Assembly (NCBI GenBank): GCA_024742765.1
Contig: JANSXT010000001.1
Location: 124,001 to 188,000, forward strand
Direction of reading: 5' to 3'
Origin: Phyllobacteriaceae bacterium
GTDB lineage: Bacteria > Pseudomonadota > Alphaproteobacteria > Rhizobiales > Rhizobiaceae
Length of the DNA stretch: 64,000 nucleotides
Shown here: positions 1-64,000 of the stretch, one piece after another
How positions within the stretch are numbered: the first letter of the stretch is position 1
Layout: each line of letters begins with the position of its first letter
The notes under the pieces: generated by a model
What the model saw: only the letters and a program-made list of their open reading frames with translations
Told to the model about the DNA's origin: nothing
Database searches by the model: none
Position numbers and translations under genes: made by a program

Positions 1-228
1 AAAGCGTCGGACGCCAAGAACCGGTTTGGCCAGTTGCTCGATGCGGCCCAATCAGGGCCGGTGCGCATCAGCAAGAACGGACGCGATGTGGCGGTCGTTC
101 TTTCGGCTGACGCATTCATGCAACTGGCCGAAGACGCCGCCGGGAACGGCGTCAGCCCGGCCGTGAAAGCGCTGCACGAGCGCAGCGCCGACCGTTGGGC
201 CGAGGTGTACCGCGCGCTCGCCCGATAG
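1..228 (+). CDS. Phd/YefM-type antitoxin, 5' end missing
   Basis: The reading frame is open from the first base and ends at TAG (226-228); the start lies outside the window. The 75 visible residues begin KASDAKNRFGQLLDAAQ and continue with VRISKNGRDVAVVLSADAF. These are the typical helix and beta-strand core of Phd/YefM antitoxins, which bind and neutralise a partner toxin and repress their own promoter. The toxin gene starts one base after this stop codon, so the two are translationally coupled. The family call is strong from motif and context; the DNA-binding N-terminus cannot be seen. Confidence 0.85.
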   Translation, partial: KASDAKNRFGQLLDAAQSGPVRISKNGRDVAVVLSADAFMQLAEDAAGNGVSPAVKALHERSADRWAEVYRALAR

Positions 229-229
229 C

Positions 230-613
230 GTGTCCGTCTCGGCGCAGTATCTGAGCCTTGGGGATGTCCTGTTCATCCATCGAGAACAGTTACGTTTGTT
301 CGGCGGTGCACCAGGAATCCGCGACCTCGGCTTGATCGAGGCGGCGCTGCTGCGACCGCAGACCGGCTACTATGGCGGGATCATCGAAGAAGCCGCTGCG
401 CTTTGGGAGAGCCTTGCGATGAACCATGGATTCGTCGACGGGAACAAACGCGTGGCCTTCGCGAGCGTCGACATCTTCCTTGAGCTCAACGGCTATCGGA
501 TCAGTGCGGAACCGCAGGCGGTCATCGACTTCATCTATAAGCGGCTGGAGACGGGCACCATGAACAAGCTGGCGCTTGCCCGATGGCTTGCCGCCCATGT
601 GCGCCCCTACTGA
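230..613 (+). CDS. doc: Doc-type toxin (death-on-curing, Fic fold)
   Basis: This 127-residue protein starts at GTG, one base after the antitoxin stop. It has the Fic/Doc signature HGFVDGNKR at residues 66-74, matching HxFx(D/N)(A/G)NKR of Doc, which phosphorylates EF-Tu in the phage P1 system. Length is typical for Doc (about 125 residues). The catalytic His66 and the nucleotide-binding NKR are intact, so the toxin is probably active when not held by the upstream Phd-like antitoxin. Its 3' end overlaps the end of the convergent amn gene by 7 bp. EF-Tu as target is inferred from the family. Confidence 0.9.
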   Translation: MSVSAQYLSLGDVLFIHREQLRLFGGAPGIRDLGLIEAALLRPQTGYYGGIIEEAAALWESLAMNHGFVDGNKRVAFASVDIFLELNGYRISAEPQAVIDFIYKRLETGTMNKLALARWLAAHVRPY

Positions 614-2127
614 AACGCCGTCTCCGAAAAGCTGCGCAATTTCCGCGAATGCAGCCGTTCGGGCGGCATCTGTGCCAATTTCTCCATAGCCTTGATGCCG
701 ATGATCAGATGCTGGCCCACTTGCGTTCGGTAGAAGTCCGACGCCATGCCCGGCATCTTCAGTTCGCCGTGCAGCGGCTTATCGGAGACGCACAAAAGCG
801 TCCCGTAAGGCACCCGGAAGCGGAACCCGTTGGCGGCGATCGTCGCCGATTCCATGTCGAGCGCGATCGAGCGCGACTGGGACAGCCGCTTGACCGGACC
901 GCGCTGGTCGCGCAGCTCCCAGTTGCGGTTGTCGATGGTGGCGACGGTGCCCGTGCGCATGATGCGTTTCAAATCATAGCCAGACAGCCCGGTCACTTCG
1001 GCGACCGCCTGCTCGAGCGCCACCTGCACCTCGGCCAGTGGCGGCACCGGCACCGACAGCGGCAGATCGTCGTCGAGCACCGAATCCTCGCGCACATAGG
1101 CATGGGCGAGCACATAGTCGCCCAGTTGCTGCGTGTTGCGCAGGCCCGCGCAATGGCCGAGCATCAGCCAGGCATGTGGACGCAGCACGGCGATATGGTC
1201 GGTGATCGTCTTGGCGTTGGACGGGCCGACGCCGATATTGACCATGGTGATGCCGGTGCGGTCCGGCCGGGTCAGATGGTAGGTCGGCATTTGCGGCAGG
1301 CGCGGCGGCGGCGCGCCGCTTTCGGGCTCGGCCGCGCCGGCGCGTGTGACCACATTGCCCGGCTCAACGAAGCTCTCATAGCCCGAGGCCGGGTCGGCGA
1401 TCTTTTCGCGCGCGAACGCGCAGAACTCGTCGATATAGAACTGGTAGTTGGTGAAAAGGACGAAGTTCTGGAAATGCCACGGGCTGGTCGCGGTGTAGTG
1501 CGACAGCCGGTGCAGCGAATAGTCGACGCGCTGGGCAGTGAACGGCGCCAGCGGCGACGCCTGGCCCGGCGCCGGCTCGAAATCGCCATTGGCGATGTCA
1601 TCATTGGTCACGTTGAGGTCCGGCACGTCGAACACGTCGCGCAGCGGTCGTGCGAGCTGGTCGGCCTTGGCGCCGTCCACATGAGTGCCTTCGAGAAAGG
1701 CAAAATGCAACGGAATCGGCGTGCCCGATTCCGACACCTCGACCGCCACATTGTGGTTCTTCAGCAAAAGCCCGATCTGAGTTTCCAGATAGCTGCCGAA
1801 CAGGTCGGGCCGGGTGACCGTGGTCACATAATGGCCCGGCTGGGCCAGATGGCCGTAGGCGAGCCGCGAATCCACCTGGTTGTAGCTGGCGGTCCTGACC
1901 GAAAGCTGTGGGTAATAGGCGCGCACGCGCCCTTCAAGATCGCCCTTGTCGGTCATCTCGGCAAAGGCATCGCGGATGAAGGCGGTGTTGCGCTCGTAAA
2001 GCGCCCGCAGGGCGGCAACCGCCTCGGCGGGATCGGTGTAGAAGGTGGGGCGTTCGGGCGGCGGGGTCAGAAAGCCGGAACCGTCCTGGCCGCCGGTGTG
2101 ATGTGATTCGTCTGTTCTCTTGTCCAT
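607..2127 (-). CDS. amn: AMP nucleosidase
   Basis: This 506-residue protein hydrolyses AMP to adenine and ribose 5-phosphate in purine salvage and adenylate balance. It has the two-part family layout: an N-terminal AMP-nucleosidase-specific domain (about 30-200) and a C-terminal phosphorylase-like domain with stretches such as GPSNAKTITDHIAVLRPH and MLGHCAGLRNTQQLGDY. The E. coli enzyme is 484 residues. The ATG at 2125-2127 is the natural start. The gene lies downstream of the phytase-like gene on the same strand, with a hairpin in the 105-bp gap, so it is probably transcribed separately. It meets doc tail to tail. Confidence 0.93.
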   Translation of the reverse strand: MDKRTDESHHTGGQDGSGFLTPPPERPTFYTDPAEAVAALRALYERNTAFIRDAFAEMTDKGDLEGRVRAYYPQLSVRTASYNQVDSRLAYGHLAQPGHYVTTVTRPDLFGSYLETQIGLLLKNHNVAVEVSESGTPIPLHFAFLEGTHVDGAKADQLARPLRDVFDVPDLNVTNDDIANGDFEPAPGQASPLAPFTAQRVDYSLHRLSHYTATSPWHFQNFVLFTNYQFYIDEFCAFAREKIADPASGYESFVEPGNVVTRAGAAEPESGAPPPRLPQMPTYHLTRPDRTGITMVNIGVGPSNAKTITDHIAVLRPHAWLMLGHCAGLRNTQQLGDYVLAHAYVREDSVLDDDLPLSVPVPPLAEVQVALEQAVAEVTGLSGYDLKRIMRTGTVATIDNRNWELRDQRGPVKRLSQSRSIALDMESATIAANGFRFRVPYGTLLCVSDKPLHGELKMPGMASDFYRTQVGQHLIIGIKAMEKLAQMPPERLHSRKLRSFSETAFQ

Positions 2128-2186
2128 GCACCATCATATACGGCCAGATCATTGCACGCAAAAGACGCCATGCGACCCAAAATGAC

Positions 2187-2215
2187 GCCGGGCGGCCTCT
2201 GGTTTGCCGCCCGGC
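2187..2215 (-). terminator. Hairpin after the phytase-like gene, possible terminator
   Basis: A perfect 10-bp stem, GCCGGGCGGC (2187-2196) with GCCGCCCGGC (2206-2215), encloses a 9-base loop. It lies just after the stop of the leftward gene ending at 2233. Read leftward it is followed four bases later by only TTTT, so termination may be weak. Confidence 0.5.
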
Positions 2216-2232
2216 AACATGGTGTCGGAAGC

Positions 2233-3603
2233 CTATTCTGCCGCCAGCAGTTCGGGCACGTGCAGCAGCACGAACTCATTGTCCTTGGCCGCGTCGAGCT
2301 GGCGCCCGGACGAGAAGGGCAGATTGTTGTCGGTGGCGACGAGAATGTGGGTTTCGTCGTAGCGCATCACATCCTCGATCGTGAAGAACGGCATGGTGAA
2401 CTTGCCGGTCAGATCGCGGTCGGCGACCGTGTCCAGCCGCGCATTGCCGTCGGGATCGTCGATGTCCATCAGGTCGATATGGCCAAGGCGCGCCACAATG
2501 CCGTCATCGGCGATCTGTGCCGTGTCGATGAGGACGACGCGCTTGTGCATCGCCGGGTTCGGGAAGCAATCCGGCGCCGGCTCACCGGCGCATTGCAGCG
2601 ACGGGTCGCCTTCGCCATTGTCGCGCTCGATCACAAGCGCGCGCGTTTCGTCGATGAAGTTGAAATCACCGATGGCGGTGGCACCGTCGGCGAGCGGGAA
2701 CAGGAACTGGTTGCCGGTCCATTCGCCCGCTTCCGGATCGAACTCGAGCACCGGCAGAACGCGCGGGCCGGCCTCGCCGTTTTCGTCAAGCAGCGGCTTT
2801 TCCAGCATGCCCCAAAGCATGCCCGTTTCGGGATGCAGCGCCATGCCCTCATAGCCCGACGAGCGCGGCAGCCGGTAGTCGGCACCCGCCTGGGCGCCGA
2901 CACGCAGGCGCGGATGGTCCGGGCTGCGCAGCTCTTCACCGTCGATCAATGTCGGATGAACGCCGGTGACGCGGCCATCGAGCGTCGCGGAGATCAGATA
3001 GGGGCCGAACTCCTCGCCGATCCAGATCTGGTCGCCCACCCGTTGAATGCTCTCAAGGTCGAAGTCGGCGCCGGTCAGATAACGCTCGCTTGTGCCCTCA
3101 TAGGCAATGCGGAACGGCACATGGCCGTCCGGATCGTGCAGGAAGATGGTCTGGCGCCGTTCGACGGTTCCGTCCTCGAAGTCGGGCATGATGGTGTGAA
3201 AGAACAGGAGCGTATCGGGCGAATTGAGCTTGGAGCCAAACCCGTTGTCGGTCAGCGCGATGATCGCGCCGTCTTCGGCGCGTTCCATGGCGAAGCCCGA
3301 AAAGCCCTGCACCGGCTGGCCGATGAACGGCAGGTAGAGGCCGGTGCCACGATTGCCGTGCAGCCCGCCCGTGTTGCCCTCGACGCTCATCGGCTGGTCG
3401 ACGCGGGCCGGGCCGGCCGCGAATTTGCCGGAAATCCAAGCATCGGCCGGAGCGTCCGCCGGCGGCGGCACCAGTGTCATGGCCGGGATGATCGCATGGC
3501 CGGCAAGCGTTGCGGGAAAGACCTGCTCGTCGGCAAGCGCGGTCGTGGACAAAAGGGCAGACAGCGCGGCCGCTGCGGCAGCGGCGCGAAGGGGCGTGGT
3601 CAT
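2233..3603 (-). CDS. Exported esterase-like/phytase-like family protein
   Basis: The 456-residue product has a signal peptide (hydrophobic stretch ending near TTALA, residues 20-25). The body matches the 'esterase-like activity of phytase' family (PF13449): EGNTGGLHG, ALTDNGFGSK, IWIGEEFGPYLI and SSGYEGMALHPETG are the beta-propeller blade motifs with acidic metal-binding positions. The protein is therefore likely periplasmic or secreted and acts on a phosphoester or related ester; the real substrate is not established for this family. The start at 3603 is preferred over a codon 12 bases upstream because GGAGG sits five bases before it. Nothing beside it indicates the substrate. Confidence 0.8.
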   Translation of the reverse strand: MTTPLRAAAAAAALSALLSTTALADEQVFPATLAGHAIIPAMTLVPPPADAPADAWISGKFAAGPARVDQPMSVEGNTGGLHGNRGTGLYLPFIGQPVQGFSGFAMERAEDGAIIALTDNGFGSKLNSPDTLLFFHTIMPDFEDGTVERRQTIFLHDPDGHVPFRIAYEGTSERYLTGADFDLESIQRVGDQIWIGEEFGPYLISATLDGRVTGVHPTLIDGEELRSPDHPRLRVGAQAGADYRLPRSSGYEGMALHPETGMLWGMLEKPLLDENGEAGPRVLPVLEFDPEAGEWTGNQFLFPLADGATAIGDFNFIDETRALVIERDNGEGDPSLQCAGEPAPDCFPNPAMHKRVVLIDTAQIADDGIVARLGHIDLMDIDDPDGNARLDTVADRDLTGKFTMPFFTIEDVMRYDETHILVATDNNLPFSSGRQLDAAKDNEFVLLHVPELLAAE

Positions 3604-3723
3604 GAGGACCTCCATGTTCAGACAACAGGAAGGTCGCTAGCGGACGTGTTTTACAGGGGCGTTACGGCGCGGTGACATCGTGGTGACGATGCCTGTGGAT
3701 CGCGGAAGCTTGGGGTCCTGACC

Positions 3724-3906
3724 TTAAGGCCGCATCAGCGAGACGTAGAGGACAAAGCCGACGCCATTGCCCTTGCGCGCGCCCTCATCAGCCTGGGCGG
3801 CGGCAAAGCCGGCCAGCGGGCCGATGAAGAGAGTGGCCAGAAGCGCGGCGCGGCCAAAGGCGCGGACGGTCTGGAAACGGCGGCGGTTGGCTTTGTTCAT
3901 GGTCAT
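3724..3906 (-). CDS. Small exported or membrane protein, unknown
   Basis: This 60-residue product starts at the ATG at 3904-3906, with AGGGG about six bases upstream. It has a basic N-terminus (NKANRRR), one hydrophobic segment (about residues 19-37, AALLATLFIGPLAGFAAAQA) with a plausible signal-peptidase site after AQA, and a short tail ending VLYVSLMRP. I do not recognise it. It starts 17 bases after the stop of the 55-codon gene upstream, so the two probably form a two-gene unit. Confidence 0.5.
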   Translation of the reverse strand: MTMNKANRRRFQTVRAFGRAALLATLFIGPLAGFAAAQADEGARKGNGVGFVLYVSLMRP

Positions 3907-3923
3907 GATCGGCCCCTGACGAA

Positions 3924-4091
3924 TTACTGGCGCGGGATGGCGCACACGCGCGGGCGTTCGAAGACGCACGGCACGGTCGATTGAACTTTCCAGGAATAGG
4001 CCGGCCCGCTGCTCTGCTCGATCAGGTTGATCAGCGCGAACGCAAAGATCATGGCGATCAGGCAGATGATGATGAAGCGGCGTGCGAGCAT
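3924..4091 (-). CDS. Small single-span membrane protein, unknown
   Basis: This 55-codon frame begins MLARRFIIICLIAMIFAFAL and ends AIPRQ. It has a basic start, one transmembrane helix (residues 5-24) and a short outer tail with two cysteines (in TVPCVFERPRVCAI) that could form a disulfide. AGGAAAGGAC lies about eight bases before the ATG at 4089-4091. The good ribosome site, the hydrophobic pattern and the tight spacing to the next small gene support a real gene, but the function is unknown. Confidence 0.55.
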   Translation of the reverse strand: MLARRFIIICLIAMIFAFALINLIEQSSGPAYSWKVQSTVPCVFERPRVCAIPRQ

Positions 4092-4240
4092 CGGCTGTGT
4101 CCTTTCCTGCCGCGCAATCTACAGGGGGCGCACTGAACCGGTGCTGAGGGTGCCATTCATATGGCGTTCAGGGTCGTTAACGCGGCTTGCGCTTGGCGCC
4201 CGGCCACCTATGTGCGAGAGCGACAGCACCGGAGGGACCC

Positions 4241-4948
4241 ATGCCGCAACAGACCGCACCGATAGAGCTCTTCTACTGGCCGACGCCCAATGGCTGGAAG
4301 ATATCGATCATGCTGGAGGAATTGGGCGTGCCCTATCAGGTGCGTTACATCGACATCGGCAAGGGCGAGCAGTTCGCGCCCGATTTTCTGAAGATCGCGC
4401 CCAACAACCGCATGCCCGCCATCATCGATCCGGAAGGGCCGGGCGGCGAGCCGATCTCGGTGTTTGAGTCAGGCGCGATCCTGCAATATCTGGGCCGCAA
4501 GTTCGACCGTTTCTATCCGGCCGACCCGCGCGCGCGGACCGCTGTCGATGAATGGCTGTTCTGGCAGATGGGCGGGCTGGGCCCGATGGCCGGCCAGGCG
4601 CACCATTTCCGCCAGTACGCACCCGAGCAGGTGCCCTACGCGATCGACCGCTACACCAATGAGGTCAACCGGCTCTATGGCGTGATGAACACGCGCCTTG
4701 CCGATCACGACTTCCTCGGCGGCGACTATTCGATCGCCGACATGGCCTGCATCGGCTGGGTGGTGCCCTATGAGCGGCAGGGCCAGGACCTAGACGACTT
4801 CCCCAACCTCAAGCGCTGGTTCGAGACCATGAAGGCCCGGCCCGCGGTGGAACGGGGCCTGGCGGTCGGCCGCGAAAAGCGCGAACAAACCAATCTGCGC
4901 GACGACAAGGAGGCGCAGAAGGTACTGTTCGGCCAGCGCGCGCGCTGA
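4241..4948 (+). CDS. Glutathione S-transferase family protein (YfcG/YghU-like)
   Basis: This 235-residue protein has an N-terminal thioredoxin-like domain (IELFYWPTPNGWKISIMLEELG, then NNRMPAIIDP and VFESGAILQYLGRK, the glutathione gamma-glutamyl site) and a C-terminal helical domain (DEWLFWQMGGLGPMAGQAHHF). This arrangement, with TPNGWK in place of a catalytic Tyr or Ser and the GPMxGQ segment, is typical of the Nu-class disulfide-bond oxidoreductases YfcG and YghU. The ATG at 4241 has GGAGGGA five bases before it; an upstream in-frame codon at 4187 has no such site. Probable role: glutathione-dependent disulfide or peroxide reduction in the cytoplasm. Confidence 0.88.
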   Translation: MPQQTAPIELFYWPTPNGWKISIMLEELGVPYQVRYIDIGKGEQFAPDFLKIAPNNRMPAIIDPEGPGGEPISVFESGAILQYLGRKFDRFYPADPRARTAVDEWLFWQMGGLGPMAGQAHHFRQYAPEQVPYAIDRYTNEVNRLYGVMNTRLADHDFLGGDYSIADMACIGWVVPYERQGQDLDDFPNLKRWFETMKARPAVERGLAVGREKREQTNLRDDKEAQKVLFGQRAR

Positions 4949-4993
4949 CCGAAGCGCCCGCCGGCCTTTGCCGGCAGGTGGACAAAATGGCGG

Positions 4994-5338
4994 TTACTGG
5001 CGCTGCCAGTCTTCGCCGCGGCAGATCAGGCCGCCGGCGACGCAGCCCTGCAGCTTCATCGTGTTGCCGCTGATGCGCGCCTTGCCGCGATAGGTCTTGC
5101 CTTCGGCGAGATCGGTGATCTGGCCGTTATAGTTGCTGCCCGACCCGGACAATGTGCCGATCGACTGGCCCGAATATTGCCCGTTCTGTACCGTGCCGCA
5201 GAAGTTCGATCCGCAGGGCGCGAAATTGACGAGCGTTCCGGTGCTGGGGCGCAGCCAGGTGCCGACGATGGAGTCGGCCAGGGCCGGCGTTGCGGTCATG
5301 GTGACGGCGACGGCCAGCGCAAGCAAAGATGTCTTCAT
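4994..5338 (-). CDS. DUF2147 periplasmic small protein
   Basis: This 114-residue protein has a clear signal peptide (residues 1-21, ending ATPALA). The mature part begins DSIVGTWLRPSTGTLVNFAPCG and continues with YNGQITDLAEGKTYRGKARISG and a final GLICRGEDWQRQ, the usual DUF2147 pattern of a small beta-barrel, lipocalin-like fold. Four cysteines could pair in the periplasm. GGGAGGAAC precedes the ATG. The function of the family is not known. It converges with the glutathione transferase gene. Confidence 0.75.
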   Translation of the reverse strand: MKTSLLALAVAVTMTATPALADSIVGTWLRPSTGTLVNFAPCGSNFCGTVQNGQYSGQSIGTLSGSGSNYNGQITDLAEGKTYRGKARISGNTMKLQGCVAGGLICRGEDWQRQ

Positions 5339-5753
5339 GATGTTCCTCCCGAAAAATCACGGTCCAAGGACCGGTTGCGTGCACTATTATTGACGCAAAC
5401 GTAAAAGTAAACGGGTTTTGACCAACGCCTGAGCTGCGCCTGTGGGCGGAGCGGGCGGTTCATCGGCGGGAAAAAAAGCGGATGCGTAGGGCTCGGACCG
5501 TTTGCCACGGTTAGCGATTGCTTTCCGCGCCATTCCTCAACGATCTATGAAAAATCACCGATTTGATAGAGAAATCAAACAATTGGCACGTTAACGTCCG
5601 GTTGAATTTACCCCCTGTTTTTGTTTCGTTTGCGCGCCATTAAGGACGCTTGTTTGCCAGCCGTTGAAGCCTTGCCGGCATCCTCCGCTCATCCAAACGC
5701 CGGGACGAAAAAGCGCTCGGGGACGAAACAGGGACACGCAAGAGGGGGTCGAC
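5339..5753. other. Intergenic region, two divergent leaders
   Basis: This 415-bp gap lies between the divergent DUF2147 and Sel1-repeat genes. Parts are AT-richer than the surroundings (about 5380-5420 and 5540-5640), as expected for promoters. A perfect 14-bp palindrome, CGGTCCAAGGACCG, occupies 5360-5373 in the leader of the DUF2147 gene and could be an operator or small hairpin. I see no coding frame that I would defend. Confidence 0.5.
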
Positions 5754-6020
5754 ATGGCACGCCTTGAAATGGAAAACGCAGACTTTGCCGGCTTGGGTGC
5801 CGGCGCCAACGCAGACATCTTGTTCGAGATGGGGCTGGCTTGCGCAACGGGCCGCAATGGCGACGCCGATCTGGTCGCCGCGCACAAATGGTTCAACATC
5901 GCCGCCATCAAGGGCTCGCCCCGGGCCGGTGCCCTGCGCGCCGAGATCGCCGAGACGATGAACAAGGCCGAACTGGCCAAGGCGCTGCGCGAAGCGCGCG
6001 AGTGGATGACCCGTCATTGA
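5754..6020 (+). CDS. Sel1-repeat protein, short
   Basis: This 88-residue protein starts at the ATG at 5754, with AGAGGGGG about five bases upstream. It contains one recognisable Sel1/TPR-like repeat: ADILFEMGLACATGRNGDADLVAAHKWFNIAAIKG, followed by a charged helix. Such repeats mediate protein contacts. Homologues of this size are common and uncharacterised in Hyphomicrobiales. No signal peptide is seen. A strong terminator follows 100 bp downstream, so it is probably a single-gene transcript. Confidence 0.7.
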   Translation: MARLEMENADFAGLGAGANADILFEMGLACATGRNGDADLVAAHKWFNIAAIKGSPRAGALRAEIAETMNKAELAKALREAREWMTRH

Positions 6021-6123
6021 TCGCTCGCGCCGGCCTTTCGGCCGGCCGAAACAGGACATCAGCGGGTGGGGCGCCGGTTTGCGGGGGGGCAAGCGACCGG
6101 TCGCAACGGGGGTTCCGCTGACA

Positions 6124-6160
6124 GGCCGCGCGCTCATGGGGATTGAGCGCGCGGCCTTTT
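6124..6160 (+). terminator. Rho-independent terminator
   Basis: A perfect 13-bp stem, GGCCGCGCGCTCA (6124-6136) with TGAGCGCGCGGCC (6144-6156), has a 7-base loop and is followed by TTTT. It lies downstream of the Sel1-repeat gene and just before the end of the convergent YitT-type gene. Confidence 0.85.
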
Positions 6161-6191
6161 CATTTTCAAGCGTGTTGGCAGGGGCGCGCCG

Positions 6192-6860
6192 TCAGTTCAC
6201 GCCGACATAGCGGCCCGGCTTGTGGTTGACGCCCAGGATCAGGTTGAACATCACCGCCCCGGCCACAGACCACAAGATGCCCTGCCAGCCGATGACCAGC
6301 GCCGCCACCGCAAGGATCAGCGCATCGATGCCGAGTTGCACATAACCCGCGCGCATGCCGCGGGTCGATTGCAGCCAGTAGACCAGGATATTGATCCCGC
6401 CGAGCCCGGCGCCATGGCGGAACAGGGCCAGAAGCCCGAGCCCAATCATGATGCCGCCGAGCAGCGCGGCAAGACCGGGCTCCACCGCCTCGATGCTGAT
6501 CAGAACCGGATAGAACCGCACCAGCACGCTCATCAGCGCGATCGCGCAGAAGGTCTTGATCACGAACCGCCAGCCCATGCCGCGCACTGCGAGGGCATAA
6601 AAGGGCAGGTTGAGCGCAAAGAACAGGGCGGAGAAATCGAGCCCGGTCGCATAGGAGATGGTCAGCGCGATGCCGGCGACGCCCGAAACGACCAGTTCGG
6701 CCTGCTGAAACAGATAGACGCCGAACGAGACCAGCGCGACGCCGATCGAGATCGCGAACACGTCTTCGGGCAGCGTATGCCGGCTCGGCCGGATCATGAT
6801 CATCGCCTGGCGGTCGGGCTCGCCCTCGCTGCCGCCTGCGTCTTCGTCTGTCTCGGTCAC
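6192..6860 (-). CDS. YitT/YczE-type integral membrane protein
   Basis: This product of about 222 residues has an acidic N-terminus (TETDEDAGGSEGE) and then five or six hydrophobic spans, including VFAISIGVALVSFGVYLF, FSALFFALNLPFYALAV and GLAALLGGIMIGLGLLALF. The pattern SGVAGIALTISYATG, then GxGLxxLFRxGAGLGGINIL, fits the YitT/DUF161 membrane family, of unknown transport function. The start is uncertain: GTG at 6860 (AGGGA about ten bases upstream) is chosen over a TTG at 6890 without a ribosome site. It lies downstream of the aminotransferase gene on the same strand. Confidence 0.75.
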   Translation of the reverse strand: MTETDEDAGGSEGEPDRQAMIMIRPSRHTLPEDVFAISIGVALVSFGVYLFQQAELVVSGVAGIALTISYATGLDFSALFFALNLPFYALAVRGMGWRFVIKTFCAIALMSVLVRFYPVLISIEAVEPGLAALLGGIMIGLGLLALFRHGAGLGGINILVYWLQSTRGMRAGYVQLGIDALILAVAALVIGWQGILWSVAGAVMFNLILGVNHKPGRYVGVN

Positions 6861-6932
6861 GCGATGAACATCCCTGGCTGGGCCGGCCAATGCCGGTATT
6901 GCGCCAAGCCCTTGCCGATTTGGTGCTCGCGA

Positions 6933-8045
6933 TCAAGCAGTCGCGCCCGCCTTTGCGAGCGCGGCGGGCAAGGTCGCGGCGAAATGCGCCAGTTCTTCGG
7001 GCCGGCCGACGCTGACGCGGATGCACCGGTCGAGCACCGGCGCCATCGGTTTGCGCACGAAAACGCCGCCATCCATCAGCCCCTTCAGGACCGCCATGGC
7101 ATGGTCGCCGTCACGGCCGCAATCAAGCGTGACGAAATTTGTCGCCGAGGGCAGGGGGGTGAGGCCGGCCTCGGTGCCGATCCGCGCGATCTCGTCGCGC
7201 GCGGCGTCGATTTTGCCGAGTGTCTCCGCAAGCCAGGCCGGGTCGCCAAGGGAGGCCAGGGCGGCCGCCTGCGCCATGGCATTGACGCCGAAATGATCGC
7301 GCACCTTGTCGAACGGGGCGATCAGCGCGCTCGCCCCGAACGCGTAGCCGCAGCGCAGGCCGGCAAGCCCATAGGCCTTGGAAAATGTGCGCAGGCGAAT
7401 GAGGTTGGTCCGGCTCGTATCGATCGCCGGCAGCGTGCCCGCCGGTGCCGTCTCGCCATAGGCCTCGTCGAGCACGATCAGCGTTTGTTCGGGCACGGCG
7501 TCGCAGAACGCATCGATCGCCGCCGCATCCCACCATGTTCCCATCGGATTGTCCGGGTTGGAGACATAGACGATGGCGGCGTCCTCGGCTCGTGCGGCGG
7601 CGGCCAGTGCGTCGAGATCCTCGCAATCGTCGCGATAGGGCACGGTCACGAGCCGCCGGCCGTAGCCCGCGACATGATAGTTGAAGGTCGGATAGGCGCC
7701 GAGCGAGGTGACGATCGCCGCGCCCTGATCGGCGAAGATGCGCACGATCAGCCCCAGAAGTCCGTCAATGCCCGGCCCGACGACGATCTCGTCCATGGCA
7801 ATGCCCATATGCGCCGCCAGCGCTTCGCGTAACGCCCAGTTCTCCGGGTCGGGATAGTTCCGCACCGCATCGCGCGCCGCCTTTTCCATCGCCATGATTG
7901 CAGCCGGTGCCGCGCCGAAATTGCCTTCATTGGCGCCGAGCCGCGCCGTGAACGCCGTGCCCGTCTCGCGCTCAGTGCGCTCGGGTGCAACGAACGGGAT
8001 CGTTGCCGGCAGGGCGTCGACGAGCGGGTTGGGACGTGGCGGCAT
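6933..8045 (-). CDS. PLP-dependent aminotransferase, histidinol-phosphate type
   Basis: This 370-residue protein belongs to fold-type I class II aminotransferases of the HisC group. Visible landmarks are LGANEGNFG near residue 37, DEIVVGPGIDGLLG, the SNPDNPMGT cofactor-contact motif (162-170), DEAYGE (193-198) and the PLP-binding lysine in FSKAYGLAGLR (K223), with a C-terminal RVSVGRPEE arginine. AGGAA precedes the ATG at 8043-8045. Because it is away from other his genes it may serve phenylalanine, tyrosine or another amino acid instead, so I leave the symbol empty. Confidence 0.85.
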   Translation of the reverse strand: MPPRPNPLVDALPATIPFVAPERTERETGTAFTARLGANEGNFGAAPAAIMAMEKAARDAVRNYPDPENWALREALAAHMGIAMDEIVVGPGIDGLLGLIVRIFADQGAAIVTSLGAYPTFNYHVAGYGRRLVTVPYRDDCEDLDALAAAARAEDAAIVYVSNPDNPMGTWWDAAAIDAFCDAVPEQTLIVLDEAYGETAPAGTLPAIDTSRTNLIRLRTFSKAYGLAGLRCGYAFGASALIAPFDKVRDHFGVNAMAQAAALASLGDPAWLAETLGKIDAARDEIARIGTEAGLTPLPSATNFVTLDCGRDGDHAMAVLKGLMDGGVFVRKPMAPVLDRCIRVSVGRPEELAHFAATLPAALAKAGATA

Positions 8046-8345
8046 GACGGCGTTCCTGGCGATCGGGTGGCGCCGCTGATAGCAGATTTTCGCACGCCGG
8101 TAAGCGGGTCTGGGCGCGATGGCGCGGCGCGCGAAAAAGGGCTTTGCGTCCCGTGGCGCAACCCGGTCCACAGATGTCGGCGCACATCGGTCCGCTCGGT
8201 CCCGTCGCGAGGCCTCCCTCGTCGGCCCTGTGATCCGGGGTCTGGCGGGCAGGCGGGCCGGCCTGTCGCCCGCCGATGATCGGCTGAATTGCAGTGTCGA
8301 TGCTGTTTGACCGCCCGGAAAATCATGATAGGCGAGGGATCGTGC
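8046..8345. other. Intergenic region before tRNA-Ser
   Basis: This 300-bp gap lies between the divergent aminotransferase gene and the tRNA gene. It must hold the promoters of both. No coding frame or repeat stands out. Confidence 0.4.
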
Positions 8346-8436
8346 GGAGAGGTGGCCGAGTGGTCGAAGGCGCTCCCCTGCTAAGGGAGTAGGCGGCAAA
8401 ACCGTCTCGAGGGTTCGAATCCCTTCCTCTCCGCCA
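8346..8436 (+). tRNA. tRNA-Ser (anticodon GCU)
   Basis: The 7-bp acceptor stem is GGAGAGG (8346-8352) with CCTCTCC (8426-8432), discriminator G and an encoded CCA (8434-8436). The anticodon arm is CTCCC-CTGCTAA-GGGAG, giving anticodon GCU, which reads AGC/AGU serine codons. A long variable arm follows, then a T-arm with GGTTCGAAT. The 91-base length is normal for a type II serine tRNA. Confidence 0.97.
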
Positions 8437-8540
8437 TTTTCAGACTTCGCTCTTTCGCCCTTCGCGCTGTCGCCCTTCAGGCTTCGCTCAGGTCGGGGTC
8501 TCGCAAAGGCTCGGACAGCCCTTGGCCTTACGAACCTCGC

Positions 8541-8574
8541 GGGTTCGAACGTCCTCTCGCCCCCTCCGCCATTT
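8541..8574 (+). repeat. Diverged duplicate of the tRNA-Ser 3' end
   Basis: GGGTTCGAA (8541-8549) and CTCCGCCATTT (8564-8574) repeat the T-arm (8411-8419) and the acceptor end plus flank (8429-8439) of the tRNA, 130 bp upstream. The bases between have drifted, with about 5 extra bases. This looks like an old attachment-site duplication or a tRNA relic. Confidence 0.5.
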
Positions 8575-8926
8575 CCTTTTTCACCGTCCCAAATATCCGC
8601 TAACACCTTGAACAGACGGGTGGTTTTGGCGTTTCGGAAACCTGTGCCGAAGTCCTGTTAGAAATCAGGCTTTTGGGCGAGACACTCGGAAATCCCGACG
8701 TGTTCGGCTTCAACCGTCGGGAGGCCATTCCCGCTGTCGCCTTGAACAATGCAGCGGTGCCTCCCGCGCCGCTGATCTTGCCATCTGACATGCTGCAACC
8801 CGTCGCCACATGCGCGATCTTCTGCGGCCTCCTCCAGCACCGCCGAACGCGCTGCAGTGTCGCCCATCATCGGCGATGGTCCGGGGTCTTGAGATGCCGG
8901 CTTGACGAGGGCTGTCGACTGGAATA

Positions 8927-8957
8927 TCACATCTGTGAAAAAGCAACACATATGTGA
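8927..8957 (+). promoter_or_regulatory. Tandem palindromic operator of the sugar operon
   Basis: Two palindromes lie 25-60 bp before the alcohol dehydrogenase start: TCACATCTGTGA (8927-8938) and ACACATATGTGA (8946-8957, core CACATATGTG perfect). They are also direct repeats (CACATnTGTGAAAAA) with centres 19 bp apart, about two helical turns. The likely ligand is the SorC-family regulator encoded three genes downstream. Confidence 0.6.
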
Positions 8958-8982
8958 AAAATCGGTATCGGAGAAGTCCTGA

Positions 8983-10002
8983 ATGCGCGCCATCGTGCTC
9001 CACGCCCCCAAAGATATTCGCTTGGAAAATCGGCCCAAGCCGATGGCCGGCCGCGGAGAGGTGCTGCTGCGGGTTGCCTCGGTTGGTGTGTGCGGCTCGG
9101 ATTTGCCACGCATGCTGGTCAAAGGCGCACATCGCATGCCATTGATCACCGGCCACGAGTTTTCGGCGCATATCGAGGCTCTCGGCGAAGGCGTCGAAGG
9201 CTGGGAGGTCGACGAACTGGTGGCCGTTGCGCCGCTCCTGCCTTGCAACGTCTGCGACCAATGCATGACGGGCAATTTTTCCCGCTGCCGGAACTACGAC
9301 TATTTCGGCAGTCGCCGCGACGGAGCCTATGTCGAATATGTCGCCTCGCCAGTGCAGAACCTCGTCAAGGTGCCCCAGCATGTGGACCCGCGCGCCATTG
9401 CCATGACCGACCCCGCATCGATAGCGCTCCATGCGGTTTGGAAGGCAGGCGGCACGACGGTTGGCAAAACAGGCGCGGTCGTCGGCTGCGGTCCCATCGG
9501 CCTGTTCGCCATCCAGTGGCTCCGGATGATGGGGGCCTCAGAGGTTATTGCTGTCGACGTGACCGAGGCCAAGTTGGAACTTGCGCGCGAGGCCGGCGCA
9601 TCGGTGTGCGTGCTCAGCCAGGATGTCGACAAGCTCACGGTCAGCGCCGATGTGGTGATCGAAGCGGTGGGCCTGGACGCCACGATTAACACCGCAATGT
9701 CGATTGCCGCGCCTGGTGGCCATGTCTCTTTCATCGGCATTCCGGTCCCGGACGTCACCATTGCCAACCGGACCTATCAGGCGTTTCTGCGGCAGGAACT
9801 TTCGCTTCATGGGGCCTGGAACAGTTTCGGAGCGCCGTTTCCCGGACCGCAATGGCACACAACGATCGAGAAGTTCGCATCGGGCGACTTGAAATGGGAG
9901 TTTCTGATCTCGCACGATCTCGATCTGGGCGAGCTTCCGGACATTTTCCGCCGATTCGATGCGCGCGATATTGATTTCTCGAAGGTTTTGTTCCGGCCTT
10001 GA
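8983..10002 (+). CDS. Zinc-dependent sugar-alcohol dehydrogenase (MDR family)
   Basis: This 339-residue medium-chain dehydrogenase has catalytic-zinc residues C37 (GVCGSD), H58 and E59 (TGHE), a structural-zinc loop with C88, C91, C94 and C102, and a Rossmann motif GAVVGCGPIGLFAIQ. Overall resemblance is to galactitol-1-phosphate 5-dehydrogenase and sorbitol dehydrogenase relatives, so it probably oxidises a polyol or phosphopolyol with NAD+. GGAGAAG precedes the ATG at 8983. It is the first gene of an operon continuing with an FGGY kinase, SorC regulator, aldolase, aldehyde dehydrogenase and phosphatase. Substrate not determined. Confidence 0.85.
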   Translation: MRAIVLHAPKDIRLENRPKPMAGRGEVLLRVASVGVCGSDLPRMLVKGAHRMPLITGHEFSAHIEALGEGVEGWEVDELVAVAPLLPCNVCDQCMTGNFSRCRNYDYFGSRRDGAYVEYVASPVQNLVKVPQHVDPRAIAMTDPASIALHAVWKAGGTTVGKTGAVVGCGPIGLFAIQWLRMMGASEVIAVDVTEAKLELAREAGASVCVLSQDVDKLTVSADVVIEAVGLDATINTAMSIAAPGGHVSFIGIPVPDVTIANRTYQAFLRQELSLHGAWNSFGAPFPGPQWHTTIEKFASGDLKWEFLISHDLDLGELPDIFRRFDARDIDFSKVLFRP

Positions 10003-10029
10003 TCGGCCGCGACTAGGGAGGACAGAGCG

Positions 10030-11544
10030 ATAACCGCAGTTGTTAGCCTTGATTTCGGCACCAACGGCATAAGGGCCGGCATATTCGACCTTGATGCCGG
10101 CATATTGTTGGCAACCGGCGAGGCCCGTTACCCGACCAGCCATCTACCGCCCAACCGCGCCGAACAGGACCCGGAAGACTGGTGGTCTGCCCTGTGCGCC
10201 ACGCTGCCCGACGTCTTGGCACGCGCCGGCGATCCGGAGGTCGCCGCGATCTGCGTGGCGGCATTTTCGTCGACGGTCGTCGTCTGCGACCGGTCGGGCC
10301 GGCCGCTCGCACCGGCGATCCTGTGGATGGATGCGCGCGCCGCCGACGAGGCGAATTTCACCGAAACAATCGACCATCCGGTGCTTGCCTATTCCGGCGG
10401 TTCGAATGCTGTCGAGTGGCTGGTGCCCAAGGCGATGTGGTTGGCGAAGCACAAGCCCGATCTGTGGGCGCGCACGGATGTCGTTTGTGAAGCGCTCGAT
10501 TTCATCAATTTCCGACTTGCCGGCCGGTGGGTCGGTTCGATGATGAACGCGACCTGCAAGTGGAACTATGACAGCCGTACCAAGGCATTCTGCCCCGATC
10601 TATACGAGGCTTTCGGCGTTCCGGAACTGGCGGAGAAGCTGCCGCAGCATGTTCTGGAGATCGGGGCCGTCATCGGCGAGGTGACCGCCGAGGCCCGCGC
10701 CGCCCTTGGCATAAAGGGTCGACCCATTGTCGTCCAGGGCGGTATCGACGCGCATATGGGCGTATTCGGCGCCGGTACCGTCTCGCCCGGTGCAATGCTG
10801 CTGATCGGCGGTACGTCGAACGTCCATCTCACGCAGGTGCCCGACGATGGCCGGCAGATCAGCGGCGTATGGGGCCCCTATCCCAATGCCTTGACGCCCG
10901 GGCTTCGAATGATCGAGGGCGGGCAGGTTTCTGCAGGATCGATCCTGAACTGGCTGGCGCGCGATCTGTTCGAACTCGACGAGATGGGCTTCCGAGCCTT
11001 GTGTGATGCGGCGGCCGATGTCGACTTCCGCAAAACGGGTCTTCTCGCCCTGGATTACTGGATGGGCAACCGGACGCCCTATCGCGATGCGCGTCTGCGA
11101 GGCGCCATCGTCGGCTTTTCACTCTCCCACGATCGGCCGACGATATTCCGCGCCTGCGTCACGGCGGTGGCGCTTGGTGCGGCCAATGTCGTTTTCGATC
11201 TCGAGCGTCAGGGCGTCGCCATCGACCGGCTGGTCCTGGCCGGCGGCATCATGCAGAATCCGCTTTGGCTTGAGGCCACCATCGATGCCATCGGCAAACC
11301 CGTCAGCGTGGCGACGGGCGACAATCTTACGCTCTATGGCAATGCGGTTTCGGCAGCCGCGGGGCTTGGCAGGTTTGGATCAATCGAAGAGGCGGCGGGC
11401 AGTCTCACCGCGCCGGCCGAGTTGCGTCGGCCCGACGAAGAACGGCACGCGCAATATGTTGACATGCTGGCAACGTATCAGGAATTGACCGAGACGCTGG
11501 CGCCGCTTCTGCATAAGCTGTCGGCGGTGGGAGAGAACCGATGA
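10030..11544 (+). CDS. FGGY-family carbohydrate kinase with apparent ATA start
   Basis: The protein has about 504 residues. The frame begins after AGGGAGGA (10015-10022) with ATA at 10030, then TAVVSLDFGTNGIRAGIFD, the phosphate-1 motif of FGGY kinases. No ATG, GTG or TTG lies between the upstream stop and this motif. The next possible start (TTG, 10105) would delete the ATP-binding core, so ATA is the likely initiation codon. Further marks are the QGGIDAHMGVFGAGTV and LLIGGTSNVH segments of the second domain and AGGIMQNPLWLE near the end. It should phosphorylate the operon's sugar or polyol. The last codon overlaps the regulator start (ATGA). Confidence 0.85.
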   Translation: MTAVVSLDFGTNGIRAGIFDLDAGILLATGEARYPTSHLPPNRAEQDPEDWWSALCATLPDVLARAGDPEVAAICVAAFSSTVVVCDRSGRPLAPAILWMDARAADEANFTETIDHPVLAYSGGSNAVEWLVPKAMWLAKHKPDLWARTDVVCEALDFINFRLAGRWVGSMMNATCKWNYDSRTKAFCPDLYEAFGVPELAEKLPQHVLEIGAVIGEVTAEARAALGIKGRPIVVQGGIDAHMGVFGAGTVSPGAMLLIGGTSNVHLTQVPDDGRQISGVWGPYPNALTPGLRMIEGGQVSAGSILNWLARDLFELDEMGFRALCDAAADVDFRKTGLLALDYWMGNRTPYRDARLRGAIVGFSLSHDRPTIFRACVTAVALGAANVVFDLERQGVAIDRLVLAGGIMQNPLWLEATIDAIGKPVSVATGDNLTLYGNAVSAAAGLGRFGSIEEAAGSLTAPAELRRPDEERHAQYVDMLATYQELTETLAPLLHKLSAVGENR

Positions 11545-12530
11545 GCAATGAGCAGGAGCGTGCCGCCAATCGGCTCCCCGTCGATGCGGCCCGCGACCAG
11601 TTGATGGTGCAGGTGGCGCGGATGGCCTATCAGCAGGATCTCACCCACACCGACATCGCGACCCGAACCGGCCTTAACCGGTGGCAGGTGAGCCGGCTGT
11701 TGCAGGAAGCGCGCGATCTGGGTGTCGTGCGGATCGAGATCGTGCCGCGCAGCGAACGCAGCCCGCATCTGGAAACCGCGCTGGTCGAGACGTTCGGTCT
11801 TGCCGATGCGGTGGTCCTGCCGGACAGCGTCGACGGGGCCGGCGGTCTTGAGGGCCTCGCCAAGGCGGCCGGCCAGTATCTTGCCGCGCTCAAGCCGCGC
11901 CCGACAACGTTCGGCGTCTCCTGGGGCCGGACGATGGCCGCGGTCGCGCACTGGCTGCCAGAGGGATGGGCGAGCGGGGTCGAAGTTGTGCAGATCAACG
12001 GCACCGTCGCGCAGATCCCCGGCGAAGGCCATCACAACAATGTGGCCGAGACCTTTGCGCGCAAGGGCGATGGCCGGTTCGTTCCGCTGCCGGTGCCCGC
12101 CATTGTCGGCCAGGCCGAGACGCGGGAGGTGCTCGAGCGCGACCGCATCGTGGCCCATGTTCTGCAACGCGCACGCGCCGTGCAGGCCCTTTGTTTCTCG
12201 CTTGGCGCACTCACCGAGGATTCGGCGCTGCTCAATTCGGGCAATCTGCTTGCACACGAGTATGAAGAGCTGCGTTCAAAAGGTGCGGTGGGCGACATTG
12301 TCGGCCGCATCGTCGACCGGAAGGGCCAGATCGTCGATGCCGATATCGACCGCCGCACGATCGGCTTGCCGCTGTCGGACCTGAAAACCCGGGACCGGGC
12401 GATTTGCGTTGCCGCCGGTTCTGATAAACATCCGGTGGTTGCCGGTGTCCTGCATGCGGGGCTGATCAGTGTTCTGGTCACCGACGCGGCGACCGCCACC
12501 TATGCATTGGAGCATGTCCATGACCGCTGA
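11541..12530 (+). CDS. SorC-family sugar-responsive transcription regulator
   Basis: This 329-residue protein has an N-terminal helix-turn-helix (about residues 33-60, LTHTDIATRTGLNRWQVSRLLQEAR) followed by the SorC/DeoR-like sugar-phosphate-binding domain (FGVSWGRTMAAVAHWLP, SLGALTEDSALLNSG, VVAGVLHAGLISVLVTD). SorC proteins sense phosphorylated sugars made by the pathway they control. The gene overlaps the kinase by 4 bp and the aldolase by 11 bp, so it is inside the operon and probably regulates it through the repeats at 8927-8957. Whether it activates or represses cannot be told. Confidence 0.9.
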   Translation: MSNEQERAANRLPVDAARDQLMVQVARMAYQQDLTHTDIATRTGLNRWQVSRLLQEARDLGVVRIEIVPRSERSPHLETALVETFGLADAVVLPDSVDGAGGLEGLAKAAGQYLAALKPRPTTFGVSWGRTMAAVAHWLPEGWASGVEVVQINGTVAQIPGEGHHNNVAETFARKGDGRFVPLPVPAIVGQAETREVLERDRIVAHVLQRARAVQALCFSLGALTEDSALLNSGNLLAHEYEELRSKGAVGDIVGRIVDRKGQIVDADIDRRTIGLPLSDLKTRDRAICVAAGSDKHPVVAGVLHAGLISVLVTDAATATYALEHVHDR

Positions 12531-13542
12531 CCTTGCCACCGCCGCCGACGCGCAATCCGCCTTCGATCAGGCGCCGCCATCGGCCGATCACAACCGGGCA
12601 CGCAATCCGGGCATTGCACTTGCGCCCGACATGTTCGAGGGACACGCCGTCAACCGCTCGGCGGCCGAGCGCCGGGCCGCGAGCCTGACCACGCGGCGCT
12701 CGGTCAAGAAGGCCAATCAGGCGGCCTGGCTTGTCAACGCAATTCGTTGCATCGACCTGACGACGCTCGCCGGCGACGACACGGAAGGCCGCGTCCATCG
12801 GCTGTGCGCCAAGGCGCGCCAGCCGCTGGCGCCGCGCATAATGGAAGGGCTCGGCATCGCCGATATGGGCCTGACCACCGGCGCGGTTTGCGTCTATCCG
12901 ACCATGGTGCCGCACGCCGTGGCCGCGCTCGAAGGCACCGACATCCCGGTCGCCTCGGTCGCCACCGGCTTTCCCGCCGGGCTGACGCCGCTGCCGATCC
13001 GGCTCGCCGAAATCCGCTACGCGGTTGAAGAAGGCGCCGACGAGATTGACATCGTCATCACGCGCGAACATGTGCTCAAGCGCGAATGGAACGCGCTTTA
13101 TGACGAGATCGCGCAGATGCGCGAGGCTTGCGGCCATTCGCATCTGAAGGCCATTCTTGCCACCGGCGAACTCGAAACCTATCGTAATGTCTATGCCGCT
13201 TCGATGGTGGCGATGCAGGCCGGCGCCGACTTCATCAAGACCTCGACGGGCAAGGAGGGCGTCAACGCCACACTGGCGGTCAGCCTCATCATGGTCCGTG
13301 CCCTGCGCGACTACGGGATGGAAACCGGTCACCGGGTCGGCTTCAAGCCGGCCGGCGGGATGAAGACCGCCAAGGACGCGCTCGCCTGGCAGATCCTGAT
13401 GAAGGAGGAGTTGGGCAATGACTGGCTGAGGCCCGACCTGTTTCGCCTCGGTGCCTCGTCCATGCTCGCCGACATCGAACGCCAGCTCGAACACCATGTC
13501 ACCGGGCGCTACGCCGCCAGCCACCGCCACGCCATCGCCTGA
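12520..13542 (+). CDS. deoC: DeoC-like deoxyribose-phosphate aldolase
   Basis: This 340-residue protein belongs to the class I aldolases of the DeoC/LacD group. The Schiff-base lysine is in FIKTSTGKEG (about K240). EIDIVITREHVL and GFKPAGGMKTA are the other active-site stretches. The usual reaction is cleavage of 2-deoxyribose 5-phosphate to acetaldehyde and glyceraldehyde 3-phosphate. It is longer than E. coli DeoC (259) because of about 60 extra N-terminal residues. ATG 12520 has GGAG seven bases upstream; ATG 12514 is too close. The aldehyde dehydrogenase next door would take the aldehyde product. Confidence 0.88.
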   Translation: MTADLATAADAQSAFDQAPPSADHNRARNPGIALAPDMFEGHAVNRSAAERRAASLTTRRSVKKANQAAWLVNAIRCIDLTTLAGDDTEGRVHRLCAKARQPLAPRIMEGLGIADMGLTTGAVCVYPTMVPHAVAALEGTDIPVASVATGFPAGLTPLPIRLAEIRYAVEEGADEIDIVITREHVLKREWNALYDEIAQMREACGHSHLKAILATGELETYRNVYAASMVAMQAGADFIKTSTGKEGVNATLAVSLIMVRALRDYGMETGHRVGFKPAGGMKTAKDALAWQILMKEELGNDWLRPDLFRLGASSMLADIERQLEHHVTGRYAASHRHAIA

Positions 13543-13553
13543 GGACCAAAGCC

Positions 13554-15917
13554 ATGAACTCCATCGCAGACCTGATCGACACCATGGAATACGGCCCGGC
13601 GCCCGAAAGCGCCGATATTGTCGAGGACTGGCTGGCCGAGCATCAGGCCGGCTTCGGCCACTTCATCAATGGCGCCTTCACGAGGCCGGGCGACACGTTC
13701 GCGGTCAGCAATCCGGCGACGGGCGCAACGGTCGCGCAGATCACGCAAGGGACGGACGCCGATGTCGATATGGCGGTCAAGGCCGCGCGCGCCGCGCAGG
13801 GCAAATGGGCAGCGCTTTCGGGCCACGAGCGCGCCCGCTGGCTATACGCGCTTGCGCGCCGCATCCAGCAGCACGCCCGCTTCCTCGCGGTTCTCGAAAC
13901 GATCGACAATGGCAAGCCGATCCGCGAAGCGCGCGACATCGACGTGCCGCTGGTGGCACGCCATTTCTACCACCATGCCGGCTGGGCCGAACTGGCGGAC
14001 ACCGAGTTCCCGGACGCCAAACCGGTGGGCGTCTGCGGCCAGATCATCCCCTGGAACTTCCCGCTTCTGATGCTGGCCTGGAAGATCGCGCCGGCGCTGG
14101 CCGCCGGCAACACAATCGTCCTCAAGCCTGCCGAATACACGCCGCTGACGGCGCTGGCCTTCGCGAAAATCTGCGACGAGGTCGGCCTGCCCAAGGGCGT
14201 TGTCAACATCGTCACCGGCGACGGCGCGACCGGCGCCGCGATCGTCGCTCATGACGGCATCGACAAGCTCGCCTTCACCGGCTCCACCGATGTTGGCCGA
14301 CTGATCCGCCGCGAGACGGCGGGCTCGGGCAAGAAGCTGACGCTGGAACTGGGCGGGAAGAGCCCGTTCATCGTCTTTGCCGATGCCGATCTCGACGCCG
14401 CCGTCGAGGGCGTGGTCGACGCGATCTGGTTCAACCAGGGCCAGGTCTGCTGCGCCGGTGCGCGCATCCTCGTCGCCGAAAGCGTTGCCGATCGGTTCGG
14501 CGCGCTGCTCAAACAACGCATGGCTGCGCTCCGGGTCGGCGATCCGCTCGACAAGTCGACCGATGTCGGCGCGATCGTCCATCCGGTGCAATTGGCGCGG
14601 ATCAAGGAACTGATGGCTAAGGGCGTCTCGGAGGGCGCGGACCTTTATCAGGGCGACGCGCCGGACGGCTGCTTCTACCCGCCGACGCTGGCAACCGGTG
14701 TCGAGCCCGCGTCGACGCTGGCGACCGAAGAGATTTTCGGACCCGTGGCGACGCTGACGACCTTCCGCACGCCGGCCGATGCGATCGCGCTCGCCAACAA
14801 CACCCGCTATGGCCTTGCCGCCTCGATCTGGTCGGAGAATGTCAATCTGTGTCTCGGCATCGCAGCGGACCTGAAGGCCGGTGTCGTCTGGATCAATTGC
14901 ACCAATGTGTTCGACGCGGGCGCCGGCTTTGGCGGCTACCGCGAAAGCGGTTTCGGGCGCGAGGGCGGCCGCGAAGGCATGATGGAATATCTGTCCTTCC
15001 CCGCGCCCAAGGCCACACAGGCAGACGACGCGCCGGCGGCGATCCCGCCCGCGCCGGGGCTTGGCGGCGTGGTGGTCGGTATCGACCGGACGGCGAAACT
15101 CTATGTCGGCGGCAAGCAGAAGCGGCCGGACGGCGGCTATTCCTACCCGGTCACCAATGCCAAGGGCGAGGCGATCGGCCTTGCCGGCCATGGCAACCGC
15201 AAGGACATTCGCGATGCCGTTGAAGCGGCGCACAAGGCGGCGGGCTGGGGCGCGGCGACCGGCCACAACCGGGCGCAGGTGCTCTATTATCTGGCCGAGA
15301 ACCTTGCGGCGCGGGCGGACGAGTTCACCGACCGGCTCAAGAGCTTCGGCCAGAGCGCGGCGAAAGCCAAAACCGAGGTCGAGACCGCGATCCAGCGCTG
15401 CTTTTACTATGCGGCGCAAGCCGACAAGTTCGACGGCGCCGTGCACCAGACCAAGAGCGCCCATGTGACGCTCGCCATGCACGAGCCGCTCGGCGTGATG
15501 GGGATTGCCTGCCCAACACCGTTCCCGCTGCTCGGCTTTGTCTCGCTGGTGCTGCCGGCCGTTGCCATGGGTAACCGCGTGGTCGCGATCCCCTCGCAGA
15601 CCCATCCGTTGGCTGCGACCGACCTTTACCAGGTGCTGGAGACATCCGACGTGCCTGGCGGCGTGATCAACATCGTCACGGGGACACGCGACGAACTGGT
15701 CACGACGCTCGCCGACCATGATGGCGTCGACGGGCTGTGGTATATCGGCTCCAACGACGGTATCGCCATGGCCGAAGAGCGCTCTGCCGGTAATCTCAAA
15801 CAGACCTGGACCGAACAGGGCATGGCCCGCGACTGGACAAAGTCAGAGGGATTTGGCCGCGCCTTCCTGCACCGCGCGACCCAGGTCAAGAACATCTGGG
15901 TGCCATACGGCGAATGA
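13554..15917 (+). CDS. Two-module aldehyde dehydrogenase (active + degenerate)
   Basis: The protein has 787 residues. Residues about 30-485 are a complete NAD(P)-dependent aldehyde dehydrogenase: PWNFPLLM, FTGSTDVGRLI, LELGGKSPF (general-base Glu) and GQVCCAG with catalytic C299. Residues about 500-787 repeat the N-terminal part of the same fold (KLYVGGKQKRPDGGYSYPV, HEPLGVMGIACPTPFPLLGF, IVTGTRDELVTTLADH) but end before any catalytic cysteine, so the second module must be structural or regulatory. Double-module forms next to deoC are known in rhizobia. Likely role: oxidation of acetaldehyde or another aldehyde released by the aldolase. It starts 11 bp after deoC. Confidence 0.88.
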   Translation: MNSIADLIDTMEYGPAPESADIVEDWLAEHQAGFGHFINGAFTRPGDTFAVSNPATGATVAQITQGTDADVDMAVKAARAAQGKWAALSGHERARWLYALARRIQQHARFLAVLETIDNGKPIREARDIDVPLVARHFYHHAGWAELADTEFPDAKPVGVCGQIIPWNFPLLMLAWKIAPALAAGNTIVLKPAEYTPLTALAFAKICDEVGLPKGVVNIVTGDGATGAAIVAHDGIDKLAFTGSTDVGRLIRRETAGSGKKLTLELGGKSPFIVFADADLDAAVEGVVDAIWFNQGQVCCAGARILVAESVADRFGALLKQRMAALRVGDPLDKSTDVGAIVHPVQLARIKELMAKGVSEGADLYQGDAPDGCFYPPTLATGVEPASTLATEEIFGPVATLTTFRTPADAIALANNTRYGLAASIWSENVNLCLGIAADLKAGVVWINCTNVFDAGAGFGGYRESGFGREGGREGMMEYLSFPAPKATQADDAPAAIPPAPGLGGVVVGIDRTAKLYVGGKQKRPDGGYSYPVTNAKGEAIGLAGHGNRKDIRDAVEAAHKAAGWGAATGHNRAQVLYYLAENLAARADEFTDRLKSFGQSAAKAKTEVETAIQRCFYYAAQADKFDGAVHQTKSAHVTLAMHEPLGVMGIACPTPFPLLGFVSLVLPAVAMGNRVVAIPSQTHPLAATDLYQVLETSDVPGGVINIVTGTRDELVTTLADHDGVDGLWYIGSNDGIAMAEERSAGNLKQTWTEQGMARDWTKSEGFGRAFLHRATQVKNIWVPYGE

Positions 15918-16579
15918 TCATCTTCGATTGCGACGGCGTGCTGGTGGACAGCGAGATCCTGTCCTGCGGCACCGATGCGGCGATGATGACCGAAGCCGGT
16001 TATCCGATCTCCACCGAGACGCTGATAAGCCGGTTTATCGGCTGGCCCAAGCCCGATATCTGGGCCGCGGTTGCCGAAGAGCGTGGCGAGCCCTGGCCCG
16101 ATGGCCTTTACGAACGGGCCATCGCCGTTCTGATGGGGCGGATCGAGACGGAGTTGGAGCCGGTCGACGGCGTGGCAAGCGCATTGGCGCAACTGCCGGG
16201 CAACAGAGCTGTCGCCTCATCGGCAAGCCGCCAGAAGCTCGAACTGTCTCTGAAACGCTGCGGCCTGTTCGATCATTTCGCCCCGCACGTCTATTCGACC
16301 GAGCAGGTGGCGCGCGGCAAGCCGGCGCCAGACGTGTTCCTGTTTGCAGCAGAGCAATATGGCGCCGCACCCGGAGACTGTCTTGTCATCGAGGACAGCG
16401 TCGCCGGTGTCACCGCGGCCCGCGCAGCCGGCATGACCGCCATCGGGTTTGTCGGCGGCCAGCACAGCTACCCCGGGCACGCGGACAGTCTGAAAAAGGC
16501 CGGTGCGGTATCGGTCGTTGCGCATATGCGCGACCTGCCCGATCAGATCAGAACGCTTCGTTCTTCCGCATCTGGCTGA
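15914..16579 (+). CDS. HAD-superfamily sugar-phosphate phosphatase or mutase
   Basis: This 221-residue protein has the HAD nucleophile motif FDCDGVLVDSE (residues 4-14), a helical cap, the SSASRQKLELSLKRCG motif II region, K104-type GKPAPDVFLFAAEQYG and the acidic VIEDSVAGVTAARAAGM motif. This is the phosphoglycolate phosphatase or beta-phosphoglucomutase subgroup. It overlaps the aldehyde dehydrogenase by 4 bp, so it is the last gene of the operon, and its 3' end overlaps the convergent RpiR gene by 32 bp. Its substrate is likely an intermediate or dead-end phosphosugar of this pathway. Confidence 0.85.
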   Translation: MIIFDCDGVLVDSEILSCGTDAAMMTEAGYPISTETLISRFIGWPKPDIWAAVAEERGEPWPDGLYERAIAVLMGRIETELEPVDGVASALAQLPGNRAVASSASRQKLELSLKRCGLFDHFAPHVYSTEQVARGKPAPDVFLFAAEQYGAAPGDCLVIEDSVAGVTAARAAGMTAIGFVGGQHSYPGHADSLKKAGAVSVVAHMRDLPDQIRTLRSSASG

Positions 16580-17432
16580 GATAGCGCTTCATCCGCACCA
16601 GCCGCTGGTTGTGCGGGGCACCCAATTGCCGTGCCACCAGCGTCGACAGGATGTCGGCGGCGACGAGCGCGGCAATGCGCGATGTGGTCGGCGTGAAGAT
16701 ATCGGTATTGTCCAGCGTCTCGACATTGATCACCACGTCGGAATAGTTGAAGAGCGCTGTCTGGGTCGAACCGGCGATCGAGATGACCTTGGCGCCCTGT
16801 TCGCGCGCCAGTCGCGCCAGTTCAACGATCGACAGCGTCTGGCCGGTGTTGGAAATTGCCACTGCCACCGAGCCAGGCTTCATCATCGAAGCGGCCATCA
16901 ATTGCTGATGGCTGTCCATGGTCGCGTTGCAGGGAATGCCGAACAGCGGAAACTTTTGCTGCAGGTCCTGGGCGACGATGGCCGACGCCCCGAAACCGAA
17001 GAACTCCAGATGGGTTGCCTTGAGGATCAAGGCGACCGCCGCGTTCATCTGTTTCATATCGAGTGCGTGGCGTGCCCAGTCGAGCGACGAAATCGTGTAG
17101 TCGAAGATCTTCGACGCCACGGCTTCGGGCGTGTCGTCATCGGTGATCGCCGAATGCGTCGCCGGCGTGCCAAGGGCAAGGCTTTGCGCAAGCCTGATTT
17201 TCAGATCCTGAAAGCCTTCGCAGCCGATGGCGACGCAAAAGCGGATCACCGTCGGCTGGCTGACGTCGGCCAGTTCGGCCGTCTCCGCCACGGTGGAATT
17301 CAGGACCCGCTGCGGTGATTCCAGCAGCACATCGGCCACCTTGCGGTCGGATTTGCGAAGATTGGGGCGCAGCGTGCGGGTCACCTCGAGGATGTTCCTG
17401 CCGCTCTGGACCTCCGGCTCTCGCAATTCCAT
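16548..17432 (-). CDS. MurR/RpiR-family transcription regulator
   Basis: This 294-residue protein has an N-terminal RpiR helix-turn-helix (about residues 20-80, LRKSDRKVADVLLESPQRVLNSTVAETAELADVSQPTVIRFC) and a C-terminal SIS domain (FFGFGASAIVAQDLQQKF, AVAISNTGQTLSIVELARLAREQGA), which binds phosphosugars. AGGGGA precedes the ATG at 17430-17432 (a longer upstream frame lacks support). It is the last gene of a six-gene leftward operon and is 13 bp from the gene before it. It probably controls the divergent promoters at 21465-21681. Confidence 0.92.
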   Translation of the reverse strand: MELREPEVQSGRNILEVTRTLRPNLRKSDRKVADVLLESPQRVLNSTVAETAELADVSQPTVIRFCVAIGCEGFQDLKIRLAQSLALGTPATHSAITDDDTPEAVASKIFDYTISSLDWARHALDMKQMNAAVALILKATHLEFFGFGASAIVAQDLQQKFPLFGIPCNATMDSHQQLMAASMMKPGSVAVAISNTGQTLSIVELARLAREQGAKVISIAGSTQTALFNYSDVVINVETLDNTDIFTPTTSRIAALVAADILSTLVARQLGAPHNQRLVRMKRYLSQMRKNEAF

Positions 17433-17445
17433 CGTTCCGTTTCCC

Positions 17446-18309
17446 CTACAATGCGGCCGTTCCGAGCCGGTATTGAACCCCCGTACGGGCACCACACAAG
17501 TATATGCGGGATTCGTTGGCGGCAAATGCATTGATGTTCCTACGCGGAACCGTGTTGAACTCGAACATGTCGAAATGGTGCGCGATCATGGCCGCAATAC
17601 CGGCGCCGGCGGCGAGATCGGCGGCTTCGGTCAAGTGAAGGTTTCCCGGTACGCCTTGCGAGGCCCGCCGCGTGTCGCGGCCATTGACCGGCAAAAGGGC
17701 CAGATCGGCCTTCAGCGCCGCGACCTCCTCGACCTGCCCCTCGAACGGCACAGTGTCGCCGGAATGGAAGATGGTGGCACCGCCCAGCGCGATCCCATAG
17801 CCAAGGAACATGTGCCGTCCGGCCGTGTCGTGCCGGATGGTTTCATGAGCGGCGCGCGTGGCGGTGACGCGCACGCCGATAACGGGCTCTGTCACATCGC
17901 CCGCATCGACACCGACAAGCCGGTTGGAGCCGATGCCGCCGCGCTCAAGCGCCATCGCTTCGACTGCCGCTGGCGCCAGCAGCATGGCACCGGGATTGGT
18001 CGACATCAGAGCGGGCAGGGTGCCGGGGTCCAGATGATCCGTGTGGGCATGCGTTGCGAGAACCAGATCGACATGGCCGATATCGTCCGGCTTCACCGGA
18101 GCAGGCATCATGCGCGTGTGCGGAAAGGGTTGTCCGCGATATTTCATGGCGAGCGAATCCGAAAGGTACGGGTCGATCACGACACGCCGCCGCCCCCCGT
18201 CGATGACGAAGCCGGCCTGACCAAGCCAATAAAGCCGCACCTCGTCGCCCGGCGGCTCGGCGAGCACACTGGCCAGAGGTTCGGTAAGGTCGGTCTCAGA
18301 CAGCAGCAT
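17446..18309 (-). CDS. Metallo-beta-lactamase-fold hydrolase (UlaG-like)
   Basis: This 287-residue protein carries the metal-binding motif THAHTDHLDPG, then RAAHETIRHD and FHSGDTVPFEG (bridging Asp), and an AHHFDMFEFNT histidine near the end. Overall resemblance is to UlaG, the L-ascorbate-6-phosphate lactonase, so a role in opening a sugar lactone or lactone phosphate is plausible but inferred. Its start overlaps the end of the hydroxyacid dehydrogenase gene by 14 bp, so the two are co-translated. Confidence 0.82.
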   Translation of the reverse strand: MLLSETDLTEPLASVLAEPPGDEVRLYWLGQAGFVIDGGRRRVVIDPYLSDSLAMKYRGQPFPHTRMMPAPVKPDDIGHVDLVLATHAHTDHLDPGTLPALMSTNPGAMLLAPAAVEAMALERGGIGSNRLVGVDAGDVTEPVIGVRVTATRAAHETIRHDTAGRHMFLGYGIALGGATIFHSGDTVPFEGQVEEVAALKADLALLPVNGRDTRRASQGVPGNLHLTEAADLAAGAGIAAMIAHHFDMFEFNTVPRRNINAFAANESRIYLCGARTGVQYRLGTAAL

Positions 18310-19237
18310 CCTGAGCCACCAGCACCTTGAGGAGGTTGGCGACGGCGCTTTCGGTTGCCCGCGTCACGCTTCCTTCGGTCAGGCCGCCAATATGGCTGGT
18401 GCCGATGACGCGGGGGTGCGCTGCAAGCGTGCGGTCGCGCGGCGGTTCCTCGGCAAAAACATCGGTGGCATAGGTCTGGACCCTGCCGCCATCCAGCGCG
18501 GCGAGCAGCGCCATTTCATCCACAAGGCCGGCGCGGGCCGTGTTCACCACGATCGCTCCGTCGGGCATCGTCGCCATGCCGCCAGCGTCCAACAAAGGCG
18601 TGCCGTCATCGGTCATGGGGCAATGAAATGTCACAATGTCCGCATTGCGAAAAAGTTCGCTCAACGAAGCGTAGCGCACCGCGCCAAGGCCATCATTCAG
18701 ATCGGGCTCGGCCGGATCGTACGCCAACACTTTGGCGCCCATGGCCGTCACCATCGTGCCGACGCGGCGGCCGATCGCCCCCATGCCGACGATACCCACC
18801 GTGGCGCCGTCGATTTCGCGGCCCTTGATCCGCGGCCAGCCGCCCTCGCGCAAACCGTTGGCCGTCTCGGGAATGTGGCGGCATGCGGCCAGCATCAGAG
18901 CCAGCGTCAGTTCCGCGACGCCCACCGCATTGGCGCCCATCGCGCGTTCGACGGCGATGCCCCGACGCCTGCATTCAGCCAGCGGCAGGTTGTCGACCCC
19001 GCTTCCATTGCGTGAGATGACGCGCATTCGGTCGGCGGCAGCCAGAACGGCAGGGCTGACCGGTTCGATGCCGGCCAGCCAGCCGACACATCCGGGTACC
19101 AGCTTGAGAAGTTCGGCCTCGTCCGGCATTTCGCCGGGTGTGGAAAACACGAGCTCAAGGCCCGCTTCCCGCAGCGGTTGAAGGGCCGTTGGCGGCTTGC
19201 CGGTCAGTGAACGAGGAGTGATCAGCACGCGGTCCAT
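18296..19237 (-). CDS. D-isomer-specific 2-hydroxyacid dehydrogenase
   Basis: This 313-residue protein has the NAD-binding glycine motif VGIVGMGAIGRRVG, the catalytic arginine in VVNTARAGLVDE, Glu in FAEEPP and His in GTSHIGGLTEG. It resembles D-3-phosphoglycerate dehydrogenase without the C-terminal regulatory domain. In this operon it may oxidise or reduce a sugar acid rather than make serine. The ATG at 19235-19237 is only 3 bp after the stop of the shikimate-dehydrogenase-like gene. Confidence 0.88.
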   Translation of the reverse strand: MDRVLITPRSLTGKPPTALQPLREAGLELVFSTPGEMPDEAELLKLVPGCVGWLAGIEPVSPAVLAAADRMRVISRNGSGVDNLPLAECRRRGIAVERAMGANAVGVAELTLALMLAACRHIPETANGLREGGWPRIKGREIDGATVGIVGMGAIGRRVGTMVTAMGAKVLAYDPAEPDLNDGLGAVRYASLSELFRNADIVTFHCPMTDDGTPLLDAGGMATMPDGAIVVNTARAGLVDEMALLAALDGGRVQTYATDVFAEEPPRDRTLAAHPRVIGTSHIGGLTEGSVTRATESAVANLLKVLVAQDAAV

Positions 19238-19240
19238 GGC

Positions 19241-20191
19241 TCACCCCGCAGCCGCCTTGACGGCGATGTCGGTCAGCTCCGCGATGCTCTGCTCGCCCGG
19301 ATCGATCTCGATGTCGAAAACCTCGGCGATCACCTGCGTCCAGCCGTGAATGAAATAGATCCAGCCATCGACGACGGTCAGATCCCGCGCGGCCTTCTGG
19401 TTGCGGGCCTGTTCGAGGAAGACGAGATCACCGCGATAGTTCAGATCCCAGGCAACGCCTTTTTCCGGAAAGACCGCAGCATCCGTCAGCGGCGATCCGG
19501 GCGCGTCCTTGCCGAGCCCCGTCGCGTTGATCACCAGTGATCCAGGCTTCAGTTCGGCCAGAGCCGCATCATTGTCGGTCGGGTCGGGCGCAAGAACATA
19601 GTCGACGGCCACATCGCTTTCGATCTGCGCATGAATGTGCCGGATTTCATCGAGCCGCGGGGCGGACCGGTTGGAGACGACGATGCGGGCCGGCACATCG
19701 GCGCCACGCTCCTTGCGCATCAGATGCCAGGTCAGCGCGATCGTCGATCCGCCTGCGCCCATCGAGAAGACTTCGGCGCCGGTGCGGCGCCAATAATCGT
19801 CGCCGAGAAATCCGTCGATCGACAGCCCCGACGAAATCGGGTCCTTGGCGTGGCAGACGAGCATGCCGTCGCGCTTGGAGATGCAGCTGGTCTCCTTCAT
19901 CAGCGCCGCCATGGGATCTATCACATCGAACATGTCCTTGCAGGCGTTGAAGAGATCGATCTTGTGGGTGGTGACAAGCGCGCCCAGCGAATTGGGATCA
20001 TCGCGTATATAGGCGACCGCCTCGCGGTAGGCGCCGGCATCGGCGTGCGGGGCAAAGTCGATACCGGCGATCTGCGCGTCCTTGAGGCCGAGATGCTCGG
20101 CCCACGCCGGAAACACTTTCATGATCGAGCTTTTGGCAGTGGTCACGCCGATGAAGTGGAGCGTGGGTTTGGCGCGCGGCAGATAGTTCAT
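19241..20191 (-). CDS. Shikimate-dehydrogenase-family oxidoreductase
   Basis: This 316-residue protein is a distant AroE relative. The N-terminal half holds FIGVTTAKSSIMKVFPAWAEHLG and GALVTTHKIDLFNACKDMFD, where the lysine would be the catalytic one, and the C-terminal NADP domain begins SMGAGGSTIALTWHL, with INATGLGKDAPGSPLTD later. It is longer than AroE (about 270) and diverged at the shikimate-contact region (GVTTAKS in place of the usual SxS), so the substrate is probably a sugar-derived polyol acid, not shikimate. The ATG overlaps the aldolase stop (ATGA). Confidence 0.75.
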   Translation of the reverse strand: MNYLPRAKPTLHFIGVTTAKSSIMKVFPAWAEHLGLKDAQIAGIDFAPHADAGAYREAVAYIRDDPNSLGALVTTHKIDLFNACKDMFDVIDPMAALMKETSCISKRDGMLVCHAKDPISSGLSIDGFLGDDYWRRTGAEVFSMGAGGSTIALTWHLMRKERGADVPARIVVSNRSAPRLDEIRHIHAQIESDVAVDYVLAPDPTDNDAALAELKPGSLVINATGLGKDAPGSPLTDAAVFPEKGVAWDLNYRGDLVFLEQARNQKAARDLTVVDGWIYFIHGWTQVIAEVFDIEIDPGEQSIAELTDIAVKAAAG

Positions 20192-20832
20192 CGGCCCAAT
20201 TCCCGCACGCGGGCGACAGCGGCGCTGGCTTTGTTGGCGATGGCTTTCCAGTCGCCGTTGCGCATGTCGTCCGGCTTGGCAATCCAGGTGCCGCCCACCG
20301 CAGATACGGCGGGAAGCGAAAGCCAATCCACCATCGTCTCCAGTGTCACGCCACCGGTCGGAATAAAGGTCGGCTTGAGATGGGCGAAAGGGGCGGCGAT
20401 GTTTTGGAGCATGGAGGGGCCGCCTGCTGCCGTCGCAGGGAAGAATTTCATCAACCGGCAACCGCGTGCGGTCGCCAGCGAGATATCCGATGGGGTCATG
20501 ATACCGGGCGCAAACGGCAGGCCCGCCGCGTCGGCGGCATCCAGAACGGCGGGATCGTAGCCGGGTGCCAGGCCAAAGGCGGCTCCGGCGTCGGCCGCCT
20601 CGCGCACCGATTTTGCCGACAGGACCGTGCCCGCACCCACCAGCAGTTCGGGCCGGCTGTCGCGAAGTCTCGCCATCACATCGGCTGCGGCCGCCGTGCG
20701 GAATGTGATCTCGGCGACACCAAGCCCACCTTCGAGCAGGGCGTCTGCCAGCGGCTCGGCATGGGCGACGTCTTCGATCGCGATAACCGGAACGACGCCG
20801 ATGGCCGCGACCTTGTCGAACGCCCCGCTCAT
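20188..20832 (-). CDS. eda: KDPG/KHG-type aldolase
   Basis: This 214-residue class I aldolase has Glu in GVAEITFRT, GAGTVLS and the Schiff-base lysine in RLMKFFPA, with FIPTGGV and GGTWIAKPDD at the phosphate end. The family cleaves 2-keto-3-deoxy-6-phosphogluconate (or the galactonate isomer) to pyruvate and glyceraldehyde 3-phosphate. No dehydratase that would make such a substrate is encoded in this cluster, so either it lies elsewhere or a different keto-acid is used. It overlaps both neighbours by 4 bp (ATGA). Confidence 0.9.
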   Translation of the reverse strand: MSGAFDKVAAIGVVPVIAIEDVAHAEPLADALLEGGLGVAEITFRTAAAADVMARLRDSRPELLVGAGTVLSAKSVREAADAGAAFGLAPGYDPAVLDAADAAGLPFAPGIMTPSDISLATARGCRLMKFFPATAAGGPSMLQNIAAPFAHLKPTFIPTGGVTLETMVDWLSLPAVSAVGGTWIAKPDDMRNGDWKAIANKASAAVARVRELGR

Positions 20833-21464
20833 GCCGCAGCTCCGCCTTCATCGTATATGCGAGCGATTGCTTCAGGCGAGCGTGGTCTCCAATGGGGATT
20901 GTCAACCTGCCGCCAGCCGCCTTTGCCGTCATCGACAATCCTGACGCGCATACCGCCCGACCGTTCGATGATCCCGTAATCCTGGCCGGAGTCGGCCGGA
21001 TAGGCGAACATCATCACCAGATCGTCGTCGCCGACATTGACCGATCGGTGGATCCAGTAGGGTGGCACGTAGCAGACGCTCCCCGCCGTCATCTCGACGA
21101 TCCGCACTTCGCCCTCGGGGCTCTCCATCTGCATCAGCCCACGCCCCGCCTGGCCGACATAGACTTCCGGCCGGTCGGCGTTGGCATGAATATGCCCGCG
21201 TGTGAGGAAGAACTCGTCCCCCACCTTTCCGGGCTCCATCCGCGCAACGCCGACGATAAGATCGCTGACCTTCTCGCCGGGCGTATATGAGGTCACTTCG
21301 TAAGCAACTTGTCCTCGGCGTTCCGACAGCAGTGCCTCGAAAGCCTGCGTGTCCGCATAAAGTCCGGACAGATCGTCATAGGTTTTCCTGTAGTGGCCGT
21401 CGGCGCCCAGAAGCAGCCCTTGTGCGGCATCGACACGGCACAGATGCGGTTCCGCGATTTTCAA
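20829..21464 (-). CDS. Cupin-type glucose-6-phosphate isomerase family protein
   Basis: This 211-residue protein belongs to the archaeal-type cupin phosphoglucose isomerase family (PF06560). The metal-binding signature is RGHIHANADRPEVYVG, followed by GSVCYVPPYWIHRSVNVGDDDLV. It should isomerise an aldose phosphate and ketose phosphate. The start is TTG at 21462-21464, with GGGAGAG about four bases before it. It is the first gene of the leftward operon, 21 bp from the palindrome at 21485-21499. A second, classical Pgi presumably exists elsewhere, so this one may act on another phosphosugar. Confidence 0.85.
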   Translation of the reverse strand: MKIAEPHLCRVDAAQGLLLGADGHYRKTYDDLSGLYADTQAFEALLSERRGQVAYEVTSYTPGEKVSDLIVGVARMEPGKVGDEFFLTRGHIHANADRPEVYVGQAGRGLMQMESPEGEVRIVEMTAGSVCYVPPYWIHRSVNVGDDDLVMMFAYPADSGQDYGIIERSGGMRVRIVDDGKGGWRQVDNPHWRPRSPEAIARIYDEGGAAA

Positions 21465-21484
21465 AACGCTCTCCCAATCAGTTT

Positions 21485-21608
21485 TGTAATATTGCTACAT
21501 TGATGATGAACTTCTCGTCAAGATAGCGATGCAAATTTCATAAAATAGCGGATTTTTCGGCAGATTGATCGGAAATCTCGTATTGACGGGCGAAAATTAT
21601 GTAGCTAC
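21485..21608. promoter_or_regulatory. Divergent promoter with two RpiR-like palindromes
   Basis: The 217-bp gap between the leftward and rightward operons holds TGTAATATTGCTACA (21485-21499), which has the TGTA-n7-TACA form of RpiR/HexR sites and lies just before the isomerase gene. It also holds the palindrome GTAGCTAC (21601-21608). The latter overlaps the -10 position of a candidate promoter for the transporter: TTGACG (21583-21588), 17 bp, TACGCT (21606-21611). Binding at both sites by the RpiR protein encoded at 16548-17432 would control both operons. Confidence 0.55.
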
Positions 21609-21681
21609 GCTCCAAAATGTGAGTGACCAACGAAGCTGACGCCGTCGGTTTGGCGGCGCGACCTCAGGGAGGAATTCTGGA

Positions 21682-22653
21682 ATGACGAAATCGATCTTTG
21701 TCGCCGCGGCAGCCGCCGCCACAATGCTGACGGGCGGCGCCGCATTTGCGCAGGAAGAGTGCCGCGTGGGCATTGCCATGTACACGCTCGGCGCCCCTTA
21801 CTTCGCCGCCCAAGAGGCGACGGCCCGCAAGACCGCCGAGGAAGCCGGCTGCACAGTCCGTTCTGCCGACGGCCAGAACGACATGGTCAAGCAAATCGGT
21901 GACATCGAAGACATGGTGGCCGCTGGCATCAACATCCTGATCGTCAACCCGCGGGACGCCCAGGGCCTCATCCCGGCGGTCAATTCGGCCTCGGCGCAGG
22001 GCGTGCACGTGGTCGCGATCGACTCCACGCTTGATCCGTCGGCCGACTTCATCACCCAGATTCAGTCGTCAAACCAGGCCAATGGCGAACTGGTCGGCGC
22101 GTGGCTGGCAGACCATCTTGAGGGCCAGCCGGCCAACATCGCGCTGCTGTCGGGTTCGCAGGGCAACCTTGTCGGCCGTGACCGTCGGCTGGGCGTGCTG
22201 CGCGGCCTGCTTGATGCGATGATCACCGACTATGGCAGTGCCGAGGTCAACATTCTTGGCCAGGGCTGGGGCGGCTGGGCAACCGATGGCGGTCTCACCG
22301 CCATGGAAGATTTGCTGACGGCGCACCCGAACATCAATGTCGTGCTCGGCGAGAATGATTCCATGGTGCTCGGCGCGCGCGCCGCGTTGCAGGCTGCCGG
22401 TCGCCTCGACGAGGTGGTGCTTGTCGCCGCTGCCGATGGCCAGAAGGAAGCGCTCGAATTGATCAAGACCGGCGATTACGGCGTCACGGGCCTCAACAAT
22501 CCCAACGAGATCGCGCGCAAGGCGGTCGAGGTCGGTCTGCAGGCGCTCAACGGTGAACTTCCCGAGGATATGCCAAAGCTGACCTTCACCGAGCCGGCGG
22601 CGATCACCCAGGAAAATGTGGACGAATTCTACGATCCCGAATCCCTGTTCTGA
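21682..22653 (+). CDS. Sugar ABC transporter, periplasmic binding protein
   Basis: This 323-residue protein has a signal peptide (about residues 1-22, ending GAAFA) and the ribose-binding-protein fold (Peripla_BP_4): VGIAMYTLGAPYFAAQE, MVAAGINILIVNPRDAQGL, VVAIDSTLDPSADFITQIQSSN and NVVLGENDSMVLGA. GGGAGGAAT is about ten bases before the ATG. The binding protein is the first gene of the rightward operon and delivers a sugar or polyol to the ATPase/permease pair that follows. A strong hairpin separates it from the ATPase gene. The ligand cannot be read from sequence. Confidence 0.9.
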   Translation: MTKSIFVAAAAAATMLTGGAAFAQEECRVGIAMYTLGAPYFAAQEATARKTAEEAGCTVRSADGQNDMVKQIGDIEDMVAAGINILIVNPRDAQGLIPAVNSASAQGVHVVAIDSTLDPSADFITQIQSSNQANGELVGAWLADHLEGQPANIALLSGSQGNLVGRDRRLGVLRGLLDAMITDYGSAEVNILGQGWGGWATDGGLTAMEDLLTAHPNINVVLGENDSMVLGARAALQAAGRLDEVVLVAAADGQKEALELIKTGDYGVTGLNNPNEIARKAVEVGLQALNGELPEDMPKLTFTEPAAITQENVDEFYDPESLF

Positions 22654-22667
22654 TCCCTTTCCTCCCG

Positions 22668-22699
22668 GCGCCCGCCCGGCCCTCGTGCCGGGCGGGTGC
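22668..22699 (+). other. Intercistronic hairpin between binding-protein and ATPase genes
   Basis: A 13-bp stem (22668-22680 with 22687-22699, one G-U pair, 6-base loop) lies 15 bp after the binding-protein stop and is not followed by a T-run. It probably protects the upstream mRNA or partly terminates transcription, keeping the binding protein in excess. Confidence 0.6.
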
Positions 22700-22731
22700 T
22701 TCGTGCACAATGGCTGAGGGAAGACCTCACG

Positions 22732-24234
22732 ATGGCGCTGGTTGAACTCGACAACATAACCAAGTCCTTTTCCGGAATCCGTGCCCTGTCCGGCGTGAAT
22801 TTCGCGCTTCAGGCTGGAGAAGTGCATGCGCTGGTCGGTGAGAACGGCGCTGGAAAATCGACGCTGATGCGCGTTCTGGGTGGCGAGATGCGGCCCGACC
22901 ATGGCACGGTCTCGATCAATGGCGAACCCGTCCGCCTGACCGGGCCGATCGATGCCATCCGCCGCGGCATCTCCATCATTCACCAGGAGATGGCGCTGGC
23001 CCCGGACTTGTCGGTGGCCGAGAACATTTTTTTGGGCGAACTGCCTGCCCGCATCGGCTGGGGCGAATTGCGCCGCAAGGCGCGTGCCCTCATCAACCGG
23101 TTGGGCTTCGACATTCCGCCGGGCGCGCTTGTGTCCGAACTCTCGGTCGCCCATCAGCAGGTCGTCGAGATCGCCAAGGCGCTGTCGCGCGAGGCGCGCG
23201 TCATCGTGTTCGACGAACCGACCGCCGTGTTGTCGATGGGCGACGCTCAGCGGCTGCTCGACATCATTCGCAATCTGCGCGCCGAGGGGGTTGGGATCGT
23301 CTACATCTCACATCGGCTGGACGAGATTTTCGCCATATCCGATCGCATATCGGTGCTGAAGGACGGCCGCAATGTCGATGTTGTCACGCCGGACAAGGCC
23401 ACAGTCGACGATCTGATCCGCATGATGGTGGGACGGCCACTATCGCAGATGTTTGGCGAAAAACCGCCGACGACCATCGGTGACGTCCTGCTGAAAGTCA
23501 CCGATCTCGATTTGCCAAACGGCGTAGGCGGAGTGTCATTTGAACTGCGGAAGGGCGAGGTCGTTGGCTTGGGCGGCCTTGTCGGCTCCGGCCGCTCGGA
23601 GGTGGCCCGGGCGATCTTCGGCGCCGATCCGATCAGGTTGGGCGCCATCGAACTTCACGGCAAGCCCTTTAGACCGCGCAACCCCAAGCAAGCGGTCGCT
23701 CGGGGCGTCAATCTGGTGCCTGAGGACCGCAAGGGCCAGGGTATCGTGCTCGATATGGAAATTGCCAAGAACATGACGATGGCCAAGACCGGGCCGGTCA
23801 CCACGCTTGGCTTCTTTCGAGCCGCTCGCGAGCGTAAGGTTGTCGACGGATTGATCCAGTCGCTGCGCGTCAAGCTCGGCCACCCATCCGATCCCGTCAG
23901 CAGCCTGTCGGGCGGCAACCAGCAGAAGATCGTGCTGGCCAAATGGTTTCATTCCGGCGGCGATGTCGTGCTCCTGGACGAGCCCACACGTGGCGTGGAC
24001 GTTGGCGCCAAGACGGAAATCTACTCGCTGATCCATCGCCTGGCAGCCGAAGGCAAGGCCTTGCTGATCATCTCTTCGGAACATGCCGAGCTGTTCGGTC
24101 TTTGCGACCGGGTGCTGGTGATGGGGGAGGGCCGGTTGCGCGGCGAGCTGCGCCCTGACGACTATTCAGAAGAAAACCTGCTGACGCTCTCGATCGGCGC
24201 CGCTGCACAAGACAGACAGGAGGCATTGGCATGA
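22732..24234 (+). CDS. Sugar ABC transporter ATPase, two nucleotide-binding domains
   Basis: This 500-residue protein is the RbsA/XylG type with two ABC domains. Domain 1 has Walker A GENGAGKST, signature-like LSVAHQQVVEIAKALS and Walker B VIVFDEPTAV. Domain 2 (from about residue 250) has the degenerate GLVGSGRSE in place of Walker A, signature LSGGNQQKIVLAKW and VVLLDEPTRGVDVGAK. This is the normal asymmetry of the family. The ATG at 22732 starts MALVELDNITKSF; an upstream frame start is not supported. It overlaps the permease by 4 bp. Confidence 0.93.
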   Translation: MALVELDNITKSFSGIRALSGVNFALQAGEVHALVGENGAGKSTLMRVLGGEMRPDHGTVSINGEPVRLTGPIDAIRRGISIIHQEMALAPDLSVAENIFLGELPARIGWGELRRKARALINRLGFDIPPGALVSELSVAHQQVVEIAKALSREARVIVFDEPTAVLSMGDAQRLLDIIRNLRAEGVGIVYISHRLDEIFAISDRISVLKDGRNVDVVTPDKATVDDLIRMMVGRPLSQMFGEKPPTTIGDVLLKVTDLDLPNGVGGVSFELRKGEVVGLGGLVGSGRSEVARAIFGADPIRLGAIELHGKPFRPRNPKQAVARGVNLVPEDRKGQGIVLDMEIAKNMTMAKTGPVTTLGFFRAARERKVVDGLIQSLRVKLGHPSDPVSSLSGGNQQKIVLAKWFHSGGDVVLLDEPTRGVDVGAKTEIYSLIHRLAAEGKALLIISSEHAELFGLCDRVLVMGEGRLRGELRPDDYSEENLLTLSIGAAAQDRQEALA

Positions 24235-25238
24235 CCGATGACGCCGCAAATGTCGGAGGCCATCGGGCCACCGATTCCCGCGCGATAACCGAGGGGCGCC
24301 TGTCGGCACGGCGGATTTTTGCGCAGTTCGGCACGTTCGCCATATTCATCGTGTTGGTGCTGCTCGCGAGCACCCAATCGGACGTGTTCTTGTCCGAGCG
24401 CAACATCATGAACGTGCTCCGCCAGATGTCGGGCATCGGCATCATGGCGATCGGCATGCTGTTCGTCGTGCTGACACGCGGCATCGACCTGTCGGTCGGC
24501 TCCATCGCTGCCTTGGGTGCGGTCAGCTCCGCGCTTTTGATCCAGCAATATCCGCTGCCGGTGGCGATCGGCATGGTCGTGGCGCTCGGCGCTATATGCG
24601 GTGCGATCTCGGGCTTCCTGGTTGCCTTCCTTCGGCTGCCGGCCTTCGTCATCACGCTGGCGATGATGACCGCGGCGCGCGGTTTTGCGCTGATCCTGTC
24701 CAACGGGCAGCCGGTCATGCCCGGGGCCGACGGCGCGCCGCTCAGCGCGTTTGGTACATCGTTCACATTCGGCTTTCCGAACCCGGCACTGTTGATGTTC
24801 GCTCTGTTCGCGGTGGCCTTCCTTGTTCTGAACTACTCGCGCTTCGGGCGCATTGTAAAAGCCATCGGCTCGAACGAAGAAGCGGTGCGCCTGTCCGGCA
24901 TCGCCGTCTCCTGGCATGTCATGGCGGTCTATGTGATCTCCGGCGCCCTGGCATCGATTGCCGGCATTCTGGTCACCGCCCGGTCGGGCGTTGGCTCGGC
25001 GCAGGTGGGCGTTGCCGCCGAGCTCGACGTGATCGCCGCCGTGGTGATCGGCGGCGCGAGCCTGATGGGCGGGCGCGGCGGTGTCATCAACACCTTCATC
25101 GGCGTGATGATCCTGGGCGTCATCGGCAACATCATGAACCTTGCCGGGGTGCCCGGCTATCACCAGCAGGTCTATCTGGGCGTGATCATCGTCGCCGCCG
25201 TGGTCATGCAGCACGGAACCTCTTTCCTGCGCCGCTGA
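24231..25238 (+). CDS. Sugar ABC transporter permease (RbsC family)
   Basis: This 335-residue integral membrane protein has about 8-10 hydrophobic spans (IFAQFGTFAIFIVLVLLAS onward) and the family loop GIDLSVGSIAALGAVSSA, then VIGGASLMGGRGGVINTFIGV near the end. These match the BPD_transp_2 family that pairs with RbsA-type ATPases. A soluble N-terminal tail of about 35 residues precedes the first span. It overlaps the ATPase (ATGA) and the kinase (TGATG), indicating one tightly coupled operon. Confidence 0.93.
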   Translation: MTDDAANVGGHRATDSRAITEGRLSARRIFAQFGTFAIFIVLVLLASTQSDVFLSERNIMNVLRQMSGIGIMAIGMLFVVLTRGIDLSVGSIAALGAVSSALLIQQYPLPVAIGMVVALGAICGAISGFLVAFLRLPAFVITLAMMTAARGFALILSNGQPVMPGADGAPLSAFGTSFTFGFPNPALLMFALFAVAFLVLNYSRFGRIVKAIGSNEEAVRLSGIAVSWHVMAVYVISGALASIAGILVTARSGVGSAQVGVAAELDVIAAVVIGGASLMGGRGGVINTFIGVMILGVIGNIMNLAGVPGYHQQVYLGVIIVAAVVMQHGTSFLRR

Positions 25239-26761
25239 TGCAAGGACTTCGCAAATGCACGGTCGCGCTGGATATCGGCACGGGGTCGACCCGGGCGGCG
25301 GCCATGTCGCCCGACGGCGCCGTCCTGAAGGTGGCCGCGCGCGAATATGAGCAGATCGTTCCGGCCTATGGCTGGTCCGAACAACGGCCCGACGACTGGT
25401 GGAACGCCGCCAGGGCCGTGCTGTCCGAAGTCGCCGCCTGGGCTGGGGACAATGGTCTGACCGTCGACGCCATCGCCGCCTGTGGCCAGATGCATGGCAC
25501 CGTGCTGGTCGATGATGACGGGCGGCTGACGCGGGATACCGCGCCATTATGGAACGACAAGCGGACGCTCGACTATGTCCGCGCGTTCGAGGCGCGCCAG
25601 GATATCGCCGCATGGCTGCCGCGCACGGCGAACCCGCCGACACCGGCCTGGCCCGCATTCAAGCTGCAATGGCTGCGCGACAACGATCCGGACGCATGGG
25701 CGCGCACCGCCACGGTCTTCATGCCCAAGGACTATGTCAACCTGCGCCTGACCGGCGAACGGGCCATGGACTGGACCGAGGCTGCGTGCTCATTCTTGAT
25801 GGACCCGCAGACCGGCGGTTGGAACCGGATGGTTCTGGACGAACTTGGCCTCGACATTGAACGCATGGCACCTATTCGCCTGCCGACAGAGGTGTTGGGT
25901 GGCGTTTCTGCGGCGGCCGCTGCCGAGACGGGGCTTGCGCAAGGCACGCCGGTGCTTGTCGGTGGCGGCGATTATCCCGTCGCGCTTCTGGGCTCGGGCG
26001 TGTGCCGACCGGGACTGGCTTCCGAGGTCGCTGGCACATCCTCAATCATAACGCTGGTGGCTGATCGTCCGATTCTTGATCCCGAGATCAGCAATGTCGG
26101 CACGCCTGAAGGCAACTGGGGCGGCTTTGTCCTGCTCGAGGCGGGCGGCGACGCAGCGCGCTGGGCGCGACGGGCGTTCCACGACAACCAGATGGACTAT
26201 GCACAGATCATCGAGATGGCGGCCGCAGCGCGCCCCGGATCCGACGCACTCCTGTTCCTGCCCTATCTCGTCGGCGAGCGGCTGGGCGCGCACCGCAACT
26301 CCCGCGCCCAGTTCTTCGGTCTGGCGGCCGGCCACGGCCTGCCGCAGATGCACCGCGCGGTGCTCGAAGGCGTCGGCTTTGCCGTCAACCGCCATTTGGA
26401 CGTGATGGAGCGGGCGACGGGCACGCGCCCCGAAATTCTGATCGCCTCGGGTGGTGGCGCCAAGGCCGACCTATGGCTGCGCATCAAGGCGGCGATCTAC
26501 AACCGGCCCATCATGATCCCAGAAGAGCCTGAATGCGGGCTGGTCGGCTGCGCGGCGCTTGCTGCCGTCGCCACCGGCGCTGCGCGCGATCTGACCGAGG
26601 CGTCCGCGCAGATGGTGCGGCACAGCAGAGAGGTCATGCCCGATCCGGCATGGGCCGAGCACTATCACTGCATGCAACCGCTCTTCAACGCACTCTATGA
26701 GCAAAGCCAGCAGCACTATGACACGCTCGATGCGCTCATCGTATCGCAACCGGAGGCTTGA
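25238..26761 (+). CDS. FGGY-family carbohydrate kinase (xylulokinase-like)
   Basis: This 507-residue protein opens with TVALDIGTGSTRAAAMS (ATP phosphate-1), has DAIAACGQMHGTVLVDDDG and the PAWPAFKLQWLRDNDP region, then VLVGGGDYPVALLGSGV and a final ASGGGAKADLWLRIKAAI adenosine loop. Overall it is xylulokinase/gluconokinase-like. The ATG at 25238 overlaps the permease stop (TGATG). It should phosphorylate the sugar imported by the preceding transporter or its keto product. The next gene begins immediately at the stop. Confidence 0.9.
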   Translation: MQGLRKCTVALDIGTGSTRAAAMSPDGAVLKVAAREYEQIVPAYGWSEQRPDDWWNAARAVLSEVAAWAGDNGLTVDAIAACGQMHGTVLVDDDGRLTRDTAPLWNDKRTLDYVRAFEARQDIAAWLPRTANPPTPAWPAFKLQWLRDNDPDAWARTATVFMPKDYVNLRLTGERAMDWTEAACSFLMDPQTGGWNRMVLDELGLDIERMAPIRLPTEVLGGVSAAAAAETGLAQGTPVLVGGGDYPVALLGSGVCRPGLASEVAGTSSIITLVADRPILDPEISNVGTPEGNWGGFVLLEAGGDAARWARRAFHDNQMDYAQIIEMAAAARPGSDALLFLPYLVGERLGAHRNSRAQFFGLAAGHGLPQMHRAVLEGVGFAVNRHLDVMERATGTRPEILIASGGGAKADLWLRIKAAIYNRPIMIPEEPECGLVGCAALAAVATGAARDLTEASAQMVRHSREVMPDPAWAEHYHCMQPLFNALYEQSQQHYDTLDALIVSQPEA

Positions 26762-27547
26762 ATGACCAGTACAGCCGTTGAAACGCCCTACCTAGACCGC
26801 TTTCGCCTTTCGGAGCGCCGCGCGCTGGTCACGGGCGGCGGGCGCGGCATCGGCCTTGCCGTCTGCCAGGCCCTGGCCGAGGCCGGCGCCTCGGTGATCC
26901 TGACCGACCGCGATGCGGAACTGGCGCAGAATGCTGCGGCGGGCTTGCGGAGCAGGGGGCTCGATGTCACCGCGCAGCCGCTCGACGTCACCGATCAGGC
27001 GGCAGTCGAAGCGATGGCCGGGCAGGTCGGTGCGCTCGATATCCTGGTCAACAATGCCGGCATCGCCCGTTCCAACATCCCGGCTGAAAAGATGAACGAC
27101 GATGAGTGGTCATCGGTCATCGATATCAACCTGAACGGTCTGTTCTGGTGCTGCCGATCGTTCGGCAAGCGGATGCTGGACCAAGGCAATGGCTGCATCG
27201 TCAATGTGGGCTCCATGTCGGGCTACATCGTCAACCGCCCGCAGGAACAGGCGCAGTACAACGCGTCGAAGGCGGCGGTGCACCAGCTCACCAAGTCGCT
27301 TGCGGCCGAATGGGCGCCGCGCGGTGTGCGGGTCAATGCCGTCGCCCCCACCTATATCGAGACCGAGATGAACGCCTATGTCTACGAAGATGAGAACCTG
27401 ATGCGACACTGGATCGGCGGCACGCCGCAAGGGCGCATGGGGCGCACGGACGAGGTGGCATCGGTGATCCTGTTTCTGGCCTCCGATGCGGCCAGCCTGA
27501 TGACCGGATCGATCGTCCTTGCCGATGGCGGCTACACATGCTGGTAG
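26762..27547 (+). CDS. SDR-family polyol/sugar dehydrogenase
   Basis: This 261-residue classical short-chain dehydrogenase has the cofactor motif TGGGRGIGLAVC (about residues 25-36), NNAGIA, catalytic Ser in GSMSGY, and YNASK with the catalytic Tyr and Lys, ending VLADGGYTCW. Resemblance is to D-arabinitol and sorbitol dehydrogenases. The ATG follows the kinase stop directly with no gap. It would oxidise the imported polyol to a ketose, before or after phosphorylation. Confidence 0.88.
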   Translation: MTSTAVETPYLDRFRLSERRALVTGGGRGIGLAVCQALAEAGASVILTDRDAELAQNAAAGLRSRGLDVTAQPLDVTDQAAVEAMAGQVGALDILVNNAGIARSNIPAEKMNDDEWSSVIDINLNGLFWCCRSFGKRMLDQGNGCIVNVGSMSGYIVNRPQEQAQYNASKAAVHQLTKSLAAEWAPRGVRVNAVAPTYIETEMNAYVYEDENLMRHWIGGTPQGRMGRTDEVASVILFLASDAASLMTGSIVLADGGYTCW

Positions 27548-27558
27548 GACAGGGCACG

Positions 27559-28635
27559 ATGCGGATTTCCGGAGCCCGCTTCCCGGGCCGATACATTCAG
27601 GGAGCCGGCCTCATCGGTCGTCTGGGCGTTGAGGCTGCACCGCTTGGCAAGCGCGCCTTCTGCCTGCTCGACCGGGGCCTTGCCGACCGGCTGGCGCCGA
27701 TTGTGCATGCTGCGGCGGGCGACGAACTGGCACTGGCCACGCGCACGCATGGTGGAGAGTGTTCCGAGGCGGAGATCGACGCCGCCGCCGACAGTGCCGA
27801 TGGCGCGGATATCGTGATCGGGGTCGGCGGTGGCAAATGCCTCGATACGGCCAAGGCCGTCGCCCACAGGATCGGCGCCGCCAGCGTCATCGTGCCGACG
27901 ATCGCCGCCTCCGATGCGCCCTGTTCGGCGCTCGCCGTCGTCTATCGCGAGGACGGGACGGTGGCATACGACATGTTCCTGCCGCGCAATCCGGATCTGG
28001 TGCTGGTCGACACCTCGATCATCGCCGCAGCGCCAGCACGGTTCCTCGCCGCCGGGATCGGCGACGCGCTCGCCACCTTCTATGAAGCCGAAAGCGGCCG
28101 GAAGGCCGACGCACCCAATTGCTGGAACACCCATGGCGCAGGCGTTGCCTTCGAGATCGCGCGTCTTTGCCGCGACGTGATCTTTGAGCATGGCCCCGCT
28201 GCGCTCGCCGACTGCGACGATGATCGCGCCAGTCCCGCACTGGAAAAAGTGGTCGAAGCCAACATCCTTTTGTCGGGTATCGGGTTCGAGTCGGGCGGTG
28301 TCGCCGGTGCGCATGCCATTCATCACGGGCTCTGTGAACTCGACGATGTGCATCATCATCTGCACGGCGAAAAGGTCGCCATCGGCGTCCTCGCCATGCT
28401 GCTGATCGCCGGCGAGGACGCCGAGTTCGCGCGGGTTCGCACCTTTTGCGAGGCGGTCCGCCTGCCGACGACGCTTGCTGGCGTCGGCATCACCGATGTG
28501 ACTGACGAGAAGCTCGCCCGCGTCGCCGAGCGCGCGTGCCGTCCCGGCGACATCATGGACAATGAACCGATGGCGGTGACACCCGCCGACGTGATTGGCG
28601 CCTTGCGCCAACTGATCAGGGAAACACGGACATGA
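27559..28635 (+). CDS. Iron-containing alcohol dehydrogenase (glycerol dehydrogenase-like)
   Basis: This 358-residue protein of the GldA group has the NAD motif IGVGGGKCLDTAKAVA, the TIAASDAPCSALAVVY loop and metal-binding histidines in HAIHHGL and HHHLHGEKVAIGV. AGGAC is eight bases before the ATG at 27559; an earlier ATG at 27538 overlaps the previous gene but has no site. Family members oxidise glycerol or other polyols at a secondary hydroxyl. It overlaps the following SDR by 4 bp. Confidence 0.85.
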   Translation: MRISGARFPGRYIQGAGLIGRLGVEAAPLGKRAFCLLDRGLADRLAPIVHAAAGDELALATRTHGGECSEAEIDAAADSADGADIVIGVGGGKCLDTAKAVAHRIGAASVIVPTIAASDAPCSALAVVYREDGTVAYDMFLPRNPDLVLVDTSIIAAAPARFLAAGIGDALATFYEAESGRKADAPNCWNTHGAGVAFEIARLCRDVIFEHGPAALADCDDDRASPALEKVVEANILLSGIGFESGGVAGAHAIHHGLCELDDVHHHLHGEKVAIGVLAMLLIAGEDAEFARVRTFCEAVRLPTTLAGVGITDVTDEKLARVAERACRPGDIMDNEPMAVTPADVIGALRQLIRETRT

Positions 28636-29384
28636 ACGAAATTGTCGAGACGTTCCGGCCTGACCTCCTGGCGGGCAAGCGCGCCATTGTGGTGGGCGCA
28701 ACGAGCGGCATCGGTCTTGAGATCGCACGCGGCCTAGCCGCGGCGGGCGCCGATGTAACGGGTACAGGCAGCTCGGCCGACAAGATAGCGGCGCTGAACG
28801 AAGAGGGCATCGGGTTCACGCAGCTCGATGTGCGCGACCGGACGGCGGTGTCGGCATTCTGCAATGCCCAGAAACAGGTGGACATACTTGTCAATGCGGC
28901 CGGTGTCGCACGGGGCGGCGAGGAATGGGACGAAGACATCTTCCTTGATACGATCGAAGTGAACTTGAACGCCCAGATGCGTTTTGCCTTCGCGCTGCGC
29001 GACCAGCTTGCCGCATCAAAGGGCTCCGTCGTCAACATCGCCTCGATGCTCAGCTTCCTCGCCGATCCCGGTGTGCCGGCCTATTGCGCCTCCAAGACCG
29101 GCATTTTGGGCCTCACCCGATCCTGTGCCCATGCCTGGGGACGCGACGGCATCCGCGTCAATGCGATTGCGCCGGGCTATCACAGAACTGCCATGACCAA
29201 GCCAATCTGGTCGCGCCCGGATGGCGAAGCGGCCATCTCCAGACGCACAGCATTGGGTCGCTGGGGTACGGCGCAGGACCTGGTCGGCGCAGTCATCTTC
29301 CTCTGCTCACCGGCTGCCGTCTACATCACCGGCATCTGCATGGAGGTCGATGGCGGCTTTGCGACGGGCAATCCGCTGGACTAG
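28632..29384 (+). CDS. SDR-family oxidoreductase
   Basis: This 250-residue protein has VVGATSGIGLEIARGL (cofactor), NAAGVARGG, Ser in NIASMLSF, YCASK with the catalytic Tyr and Lys, and a conserved CMEVDGGFATG end. It is of the gluconate-5-dehydrogenase/2-deoxy-D-gluconate-3-dehydrogenase type. It is the last gene of the rightward operon, so this cluster encodes three dehydrogenases of different folds. Substrate unknown. Confidence 0.87.
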   Translation: MNEIVETFRPDLLAGKRAIVVGATSGIGLEIARGLAAAGADVTGTGSSADKIAALNEEGIGFTQLDVRDRTAVSAFCNAQKQVDILVNAAGVARGGEEWDEDIFLDTIEVNLNAQMRFAFALRDQLAASKGSVVNIASMLSFLADPGVPAYCASKTGILGLTRSCAHAWGRDGIRVNAIAPGYHRTAMTKPIWSRPDGEAAISRRTALGRWGTAQDLVGAVIFLCSPAAVYITGICMEVDGGFATGNPLD

Positions 29385-30143
29385 CCTTTCTGCGGTCGGG
29401 GTTTGGCGTCAAATTGGCGTTCCACCGGTTTCGTGGACGGCTGTGGGCCAGCAGGTTCCAGCCATGGATCGTCGCAGCGCACGGCTCGGACGCGCGCAAG
29501 GCATTCAACACTGAGAGCGGCCCTCGCCGGCGCGATGACCGGTTCGGTTCGCAAGCTCACTGTGCAGCGTAGGGGTTCCTGGTTTTCGGCATGAAAAGCG
29601 CTCTCCGCCACGCCCGACAAACATATGCGAACAGTGCTCGCCGCCGGTTCTGCACCGCTTGACGCAGTTGGAACCCCGAGCCGGGCATCGTTCGGCCCCG
29701 TGATCCGGACATCGCGTTCCGTGATGCCGACCGGTTGCGCACGATCGCGCAGAGGATGGCGCGGTGATCCGAGGGCGATCAGGGTCGACAAGGGCAGCAA
29801 AGTCATCTCGCGCGCCTCGATCCGTGTTTCGCATGGTGCTGGTTTGGCGCGGCGAAACCGATTGCCAGATTTCGATCCGGGACGTATGATACCTCTTAAA
29901 TACCAGTGGGCGTTGATTGACCGAGAAAATGTCTCAAGACGGGTTCCGCGACGATGGGAAGGGCAGGGACGATCGTCAGCATCGCGGCGGCGCGTTCGGC
30001 TTGATCCATCGCCGCCGGTTTGGCCATGGACGCACGGCCGTCGCGCGTTGCGGTTTCCACCGCACGCCGGCGGGCCGCATCCTCCCGCAACCTCCCCTGC
30101 AGCCGGTCGAGACCGCTGCCGCCTGACCAAGGAGACGTCCAAC
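29385..30143. other. Gap between sugar operon and anmK
   Basis: This 759-bp stretch has no gene I would defend. Several frames are open on both strands without ribosome sites. It includes a short stretch resembling an IS3-family integrase (29775-29813) and, near 29897, AATACCA, a half-site shared with other promoters of the amino-sugar locus. The anmK promoter should lie at its right end. Confidence 0.5.
29775..29813 (+). pseudogene. Possible relic of an IS3-family transposase (DDE region)
   Basis: The translation reads [13 protein letters not shown], close to the second-Asp motif AIRVDNGSEFISR of IS3-type OrfB transposases. The bases before and after do not continue the family convincingly and no terminal repeats are seen, so this would be a small decayed fragment. 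Confidence 0.3.
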
Positions 30144-31268
30144 ATGCAGCCTGCCTGGGCAATCGGCCTGATGACCGGCACCGTTCTCGACGGGTTCATC
30201 GACATCGCAATGATCAAGACCGACGGCGAGACGATCGAGGCTTTCGGCCCCTGGGAGTTGGCGCCCTATCCGACCGACATACGATCGCTGTTGCGAGAGA
30301 CGTTTGAGGCCGCGCTGCAATGGCGCTTTTCGGGCCCGGAGCCGGAGATTTTTCGTCAAGCGGAGATCGCCCTGACCCGGGCGCAGTCGGAAGCAGTCAA
30401 CCGCTTTCTGGCCAAGCATGGCTATCAGGCGTCGGACATTGCGGCGGTCGGCTTCCATGGCCAGACCGTTCTGCATGCGGCGCCTGAAAACGGCCATCGC
30501 GGCCACACGCGGCAGCTTGGCGATGGCGCGATGATGGCCGGCATTATCGGCACCGACGTCGTCTACGATTTCCGTTCGGCCGACATGGAGGCCGGCGGAC
30601 AGGGCGCGCCCCTTTCGGCTATCTACCACAAGGCCATGCTGCGCAAGATCGAGGCGGGCAGCGACACGGCGATCCTCAATCTGGGCGGGGTCGCCAACAT
30701 CACCTGGTGCGACGGCGACGAGATGATGGCGTTCGACACCGGGCCGGCCAATGCGCCGGTCAATGACTGGGTCTCGGCCCATTCGGGCGCCGACATGGAT
30801 GTCGACGGCAAGATCGCCGCCAGCGGCTCCGTTGATGAGGACCGGCTGAAGAGTCTTCTGGAGCATCCCTACCTGTCTGCGGCATTCCCGAAATCGCTGG
30901 ACCGGTTCGATTTTCTGGCATCGATGGCCGACGGGCTGGGCCTCGCAGACGGCGCCGCCACGCTGACTGCCTTCACCGCCGGCTCGGTCGGCAAGGCGCT
31001 GGATCTGCTGCCGAGGCGGCCCAAACGGATCATCGTTTGCGGCGGCGGTCGCAAGAACCCCACCATGATGCGCGAAATGGCCAAACGCACCGGATGCGAG
31101 ATCCTTCTGGCCGACGATGTCGGGCTGCGCGGCGATGCGGTCGAGGCGGAGTGCTTTGCGTTTCTGGCGATCCGGTCGATGCGCCAGATGCCCTACAGCT
31201 ATCCGCTGACCACCGGCGTCAAGGCGCCGCAGACGGGCGGAAAACTGGCAACTTACGCGGCAGGCTGA
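30144..31268 (+). CDS. anmK: Anhydro-N-acetylmuramic acid kinase
   Basis: This 374-residue protein converts 1,6-anhydro-MurNAc, released by lytic transglycosylases, to MurNAc-6-phosphate with ATP. Family features: [71 protein letters not shown] and [12 protein letters not shown]. The N-terminal ATP motif reads [15 protein letters not shown] rather than the usual GLMSGTSLDGVD, a modest deviation. AAGGAGA lies before the ATG at 30144. The substrate of the next enzyme, MurQ, is its product, and murQ lies 10 kb away in the same locus. Confidence 0.92.
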
Positions 31269-31319
31269 ACCGGCGTCCGACGCATGCATCTGCCTCGTCC
31301 GGCGATCACGTGCGTCCGG

Positions 31320-32201
31320 TCAGCTTTGGCGCAGCCGCGGATCGAGATTGTCGCGCAGCGCATCGCCGAACAGGTTCAGTGCGAAGGCGACGATCAAAAT
31401 GGCGAGCCCCGAGAAGATCGCCGCCCAGGGCGCCAGAAACAGGAAATTGCGGCCCTCCGACAGCATCATGCCGAGCGAGGGAACCGGCGGCTGGGTTCCA
31501 AGCCCCAGGAACGACAGGGACGCTTCGACCAGGATCGCCGAGGACAGGAGCAGGCTGACCTGCACGAGGATAACGCTGGCGAGATTGGGCAGGATGTGGA
31601 AGGCGATGATGCGCAGGTCCGACGCGCCGATCGAGCGCGCGCTGAGCACATAGTCGCTCGATGCGATGACCAGAGCCGGCGCGCGCAGCAGGCGCGCGAA
31701 GATGGGCGTATAGACGATGGCGATCGCCGCCGCCGTCGGAAAGCTGCCGGGGCCGAGCAGCGCGATCACGCCGATCGCCAGCAGCATGACGGGAAAGGCG
31801 AACAGCACATCCATCAGCCGCATGATGACGCGTTCGGTCCAGCCGCGATAGTAGGCCGCCAAAAGCCCCAAAATGCTGCCGAAGAAAAGGGCCACACCCA
31901 CAGCACCCGCCGAGATCGCGAGCGACGCGCGCAGGCCATGCATGATCCGCGACAGAAGATCACGGCCAAGCTGGTCCGTGCCCAGCCAGTGCGCCGCCGA
32001 AGGCCCTTTCAGGCGCTGGATAATGTCCTGTTCGAGCGGATCGTAGGGCGCGATCCAGGGCGCGGCCACGGCCACGATGGTGATGAGGAAGATCATGCCG
32101 AGCGACAGATTGTAAAGGCTCGCCTCGGGCATTTTGAACCGCCGCGCCGGACGGGCGGGCAGGGGCTGTTCGGCCGGGTGTTCGATGGTGCCGCCGCTCA
32201 T
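31320..32201 (-). CDS. Oligopeptide-type ABC transporter permease (DppC/OppC)
   Basis: This 293-residue inner-membrane protein has about six spans, a DppC-type N-terminal region (LYNLSLGMIFLITIVAVAAP, HWLGTDQLGRDLLSRIMHGLRASL) and the permease loop SARSIGASDLRIIAFHILPNL (EAA-like motif). The start ATG at 32199-32201 overlaps the preceding permease stop (ATGA). It is the last gene of the leftward binding-protein/permease operon and converges on anmK. Its place among peptidoglycan-recycling genes suggests muropeptides or anhydro-amino sugars as cargo. Confidence 0.92.
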   Translation of the reverse strand: MSGGTIEHPAEQPLPARPARRFKMPEASLYNLSLGMIFLITIVAVAAPWIAPYDPLEQDIIQRLKGPSAAHWLGTDQLGRDLLSRIMHGLRASLAISAGAVGVALFFGSILGLLAAYYRGWTERVIMRLMDVLFAFPVMLLAIGVIALLGPGSFPTAAAIAIVYTPIFARLLRAPALVIASSDYVLSARSIGASDLRIIAFHILPNLASVILVQVSLLLSSAILVEASLSFLGLGTQPPVPSLGMMLSEGRNFLFLAPWAAIFSGLAILIVAFALNLFGDALRDNLDPRLRQS

Positions 32202-33151
32202 TCGGTGATCCTCGGATCGATGAGGGTGTAGATGACGTCGACCAGGAAATTGATCAGCACGAAGCTGCACGTCACCAGCAATATCGCCGCCTGAAGGAGC
32301 GGATAGTTGCGCTCGGCAATGGCGCCCAGGATCAGACGTCCCAAGCCGGGAATGGCGAAGACCTGCTCGATAACGATCGCGCCACTCAGAAGATAGCCGG
32401 CCATGATGCCGACGCTGGTCACGAAGGGAATGATCGCGTTGCGCAGCGCGTGCCGGTAGAGGATGCGCCGCGCGGGAACGCCCTTGGCGCGCGCGGTGCG
32501 GATATAGTCCTGCTGCATCGCCTCGAGCAGTGTCGAGCGCAAAAGGCGCGCCAGGTTCGCCATGATCGGCAGGCTGAGCGCGAAGGCGGGCAACATCATT
32601 CGCTGAATGTTGCCGATCGGATCGGTCGTAAAGGGCACATAGCCCAGCATTTGCAGGCTCGGCGCCACGGTCGACAGGACCAGGATCATGATGATCCCCA
32701 GCCAGAAGGGCGGCACCGTCAGCCCGATGACCGAGCCGGCCTGGACAAAGGCCTCGCCGCGCCGGCCCCTTATGTTGGCCATCAGGATGCCGAGCGGGAT
32801 GGCGAGAATGATGGCCGTCACAAGCGCCAGAAGGGTCAGTTGCAGCGTCGGCCACACATGGTGGCCGATCTCCTCGATCACCGGCCGGCCGGTCCAGATC
32901 GACACGCCGAAATCGCCGCGCAGAACGTTCGACAGCCAGACGAAATATTGCTCATGGATCGGCAGGTCGAGGCCGAGCCGCGTGCGGATGGCTGCGATCC
33001 GGTCGGGCGTCACCTCGGCATTAGCGCCGAGCATGATCGCGACCGCATCGCCGGGGATCATGCGGATGAAGCCGAAAACGAGAATGGAGACGCCGAAAAT
33101 GACGATCGCCAGATCGATCAGCCGGTCACGCAGTCGTTTCAGCAACACCAT
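32198..33151 (-). CDS. Oligopeptide-type ABC transporter permease (DppB/OppB)
   Basis: This 317-residue protein has the DppB layout: an N-terminal span (LIDLAIVIFGVSILVFGFIRMIPGD), the periplasmic loop RLGLDLPIHEQYFVWLSNVLRGDFGVSIWTG, and the EAA-type loop DYIRTARAKGVPARRILYRHALRNA that contacts the ATPase. It forms the membrane channel with the DppC-type subunit. It lies 80 bp after the binding-protein gene with a hairpin between. Confidence 0.93.
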   Translation of the reverse strand: MVLLKRLRDRLIDLAIVIFGVSILVFGFIRMIPGDAVAIMLGANAEVTPDRIAAIRTRLGLDLPIHEQYFVWLSNVLRGDFGVSIWTGRPVIEEIGHHVWPTLQLTLLALVTAIILAIPLGILMANIRGRRGEAFVQAGSVIGLTVPPFWLGIIMILVLSTVAPSLQMLGYVPFTTDPIGNIQRMMLPAFALSLPIMANLARLLRSTLLEAMQQDYIRTARAKGVPARRILYRHALRNAIIPFVTSVGIMAGYLLSGAIVIEQVFAIPGLGRLILGAIAERNYPLLQAAILLVTCSFVLINFLVDVIYTLIDPRITE

Positions 33152-33188
33152 GGGCTGTCTTCATACCGCAAGGGCGGCACGGGCGACA

Positions 33189-33217
33189 TTGGCGGAACGC
33201 GCGCAGCACTCCGCCAA
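33189..33217 (-). other. Intercistronic hairpin after the binding-protein gene
   Basis: A perfect 8-bp stem, TTGGCGGA (33189-33196) with TCCGCCAA (33210-33217), and a 13-base loop lie between the binding-protein stop and the first permease. No T-run follows. It fits an mRNA-stabilising or partial-termination element. Confidence 0.5.
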
Positions 33218-33231
33218 ACCGTCCGTACCCG

Positions 33232-34740
33232 TTATTCGGTGACCGACGTGCCGCCCAGCGACCGCATCGAACGGGTCGGGCTGATCGAATAGCCGTCCAC
33301 ATTGTCGCGCATCGCCGTGTAGAGCTGGCCATAGGTCAGGAACGCGGCTGGGCCCTGGCAGGCCAGTTCCCGCTGCGCGTCCGCATAGATCTCCTGCCGC
33401 TTGGCAGTATCGGTCTCCTCGCGCCCGGCATCGAGCAGGCCATCGAGCGTTTCGTTCGAATATTTGAAGACGTTGGTCGAGCCGCCGGTGCGGAAAGTGC
33501 GGTAGAAATAATCGTCCGGCTCGATCGTTCCCGAGTTGAGCGAGACGAACATGTCGAAATCCGAATTGCGCCAGTTCTGCACGAACTGGCCGATCTCGGG
33601 AATGTCGAGTTCGACATTGATGCCGATGGCCGCCAATTGCTGCTGGACGACCTGCGCGATGCCCTTGGTGCTGTCGCGCGGCAGGACCAGCAGCGTTGCC
33701 TCGACCGGCGTTTCGATGCCGGCTTCTTCAAGAAGCGCCCGGGCCCTGTCGGCGGACGGCGTGAAGCAGCCAAACTCGTCGAGCGGCAATGCGTAATTGG
33801 TCAGCGCGGGCGACAGCGGACCGCCCGGCACGCCGGCCCCGAACAGGGCGGCGGCGACGATATCGTCGCGGTTGATCGCATAGTTGATCGCTTCGCGCAC
33901 CTTGGCATTGTCGAAGGGCGGCCGCGAGACGTTGATGCCGATCAGCGAATAGGCCAGTTCCAGCGTCTCCTCAAGCTGGACGCCGCCGGTGCCCTGGAAC
34001 TGCTGCGCCATCACGCCATCGATGTTGGGCAGCATCTGGTACTGGCCCGAATTCAGGCCGACCTGGCGGGTCGCCGCTTCCGGCACGATGTTGAAGACGA
34101 CGCCCTCGAGCGCCGGCCGGCCCTCGTCCCAATAGTCCGCATTGGCTTCAAGCGTGATCGCCACATCGGGCTGCCAGGAAACGAACTTGAACGGGCCGGT
34201 GCCGTCGGGCGCCCTTTGCAGCGTGTCCGTGTCGTCTTCATATTTGGCCGGCACGATGGCGATCGAGGTCAGCGAGGACAGGAGCGGTGCCGAAGGCGCC
34301 GACAGGTTGAGAACAACCGTGCTGTCGTCGGGTGTCTCGATGCTGTCGACCGCTGCAAGCCGGCTGGCGAGCGGCGAACCGGTGTTTTCGGCCAGCACGC
34401 GGTTGAGGCTGGAGGCCACGTCCGCCGATGTCATCGCATCGCCGCCATGGAACGTCACGCCCTCGCGCAGGGTGAACGTATAGGTCGTCTTGTCGTCGGA
34501 AATCTGCCAGTCTGAAGCGAGGCCCGAAACGATGTTCAGATCATTGTCCAGCGCCGTCAGCCCTTCATAGATCGTGCCGTCGATGATCTGGAACGAGGAA
34601 AATGCAGTGACGATGTGCGGATCGAGACCGGAGGGCGACTGCTCGACGGCCACTTGCAGGGGCGCCGACAGGGCAGGGCCGGAAACGACGGCTGCCACGG
34701 CCACGCCGCATGCCAAAGTGAAGGTGCGAAGGCTTTTCAT
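33232..34740 (-). CDS. ABC transporter substrate-binding protein, family 5
   Basis: This 502-residue protein has a signal peptide (residues 1-25, ending GPALSA) and an SBP_bac_5 (Dpp/Opp) fold: QSPSGLDPHIVTAFSSFQIIDG, YTFTLREGVTFHGGDAMTSADV (family signature), GTGPFKFVSWQPD and INYAINRDDIV. It probably binds a peptide or muropeptide-like ligand in the periplasm. The ATG at 34738-34740 has GGGAGAA upstream. The divergent region to the ATPase genes holds TTGACA (complement of 34866-34871) and the motif at 34831-34849. Confidence 0.9.
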   Translation of the reverse strand: MKSLRTFTLACGVAVAAVVSGPALSAPLQVAVEQSPSGLDPHIVTAFSSFQIIDGTIYEGLTALDNDLNIVSGLASDWQISDDKTTYTFTLREGVTFHGGDAMTSADVASSLNRVLAENTGSPLASRLAAVDSIETPDDSTVVLNLSAPSAPLLSSLTSIAIVPAKYEDDTDTLQRAPDGTGPFKFVSWQPDVAITLEANADYWDEGRPALEGVVFNIVPEAATRQVGLNSGQYQMLPNIDGVMAQQFQGTGGVQLEETLELAYSLIGINVSRPPFDNAKVREAINYAINRDDIVAAALFGAGVPGGPLSPALTNYALPLDEFGCFTPSADRARALLEEAGIETPVEATLLVLPRDSTKGIAQVVQQQLAAIGINVELDIPEIGQFVQNWRNSDFDMFVSLNSGTIEPDDYFYRTFRTGGSTNVFKYSNETLDGLLDAGREETDTAKRQEIYADAQRELACQGPAAFLTYGQLYTAMRDNVDGYSISPTRSMRSLGGTSVTE

Positions 34741-34830
34741 GATATGACGTTCTCCCAAGACGGTTTCGCTCCCGAGACTATGTTGGTGGCCGCGCCTTTG
34801 TTGACATTCCAGGGCCAAGCTGGTGACATA

Positions 34831-34849
34831 GTCCACCTCAATACCATTT
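34831..34849. promoter_or_regulatory. Shared 19-bp motif, candidate GntR operator (copy 1)
   Basis: GTCCACCTCAATACCATTT lies in the divergent promoter between the binding-protein and ATPase genes. It matches the murA/murQ promoter copy at 41263-41281 at 15 of 19 positions. It lies about 20 bp downstream of a leftward TTGACA, where a repressor would block transcription. The HutC/NagR-type GntR protein at 38175-38978 is the natural ligand. Confidence 0.5.
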
Positions 34850-34951
34850 CTCACCTCGTTAGCATTGTCAATGTAACCAATAACGTACGAGTTGGAATTC
34901 AGATTGCGGCAGAGATCACTCTGTCCCACCCGTTCCGGAGCCCACATTTTC

Positions 34952-35935
34952 GTGCAGGAAAGCTCAATCGGCGACGTTCAGGCCCCGCCGCTTCTGGCGA
35001 TTGAAGACCTCCATCTGTCGACCCGCTCGGCGGTGCTGGTGGAAGGCATCAATCTGACCGTCAACAAGGGCGAGATGGTCGGCCTGTTGGGGGAATCGGG
35101 ATGCGGAAAGACGATCACCGCCCTGTCGGTCCTTGGGCTTCTTCCGAAACATGCTGTCAAGGTCTCGCGCGGCCGGATCCTCTTTGAGCAGACCAACATG
35201 GCCGATCTGGGCGAAACGGAACTGAACCGCATTCGCGGAAACCGCATGGCGATGATCTTCCAGGAACCGATGACATCGCTCAATCCGATCATGACCATCG
35301 GGGCGCAGATCGGCGAAGCGCTGGAAATCCATCGCAAGATGGCCGGTCCGGAGCGCAAGGCGGAGGTCAAGCGGCTTCTGGGCCTGGTCGGCCTGCCGAG
35401 CGAAGACGCGCAACTGCAGCGCTATCCGTTCCAACTGTCGGGCGGCCAGAGACAGCGGGTGATGATCGCCATCGCCTTGGCCTGCGAGCCGGCATTGCTG
35501 ATCGCCGACGAACCGACCACGGCGCTCGACGTGACCATTCAGGCGCAGATCCTCGACCTGATCGCCGAAATGCGTAAACGGTTCGGTATGGCCTGCGTGA
35601 TGGTCACGCACGATCTGGGCGTGATCGCCGAGACCTGCGACCGGGCAGTGGTCATGTATGCGGGCCGGATTGCCGAGCAGGGGCCCGTCAATGACCTCTT
35701 CGCCAGCCCGATCCATCGCTACACACAAGCGCTTGTCGGGACCATCCCGGCAGCCAATCCGCCGGGATCGCAGCTGCCGGCGATACCGGGCGCGGTGCCG
35801 CCGCCGGGGGAACGGCCCAAGGGCTGCGCGTTTGCCGGGCGCTGCGATTTCGCAACCGACAGGTGCGCCACCGAACCACCGCCGGAGGTGCGCCGTGGCG
35901 CCCATGCCGGCTATTGCTGGAACCCGGCCTCATGA
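34952..35935 (+). CDS. Oligopeptide-type ABC transporter ATPase (DppD)
   Basis: This 327-residue ATPase has Walker [10 protein letters not shown]-loop [10 protein letters not shown], signature [12 protein letters not shown], Walker [13 protein letters not shown] and switch His in VTHDLGV, then the oligopeptide-transporter C-terminal domain with four cysteines ([16 protein letters not shown]), which in this family can hold an Fe-S cluster. The start is taken as GTG at 34952 with GGAG upstream. It overlaps the next ATPase (ATGA). Unlike most dpp operons, the two ATPases are transcribed away from the permeases. Confidence 0.92.
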
Positions 35936-36921
35936 GCGCGCTCTTGTCCGTGCGCGATCTGGTCAAGCATTATCCCACCGGCTCGGGCGGCAAGGTGCTG
36001 GCGCTGGACGGAATTTCCTTCGATCTCGATGCGGGCGAGATTCTCGGCATTGTCGGCGAATCGGGATGCGGCAAGAGCACGCTCGGCCGCACCATCATGC
36101 GTCTCGACGATCCGACCAGCGGCGAGATCATCTATGGCGGGCGCGACATCGCAACGATCGGCAAGCGCGATCTCAAACAGGCGCGGCGCGACATCCAGAT
36201 GGTCTTCCAGGACCCGTTCGGCTCGCTCAATCCGCGCCACACGGTCGGCACCATCGTCGGCGAACCGCTTGTCGTCCACGGTGTTCCGGATCGGGCGCGC
36301 CGCATTGCCGAACTGCTCGATCTCGTCGGCCTTCCCAAGAGCGCGGCGGACCGCCTGCCGCATCAATTCTCCGGCGGCCAGCGCCAGCGCATCGCGATCG
36401 CCCGCGCGCTGGCGATCAGCCCCAAGATTATCGTCGCCGACGAGGCCGTCTCCGCGCTCGATGTCTCGATCCAGTCGCAGATCATCAACCTTCTGGCCAA
36501 GCTGCGGGCCGAACTCGGTCTGTCGATCATCTTCATCAGCCACGACCTGTCGGTCGTCCGCCATGTCAGCGACCGGATCGGCGTGATGTATTTCGGCAAG
36601 CTGGTCGAGTATGGCCCCTCGCAGTCAATCTTCGAGGCGCCGCGCCACCCCTATACGCGGGCGCTGCTGTCCGCCGTGCCGCGCATTCCCGGCCGCGAAC
36701 TGGCGCAATCGGCGGTGCCCGAACGGATCGTGCTGACCGGCGATGTGCCCAATATCGCCCACCGGCCCGAAGGCTGCCTGTTCCACCCCCGCTGCTACTG
36801 GAAACAGTCGCGCTGCGATCAGGCGGCACCGGAACTGCGCGTCTTGGAGGGCGACACCTTCCAGTCGCGCAGATGCGCCTGCCACTTCGCCGACGACCCG
36901 GCGGTGACCACGCCGAACTGA
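35932..36921 (+). CDS. Oligopeptide-type ABC transporter ATPase (DppF)
   Basis: This 329-residue protein is the second ATPase: Walker [25 protein letters not shown], signature [15 protein letters not shown], Walker [13 protein letters not shown] and ISHDLSVV. The C-terminal domain again has four cysteines ([16 protein letters not shown] and RRCACHF). It pairs with the upstream DppD-type ATPase. It ends 4 bp from the convergent nagA gene. Confidence 0.92.
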
Positions 36922-36925
36922 CGCG

Positions 36926-38074
36926 CTAACCCAATGAGGCGGGTTCGCCGGCCATATGGACGCCGGTGATCTCAAGACCTTCAGTCAGTGTGACGATGTC
37001 TGCGCGCGCGCCGGGCCGCAGCGAGCCGATTGTGTTGAGCCCGAGCATGCCGGCCGGCACCGATGTCGCCATGCGCAGGGCATCGACGATGGAAACCCCG
37101 CATGCGCGCACCGCAAACCCGATGGCGGAGACCATGTCCAGATCGGAGCCGGCCAGCGTTCCGTCATCGATCGTCAAGCGCCCGTCCTCGCGGTGGACGG
37201 TGCGGCCATTCAGTTCGAACGTGTCGGACGGATCGCCCACCGAGGACATCGCGTCGGTGACCAGCGTCAGCCGCGCCTTGGGCCCCGCCGCAAAGACCAT
37301 CGACAGCACGGACGGGTGGACATGGTGCCCGTCGGCGATCAGCCCGCAATAGATGGAAGGGTTTTCAAGCGCCGCTCCGATCAGCCCGGGCGCGCGATGG
37401 TGCAGCGGCTCCATGGCGTTGAAAAGATGGGTGACCGCCTGCGCCCCAGCGGCGAAATAGCGCCGTGCCGTGTCGTGATCCGCCGCCGTATGGCCAAGGC
37501 TGACGATGGTTCCGGCCTCCGCCAGCGCCGCGACATCGTCGACCGTGGCGTTTTCCGGCGCGACCGTGGCGACGATGCGGCCAATATCCCGGCGCCGGAG
37601 CAAAGCCAGATCGTCCTGCTCCATCGGCCGGATGAAGCGCGCATCGTGAACGCCCTTGCGCGCGACCGAGATATGCGGGCCTTCGAAGTGAATGCCGGCA
37701 ATGCCGGGCGTGCCTTGCTTGATGGACTCCGCCGCCGCCTCGGCGGCCGCCTTGGTCACGGCCGGCGCATCGGTGATCACGGTCGGCAGCAAGGCGGTCG
37801 TCCCAAAGCGCCGATGGGCGTCGGCGATCCGGGCAAGGCCCTCGACACCGGGATTGTCGTTGAACAGCACGCCGCCACCGCCATTGACCTGCCAGTCGAC
37901 AAAGCCCGGTGACAGCCATTCGGCTTCCGTGTCGATGATCCGGCTGCGCGGCGGCGTATCGGCCAGCGGGACGAGGCCCCTGACCCTGCCATCCTCGACG
38001 ACGAGCTGGCGGTCCCGGTGGACGACCGAACCGTCGAAAATCACGCGCGCCCTGAAGACCGTGAGCCCGCTCAT
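36926..38074 (-). CDS. nagA: N-acetylglucosamine-6-phosphate deacetylase
   Basis: This 382-residue amidohydrolase removes acetate from GlcNAc-6-P, giving GlcN-6-P. Metal and substrate residues are visible: GIHFEGPHIS (metal Glu), SLGHTAAD and AVTHLFNAMEPLHHR (metal His), ADGHHVHP, and LVTDAMSSVG with the catalytic Asp. Length is normal. The ATG at 38072-38074 overlaps the stop of a 34-codon frame (ATATGA), so translation is coupled. It follows murA, the kinase and gntR in one leftward operon. MurQ, encoded across the divergent promoter, supplies its substrate. Confidence 0.94.
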   Translation of the reverse strand: MSGLTVFRARVIFDGSVVHRDRQLVVEDGRVRGLVPLADTPPRSRIIDTEAEWLSPGFVDWQVNGGGGVLFNDNPGVEGLARIADAHRRFGTTALLPTVITDAPAVTKAAAEAAAESIKQGTPGIAGIHFEGPHISVARKGVHDARFIRPMEQDDLALLRRRDIGRIVATVAPENATVDDVAALAEAGTIVSLGHTAADHDTARRYFAAGAQAVTHLFNAMEPLHHRAPGLIGAALENPSIYCGLIADGHHVHPSVLSMVFAAGPKARLTLVTDAMSSVGDPSDTFELNGRTVHREDGRLTIDDGTLAGSDLDMVSAIGFAVRACGVSIVDALRMATSVPAGMLGLNTIGSLRPGARADIVTLTEGLEITGVHMAGEPASLG

Positions 38075-38175
38075 ATCGTCTCGGTGACCTTGCTGAATGG
38101 TCCGGGCAAAACCCGATCGGGATCGGCGACGCAAGCGGCAATGGCCCGCATTTCCCGCTGCACAAGGCCTGTCAT
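38071..38175 (-). pseudogene. 34-codon remnant of a SIS-family GlcN-6-P deaminase (nagB-II type)
   Basis: An open frame encodes MTGLVQREMRAIAACVAD followed by PDRVLPGPFSKVTETI and stop. Its ATG overlaps the gntR stop (TGATG) and its TGA overlaps the nagA start (ATATGA). The first half resembles the N-terminus of GlmS-like (SIS) deaminases, M-x-R-E-I-x-x-I-P-x-x-A, and the second half their C-terminal end, DPDxPxxLxKVTET. The roughly 300 codons between, containing both SIS domains, are missing in frame. In many Proteobacteria the order is gntR-nagB(SIS)-nagA, so an internal deletion is the simplest reading. The peptide may still couple translation of nagA. Confidence 0.65.
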
Positions 38176-38978
38176 CAGCGTTTGCCCTGCCTTGTCCTTG
38201 GCCGTGCACCGGGAAGCGTCAGTTCGGCGATGAAATCGTAGCGGTCACCCCGGTAGTAGGAGCGGGTGAACTCGATCACCCGGCCGCTGCGCAAACGCGA
38301 CAGGCGTTCGATGTGGAGCGCCGGCTCGCCTTCCTCGCACTTGAGCAGTTCCGCCTCGAACGCGGGCAGGCGGCAGGCATGCATGCGCTGCAACGCCTTT
38401 TCCGGCAGCGCGCCCTGTGTCGCCAGCGTCTGATAGAGCGAATCCTGCATGTCGTCGATGTCGGGCAGGATGCTGGCCGGCACGACGGCCATGTCGATGG
38501 CCAGCGGCTCGCCGTCCGCCAGCCGCAGGCGGTGCAGGCGCGCGACCTGCTCGCCCGGCGAAAGCCCCAGCACCATCGTCTCTTCGGTGGACGGATTGTC
38601 GATCTTCTTTTCGATCCATCGGGCGCTCGGCACATGGCCCAGCGAGTGCATGTCCTCGCTGAACCCGGTCAGGGTCCCGAGCGACTGCTCGATGCGGTCT
38701 TCTTCGTCGCTGACATAGGTGCCCGAACCGTGGCGTTGGCACAAAAGCCCTTCATTGACCAGAAGTTCGAGACCCTTGCGCACCGTCACCCGCGACAGGC
38801 CGGTCGCCCCGACGATGGTCCGTTCCGAGGGCAGCGCGTCGCCGGCCTTCCAGCTTCCGCTCTCGATCAGTTCGCGGATCCGGTTGGCCAACTGGATGTA
38901 ACGGGGCGTCGGATTGTTCTGGTCGATCGGACCATAGTCCCGGAAAATCTTGTCGATCGTGACTGGATAATCGCCCAA
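38175..38978 (-). CDS. GntR/HutC-family regulator (NagR-like)
   Basis: This 267-residue protein has an N-terminal winged helix (about residues 25-95, PRYIQLANRIRELIESGSWKAGDALPSERTIVGATGLSRVTVRKGLELLVNEGLL) and a C-terminal UTRA ligand domain (LHRLRLADGEPLAIDMAVVP, FTRSYYRGDRYDF). This group includes NagR/YvoA, which senses GlcNAc-6-P or GlcN-6-P. The only plausible start is TTG at 38976-38978, and an in-frame ATG with a site is absent. It is flanked by the amino-sugar kinase (80 bp) and the deaminase remnant. Confidence 0.88.
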   Translation of the reverse strand: MGDYPVTIDKIFRDYGPIDQNNPTPRYIQLANRIRELIESGSWKAGDALPSERTIVGATGLSRVTVRKGLELLVNEGLLCQRHGSGTYVSDEEDRIEQSLGTLTGFSEDMHSLGHVPSARWIEKKIDNPSTEETMVLGLSPGEQVARLHRLRLADGEPLAIDMAVVPASILPDIDDMQDSLYQTLATQGALPEKALQRMHACRLPAFEAELLKCEEGEPALHIERLSRLRSGRVIEFTRSYYRGDRYDFIAELTLPGARPRTRQGKR

Positions 38979-39058
38979 AGCCTACCCCATTTCCCCGGTC
39001 CGCACTGCAGCCGCAATGTGGCGGTTTTTTCGCATTGCCCGGTCCTGTTTCCACATCC

Positions 39059-39952
39059 TCACTGGCCGATCGCCGGCCGGCCGGCAAGGATCGCAGCCCC
39101 GTCCAGGCTGTCGCCCAGTTGTGGGCTCAGGCGGCGGCGCAGGTCAGGCGCCAGCCAGCTCTCGATCACGCTCGCCAGCCCGCCGATCAGCGACAGCCGC
39201 TCGGCGCCGCGTTCGAACAGCGTGCGCCCGATGGTCTCGATCGCAGCAGCCGCGTCCTGCATGATGCGCCGGGCCGCGGGGTCGCCATCGTCGGCGTGGC
39301 GAACGACGATCGGCGCAAAGGCGGCATAGTCGGTTGCCGTCGCCTGATCCATCCAATGGACCGCATTGCCCGGATCGTCGTCAAAACGGCCCATGATCTC
39401 GCCGAGCAGCGCGGTCATGGCCATCCGGCCGTCATGGGCCATCATCGCCGCGCGGACGACGCGCAATCCCAGATAGGCGCCGCTGCCCTCGTCCGATATC
39501 GGAAACCCGTAACCGCCTATCTTGATCAGCTGCCCCGACAGGCGCGCCAGGCCGCAGCTTCCCGTGCCGACGATGACGATCGCGCCATCGCGCCCGCCAT
39601 GCGCGCCAAGACAGGCGATCTCGCCGTCGGTTGCAAAATGCGCCGACGCAAATGGGTGTTCCATCGCCTCCAGCGCCTCCCGTGCGCCCTGCCGCGACAG
39701 GCCGGCGACGCCGATACCGGCACGGATGTGCCCGGCGTCCGATGGTCCGATGCCCGCTTCGTCCAGCGCGTTCGAAAAGGCGGTCGAAATCGCTGCCCAG
39801 GATGCTTCGACACCGAACCGCGTTGCCGCAGGGCCGGCCAGCCCGCCGCCGATCACCTTGCCGTCGGCGGTTTCCAGCCGCGCGCGGCAGCCCGTGCCGC
39901 CGCCATCGACCGCCATGAAGAGCGCCCCGGCACCGCCTTTGGCCGTCGTCAT
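39059..39952 (-). CDS. BadF/BcrA-family amino-sugar kinase (GlcNAc/MurNAc kinase)
   Basis: This 297-residue ASKHA-fold kinase has the phosphate-1 motif FMAVDGGGTGCRARL, IGVAGLSRQGA, phosphate-2 VIVGTGSCGLAR, SDEGSGAYLGLRV and the adenosine region LIGGLASVIESWLAPDL. The same family includes human-type NagK and clostridial MurK, which phosphorylates both GlcNAc and MurNAc at O-6. Here it would feed GlcNAc to NagA and perhaps MurNAc to MurQ. Its ATG overlaps the murA stop (ATGA). Confidence 0.85.
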   Translation of the reverse strand: MTTAKGGAGALFMAVDGGGTGCRARLETADGKVIGGGLAGPAATRFGVEASWAAISTAFSNALDEAGIGPSDAGHIRAGIGVAGLSRQGAREALEAMEHPFASAHFATDGEIACLGAHGGRDGAIVIVGTGSCGLARLSGQLIKIGGYGFPISDEGSGAYLGLRVVRAAMMAHDGRMAMTALLGEIMGRFDDDPGNAVHWMDQATATDYAAFAPIVVRHADDGDPAARRIMQDAAAAIETIGRTLFERGAERLSLIGGLASVIESWLAPDLRRRLSPQLGDSLDGAAILAGRPAIGQ

Positions 39953-41208
39953 TCGGCGACCCTTTCGATGGCCGCGCCGCAGCGGCGCAGCTTGCCTTCA
40001 ATGTCCTCAAAGCCGCGGTCGAGATGATAGACCCGGTGCACGACGGTTTCGCCCTTGGCGACAAGACCGGCCAGCACCAGCGACATGGAGGCGCGCAGAT
40101 CGGTTGCCATCACCTCGGCGCCGTGCAGTTCGCCGACGCCCGTCACGATGGCGGTCGATCCGTCGTGGCGGATATCGGCGCCCATGCGCTGCAATTCCGG
40201 CACATGCATAAAGCGCGATTCAAAAACCCGCTCTCGGATCACCGAAACGCCGTCGGCAAGGCACATCAGCGCCATGAACTGCGCCTGCAGATCGGTCGGA
40301 AAGCCCGGAAACGGTTCGGTGGCGACGTCGACGCTCTTCAGCGCGCCGCCGCGCCGTGCGATCAGCCCCCGGTCGGACGGATAAATCACGATGCCCGCCT
40401 GTTCGAGGATCTGGCACGCAGCGCCCAGATGTTCGAGGCGCGCGCCGATGATTTCCAACTCGCCGCCGGTCATTGCCGCCGCGATCAGATAGCTGGCCGC
40501 TTCGATCCGGTCGGGCACGATCGCTTGGCTGACATCATTCCAGCTTTCGGTGCCCTGAACCGTGATCTTGTAGGTTCCGGCACCCTCGACCCTTGCGCCC
40601 AGCCCGTTGAGGAAGGCGGCCAGATCGACGATTTCCGGCTCGCGCGCCGCATTGACGATTTCCGTCTCGCCGCGGGCGCCGGCCGCCGCCATCAGCGCTG
40701 TGTGGGTCGCACCCACCGACGCCATCGGCAGCGCGATGCGCGCGCCGCGCAAGCCATCGGGCGCACGCACGTCATAGATGCCGCCGCCGAAATCGACTTG
40801 GGCGCCGAGCGCCTCTAGCGCGTTCAGGTGAAGATCGACGGGCCGCGTTCCGATGGCGCAGCCGCCCGGCCGTGAAATCCGCGTGCGGCCGAACCGCACG
40901 AGAAGCGGTGCGAGCACGAGGAAGGAGGCGCGCATCTTGCGCATGATGTCGTAGGGCGTATCGGCGGCACGCAGATCAGCCGTGGAGACTTCGACGCGCC
41001 CATGGACGGGATCGCTGGTCTCGACACCACACAAGCCGAGCAGTTCGAGCATGGAGCGGACGTCACCGACATCGGGAAGGTTGGACAGGCGCACCCGGCT
41101 GCCGCCGAGCATCGATGCCGCCAGGATGGGAAGCGCGGCATTCTTGGCTCCGGCGACCTGCATCGAGCCGGAAAAGGGACGGCCGCCCGCGATAATCAGC
41201 TTGTCCAA
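39949..41208 (-). CDS. murA: UDP-N-acetylglucosamine 1-carboxyvinyltransferase
   Basis: This 419-residue enzyme transfers enolpyruvate from PEP to UDP-GlcNAc, the first committed step of peptidoglycan synthesis. The K22-N23 pair (GAKNAALPILA) and catalytic C117 in RPGGCAIGTRPVDLH are intact, so it should be active and fosfomycin-sensitive. RPVDLH, FPTDLQAQFMAL and RADLRAS-type motifs (ATDLRASMSLVLAG) are present. Being first in an operon with amino-sugar kinase, gntR and nagA is unusual. It may be a second MurA tied to recycling, but I cannot see the rest of the genome. Confidence 0.94.
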   Translation of the reverse strand: MDKLIIAGGRPFSGSMQVAGAKNAALPILAASMLGGSRVRLSNLPDVGDVRSMLELLGLCGVETSDPVHGRVEVSTADLRAADTPYDIMRKMRASFLVLAPLLVRFGRTRISRPGGCAIGTRPVDLHLNALEALGAQVDFGGGIYDVRAPDGLRGARIALPMASVGATHTALMAAAGARGETEIVNAAREPEIVDLAAFLNGLGARVEGAGTYKITVQGTESWNDVSQAIVPDRIEAASYLIAAAMTGGELEIIGARLEHLGAACQILEQAGIVIYPSDRGLIARRGGALKSVDVATEPFPGFPTDLQAQFMALMCLADGVSVIRERVFESRFMHVPELQRMGADIRHDGSTAIVTGVGELHGAEVMATDLRASMSLVLAGLVAKGETVVHRVYHLDRGFEDIEGKLRRCGAAIERVAE

Positions 41209-41262
41209 CGCAACCCCGTTACTTGATCATACCTCTCCCATTACCGGATAAATCCAATTATT

Positions 41263-41281
41263 GTCCACTTCAATTCCGATT
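41263..41281. promoter_or_regulatory. Shared 19-bp motif, candidate GntR operator (copy 2)
   Basis: GTCCACTTCAATTCCGATT lies 55 bp upstream of murA in the murA/murQ divergent gap and matches the copy at 34831-34849. The same gap has TTGGTATTAT (41387-41396), the complement of the AATACC half-site seen at 34841 and 29897. Confidence 0.5.
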
Positions 41282-41410
41282 GACTGCCAGGCCGTTCGAG
41301 TGCGCCGCAAACCGGCGGATTGAGGGTTGAATTTCACCCGCCTTGCAATACAAATCGGAGCCGGCTTCCTGCTAATTGGTCATCTTTTGGTATTATAGGG
41401 ATCTCCAGCC

Positions 41411-42334
41411 TTGGCCCTGTCAGCGAACAGCGAAATTCGCCCGAACACCGAAGCGCACGATCTCGATTCGCCGTTTCTGGACAGTCTGGATGATGGCGCG
41501 CTCTTCGACGCCCTGCTGGGCGGTCAGGCCAAGGCGATCGATGCCGTCAAGGCGGCGCAGTCGCCGATCATGAATGCTGTTTTGGCCGCTGCTGCCCGGC
41601 TCGAAAAACCGAGTGCGCGCCTGATCTATTGCGGCGCAGGCACGTCGGGGCGCGTTGCGCTGCTCGACGGTGTCGAACTGAACCCGACATTCAACTGGCC
41701 CGATCAACGGCTCCATATCCTCATGGCCGGCGGCACGGCGAGCATCGTCAAGGCGCAGGAGGGCGCCGAAGACGATGAAGCGGCAGCAGCGCGTGCCGTG
41801 GGCGAGCTCGGCCTTGACGAGAACGATGTCGTTATCGGTCTCGCCGCCAGCGGCACCACGCCCTTCGTGGTCGCGGCGCTGAAGGCGGCCAACCGGAGCG
41901 GTGCCCTGACGATCGGCATTGCCAACAATGGGCGGACGCCGGTCCTCGACGAGGCCGATGTCCCGGTGTTTCTGGATACCGGTTCGGAAGCGCTTGCCGG
42001 ATCGACCCGTCTGGCCGCCGGCACCAGCCAGAAGATCGCGCTCAACATCTTCTCGACCGCGCTGATGGTCCGGCTGGGCAAGGTGTACCGGGGGCGGATG
42101 ATCGACATGCGCGTCACCAACCGCAAGCTGCGCAGCCGGGCGCTGGGCATCGTGCGCGACATTGTGGGCTGCGACGAGCAGACCGCGCTGGAGGCACTTG
42201 AAGCCAGCGACTACGACGTCAAGCGGGCCATTCTGATGGCGCGCGGCGCCGGCCGGGACGAGGCCGTGGCGCTGCTCGACACGCATGGCGGCCGGATCAG
42301 CGAGGCGGATCAGGACTGGATGAGCCGGAACTGA
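41411..42334 (+). CDS. murQ: N-acetylmuramic acid 6-phosphate etherase
   Basis: This 307-residue SIS-fold enzyme cleaves the lactyl ether of MurNAc-6-P to GlcNAc-6-P and D-lactate. Landmarks: IYCGAGTSGRVALLDGVELNPTFNWP (first catalytic Glu in the segment usually written DASECPPTF), AQEGAEDD (second catalytic Glu), GLAASGTTPFVVAAL and a C-terminal helical UBA-like part. The start is TTG at 41411 with AGGGA about eight bases before. It is divergent from murA and shares its control region. Its substrate comes from AnmK (30144) and possibly the BadF kinase. Confidence 0.92.
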   Translation: MALSANSEIRPNTEAHDLDSPFLDSLDDGALFDALLGGQAKAIDAVKAAQSPIMNAVLAAAARLEKPSARLIYCGAGTSGRVALLDGVELNPTFNWPDQRLHILMAGGTASIVKAQEGAEDDEAAAARAVGELGLDENDVVIGLAASGTTPFVVAALKAANRSGALTIGIANNGRTPVLDEADVPVFLDTGSEALAGSTRLAAGTSQKIALNIFSTALMVRLGKVYRGRMIDMRVTNRKLRSRALGIVRDIVGCDEQTALEALEASDYDVKRAILMARGAGRDEAVALLDTHGGRISEADQDWMSRN

Positions 42335-42386
42335 TCCTGTCGGCCCTCGAGATCGGTGGCCAATGTCGTGGCTTTCGCGCTGGCGT

Positions 42387-42743
42387 TCAGGCCGCGTTGC
42401 CTGTTGCCTGTGCCGGGCGCCACAGGGCCACGAACAGCGCCAGCGCGGCCAGCCAGTCGGCGGCGATGATGGCGATTGTCCACCATTGCGGGACGGGCGA
42501 GTGGGTCCACAGCGAACCGAGGGCGACCGTGCCGCCGATCATCATCGCGATGAAGGCGACATAGGCCAGCCAGCGCCAGCCGCGCGTCAGACCATAGGCA
42601 ATCACGGCATAGACCAATCCGACCGGGATCAGACGCAGCGCATCGGCCGAAAATCCGCCGACGAGGAAAGCGAACACATGCAGTGCCGCGCTGACCGCGA
42701 TGAACAGGGCGCCGAGGCGATAGGGTCCGTTCAGAAGAGACAT
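42387..42743 (-). CDS. Small integral membrane protein, unknown
   Basis: This 118-residue protein has four hydrophobic spans (LGALFIAVSAALHVFAFLV, LIPVGLVYAVIAYGL, WLAYVAFIAMMIGGTVAL, TIAIIAADWLAALALFVAL). AAGGAGG lies 11 bases before the ATG at 42741-42743. I do not recognise a family. It follows the cytochrome gene on the same strand after 16 bp, so it may belong to the oxidoreductase operon. Confidence 0.6.
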   Translation of the reverse strand: MSLLNGPYRLGALFIAVSAALHVFAFLVGGFSADALRLIPVGLVYAVIAYGLTRGWRWLAYVAFIAMMIGGTVALGSLWTHSPVPQWWTIAIIAADWLAALALFVALWRPAQATGNAA

Positions 42744-42759
42744 GGTGCGGTGCGCCTCC

Positions 42760-43377
42760 TTAGCCGTCACTGGCGCAGGGCATGCCTGCAACGCCCCAGG
42801 CCAGCACGTCGTTCACATGCTCCTGCAGGCTGTAGGGTGCCGGCTCCCGCCCGCCGCCGGGGTTCCAGGCCCAGTGCAGGATCAGATCGTGATCAAGATG
42901 GGCGGCCAGATCGAGGAAGGTCCGATTGCCGTTGCGGTCCGGGTCGCGGAGTTGGTTGCAGATTTCGTCCGACGATTTTCCGAACCACTCGGCTTCGACG
43001 GGCGCCAATTGCCAGGGCATCGCCACTTGCGGGGCGGCGTGCGGCACATCGTTCAGCCCGGCACGCTCGAAATGGCAGGTCGCACATGTCACATATTCAA
43101 GGCCGATGCGGCTCTCGCCGGCATTGATGTTCATGCCGTGCGGCCTGGCTTCGCCATAGCTTGGCCCCGACCACATGGGGATATTGTCTTCGCCCACATG
43201 ACAGTTCGAGCAGCGCGGATGTGAGGTCACTTCGAAGATGCGGTTCCAGGCCGCGAGACCTTCCTCGCGTGTCACCGACCCTTCGGCGGGCGGCTCGATG
43301 ACGACATTTTCGCCGGCGGCCCAGACAAGCGGCGCGCCGATCAACAAGGCGGCCGCTGCGATTGCAATCTTCCTCAT
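42760..43377 (-). CDS. Diheme c-type cytochrome, isoquinoline 1-oxidoreductase-associated
   Basis: This 205-residue protein has a signal peptide (residues 1-20) and two heme-attachment sites, CSNCH (56-60) and CATCH (98-102). It ends in a helical domain with KSSDEICNQLRDPDRNGNR and HDLILHWAWNPGGGR. It is therefore periplasmic. Located 10 bp after the Tat-exported molybdenum subunit, it probably carries electrons from that enzyme to the respiratory chain. Similar genes are annotated in alphaproteobacteria as isoquinoline 1-oxidoreductase subunit. Confidence 0.85.
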   Translation of the reverse strand: MRKIAIAAAALLIGAPLVWAAGENVVIEPPAEGSVTREEGLAAWNRIFEVTSHPRCSNCHVGEDNIPMWSGPSYGEARPHGMNINAGESRIGLEYVTCATCHFERAGLNDVPHAAPQVAMPWQLAPVEAEWFGKSSDEICNQLRDPDRNGNRTFLDLAAHLDHDLILHWAWNPGGGREPAPYSLQEHVNDVLAWGVAGMPCASDG

Positions 43378-43387
43378 CGCCGGCTCC

Positions 43388-45628
43388 TCAGACGAAATCG
43401 ATATGGTGCCACAGCGGCAGTTCGCGGATGCGCTGGCCGGTGGCGGCGAAGATTGCGTTGGCGAGCGCCGGCGCGGCGGGCGGCACCGGCGGCTCGCCGA
43501 CGCCGCGGATCTTGTGGCCGTTCTCCAGACCCCGGACCATGATCTCGGGGCATTGGTACATCCGCATGCCCTCATGGGCGTGATAATTGGTCTGCTCGGC
43601 CATGCCGTCCGAATAGGTGATCTCGCAATTCATCGCGTGACCAAGGCCGAAGACGACACCGCCCTGGACGAGGTTCTCGAAGTTCACCGGATCGACGACG
43701 GTGCCGACATCGCAGGCGACCCAGACCTTGTCGATGCGGATGCCCCGATCAGTCGCGGTCACCTGCACCACCTCGGCGGTCGGCACGCCGAAGCTTTCGA
43801 CGAATGCGACGCCCTTGCCGGTGCCCGGCGCGAGCTCGGCGCCCCAGTCCGACATCTCCGCCACCGCTTCCAGCACCTTGCGCGAGACGTCGTGGCTCAT
43901 CAGGCGGATGCGTTCTGCCATCGGGTCGGCGTCTGCCTCATGGATCAGCTCATCGAGGAAACAGTCGAAGGCAAAGCCGCCGCCGGGTGCGCCGACCGAA
44001 CGCCAGGACGAGACCGGCGCCAGTTCAGGCACGCGATAGGCGCGCATGCGGAAGTTCGGCACATCGTAAGGATTGTTCCATGCGCCGGCGGCGATCTGGC
44101 TGTCGGGTCCGGGCACGGGGATGTTGGCGCGGCCCATCTGAGATGCGATCACCGAGGGTGCTGCGCCCTGAAGATCGATCGAGACGACCTTGCCGTCGGC
44201 GACCGTGCCCTTGCCGCGCGCCATCGAGATGTGGCGCGGGAAATCATGGGCGAAATCCTCCTCGCGGCTGTAGACCAGTTTGACCGGTGTGCCGCGCATC
44301 TGGTTGGCGATCTCGGTCGCCTGTTTGACATGCTCGAATTCGAGCCGGTGGCCGAAGCTGCCGCCGATGAACTGGTTGTGCAGCGTGACCTGTTCGGGGC
44401 GGTGGCCGGTGATGTCGGCGACCAGCACCTGCAATTGCCGCTGCAATTGGTGGCCGGTCCACACTTCGACCATGTCGTCATCGACGCGCACGATGGCGCC
44501 GAGCGGCTCCAGCGGCGCATGCGCCACATAGGGCGAGCGATATTCGGCCTCGAACACATTGCTCTCGGCCTGGGCGGCATCGACATCGCCGTCATTGCGC
44601 CATTCGCTGTCGAGCTGGTCCGATGTGAAGGAAGCGGCAACAGCGTCCCAATGGTCGGCCTGTTCGGCGGGGTAGGGCGCCGGGGCCCAGTCGAGCTCCA
44701 GCGCGTCGGCGGCCTTGAAGGCGCGCCAAGTGTTGTCGGCGATCACGGCGACGCCGCCAGTGATCTCGACCACATCCCTGACCCCGCGCATGGCGAGCGC
44801 TGCCGACGCGTCATAGCCGTTCAGTTCGCCGCCCTGGCGCGGGTTCACCTTGATGGCGGCGATCACCATGTCGTCGACTTCGAGATCGATCGTATAGTCG
44901 AGCGTGCCGGTCGATTTGCCGACAATGTCGAGCCGCTGCATCGGCTTGCCGATCAGCCGCCATTGCGAGGGGGCGCGCAATTCGACCGCGGCCACCGGTG
45001 CGATGCTGGCCGCATCGGCCGCAAGCTCCGTATAGGCAAGCTCCGACCCGTCCGGCAGTTGCACAGCAGCATTGGCGGTTGTGAGCTGGTCGATGGCGAT
45101 GCCGGTGCGTTGCGAGGCGGCCTGTTTGAGCGTTTCGCGGGCCACGGCGCCCGCCTGGCGCAGCTTGACGAAACTGTCGGGCATGGCGGTCGATCCGCCG
45201 GTGCCCTGAAGGCCCAGCAGCTTCATCACACCGCCCATGATGCCGCGCGTCGTCTCGGCCGGAAAACTCTCATCGGTTGCCATGAAGGGCACGCCCTCAT
45301 CGGCCATCGCCGTGTTCCAGTAGGCCGGGCTCGGATCGCCGAAGCTGATCTCGAACTGGCCGAACTCGACATCGAGTTCCTCGGCGATCAGCGCGGCCTG
45401 CGCCGAGACAACGCCCTGGCCCTTGTCGGCATGCGGCGTGATCAGCGTGATCTTATCGCTGTCGATCATCACCCAGGGATTGAAGGTCGCTGCGCCGTCG
45501 GGAAGTTCGGCGGCGAGCGGATTGTCGTAGGGGCGGCGGACCATATAGGTGCCAAAGGCGACACCGCCCATGATTGCGGCCGACCCGATGAGGAATGAAC
45601 GTCGGGCGATTGTGCGTGCGCGTCCCAT
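43388..45628 (-). CDS. Molybdenum hydroxylase large subunit (IorB-like)
   Basis: This 746-residue molybdopterin cytosine-dinucleotide subunit belongs to the xanthine dehydrogenase family. The N-terminus has a twin-arginine motif (ARRSFLIGSAA), so it is exported folded. SFGHRLEFEHVKQATEIAN, SWRSVGAPGGGFAFDCFLDEL (MPT contact) and AFVESFGVPTAEVVQV follow; the last includes the region of the base-catalytic loop. It hydroxylates an N-heteroaromatic or aldehyde substrate at a carbon next to nitrogen; isoquinoline is the prototype, the true substrate is unknown. It is 3 bp from the Fe-S subunit. Confidence 0.88.
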   Translation of the reverse strand: MGRARTIARRSFLIGSAAIMGGVAFGTYMVRRPYDNPLAAELPDGAATFNPWVMIDSDKITLITPHADKGQGVVSAQAALIAEELDVEFGQFEISFGDPSPAYWNTAMADEGVPFMATDESFPAETTRGIMGGVMKLLGLQGTGGSTAMPDSFVKLRQAGAVARETLKQAASQRTGIAIDQLTTANAAVQLPDGSELAYTELAADAASIAPVAAVELRAPSQWRLIGKPMQRLDIVGKSTGTLDYTIDLEVDDMVIAAIKVNPRQGGELNGYDASAALAMRGVRDVVEITGGVAVIADNTWRAFKAADALELDWAPAPYPAEQADHWDAVAASFTSDQLDSEWRNDGDVDAAQAESNVFEAEYRSPYVAHAPLEPLGAIVRVDDDMVEVWTGHQLQRQLQVLVADITGHRPEQVTLHNQFIGGSFGHRLEFEHVKQATEIANQMRGTPVKLVYSREEDFAHDFPRHISMARGKGTVADGKVVSIDLQGAAPSVIASQMGRANIPVPGPDSQIAAGAWNNPYDVPNFRMRAYRVPELAPVSSWRSVGAPGGGFAFDCFLDELIHEADADPMAERIRLMSHDVSRKVLEAVAEMSDWGAELAPGTGKGVAFVESFGVPTAEVVQVTATDRGIRIDKVWVACDVGTVVDPVNFENLVQGGVVFGLGHAMNCEITYSDGMAEQTNYHAHEGMRMYQCPEIMVRGLENGHKIRGVGEPPVPPAAPALANAIFAATGQRIRELPLWHHIDFV

Positions 45629-45631
45629 GGC

Positions 45632-46093
45632 TCAGGCCTCCCGCAGCTTGGCGGCGGCGGTCTTGATCGCCGCCCGAATGCGCGGATAGGTGCCGCATCG
45701 GCAAAGATTGCCGCTCATCACAAGATCGATGTCCTCGTCGGTCGGCTCGGGATTGAAGTCGAGCATGGAAGCCGCCTGCATGATCTGGCCCGACTGGCAA
45801 TAACCGCATTGCGCGACTTGGTGCTCGACCCAGGCTTCCTGGACCGCGTGCAGCGCCTCGGGCGTGCCCAGCCCCTCGATCGTGGTGATCTCGGCACCTT
45901 CGGCCGAGGCCGCCGCGACCTGGCAGCTTCGCACCGCCATGCCGTCCAGATGCACCGTGCAGGCGCCGCACTGGGCAACGCCGCAACCATATTTGACGCC
46001 GGTGATCCCGAGCTCGTCGCGCAGCACCCACAGGAGCGGCATGTCGTCTTCGACATCGACCGCATGAATTTGACCGTTCACCGTCAACTGCAT
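45632..46093 (-). CDS. [2Fe-2S] subunit of molybdenum hydroxylase (IorA-like)
   Basis: This 153-residue protein binds two [2Fe-2S] clusters. The plant-ferredoxin-type cluster uses [15 protein letters not shown] and a further Cys (RSCQVA). The second uses [10 protein letters not shown] and CRCGTYPRI. It passes electrons from the molybdenum centre. There is no flavin subunit gene, consistent with a periplasmic enzyme that delivers to a cytochrome. It is the first gene of the leftward operon, and the divergent TetR gene starts about 100 bp away. Confidence 0.93.
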
Positions 46094-46113
46094 GGCAATC
46101 CCCGATAGCGCAT

Positions 46114-46156
46114 TTGGACATTTGTATTATAAGACGCTAAACGTAATTATGTCCAA
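46114..46156. promoter_or_regulatory. Inverted repeat in the TetR/oxidoreductase control region
   Basis: TTGGACAT (46114-46121) and ATGTCCAA (46149-46156) are perfect inverted arms 27 bp apart in the 101-bp divergent gap, within AT-rich DNA (TTATAAGACG). They may be two half-sites or two separate dimer sites for the TetR protein. Confidence 0.5.
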
Positions 46157-46194
46157 TTTGACAATGAAACGCAAGCGGGAAAGAACCGCCCGAC

Positions 46195-46764
46195 ATGACC
46201 GATCGAAACACAAGGATTCTCAAGGCCGCCGAAAGCGTTTTTGCGCGTTATGGCGTCGGCAAGACGACCATGAACGACATTGCGCGCGAGGCCGGCGTGG
46301 CGCGGCAGACGCTCTATAACAGCTATCCGGGCAAGGACGAGGTCGTGCGCGCCGTCGTGCAGAACTCGTTCGAGCAGACCTTCCGGCAGGTTTCGGACGC
46401 ATGGCAGACCGCGCCGACGCTTGAAGACAAGCTGGACAGGTTTTTCGAACTCGGCCCGCTGGCCTGGTACGACGCAGTGGAATCATCGCCCGATGCCGCC
46501 GAGTTCCTCGACGGCGTCCACATCGTTGCAAAAGAAGAGATGGAGCGTGCCGGCCGTCGCGGCACCGAGGCGTTCAGCGCGATGCTGCGCGACTATGCGC
46601 CCGGCCTCGCAGATGCGCCCGGCGGGATCGATGCGATTGCGGAATTCATCTATTCGACGGCGATCAACGCCAAGAAGAACGCCGCAAACAGGCAGGTTCT
46701 CGAGCAGAGGCTGGCGGTTCTCAAGGCGTCGGTTCTGGCCATGGTCGCCGCCGCCGCCCGGTGA
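46195..46764 (+). CDS. TetR-family transcription regulator
   Basis: This 189-residue protein has an N-terminal helix-turn-helix (residues 8-54, ILKAAESVFARYGVGKTTMNDIAREAGVARQTLYNSYPGKDEVV), the canonical TetR pattern, and a variable helical ligand domain. It is divergent from the molybdenum hydroxylase operon and most likely represses it until an aromatic or other inducer binds. It ends 24 bp from convergent urtE. Confidence 0.9.
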   Translation: MTDRNTRILKAAESVFARYGVGKTTMNDIAREAGVARQTLYNSYPGKDEVVRAVVQNSFEQTFRQVSDAWQTAPTLEDKLDRFFELGPLAWYDAVESSPDAAEFLDGVHIVAKEEMERAGRRGTEAFSAMLRDYAPGLADAPGGIDAIAEFIYSTAINAKKNAANRQVLEQRLAVLKASVLAMVAAAAR

Positions 46765-46788
46765 GCCGGATGCCTGCCGGCCCGGTGA

Positions 46789-47484
46789 TCACACCGAAAC
46801 GGCCTCGACCAGCGCGTCGCGCGACACCGCGTCACGGTCGCCGGCCAGCGAGACCGCGCCGCGCTTCATGACGACAAACTCGTCGGCCAGCCCATAGGCG
46901 AAATCGAAATATTGCTCGACCAGCACGATCGCCATCTGACCCTGGTCGCGCAGATAGTCGATCACCTTGCCGATCTGGGTGATGATGTTGGGCTGGATGC
47001 CCTCGGTCGGCTCGTCCAGAAGCAGCAGTTTGGGCCGCGTCACCAGCGCCCGGCCGATGCTCAATTGTTGTTGCTGCCCGCCGGAGAGATCGCCGCCGCG
47101 CCTTCCGTCCATCTCCCGGAGCACCGGGAAAAGTTCGTAAATCTCGTCGGGCACCGCGCGCTCGCCGCGCGGCAGCGTCGCAAAGCCGGTCTCGAGGTTT
47201 TCGCGCACCGTCAGAAGCGGGAAGATGTCGCGCCCCTGCGGCACATAGCCGACGCCCTTGGCGGCCAGCACATGTGCCGGCACCTTGCCGATCGTTTCAC
47301 CGTCAAGCGACAGCGCGCCGCCCGAGCGCGGATGAACCCCGGCAATCGCCTTCAGAAGGCTCGTCTTGCCGACGCCATTGGTCCCCATCACGCACGTCAC
47401 GCGGCCGGTCTCGGCCGACAAAGAGACGCCGTGGAGGATCTGCGACTGGCCATAATGCAGGGTCAGGTCGGAAACAGACAGCAT
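46789..47484 (-). CDS. urtE: Urea ABC transporter ATPase UrtE
   Basis: This 231-residue LivF-type ATPase has Walker A MGTNGVGKTSLLK, VGYVPQGRDIFPLLTVRENLETGF (a UrtE-typical stretch), signature DLSGGQQQQLSIGRAL and Walker B LLLLDEPTEGIQPNII. It is last in the urtABCDE operon, 3 bp after urtD. With UrtD it powers high-affinity urea uptake. Confidence 0.94.
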   Translation of the reverse strand: MLSVSDLTLHYGQSQILHGVSLSAETGRVTCVMGTNGVGKTSLLKAIAGVHPRSGGALSLDGETIGKVPAHVLAAKGVGYVPQGRDIFPLLTVRENLETGFATLPRGERAVPDEIYELFPVLREMDGRRGGDLSGGQQQQLSIGRALVTRPKLLLLDEPTEGIQPNIITQIGKVIDYLRDQGQMAIVLVEQYFDFAYGLADEFVVMKRGAVSLAGDRDAVSRDALVEAVSV

Positions 47485-47487
47485 TGT

Positions 47488-48228
47488 TCAGCGCCCCAGA
47501 TAGACGTCGATCACGTCTTGGTTGGCGGTCACATGATCGAGCGAGCCTTCGGCCAGCACCGATCCCTCGTGCAGCACGGTGACCTTGCATTCCAGCCGCC
47601 GCACGAACTCCATGTCATGCTCGACGACGACCACGGCGCGGGTTTCGGCGGCGCGCTTGAGAAGATCGGTCGTGTGCTCGCGCTCGCCCAGCGTCATGCC
47701 GGCGGCGGGCTCGTCGACCAGAAGAAGCTTGGGGTCCTGCGCCAGCAGCATGCCGATTTCGAGCCATTGTTTCTGGCCATGGGCCAGTTCGCCGGCGGAC
47801 CGGTCCAGATGCTCTTCAAGGCCGATCTCCTCGGCCAGTTCGCGGACCCGGTCGACATCGTCCTTGCCGGCGCGCCAGGCCATCACGCCGAACGGCCTGC
47901 GATCGTTCTTCAACGCCATCATCAGATTGTCGCGGACGCTTTGCTGCTCGAACACGGTCGGCCGCTGGAACTTGCGGCCGATGCCGGCGCGGGCGATCGC
48001 GCTTTCGCTCATCTTGAGCAGGCTGCGCGGCGGTTCGCCATAATCGACGCGGCCCTGGTCCGGTCGCGTCTTGCCGGTGACAATGTCCATGAAGGTGGTC
48101 TTGCCCGCGCCATTGGGGCCGATAATGGCCCGCAGTTCGGCCGCGCCGATCTCGAACGACAGATCGTTGATCGCCTTGAACCCGTCGAACGTCACCGAGA
48201 CGCCGGCCACTTCGAGAAGACTGCTCAT
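47488..48228 (-). CDS. urtD: Urea ABC transporter ATPase UrtD
   Basis: This 246-residue LivG-type ATPase has Walker A GPNGAGKTT, signature region LAHGQKQWLEIGMLLAQ and Walker B LLLVDEPAAGMTLGERE. The HGQKQWLEIGM variant is characteristic of UrtD. The ATG at 48226-48228 overlaps the urtC stop (ATGA), and a longer frame upstream is inside urtC. Confidence 0.94.
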   Translation of the reverse strand: MSSLLEVAGVSVTFDGFKAINDLSFEIGAAELRAIIGPNGAGKTTFMDIVTGKTRPDQGRVDYGEPPRSLLKMSESAIARAGIGRKFQRPTVFEQQSVRDNLMMALKNDRRPFGVMAWRAGKDDVDRVRELAEEIGLEEHLDRSAGELAHGQKQWLEIGMLLAQDPKLLLVDEPAAGMTLGEREHTTDLLKRAAETRAVVVVEHDMEFVRRLECKVTVLHEGSVLAEGSLDHVTANQDVIDVYLGR

Positions 48229-49454
48229 GTGGCCTCGCTTGCTTTCTCCGCCGGCTTGACGGGGGCGGTGGGCGGTGCGGCGACGGCCTGCCGGTTGCGC
48301 ACGAGCGCGTCGACCAGTCCGCCAAGGCCCTGGGGTGCGAAAAGCGTCACCAGAACAAAGCCGAAGCCGAGCAGCACCAGCCACCAGTCGACCCATTCGA
48401 TGGTGTAAAAGCCGAGCGGAATGTCCGGCGCCTGGCCCGATGTGAACCAGGTGGAGACGAGCGAGACCAGCGCCGCGCCGATCACCGCGCCATAGAGCCG
48501 GCCGCGCCCACCGATCGCCACCCAGACGGCCAGATAGATCGACGCGATGGGCGCGATCTCCGCCGGGTTGATGATGCCCGCCTGCGGATAATAGAGCGCG
48601 CCGGCAATGCCCGCGATCACCGCTGTGACGGTGAAGACGACCAGCTTGTAGGCTTCCACATTATAGCCCAGGAACCGCACCCGCGCCTCGTCGTCGCGAA
48701 TGCCGCGGACGACATTGCCGAACTTGCCCGACACCATCCAGGCGGCGAACAGATAGCCCGCGCCAAGCGCAAAGGCGGACGCCCACAGGAACCAGATCGA
48801 GACGACATCCTGCGAGATGGTTTCGGCGCCGGGAATGTTCTGCAGGCCCGACAGGCCATTGTTGCCGCGCAGGCCTGAATCGTTCTGGAACAGATAGAGC
48901 GACAGGGCGAGCGTCATCGCCTGGGTCAGGATGGAGAGGTAGACGCCGGTCACGCGCGACCGGAATGCCAGCCAGCCGAACACGAGCGCCAGAAGGCCGG
49001 GCACCAGAACGACCAGCGCAAGCTGGATGATCAGGCTGTCGGCGAACATCCAGATTACCGGGATGTCCGATCCGCCGACCACGCCGAAAATCTGCGATCC
49101 GATCGCCTCGCGCACCTCGTCGGGCGTCGGCGGCAGGGCGGCCGCGTCAAGCTGCTCGACCACGATGGACTTGGTGCGCTCATACATGAGCCACATGCCG
49201 ATCATGTAACCGCCTAGGCCGAAAAAGGCGAAATGGCCGAGCGACAGGATCCCGCAATAGCCCCACACCAGATCCATCGCGATCGCGATCAGGCACAGGC
49301 ACAGCGTCTTGCCGAGCGTTTTGACGAAGCTCGTTGAGATCAGCCCGATGCCGAAGCCTTCGGAAAGCACCGTCGCGCCAATCGTGAACAGCGCCAGAAG
49401 CGCGATGAAGACCATCACGGAGGGATGACGCAGGAGGAACGTCCGCTCGATCAT
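48225..49454 (-). CDS. urtC: Urea ABC transporter permease UrtC
   Basis: This 409-residue LivM-type permease has about ten spans, with GYCGILSLGHFAFFGLGGYMIGMWLM near the start, then a UrtC-specific periplasmic insertion (EVREAIGSQIFGVVGGSDIPVIWMF) and AIGGRGRLYGAVIGAALVSLVST. The insertion and the neighbours identify it as UrtC rather than a branched-chain amino-acid permease. It starts 1 bp after urtB. Confidence 0.93.
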   Translation of the reverse strand: MIERTFLLRHPSVMVFIALLALFTIGATVLSEGFGIGLISTSFVKTLGKTLCLCLIAIAMDLVWGYCGILSLGHFAFFGLGGYMIGMWLMYERTKSIVVEQLDAAALPPTPDEVREAIGSQIFGVVGGSDIPVIWMFADSLIIQLALVVLVPGLLALVFGWLAFRSRVTGVYLSILTQAMTLALSLYLFQNDSGLRGNNGLSGLQNIPGAETISQDVVSIWFLWASAFALGAGYLFAAWMVSGKFGNVVRGIRDDEARVRFLGYNVEAYKLVVFTVTAVIAGIAGALYYPQAGIINPAEIAPIASIYLAVWVAIGGRGRLYGAVIGAALVSLVSTWFTSGQAPDIPLGFYTIEWVDWWLVLLGFGFVLVTLFAPQGLGGLVDALVRNRQAVAAPPTAPVKPAEKASEAT

Positions 49455-49455
49455 C

Positions 49456-51408
49456 TCAGTCCCCCGCCGCGCGGCCGCGCAGGGCGAAGATGCCCTTGGG
49501 CCGGAACTGGATGAAGATGATGATGAAGATGATCATATAGGTCTGCGCGGCCAGCGTGTTGGCCGGGTTGAACCATTCGATGATCTTCTGCAGCGAGCCG
49601 ATCATGCCGGCGCCGGCCAGCGTGCCCCAGATGTTGCCGACCCCGCCGACCACCACGGTCATGAAGCTCTGGACAATGTAAGACGCGCCCAGTTCCGAAG
49701 TGACCTGGGCGTAAAGGCCGATGGCGACGCCGGCAATGCCGGCTATGCCCGAGCCGAGGCCGAAGGTGAGCATGTTAACCCGGTCCGGGCTGATTCCCAT
49801 CGAGGCGGCCATGCGCGCATTCTGGGTGACCGCGCGCACTTCGAGGCCCAGCCGCGTCCGGTTGAGGATGAACCACAACAGGACGAAGAAGATGACCGCG
49901 AGGGCAAAGATCGCGATCCTTATATAGCTGATCGAGACCACATCGTTGAGCGACCAGGCGCCGTCCAGCCATTCCGGTGCGGTCAGCGGCCGGGCCTGCG
50001 TGCCGAAAATGTTCTTGGCAAGCTGCTGCAGCGCGATCGAGATGCCGAAGGTCGCCAGAAGCGTTTCGAGCGGGCGGTGCATCAGATGGCGGATGACGAG
50101 CCGTTCGAGCGCGACGCCGGCGAGGAAGGCGATCGCAAAGGCCAGCGGCAGCGCGATGACGATCGAGGCGGTGTAGTTGGGCACGAGTTGCTGGACGACG
50201 AAACCCGTATAGGCGCCGATCATGATGAATTCGCCATGCGCCATGTTGATGACGCCCATCACGCCGAAGGTGATGGCAAGCCCGATGGCGGCGAGGAAAT
50301 AGATCGAGGCCAGCGACAGCCCGTCGAGGCCCAGATCGACCACGCGATAGGCGCCGACACGGCTTTCGATGGCACGAAGCGTCTCGGAAGCGGCTGTCGT
50401 GACCGCCTGCGACGGCTCATTGTAGGTCTCAAAGAAGACGTGATCGGCAACCGCCGCCGCGCGCTCGTCAGGCGTCACCGCCGGCGGGACGGCGCCCGTT
50501 TCGGCGAGCGCGGCATAGGCCGCATCGCGCGCCGCATTGCTGTCGAGCGTCGCGACATCAACGCCGGCGACCCGGCCATTGTCGATATTGGCGATCAGCG
50601 CTGCATCGCGGGTGTCGGCGTCGATCAAGGCGGGCGCCAGATCGGCGGTGACGAGCATGGCGTACGCATCGTCGATCGCGATATCGGTGCCCGGTTCAAG
50701 CACGCGTGCGATGTTGGCATTGTCGGGCAGGGTTTCGGCGGCGCGGGTTCGTGTGGCCAAGAGCGGGTTGAGCGTGGCGCGGACATCGACGGCGATATCG
50801 CCAGCAAAGCTTTCGATGGCGGCCACCCGCGCGGCTTCGTCCTCGTCGAAAGTGGCAGTCAGCAGCCGTTCGAGCCGCATCTTGCGCGCCAGCAGCGCCG
50901 GATCGGCCTCGCGTTCGATCGATGCGCGCAGCGCCGTCAGATGCGAGGCCTCCGGATCGCGCTCGATGGCGGTCAAGCCGGCTGCGCGCCGCTCAGGATC
51001 GGGATCGGAGAGCTGGAACTGGACCAGCGCCGTGGCGATGACGCCGCGCACGCCGCTGTTCGGGCGAAGCTGGCTCATATCGTCTTCGGGCACCTCGCCG
51101 GCGATCTCGCCCGTATCGATGTCGATCAGCCGCATCGGGTCGGCGTCTTCGTCTTCGACGAGGAAGAAAAGCCCGTCCGCGTCGCGCTGATAGACGACCC
51201 GGTCGCGCCAGCGTTCGAGAAACAGCGGAACCCGCTCACTGCCGGTCGCCACGATTGCATCGAGCACTGGCTGAACGGTGCGCCGCGATGCCCGTTCGAC
51301 GTCGGCGCGGTTCTCCTGCAGGACGGCCTGGATCGGCCCTGTCTGCGCATGGGCCGTGCCGATCGCGCCAAGGCACGCAATCGCGAGGGCCACAAAAAGT
51401 CTGACCAT
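49456..51408 (-). CDS. urtB: Urea ABC transporter permease UrtB
   Basis: This product of about 650 residues has a signal-like N-terminus (VRLFVALAIACLGAIGTAHA), a periplasmic region of about 330 residues typical of UrtB but not of LivH, then the permease core (SLASIYFLAAIGLAITFGVMGVINMAHGEFIMIGAY; VTQNARMAASMGISPDRVNM; VVGGVGNIWGTLAGAGMIGSLQ). Two starts are possible, ATG 51408 or ATG 51432; neither has a strong ribosome site. A hairpin lies between urtA and this gene. Confidence 0.92.
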   Translation of the reverse strand: MVRLFVALAIACLGAIGTAHAQTGPIQAVLQENRADVERASRRTVQPVLDAIVATGSERVPLFLERWRDRVVYQRDADGLFFLVEDEDADPMRLIDIDTGEIAGEVPEDDMSQLRPNSGVRGVIATALVQFQLSDPDPERRAAGLTAIERDPEASHLTALRASIEREADPALLARKMRLERLLTATFDEDEAARVAAIESFAGDIAVDVRATLNPLLATRTRAAETLPDNANIARVLEPGTDIAIDDAYAMLVTADLAPALIDADTRDAALIANIDNGRVAGVDVATLDSNAARDAAYAALAETGAVPPAVTPDERAAAVADHVFFETYNEPSQAVTTAASETLRAIESRVGAYRVVDLGLDGLSLASIYFLAAIGLAITFGVMGVINMAHGEFIMIGAYTGFVVQQLVPNYTASIVIALPLAFAIAFLAGVALERLVIRHLMHRPLETLLATFGISIALQQLAKNIFGTQARPLTAPEWLDGAWSLNDVVSISYIRIAIFALAVIFFVLLWFILNRTRLGLEVRAVTQNARMAASMGISPDRVNMLTFGLGSGIAGIAGVAIGLYAQVTSELGASYIVQSFMTVVVGGVGNIWGTLAGAGMIGSLQKIIEWFNPANTLAAQTYMIIFIIIFIQFRPKGIFALRGRAAGD

Positions 51409-51437
51409 GATCAGCCCGATACCCCGATGCATGTGAC

Positions 51438-51457
51438 GGAAGGGCCGATGGCCCTCC
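51438..51457 (-). other. Intercistronic hairpin between urtA and urtB
   Basis: GGAGGGCC-n3-GGCCCTTCC (complement strand, 51438-51457; one bulge) can fold between the urtA stop and urtB. It has no T-run and resembles the hairpins after the other binding-protein genes in this window. Confidence 0.45.
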
Positions 51458-51479
51458 CGCCCATTTGTGTGACGTGCGA

Positions 51480-52775
51480 TCAGTAGTTGGATTCGATCTG
51501 CACGCAGGTCTCGGTTTCGGTGTTGAACATGCCGCAGCCCAGTTCCTGCCAGTCCGATTTCAGCACCGCGCTTTCGGCAAGAAAGTCGGTCCACGCATCG
51601 CCGGCCACTTCCTCGGTCTGGCTGATGATGTCGAACTGGCCGTCCTCGGTGATCTCGCCGATCAGCACCGGCTTGGTCAGATGGTGGTTCGGCAGCATGG
51701 TCGCCGTGCCGCCGGTCAGGTTCGGGAATTCCTGGCCCCACATGGCCTCGCGCACCGCGTCGACATCGGTGGTGCCGGCCTCTGTCACCGCGTTCACCCA
51801 CATGTTGAAGCCGATATAGTGCGCTTCCATCGGATCGTTGGTCACCCGCTCTTCGCCCATGCGCGCCTTCCAAGCGGCGACGAACTCGGCATTGGCCTCG
51901 GTGTCGGCAGACTGGAAATAGTTCCAGGCGGCCAGATGGCCGACCAGATCCGTCGTATCGAGGCCCGACAGTTCTTCCTCGCCGACCGAAAAGGCGACGA
52001 CCGGGATGTCGTCGGCCGAGATGCCGGCGGCGGCCAGTTCCTTGTAGAAGCCGACATTGGCATCGCCATTGATGGTCGAGATCACGCCGACATTCTTGCC
52101 GTCTGCGCCGAGCGCGACGACGTCGGCGACGATCGACGACCAATCCGAGTGACCGAACGGCGTATAGTTGACGAAGATGTCCTCTTCGGCGATGCCATTG
52201 TCTTTCAGATACTGTTCGAGAATGCGGTTGGTCGTGCGCGGATAGACATAGTCGGTGCCCAGAAGCGCGAATTTCTCGACGCCCAGCTCTTCGAGGAAAT
52301 AGTCGGTCGCCGGGATTGCCTGCTGGTTCGGCGCGGCGCCGGTGTAAAAGACGTTCTTCGAGCTTTCCTCGCCCTCATACTGGACCGGGTAGAACATCAG
52401 CCCGTTGAGCTCTTCCAGCACCGGCAACGCCGCCTTGCGGCTGACCGAGGTCCATGAGCCGAAGATCACATCGACCTCCTCGACGGTGAGAAGTTCGCGG
52501 GCCTTTTCGGCGAACAGCGGCCAGTCGGAGGCCGGATCGACGACGACGGCCTCCAATTGCTGGCCCAGAAGCCCGCCTTTCGCGTTCTGATCATCGACGA
52601 GCATCTCGACCGTGTCTTTGAGCGTGGTTTCCGAGATCGCCATCGTGCCGGACAGCGAGTGCAGGACGCCGACCTTGATCGGCCCGTCCTCGGCCTGGGC
52701 GGCGCCGATCAGCGCGGTGGTGGCGAGAAGGCATGAGCCGAGCAGAAGGCGGCTTTTTTTGGCGGCTGTGATCAT
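51480..52775 (-). CDS. urtA: Urea ABC transporter substrate-binding protein UrtA
   Basis: This 431-residue periplasmic protein has a signal peptide (residues 1-27, ending GAAQA). IKVGVLHSLSGTMAISETTLKD, FGSWTSVSRKAALPVLEE, MFYPVQYEGEESSKNVFYTGAAPNQQ and NHHLTKPVLIGEI are highly characteristic of UrtA. The start ATG at 52773-52775 follows a long signal-sequence pattern (MITAAKKSRLLLGSCLLATTA). It is the first gene of urtABCDE, about 40 bp after a sigma-54 promoter. Urea uptake supplies nitrogen to urease, whose genes are not in this window. Confidence 0.95.
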   Translation of the reverse strand: MITAAKKSRLLLGSCLLATTALIGAAQAEDGPIKVGVLHSLSGTMAISETTLKDTVEMLVDDQNAKGGLLGQQLEAVVVDPASDWPLFAEKARELLTVEEVDVIFGSWTSVSRKAALPVLEELNGLMFYPVQYEGEESSKNVFYTGAAPNQQAIPATDYFLEELGVEKFALLGTDYVYPRTTNRILEQYLKDNGIAEEDIFVNYTPFGHSDWSSIVADVVALGADGKNVGVISTINGDANVGFYKELAAAGISADDIPVVAFSVGEEELSGLDTTDLVGHLAAWNYFQSADTEANAEFVAAWKARMGEERVTNDPMEAHYIGFNMWVNAVTEAGTTDVDAVREAMWGQEFPNLTGGTATMLPNHHLTKPVLIGEITEDGQFDIISQTEEVAGDAWTDFLAESAVLKSDWQELGCGMFNTETETCVQIESNY

Positions 52776-52814
52776 CTTTGACGCTCCGTGCGATGAGTCT
52801 GACGCCGGGGGCGA

Positions 52815-52830
52815 GGCAACAGCCATGCCA
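52815..52830 (-). promoter_or_regulatory. Sigma-54 promoter of urtABCDE
   Basis: On the complement strand the sequence reads TGGCATGGCTGTTGCC, matching TGGCAYRN4-5TTGCW at every position but the last, with correct GG-GC spacing of 10 bases. The expected transcription start is about 12 bases downstream, near 52803, giving a leader of about 28 bases before urtA. This implies RpoN/NtrC nitrogen control. Confidence 0.75.
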
Positions 52831-52949
52831 GTTGACTGGCAACGGCGCGGAGGCCTTGATTCACAGTGCGAGTCGTGCCGATGACGCAAGACGGGAGGCA
52901 TTCGGCGGGCGACTGGCCATGTTTCCGAATGCCTAAAAGATGGTCAGAT

Positions 52950-52970
52950 TTTTTGCGCCGCACAAAAAAT
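52950..52970. promoter_or_regulatory. 21-bp palindrome upstream of the urt promoter
   Basis: Arms TTTTTTG (52950-52956) and CAAAAAA (52964-52970) surround a GC-rich centre, 120-155 bp upstream of the sigma-54 promoter. This is the right distance for an activator such as NtrC, though it does not match the NtrC consensus well. Confidence 0.4.
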
Positions 52971-53030
52971 GCACAAACCGCGTTTCGTGGGTTCCGCGGG
53001 TGACCTTTTTCGGGCGCAATGAGGCGGCAG

Positions 53031-54254
53031 TCAGGCCGCCGCGCCGGCGCGATCGACCAGAAACCGCGCCGAGATCGGCAGCATCGAAGCGCCGATCACC
53101 CTTGCATTGCTGCCAACGCTGCCGCTGATGATGTCCGGCACCTGAATGCCGTCGGTGTTGCAGTTTTCAATGGCGGCGTTGATCCGCGCGGTCAGATCGG
53201 CGCGGACCGCGTCTGGAAAGGCGCCGTCGACGATGATGACGGGGAAGTCGAAAACGGCGCAAACGGTGACGATCGCATCGGCCATGCTTTGCGCTGTCTC
53301 GGCCAGCCAACGGGTCAGGTGCGGTTCGAACCGGTCCCAGTTCCCGCTCTGGCGCCACAGGTCCGCTGGGTCGACACCGGCGCCGATCAACGATCGTTCC
53401 AGCGTGAACAGGGAAGCCGTGTCGATCAACTGGCTGCCATTGCCGCGGCGCGGATCGCGCGAGGGCAGGGGGCCGAAGGCGCCGGCATTGCCCGTGGCGC
53501 CGGTTTGAAGCGCATGGTTGAGCACAATGCCGCCGCCGATGAAGAAGCCGACGAAGAAATAGGCGAAATCCCCGGTCTCACGCCCGTCGCCGACCGTCAG
53601 TTCGGCAAGACATGCGCTCGACGCATCGTTGACCAGCATCACATCGAGACCGGTCTGCGCCCGCGCCGCGGCGACAAGGTCGAACCCGCGCCATTGCTGC
53701 ATCTCCGCCGACGGAGCGCCGACGCGGTCCAGCCAGTGCCACAGTTCGAACGGCGAAGCCACGCCGATGCCGATGACCCGGTCGCGCAACGCCGGTTCGA
53801 GCATCCCGAGGAGGGCCGGAAGGCTGTCGGCGAGAAAGGCCATGATGGAATCGGGTGTCGGAAAGGCGTGCGTGGTTCGTATCTGCCTGCGGACGATGCC
53901 GGTGAAGTCCATCAGCGCCAGGTCGGCGCTGCGTCGGCCGATCCTGAGTCCGATCGAGAACACGCCGTCGGGGTTCAGCGTCATCGGCGTCGAGGGCTGG
54001 CCCACCCGGCCGCGCACGCGCTCGGCGCGCATCACCAGACCGTCGGTTTCAAGCTGGCGGTTGATCACCGATATCGTCTGGGCGGACAGGCCGGTCAGCC
54101 GTGCGATCTCGGCCTTCGACAGCGCGCCATGACGGCGCAGCAGTGACAGGATCAGCCGTTCATTGTGTGCCCGCACGCCGCTCTGGTTGGCGCCGCTGAT
54201 CTGCGGCGCCGGATCGGTTGCTGGTTCTGCACCGGTGGTTCGAGCGACGGTCAA
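53031..54254 (-). CDS. ROK-family transcription regulator
   Basis: This 407-residue protein has an N-terminal MarR-like winged helix (about residues 28-75, HNERLILSLLRRHGALSKAEIARLTGLSAQTISVINRQLE) and a ROK (NagC/Mlc/XylR-like) body with GIGVASPFELW, MLVNDASSACLAEL and FFVGFFIGGGIVLN. It is divergent from frcB, the arrangement seen for fructose-transport regulators in rhizobia, and probably represses the frc operon through the palindrome at 54307-54321. Confidence 0.9.
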   Translation of the reverse strand: MTVARTTGAEPATDPAPQISGANQSGVRAHNERLILSLLRRHGALSKAEIARLTGLSAQTISVINRQLETDGLVMRAERVRGRVGQPSTPMTLNPDGVFSIGLRIGRRSADLALMDFTGIVRRQIRTTHAFPTPDSIMAFLADSLPALLGMLEPALRDRVIGIGVASPFELWHWLDRVGAPSAEMQQWRGFDLVAAARAQTGLDVMLVNDASSACLAELTVGDGRETGDFAYFFVGFFIGGGIVLNHALQTGATGNAGAFGPLPSRDPRRGNGSQLIDTASLFTLERSLIGAGVDPADLWRQSGNWDRFEPHLTRWLAETAQSMADAIVTVCAVFDFPVIIVDGAFPDAVRADLTARINAAIENCNTDGIQVPDIISGSVGSNARVIGASMLPISARFLVDRAGAAA

Positions 54255-54306
54255 TGCGCCCTCCCAGCGCGCCTGGCAGGAGGGAATAGACCAAACGAAA
54301 GTTAAT

Positions 54307-54355
54307 AAATCAAGTTGATTTAATTATTGACAGGCTTTGCGGCTTCGTGTCCATT
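54307..54355 (+). promoter_or_regulatory. frc promoter with ROK-type operator
   Basis: A perfect odd palindrome AAATCAA-G-TTGATTT (54307-54321) lies in AT-rich DNA directly before a candidate promoter: TTGACA (54327-54332), 17 bp, TCCATT (54350-54355). The palindrome touches the -35, as expected for a repressor site. AT-rich palindromes of this kind are typical of NagC/Mlc-type ROK proteins. Confidence 0.6.
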
Positions 54356-54425
54356 GGCCTGGCTCGTCCTCACGGCGGACGGGCGGTCTTACTTGTTCGG
54401 CGGCATGCCCGCCATGGGAGGAAAC

Positions 54426-55457
54426 ATGAAAAAGACACTTCTCGCCGCGTGCGCCGGCGCGCTTGCCGCAACCGCGGCGTTCACCGGAACGGCCAGCGCC
54501 GACAATCACGCCATCGGTGCCTGTCTGATCACCAAGACCGACACCAACCCCTTCTTCGTCAAGATGCGCGAGGGCGCCACCGCCAAGGCCGAGGAACTGG
54601 GCATCGACCTGAAGTCCTTCGCCGGCAAGATCGACGGCGACCATGAGACCCAGGTTCAGGCGATCGAGACCTGCATCGCCGATGGCGCCAAGGGCATCCT
54701 GATCACCGCGTCCGACACCTCGTCCATCGTCTCTTCGGTTCAGCAGGCCCGCGATGCCGGCCTTCTGGTCATCGCGCTCGACACGCCGCTCGATCCGATC
54801 GATGCGGCCGATGCGACATTTGCCACCGACAACTTCCTGGCCGGCGAACTGATCGGTCAATGGGCCGCGGCAACGCTGGGCGATGCGGCTGCCGACGCCA
54901 AGATCGGCATGCTCGATCTGGCTGTCAGCCAGCCCACGGTCGGCGTCTTGCGCGACCAGGGCTTCCTGACCGGCTTCGGCATCGATGTGAAGGACCCGAG
55001 CCGCTGGGGCGACGAGGACGATCCGCGCATCGTCGGCAACGATGTGACCGCCGGCAATGAGGAGGGTGGCCGCCGCGCCATGGAAAACCTGCTCGCCAAG
55101 GATCCGATGATCAATGTCGTCTACACGATCAACGAGCCCGCTGCCGCCGGCGCCTATGAAGCGCTGCGCGCCATCGGCCGCGAGAATGACGTGCTGATCG
55201 TCTCGGTCGATGGCGGCTGCCCGGGCGTCCAGAACATCGCCGACGGCGTGATCGGCGCCACCTCGCAGCAATATCCGCTGCTGATGGCATCGCTCGGCAT
55301 CGAGGCGATCAAGAAATGGGCCGATGAGGGCGTCAAGCCCGAGCCGACCGAGGGCAAGGACTTCTTCGACACCGGCGTCGCGCTCGTCACCGACGCGCCG
55401 GTCGATGGCGTTGAGTCCGTCTCGGTCGAAGAGGGCATGAACCTCTGCTGGGGTTGA
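54426..55457 (+). CDS. frcB: Fructose ABC transporter binding protein FrcB
   Basis: This 343-residue periplasmic protein has a signal peptide (residues 1-25, ending ASA) and a ribose-binding-type fold: [75 protein letters not shown] and [13 protein letters not shown]. It closely follows the Sinorhizobium FrcB pattern. GGGAGGAAAC precedes the ATG at 54426. The first gene of frcBCAK; a hairpin follows. It likely binds fructose, and also ribose or mannose in the known system. Confidence 0.9.
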
Positions 55458-55493
55458 GCGCGGGCGACATTGGTCGCCAAAACCGCTAACATG

Positions 55494-55517
55494 ACGGACG
55501 GGCACCGGCCCGTCCGT
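55494..55517 (+). other. Intercistronic hairpin between frcB and frcC
   Basis: A perfect 10-bp stem, ACGGACGGGC (55494-55503) with GCCCGTCCGT (55508-55517), has a 4-base loop and is followed by only TTC. It is probably an mRNA 3'-end protector for frcB. Confidence 0.6.
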
Positions 55518-55543
55518 TTCGACCCTGCCCAGCGAGCGCTGTC

Positions 55544-56602
55544 ATGAACGCCCAGGATTACGAAGCCGCCGCCTCGAAAAGCCCGACGGAGGTCGCCTCC
55601 TTTGCCGGCCGCGAGCAGACGCTTTTGCAGCGCTTCCAGCATCTGCTGCATCAGAACCCGGCACTCGTGCCGCTGATCGTGCTGGTGTTGTCGGTCGCCG
55701 TCTTTGGCCTGCTTCTGGGCTCGAAATTCTTCTCGCCCTTCGCTCTGACGCTGATCCTTCAGCAGGTTCAGATCGTCGGCATTGTCGGCTGCGCGCAGGC
55801 GCTCGTCATCATGACCGCCGGTATCGATCTGTCGGTCGGCGCGATCATGGTCCTGTCCTCGGTGGTGATGGGCCAGTTCACATTCCGCTACGGCCTGCCG
55901 CCGGAGGTCGCCGTCGCCTGCGGCCTTCTGTGCGGCACACTGTGCGGGTTTCTCAACGGCTTCCTCGTCGCCAAGATGAAGCTGCCGCCCTTCATCGTCA
56001 CGCTCGGCATGTGGCAGATCGTGCTCGCGACCAACTTCCTCTATTCGGCCAATGAGACGATCCGTTCCCAGGATATCGAGGCCAACGCGCCGCTCCTGCA
56101 ATTCTTCGGCAACAAGATCGCCATTGGCGGGGCCATCTTCACCTATGGCGTCATCTTCATGGTGCTGCTGACGTTCTTTCTCGCCTATGTGCTGCGGCAG
56201 ACTGCGTGGGGGCGACACGTCTATGCGGTCGGTGACGACAAGGACGCGGCCGAACTGTCGGGCGTTCAGGTCGATCGCGTGCTGATCTCGGTCTATGCGC
56301 TGTCCGGGCTGATCTGCGCGTTTGCCGGATGGGCGCTGATCGGCCGCATCGGCTCGGTCTCGCCCACATCGGGCCAGTTGACCAACATTGAATCCATCAC
56401 CGCGGTGGTTATTGGCGGCATTTCCCTGTTCGGCGGGCGCGGGTCGATCCTGGGCATGCTGTTCGGCGCGCTGATCGTCGGCGTCTTCACGCTCGGCCTG
56501 CGCCTGATGGGCGCCGATGCGCAATGGACCTATCTGTTGATCGGCCTTCTGATCATCGCCGCGGTCACGGTCGACCAGTGGATCAGGAAGGTGTCGGTGT
56601 GA
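55544..56602 (+). CDS. frcC: Fructose ABC transporter permease FrcC
   Basis: This 352-residue membrane protein of the RbsC family has an amphipathic N-terminal region (about 35 residues), then about ten spans, with AGIDLSVGAIMVLSSVVMGQ and VIGGISLFGGRGSILGMLFGAL. It overlaps the ATPase by 3 bp (TGATG), indicating coupled expression. It forms the fructose channel with FrcA. Confidence 0.92.
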   Translation: MNAQDYEAAASKSPTEVASFAGREQTLLQRFQHLLHQNPALVPLIVLVLSVAVFGLLLGSKFFSPFALTLILQQVQIVGIVGCAQALVIMTAGIDLSVGAIMVLSSVVMGQFTFRYGLPPEVAVACGLLCGTLCGFLNGFLVAKMKLPPFIVTLGMWQIVLATNFLYSANETIRSQDIEANAPLLQFFGNKIAIGGAIFTYGVIFMVLLTFFLAYVLRQTAWGRHVYAVGDDKDAAELSGVQVDRVLISVYALSGLICAFAGWALIGRIGSVSPTSGQLTNIESITAVVIGGISLFGGRGSILGMLFGALIVGVFTLGLRLMGADAQWTYLLIGLLIIAAVTVDQWIRKVSV

Positions 56603-57390
56603 TGGAACAGCGCGTCGATCCGATCCTCAGAGCGAAGGGCCTGACCAAGCGTTACGGTCGCGTCACCGCGCTCGATGATTGCGACTTCGAGCTCTATCCG
56701 GGCGAGATCCTCGCCGTGATCGGTGACAATGGCGCCGGCAAGTCGACGCTGATCAAGGCGGTCTCGGGCGCCGTGGCGCCCGATGAGGGCACGGTGTGGC
56801 TCGAAGGCAAGCCCGTGCGCTTCCATTCACCGCTCGATGCGCGCGATGCCGGCATCGAGACGGTCTATCAGACGCTGGCCATGTCGCCGGCCCTGTCGAT
56901 CACCGACAATATGTTCATGGGGCGTGAACTGCGCAAACCCGGCATCATGGGCCAATGGTTCCGCCAGCTCGACCATCGCGCGATGGAGGCCTTCGCCCGC
57001 GACAAGCTGAACGAACTGGGTCTGATGACCATCCAGAACATCAACCAGGCGGTCGAGACCCTGTCGGGCGGCCAGCGTCAGGGCGTGGCGGTCGCCCGCG
57101 CCGCCGCGTTCGGCTCCAAGGTCATCATCCTCGACGAGCCGACCGCGGCGCTCGGCGTCAAGGAAAGCCGCAAGGTGCTCGAACTGATCCAGGACGTCAA
57201 AGCGCGCGGCATTCCGATCATCCTGATCTCCCACAACATGCCGCATGTCTTCGAGGTGGCCGACCGCATCCATGTGCATCGGCTGGGGCGGCGCCTGTGC
57301 GTGATCGATCCGAAGGACTATTCCATGTCCGACGCGGTCGCCTTCATGACCGGCGCCAAGGAACCGCCGACAGCCGCCCTGGCCGCGTGA
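56602..57390 (+). CDS. frcA: Fructose ABC transporter ATPase FrcA
   Basis: This 262-residue protein has a single ABC domain, as in FrcA, not the double domain of RbsA. Walker A is GDNGAGKSTLIK, the signature ETLSGGQRQGVAVARAAAF, Walker B VIILDEPTAALGV and the switch SHNMPHV. A pair of such subunits drives transport. It shares 1-3 bp with both neighbours. Confidence 0.93.
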   Translation: MEQRVDPILRAKGLTKRYGRVTALDDCDFELYPGEILAVIGDNGAGKSTLIKAVSGAVAPDEGTVWLEGKPVRFHSPLDARDAGIETVYQTLAMSPALSITDNMFMGRELRKPGIMGQWFRQLDHRAMEAFARDKLNELGLMTIQNINQAVETLSGGQRQGVAVARAAAFGSKVIILDEPTAALGVKESRKVLELIQDVKARGIPIILISHNMPHVFEVADRIHVHRLGRRLCVIDPKDYSMSDAVAFMTGAKEPPTAALAA

Positions 57391-58028
57391 TGGCCGACAC
57401 GCGCGACGACAATCTCGCCCGCGTTCTTGCCGCCGTGCGTGCCCGCCATGTGCCGGGACGGCGCCTGATGGTGGCGATTGCAGGACCGCCGGCCTCCGGC
57501 AAGTCGACGCTCGCCGCCGCGCTGGTCGACACGCTCAATGAGGGTGCGGGGGCGGGCAGCGCCGCGCTCCTTCCCATGGACGGCTATCATCTCGACAACC
57601 GTATCCTCGAACAAAGGGGCCTGCTGCCGCGCAAGGGCGCGCCGGAAACCTTCGATGCCGACGGCTTTTGCCGGATGGTCGCGCTGGTCCGCGCCGCCCA
57701 TGCCGATGTGGTGCACCCCGTCTTCGACCGCAACGCCGATCTCGCCATTGCCGGCGCCGCCATCATCGCCCGGTCCGTGGAGGTGGTGGTCATCGAGGGC
57801 AATTATCTGCTCCTGGGTGAGGAGCCCTGGCGCGGGGCGCAGGCCAATTACGATCTGACCGTCTTCGTCGCCCCCGCCATGCCGATCCTGTCCGAGCGCC
57901 TGGTGGAACGGTGGCTGGCGCACGGCCATGATCGCGATGCGGCGATCGGGCGTGCCCACGACAATGATCTGCCCAATGCGGGCCTTGTGATCGAACAGAG
58001 CGTCGGCGCCGACATCATCCTGACCTGA
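57390..58028 (+). CDS. frcK: FrcK-like P-loop kinase
   Basis: This 212-residue protein has a P-loop AGPPASGKST (residues 31-40), MDGYHLDNRILEQRGLLPRKGAPETFD and a VIEGNYLLL segment. These are marks of the phosphoribulokinase/uridine-kinase/pantothenate-kinase-like family. In Sinorhizobium the fourth gene of frcBCAK encodes such a kinase, of uncertain function in fructose use. The ATG overlaps the frcA stop (TGATG). Confidence 0.85.
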   Translation: MADTRDDNLARVLAAVRARHVPGRRLMVAIAGPPASGKSTLAAALVDTLNEGAGAGSAALLPMDGYHLDNRILEQRGLLPRKGAPETFDADGFCRMVALVRAAHADVVHPVFDRNADLAIAGAAIIARSVEVVVIEGNYLLLGEEPWRGAQANYDLTVFVAPAMPILSERLVERWLAHGHDRDAAIGRAHDNDLPNAGLVIEQSVGADIILT

Positions 58029-58092
58029 ACCGTCCGGTACGTGCGCATGGCGGCCGGTTGCGCGCCGTGCCCTGTCATGGTTTCCTGCTTCG

Positions 58093-58386
58093 ATGATATC
58101 GCTCGATGACATTATCGGCATGTGCGATCTCAGCGAGGCGGAAATCCTCGCCATTGCCGAGCACGAACATGTGCCCGAAGGCGTCGCCGCCGCCTATGGC
58201 GACTATCTGGCGCACGAAGCGCATGGGTATGAAAAGATCGGCCGGATGATCATTGACGATATCCGTGCTGCGCAGGCACGCGGCGACCGCGACCATGTGC
58301 GCATGCTGCTGCACGTGCTCCACCATTTCGTGCACAACCATCCCGATGCGGCGCCCCATCAGCATCCATGGAGTTCGGCGGTCTGA
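58093..58386 (+). CDS. Small His-rich conserved-type protein, unknown
   Basis: This 97-residue acidic helical protein starts MISLDDIIGMCDLSEAEILAIAEHEHVPEGVAAAYGDYL and ends with a His-rich stretch (HVLHHFVHNHPDAAPHQH) that could bind metal. No signal peptide or membrane span is seen. It lies 64 bp after frcK and 17 bp before galM on the same strand. I do not recognise a named family. Confidence 0.65.
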   Translation: MISLDDIIGMCDLSEAEILAIAEHEHVPEGVAAAYGDYLAHEAHGYEKIGRMIIDDIRAAQARGDRDHVRMLLHVLHHFVHNHPDAAPHQHPWSSAV

Positions 58387-58403
58387 GTGCCGAGGACAAG
58401 GCC

Positions 58404-59282
58404 ATGCTGACCATCGAGGATGGGCGGGCAAAGGTGGCCATTCGGCCGGACATGGGCGCCGGCCTTGCCCGGTTCGACGCCCTGACCGCCGGCGGGCCAA
58501 AACCGGTGCTGCGGCCAATGGAGGGCACGGGCGGCCATCCGTTCGATCTGGCCTGCAACCTGATGATCCCGTTCGCCAATCGCATCTCCGGCGGCGGATT
58601 CGCGTTTGGTGGCCGGTTTCATCCCGTGGCCCCGAACCTGCCCGATCAGGACCTGCTGCCCCTGCATGGCGATGCCTTGCTCCGGCGCTGGCAGGTGGAC
58701 GATCAGGCGGCAAACGCAGTGACATTGCATCTGGCCGACGGCGCGATCGGCCCGTGGCGCTACGACGCGCGGATAGACTGGCGCCTGATGGCGGGAACGC
58801 TGCATGGCGAACTGACCGTGACCAACATCGGGCAACCCCTGCCGCTCGGCGGCGGGTTCCACCCCTGGTTGCCGCGCCTTGACCACACCGAACTGCGCTT
58901 TTCGGCCAGCCATGTCTGGCTTTCCGATGACGCCAATCTGCCGATCGAGCGCATCGCAATGGCATCCGTGCCCGACTGGAATTTTGCCCGATCACGACCG
59001 CTGCCGCAAACGCCGATCGACAATTGTTTCGCCGGCTGGGACGGAAAAGCTCTTGTCGCGCAGCCGGACCTCGGCATCGACATCGCCATTGCCGCATCGC
59101 AAGAGCTTGATCATGCGATGGTTTTTGCGCCCTCTGCCGATGCGGGCTTCTTCTGCTTCGAGCCGGTCAGCCATGCGGTGGATGCGATCAATGCGCCCGG
59201 CCATCCGGGCATGGCCGTCCTGGCGTCCGGCCACGCGATGACCGTGTCGATGACGATTGGCTGGACGCCACGCGAGGGGTGA
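58404..59282 (+). CDS. galM: Aldose 1-epimerase
   Basis: This 292-residue protein of the galactose mutarotase-like fold has LACNLMIPFANRISGGGFAFGGRFHPV with the Arg/Asn substrate-contact region, LLPLHGDALLRRW (catalytic His), LGGGFHPWLPR (second His) and the Glu-containing FFCFEPVSHAVDAIN near the end. It interconverts sugar anomers and would help metabolise imported hexoses. The ATG at 58404 has GAGGA about ten bases before. The MITE-like element begins 3 bp after the stop codon. Confidence 0.87.
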   Translation: MLTIEDGRAKVAIRPDMGAGLARFDALTAGGPKPVLRPMEGTGGHPFDLACNLMIPFANRISGGGFAFGGRFHPVAPNLPDQDLLPLHGDALLRRWQVDDQAANAVTLHLADGAIGPWRYDARIDWRLMAGTLHGELTVTNIGQPLPLGGGFHPWLPRLDHTELRFSASHVWLSDDANLPIERIAMASVPDWNFARSRPLPQTPIDNCFAGWDGKALVAQPDLGIDIAIAASQELDHAMVFAPSADAGFFCFEPVSHAVDAINAPGHPGMAVLASGHAMTVSMTIGWTPREG

Positions 59283-59285
59283 GCC

Positions 59286-59553
59286 TAGGGTCAGGACCCA
59301 TTAATCTGGTTGAAATGGTCGTGGTGAATTTGTGCGGATGCACGGAGCAAGGCCGCAGGAAGTCTTCCGACTTTCAAGGACCTGCGACACAGCAGGCCGT
59401 ACAAATCCGCCCGATCCGAAGGACGGCCGATATGGCTGCACCCTACCGCGTCAAAGCGCTCGACCGGGGGATAGACCCCGCTCCTCGCGCTTTTCCTTGT
59501 ATTGCTTGCCATCTCGACCGCCATTTCAATCACATTAACGGGTCCTGACCCTG
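59286..59553. mobile_element. MITE-like element with long terminal inverted repeats
   Basis: This 268-bp element has ends related as inverted repeats: AGGGTCAGGACCC (59287-59299) with GGGTCCTGACCCT (59540-59552). The match continues inward through TTAATnTGnTTGAAATGG to about 36 bp with a few mismatches. There is no transposase gene inside, only short open frames. It is wedged between the galM stop (59282) and the tyrosine recombinase stop (59555-59557). No clear target duplication could be assigned. Confidence 0.75.
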
Positions 59554-59554
59554 G

Positions 59555-60487
59555 TCAGTCGGCGTGCGCGGGGTGCTTCATGCCGGCCGTTCGGCCCTGG
59601 CCGGCAGCGGTCACGTCCGGCTCTTTCTTCGCGTCATGCGTGCGGCGCGCGGGCCGCTCATTCTTCGCATTGACCCGGTCGAGCGCGATCACGCACTGGT
59701 CGAGATCGTCGGTGGCCAAATGCGCATAGCGCAGCGTCATCTGGATCGTCTGATGGCCGAGAAAAGCCTGCACCCGGCGCAGGTCGATGCCGGCCTGGAC
59801 AAGGCGTGACGCGCAGGTGTGGCGCAGCATGTGCGGCACGAATTGCGGATCGTCCTTCAGACCCATTTCGCGTTTCACCGCATTCCAGTGATAGAGGAAT
59901 TTCTGGTAGGCGATGCCGTGAAACGGCCCGCCGGGCTGCCGGGCCTGGTTGGCCAGCGCCTCGACCGCCCGGTCCGTCAGGGGAACGGTGCGGCTGCGCC
60001 CCGATTTGGTGATCCAGAAGGTGGCGCGCTGACGGTGCACGTCGCCATGCTTCAGGCCGAGCGCCTCGCCGACGCGCGCGCCAGTATCGATCAGAAATAT
60101 ACAGAGATTTTTGTATGCATTGTCACGGTTTTCAAGTTTAAGTAGCAAAGACTGCTCTTCCTCGCGCGTAAGAAAACGGACGCGCGCATTCTTTTCCGGC
60201 AGCCGGACATAAGATGGAAGTCGAGTAATCAGCCCTGAACGCTCCGCTTTGCGAAGTATTTTGTAGAGTGCGGCCAGCTTTCTGTTGATGGTCGCGTTTG
60301 AATTTCCTTTTTCACGATAATACGAAATCAATTGATCGACAAGGGAGTCGTCCAGGTTTTCAATAGAATTTCTTTCTATGACGTCATCGATTTCTAGAAG
60401 AAACTTGAATACGTTTCTCTTGTGACTGCCATCCTCCCACAAGACATGGTGAAACGACTCATAGAACGCCAAAACGGATACATGCAT
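59555..60487 (-). CDS. Tyrosine recombinase (phage-integrase family)
   Basis: This 310-residue protein has the catalytic set: R138 (TGARVGEAL), K161 (TKSGRSR), H219 and R222 (HMLRHTCA), H245 (GHQ) and the nucleophile Y254 (LRYAHL). The N-terminal SAM-like DNA-binding domain spans about residues 1-90. It could be a mobile-element integrase or a XerC/D-like resolvase. The N-terminal coding part (about 60080-60487) is much AT-richer than the C-terminal part. The C-terminal tail after the tyrosine (about 55 residues) is charged and unusual. The ATG at 60485-60487 is the best start. Confidence 0.88.
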   Translation of the reverse strand: MHVSVLAFYESFHHVLWEDGSHKRNVFKFLLEIDDVIERNSIENLDDSLVDQLISYYREKGNSNATINRKLAALYKILRKAERSGLITRLPSYVRLPEKNARVRFLTREEEQSLLLKLENRDNAYKNLCIFLIDTGARVGEALGLKHGDVHRQRATFWITKSGRSRTVPLTDRAVEALANQARQPGGPFHGIAYQKFLYHWNAVKREMGLKDDPQFVPHMLRHTCASRLVQAGIDLRRVQAFLGHQTIQMTLRYAHLATDDLDQCVIALDRVNAKNERPARRTHDAKKEPDVTAAGQGRTAGMKHPAHAD

Positions 60488-60585
60488 ATTGCTCGCCAAT
60501 CCCCCTCTGCAACGAGGGAATGAACTGTTGGTCCGGTTGTCAATTCCCGAAAAGTAAGAAGAGACTGAGTAACAAGGTCTGAAAA

Positions 60586-60614
60586 GAAAAACCCGGCAGT
60601 CGCCCGCCGGGTTT
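60586..60614 (-). terminator. Rho-independent terminator of the porin gene
   Basis: On the complement strand ACCCGGC (60606-60612 side) pairs with GCCGGGT (60591-60597 side) around an 8-base loop, extended by A-T pairs, and ends in a TTTTT run at 60586-60590. It lies 33 bp after the porin stop. Confidence 0.8.
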
Positions 60615-60647
60615 CTTGTGTTTGGGTCTGAAGCGTTAGAGGAACGC

Positions 60648-61826
60648 TTAGAACGAGCGCTGGAAACGCAACGTGCCGCCAAATGCATCACTGCCATCGG
60701 TCATGCTGTGATAAGCAATTTCCGGCAGAACGATGAAGCCATCGACGATCTCGTAGTTGATGTTGCCCGCAACCGCCCACTCGTCGTTGGGCAGGCCGTT
60801 GGCTTCGGCCCACGAAACCTGAAGGTTGGCGGTGAGTGCATCGTTGATGTCAAACGAAGCGCCCCCGATCACGGCCCAAGTATCCTGATTGTTGTTCACC
60901 CAACCATCGACCGTGCCGTAAGCCGAGGTCGCTTCGGAGAACATCACCATCACAAACGCAGAGAACGGATCGAAGCTGACATCACCGCGCAGTTTGGCGG
61001 CGAACGCGTTGTTGACAGTATCGTATCCGAGCACACCGCGGATATTGAAGGCGCCGGCATCATAACCAGCACCGGCAACGACATGCGGCACATAGTCATC
61101 AATGCCCCAGCCACCAATGCCGGTAGCAAAACGAACGGCGTCGGATGTGCCGTCACCGTTGGCATCAAGGGTCACTCGACGCCACGTCGTTGACAGGTTG
61201 TTGTTACCCTGTTCGAGCGAGATACCAGCCGAGAACGCGCCACTGTTGAAGGTGTAGCTAATCAGGTTGGTGTCGAAGGGACCGTACCCGATGAGACCGT
61301 CGCTGATGACGCTGCCGGCATAACCGGTGAAGGTGGTGAAGAACGATTCGCTCTTGCCGATGCGCAGGCCGGCCAGATCGATGTATGCGAAGTTGATCGA
61401 AAATTCGCCGGTGTTTTCATAGCCGTTTGTCACGACGACGCCGGGGTCGCCTGGGGTGCGAATTTCAACGCCGTTGGTGTCCCATTGCCAGCGGGTTTCC
61501 ACATAGGTGCGCAGCGGGCCGTACTCGGTGTCGGCCCAGGTCGACAGACGGACCGAGGCGCGGGCGCGGGCGTTCCATGTCTCATCGCCGCTGGTCTGGT
61601 GCGTAACGGAGTTCAGTTCACCAAAGCCCAGATCGTAACGGACATAGCCGTGGATGCGCAGGCAGGTTTCGGTGCCCGGGATGTAGAAGAAGCCGGTGCC
61701 GGCTGCATCGCAGACGCGGACATATTCGACAACTTCGGGCTCGGGAATGATGATGTCGGCTGCCTGGGCAGTCGACACGGCCATCATCGCCGCAGCCGAG
61801 CCAAGAAGAAGGCTCTTGATTTTCAT
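60648..61826 (-). CDS. Porin (Porin_2 family)
   Basis: This 392-residue outer-membrane protein has a signal peptide (residues 1-22, ending AQA), the Hyphomicrobiales porin opening VEYVRVCDAAGTGFFYIPGTETCLRIHGYVRYD with two cysteines, alternating beta-strands throughout, and a C-terminal Phe (LRFQRSF), the usual signal for outer-membrane insertion. GGAGGTC precedes the ATG at 61824-61826. It forms a general diffusion pore. The preceding 230 bp contain its promoter. Confidence 0.93.
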   Translation of the reverse strand: MKIKSLLLGSAAAMMAVSTAQAADIIIPEPEVVEYVRVCDAAGTGFFYIPGTETCLRIHGYVRYDLGFGELNSVTHQTSGDETWNARARASVRLSTWADTEYGPLRTYVETRWQWDTNGVEIRTPGDPGVVVTNGYENTGEFSINFAYIDLAGLRIGKSESFFTTFTGYAGSVISDGLIGYGPFDTNLISYTFNSGAFSAGISLEQGNNNLSTTWRRVTLDANGDGTSDAVRFATGIGGWGIDDYVPHVVAGAGYDAGAFNIRGVLGYDTVNNAFAAKLRGDVSFDPFSAFVMVMFSEATSAYGTVDGWVNNNQDTWAVIGGASFDINDALTANLQVSWAEANGLPNDEWAVAGNINYEIVDGFIVLPEIAYHSMTDGSDAFGGTLRFQRSF

Positions 61827-62059
61827 AATTGACCTCCAGTCAACCACGAAAACCGCGGGGGCCGTGCGTGCGAGCTTTCACGCGCGGTTAACTATGGCCC
61901 CGCCGCCAAGGCGGCCTGCCATGTTTCCGGCCATGTTTTCTGGTGCTTGGCGTTCTTCCGCGCTAGGTACGCGGGGGTGAGCGGCGCGGGGGATACGCCG
62001 CATTGACGATGCGGGCTCGATGCGGCGCCGCACGAAAGCTAAAAGGGGCCGCGCACGAA

Positions 62060-64000
62060 GTGTTGCGTAAAGGGTCGGGTCGACTGTCTGCGGGAAGAAC
62101 TGCGTGCCGCGCCGGCGCGCTGACGCTCGCGCTCGCTGTGACATGGACCGCCCGCATGCCCGATGCGCATGCTCTCGAACTGTTCGGCCTGTGCTTGTTC
62201 GGCGAGTGCCGCAGCGCGGTCGAAGCGCCCGACCTGATCGATCCCAAACCCTATGATGTGGCGCTGACGGTCGAAGGCGCCGACGCCGACGTGGAAGCCG
62301 CCGTCAAGGCCGGTTCGGCGCTGTGGGGCGGCCGCAACGCGCCGGCCGCCGGTTCCGCAGGGCTCCTGTCGCGCGCGCGGGCCGATTATCGGCGCATCCA
62401 GGCCGCGCTCTATGACGAAGCGCGCTATGGCGGCACGATTTCCATCCGCGCCGACGGGCGGGAAGTGGCCGACTTGCCGGCGGGCCATGATTTCGCCGAC
62501 GGAACGGTCTTCACCGTCTCGGTCCGTCCCGGCCCGATCTATACGTTCGGCGCCCTTGCCATCGACAATCTGCCGCCCCGCTCGGATGACCCGCGCGACC
62601 GGGTCGACGCGCCGTCGACGGCCGGTTTTGCCACCGGCGGCTTCGCGCGTGCCGGGGCCGTGCGCCGCGCCGCCCAACTCGCCGTCGAAGGCTGGCGCCA
62701 GCAGGGTTACGCCACCGCGCGCATCGCCGACCGCGAGGTCGTCGCCAACCACCCAAGTCGCACATTACGGGTCCGCCTCGCCGTCGATCCCGGGCCGCGC
62801 GCCAGCTATGGCGCAGTCACCGTCGAGGGCACCGACCGGATGATCCCTTCCTTTGTGGCAAGGCAGACCGGGCTTTTGCCCGGCGCCGAATATGATCCCG
62901 ACGATGTGGAACGCGCCAACGAGCGGTTGCGGCGCCTGGGCGTCTTCAATGCGGCCACTGTGCGTCCCGCCGATGAGGTCGGCGAAGACGGTACGCTGCC
63001 GGTCGCCGTGACGGTGGAGGAACGCAAGCTGCGCCGTATCGGCGCGGGCGCGACCTATTCGACGCTCGACGGGTTCGGCGCCGAGGCTTTCTGGCTGCAC
63101 CGCAATCTGTGGGGCCGCGCCGAGCGTTTGCGCATCGAGGGTGGTGTATCGGGCGTCGACGGCACTCTGGATGCGGGCAATTATGACTATAGGCTTGGCG
63201 CGACGCTGGGCCTGCCCGGCCGTTTCACGCCGGACACCGACATCACGCTCAAGGCGCTCGCCGAGCGCGAGGTGCTCGACAGCTACACAAGGACCGGGGC
63301 GGAAACGTCGGTCGGTGTCGTGCACTACCAATCCAACCGGCTGACCTGGTCGGGCAGCCTGTTCGTCGACTATGCCGAGTTCGAGGACGCGATGGGCACT
63401 CGGCGGCTCGGCCTGATCGGCGGCAGCGCCGGGCTTGAATATGATGCGCGCAACGACCCGCTCGATGCGACGGCCGGCTTTTTCGCCTCGGCAAAGGCAA
63501 CGCCCTTTTATGAATGGGAGTTCGGCAACCCCGCCATCCAGCTTGACGGCGAAGTGCGCGCCTACCAGGCCTTTGGCGAACGTGAGCGCACGGTTCTGGC
63601 CGGCCGGATCACCGCCGGCTCGATCGTCGGCCCCGCGCCGGCCTTCCTGCCGCCTGACAGGCTCTATTTCGCCGGCGGCGGCACCTCGGTGCGCGGTTTT
63701 GCCTATCGCTCGATCGGTGGCGCCGACAGTACGACGACGGGCGGCAAGTCGCTGATCGAAGCGTCTGCGGAAGTCCGCCAGGCGGTCACCGACACGATCT
63801 CCGTCGTTGGATTTGTGGATGCGGCGATGGTCGGCACGGATACACTGCCGGTCTTCGATCGGGCGCCGCGCGCCGGCGCCGGTGTCGGCCTGCGCTACAA
63901 GACGGGGCTCGGCCCGCTCAGGCTCGATGCGGCAACGCCACTCAATCCGCGTGCGGGCGACGGCCGGTTTGCCATCTATGCCGGCATCGGACAGGCGTTT
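62060..64000 (+). CDS. tamA: TamA-like Omp85 outer-membrane assembly protein, 3' end missing
   Basis: The frame is open from GTG at 62060 to the window edge (647 codons seen). A signal peptide (ALTLALAVTWTARMPDAHA) is followed by three POTRA-like repeats (about residues 55-290; RPGPIYTFGAL, GYATARIADREVVAN, GPRASYGAVTVEG) and a C-terminal beta-barrel, with the Omp85 motif GGGTSVRGFAYRSIG at about residue 540-555. In the family TamA works with TamB in autotransporter and phospholipid transport. AAAAGGGG lies 11 bases before the GTG. Few residues are missing at the end; tamB would be expected next. Confidence 0.88.
   Translation, partial: MLRKGSGRLSAGRTACRAGALTLALAVTWTARMPDAHALELFGLCLFGECRSAVEAPDLIDPKPYDVALTVEGADADVEAAVKAGSALWGGRNAPAAGSAGLLSRARADYRRIQAALYDEARYGGTISIRADGREVADLPAGHDFADGTVFTVSVRPGPIYTFGALAIDNLPPRSDDPRDRVDAPSTAGFATGGFARAGAVRRAAQLAVEGWRQQGYATARIADREVVANHPSRTLRVRLAVDPGPRASYGAVTVEGTDRMIPSFVARQTGLLPGAEYDPDDVERANERLRRLGVFNAATVRPADEVGEDGTLPVAVTVEERKLRRIGAGATYSTLDGFGAEAFWLHRNLWGRAERLRIEGGVSGVDGTLDAGNYDYRLGATLGLPGRFTPDTDITLKALAEREVLDSYTRTGAETSVGVVHYQSNRLTWSGSLFVDYAEFEDAMGTRRLGLIGGSAGLEYDARNDPLDATAGFFASAKATPFYEWEFGNPAIQLDGEVRAYQAFGERERTVLAGRITAGSIVGPAPAFLPPDRLYFAGGGTSVRGFAYRSIGGADSTTTGGKSLIEASAEVRQAVTDTISVVGFVDAAMVGTDTLPVFDRAPRAGAGVGLRYKTGLGPLRLDAATPLNPRAGDGRFAIYAGIGQAF

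Follow-up and report, generated by a model that had tools for sequence, protein, structure and literature searches.

The gene cluster around nagA

The window analyzed here is a stretch of 64,000 nucleotides from an Oceaniradius genome (hereafter G000), and it carries a cluster that, from the family matches of its genes (anmK, murQ, murA, nagA and a nagK-like gene), looks like one for peptidoglycan recycling. On the minus strand lie nagA, the gene for GlcNAc-6-P deacetylase (36926..38074; TIGR00221, 277.1 bits over a cut-off of 225.65), a gene for a GntR/UTRA regulator (38175..38978; PF00392 and PF07702, both over cut-off), a gene for an N-acetylglucosamine kinase-like protein of the BadF/BadG family (39059..39952; PF01869 over cut-off), whose sole NCBIfam match, NF046058 (NagK_SO3507), stays at 257.4 bits below its cut-off of 370, and murA, encoding UDP-GlcNAc 1-carboxyvinyltransferase (39949..41208; TIGR01072, 517 bits, over cut-off). 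It may be observed in passing that murA thus sits inside an amino-sugar recycling cluster, where it overlaps the nagK-like gene by 4 bases. The plus strand carries murQ, for MurNAc-6-P etherase (41411..42334; NF003915, 326.7 bits, over cut-off), and anmK, for anhydro-MurNAc kinase, which is contained in an open reading frame at 29625..31268 whose match begins only at residue 175 (NF007141, 483.9 bits, over cut-off). The interval between anmK and nagA (31320..36921, both strands) is filled by genes for a peptide-type ABC transporter, assigned on a mixed basis: the best family matches of the binding protein and of one ATPase fall below their cut-offs, and the permeases and second ATPase were assigned by eye from their open reading frames.

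Between gntR and nagA there remains an open frame of 34 codons (38071..38175, minus strand), which translates as MTGLVQREMRAIAACVADPDRVLPGPFSKVTETI*, that is, 34 residues and a stop. Its start codon has 1 base in common with the gntR stop (TGATG) and its stop codon shares 4 with the nagA start (ATGA, within ATATGA), exactly as the preliminary description of this DNA had stated. The same description took the frame to be an in-frame remnant of a SIS-type glucosamine-6-phosphate (GlcN-6-P) deaminase, both halves of which should align to such enzymes. At the protein level no such alignment was obtained, as the 34 residues matched no Pfam or NCBIfam family, were not reported at E <= 5 by a profile built from 18 NagB-II proteins, and at this length give neither the SIS domains nor the full-length profile match by which a functional NagB-II is recognized. 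Because none of these protein profiles gave a match, the homology of the frame rests on DNA and synteny, and there both halves do align, as follows.

An intact deaminase gene in relatives and its deletion in this genome

Relatives were found via nagA, and the closest among them, Oceaniradius stylonematis StC1 (G002; NZ_QFWV02000006.1), has an intact gene of 346 amino acids between gntR and nagA, with both joints identical to those of the 34-codon frame. The best NCBIfam match of its product, over the full length, is NagB-II (NF046059, NagB_SO3506), the family for whose Shewanella member SIS-type GlcN-6-P deaminase activity has been reported (PMC2996990, in excerpt). The gene resembles known NagB-II genes also in its place, as the order nagR-nagB-II-nagA is described for Xanthomonas campestris (PMC13055268, in excerpt). 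A congener (G004) likewise carries an intact NagB-II gene between gntR and nagA, 76% identical to that of O. stylonematis, and in another genus (G022) an intact copy of 59% identity adjoins nagA. However, unlike established NagB-II, the intact genes of the relatives do not reach the 430 bits that NCBIfam sets as its cut-off (293.3 and 290.6 in two scans of O. stylonematis, 278.7 in G004), and the deaminase activity of their products is thus a prediction.

The window and the O. stylonematis genome are collinear by blastn over window positions 29851-41214, interrupted at 38125/38126, where O. stylonematis has 936 extra bases, equal to 312 codons and in frame; the flanks of this point are 89.2% identical over 8.3 kb and 91.0% identical over 3.1 kb. 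In consequence, about 90% of the deaminase gene, its middle, is missing from the present genome, which, in contrast to a NagB-II gene, retains two ends only. When the 105 bases of the frame were fitted without gaps to the joined ends of the O. stylonematis gene, 84 of them matched with the best split after base 50, whereas 20,000 stretches of the same length, drawn at random from both strands of the window and fitted in the same way, averaged 31.8 matches and peaked at 53. The blastn break and the two-piece fit together assign the 5' piece (38126..38175, minus strand) to bases 1-50, or approximately codons 1-17, of the intact gene and the 3' piece (38071..38125, minus strand) to its final 55 bases, so that about 17 codons are fused in frame to the last 18, the stop being counted. 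For the 3' piece, an alignment with gaps that had been drawn by eye was dropped in favor of this ungapped version, which needs no extra insertion. The exact joint is fixed to within a few bases, as splits after bases 49, 50, 51 and 53 score 83-84; the event can be placed this closely because both ends of the gene and its overlaps have survived unusually well. No direct repeat could be assigned to the joint by reading the sequences of relatives, which need not show the ancestral bases at this point.

The two ends are thus homologous to those of a NagB-II-type gene, follow each other in the right order and line up with an intact copy, and full-length genes of the ancestral type occupy the same locus in O. 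stylonematis and G004. On this DNA evidence the 34-codon frame is the in-frame deletion remnant of a SIS-type (NagB-II) gene for a predicted GlcN-6-P deaminase, in agreement with the preliminary description, and the possibility raised there, that relatives might share the short frame with no full-length ancestor, is answered by the intact copies. Comparison with the relatives also places the deletion on the branch leading to this Oceaniradius genome, as far as the compared sequences go.

It could be argued that the gap is an artefact of assembly or cultivation and that the gene is intact in nature, as a single assembly of the species was examined. However, the two pieces meet in frame at a point in the middle of a contig of 341 kb, and each has accumulated its own differences from O. 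stylonematis. Further, the missing 312 codons have no tblastn match in the window at E <= 1, and a search of the whole genome with the O. stylonematis NagB-II protein returned one match at E <= 0.001, on contig C25. As this sole NagB-II-like protein is only 42% identical, the deleted part is not found elsewhere in the genome, and an artefact is considered very improbable.

The comparison with O. stylonematis also revealed, beyond murQ, a stretch of about 4.1 kb (window 42404-46548) without a match in that genome, where its two flanks are nearly contiguous; of its open reading frames, two of 746 and 153 amino acids look by eye like a molybdenum oxidoreductase and the iron-sulphur subunit belonging to it.

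Apparently relaxed constraint on the 34-codon frame

Relative to O. stylonematis, the frame shows 18 amino-acid-changing and 4 silent substitutions, counts that are small, that include differences predating the deletion, and that are affected by uncertain alignment of the codons beside the joint. The nagA genes of the same two genomes differ by 56 amino-acid-changing and 108 silent substitutions (Fisher p = 3e-5 against the frame), and the intact NagB-II genes of O. stylonematis and G004 by 115 and 147 (p = 0.0007). From this excess of amino-acid changes over both nagA and the intact gene, such as a pseudogene under relaxed constraint would have relative to its neighbors, it follows that the frame no longer appears constrained as a protein. 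The final 7 codons (KVTETI*) are the same as in O. stylonematis; these lie immediately 5' of and across the nagA start. That the frame remains open, and that its start and stop overlap both neighbors, might suggest that it now encodes a functional small protein or a leader peptide. However, its differences from O. stylonematis are mostly amino-acid-changing, it was seen in this genome only, with the gene intact in the two others of the five genus genomes that have a close nagA, and a scan of ten further nagA loci for remnants (see below) turned up no in-frame scar. A present function of this kind is accordingly given hardly any credence.

Other predicted deaminases in the genome and genus

Classical NagB and NagB-II have unrelated folds and are predicted to share substrate and product. 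The preliminary description had proposed that an operon for catabolism became one for salvage when the deaminase was lost, and a search of the rest of the genome for nagB or another SIS-type deaminase bears on this directly. Eight SIS-domain matches were found in G000, including murQ and another protein of the window (about 16647-17027). The NagB-II-like gene on contig C25 adjoins genes for a ribose-type ABC transporter and for a YhfX-like protein of alanine-racemase fold, in an apparent operon (L088:10857-15987). Outside the window, contig C42 carries a classical NagB gene (TIGR00502, 267.7 bits over a cut-off of 236.9) together with a second nagA and genes for a sugar ABC transporter, the binding protein of which has weak family matches only. 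In its place beside a nagA this NagB resembles those of Caulobacter-type GlcNAc clusters: in C. crescentus a NagB homologue is clustered with NagA2, and GlcN-6-P is the branch point between the cell wall and NagB (PMC13046382, in excerpt). With a classical NagB and a distant NagB-II-like protein encoded, the conversion of GlcN-6-P to Fru-6-P is presumably kept, and on this gene content the genome should still be able to perform it. The salvage-operon claim therefore goes too far when applied to the genome as a whole, since a classical NagB is retained. The comparison does show the milder claim, that the cluster itself no longer brings a predicted deaminase of its own.

Within the genus, the nagB stretch of C42 recurs in G001 (14.7 kb at 87% identity), where NagB again exceeds the TIGR00502 cut-off. 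Neither O. stylonematis nor G004 has a match to the classical NagB protein of G000 at E <= 0.001, and the TIGR00502 search gave nothing in the former and 19.7 bits in the latter. G003 carries both a NagB-II (49% identity) and a distant NagB (36%). Thus, of the five genus genomes, two combine NagB-II at the scar locus with no NagB, and NagB is present in the one that carries the scar.

An adaptive reading would hold that the deletion dedicates the cluster to salvage, so that peptidoglycan sugars pass to UDP-GlcNAc and catabolism is left to a separately regulated nagB-nagA. This would fit with the presence of anmK, murQ, nagK-like, nagA and murA in one cluster, with a classical NagB on another contig beside its own nagA and ABC transporter, and with a deletion that left the nagA start and both overlaps intact. 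However, redundancy explains the deletion equally well, and O. stylonematis and G004 retain the deaminase in a collinear cluster, which therefore works with it. An adaptive origin is thus regarded as unlikely.

Distribution in the family and further scars

The survey was extended to 121 genomes of the family, taken from a larger group and searched at E-value limits of 1e-40 for NagA and NagB-II and 1e-20 for NagB. NagA was found in 84 of these genomes, NagB-II in 79 and NagB in 17. In 72 of the 84 genomes with nagA, a nagA copy is preceded by a NagB-II gene at a distance of 300 bases or less. Of these 72, 9 have NagB, compared with 7 of the remaining 12 (p = 0.0012), an association that ignores relatedness, depends on the E-value limits and counts G000 itself among the 12. 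As nine genomes keep both deaminases, NagB does not force the loss of NagB-II. Three of the 12 (G009, G024 and G092) have NagB-II nearby but in another position, downstream of nagA in G009 and G092 and about 1 kb upstream in G024, and they do not represent losses for that reason. Six of the 84 have no NagB-II match, and five of these six have NagB.

Counted by gene, NagB-II is missing from the 300 bases upstream in 18 of 92 nagA copies, among which is the window's own. Ten of these loci, from eight genomes, were scanned with the profile of 18 NagB-II proteins; the rest lie outside this set, namely those of G024, G092 and G009, a single copy in each of G082 and G098, and, in G000 and G004, the second nagA locus. 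Scars were seen at two of the ten, in G007 and at one of G134's two loci, and none at the other eight. In G134 the scar lies between gntR and nagA (L105:4683-4896) and measures 214 bases from ATG to stop, its pieces, about 45 residues from the N-terminus (35 bits) and about 22 from the C-terminus (23 bits), being out of frame with each other; its congener G016 has an intact NagB-II gene, and G134 also carries a classical NagB (278.6 bits). In G007 only the C-terminal tail of NagB-II is left, overlapping nagA (L100:1264-1338, minus strand; 12 bits, E = 0.008). Both scars are apparently independent of the one in the window. Weaker profile matches (E 1.7e-6 to 4.1) in frames of 65-365 amino acids at L102, L103, L105, L106 and L107 were rejected as scars and taken to be other SIS-domain proteins or chance. 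A frame of 365 residues that precedes the second nagA copy in G134 gave 18 bits with the NagB-II profile.

A model for the loss of the deaminase gene

Taken together, these observations are best read as ordinary gene replacement, here unusually plain to see, in which a redundant deaminase gene decayed inside a cluster for peptidoglycan recycling. In its details the model, which is held with high confidence, proposes that one in-frame deletion of 936 bases removed the middle of a nagB-II-type gene, that the frame was then relaxed with the nagA start kept, and that the loss was tolerated through a redundant deaminase. The last codons of the scar would have been kept for the nagA start region that they contain, a cause suggested by the substitution pattern. 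The loss would be tolerable because the genome has another deaminase, the classical NagB and perhaps the distant NagB-II paralogue, whose activities are predicted from their families. GlcN-6-P made by NagA in this cluster would then flow to UDP-GlcNAc and the cell wall, except when the NagB encoded elsewhere is expressed.

The model has the marks of non-orthologous gene displacement, as two unrelated deaminases are partly complementary in the genus and family and scars are left behind, although this scar differs from the usual case in how well its ends and overlaps are kept. An unrelated second deaminase is present where the first was lost in G000 and in G134. The scar offers what looks like a clean case of one enzyme family giving way to an unrelated one at the branch point between cell wall and carbon source. 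A literature search over titles and abstract openings, whose silence is a weak absence, returned nothing on this scar or on loss of NagB-II in Oceaniradius.

A broader proposal is that repeated loss of NagB-II leaves the 3' end of the gene (as in G000, G134 and G007) since it carries the translation start of nagA; in G000 the scar would still couple nagA to gntR, so that a recycling operon loses its catabolic exit but not its downstream gene, and catabolism falls to a separately controlled nagB. This extension is offered tentatively and is rather doubtful. What the scar does preserve is the translation-start architecture of the next gene, and an in-frame scar beside an intact close relative allows one to test whether the deletions that persist are determined by selection on the gene downstream. 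Not all cases are explained by redundancy, given that G007 has the tail and no GlcN-6-P deaminase was found there among the NagB-II and NagB families, its NagB-II profile match being a 643-residue frame that is GlmS-like by eye and its NagB match reaching 20 bits. With nagA and a NagB-II tail in place, G007 is a better candidate than the present genome for a salvage-only state.
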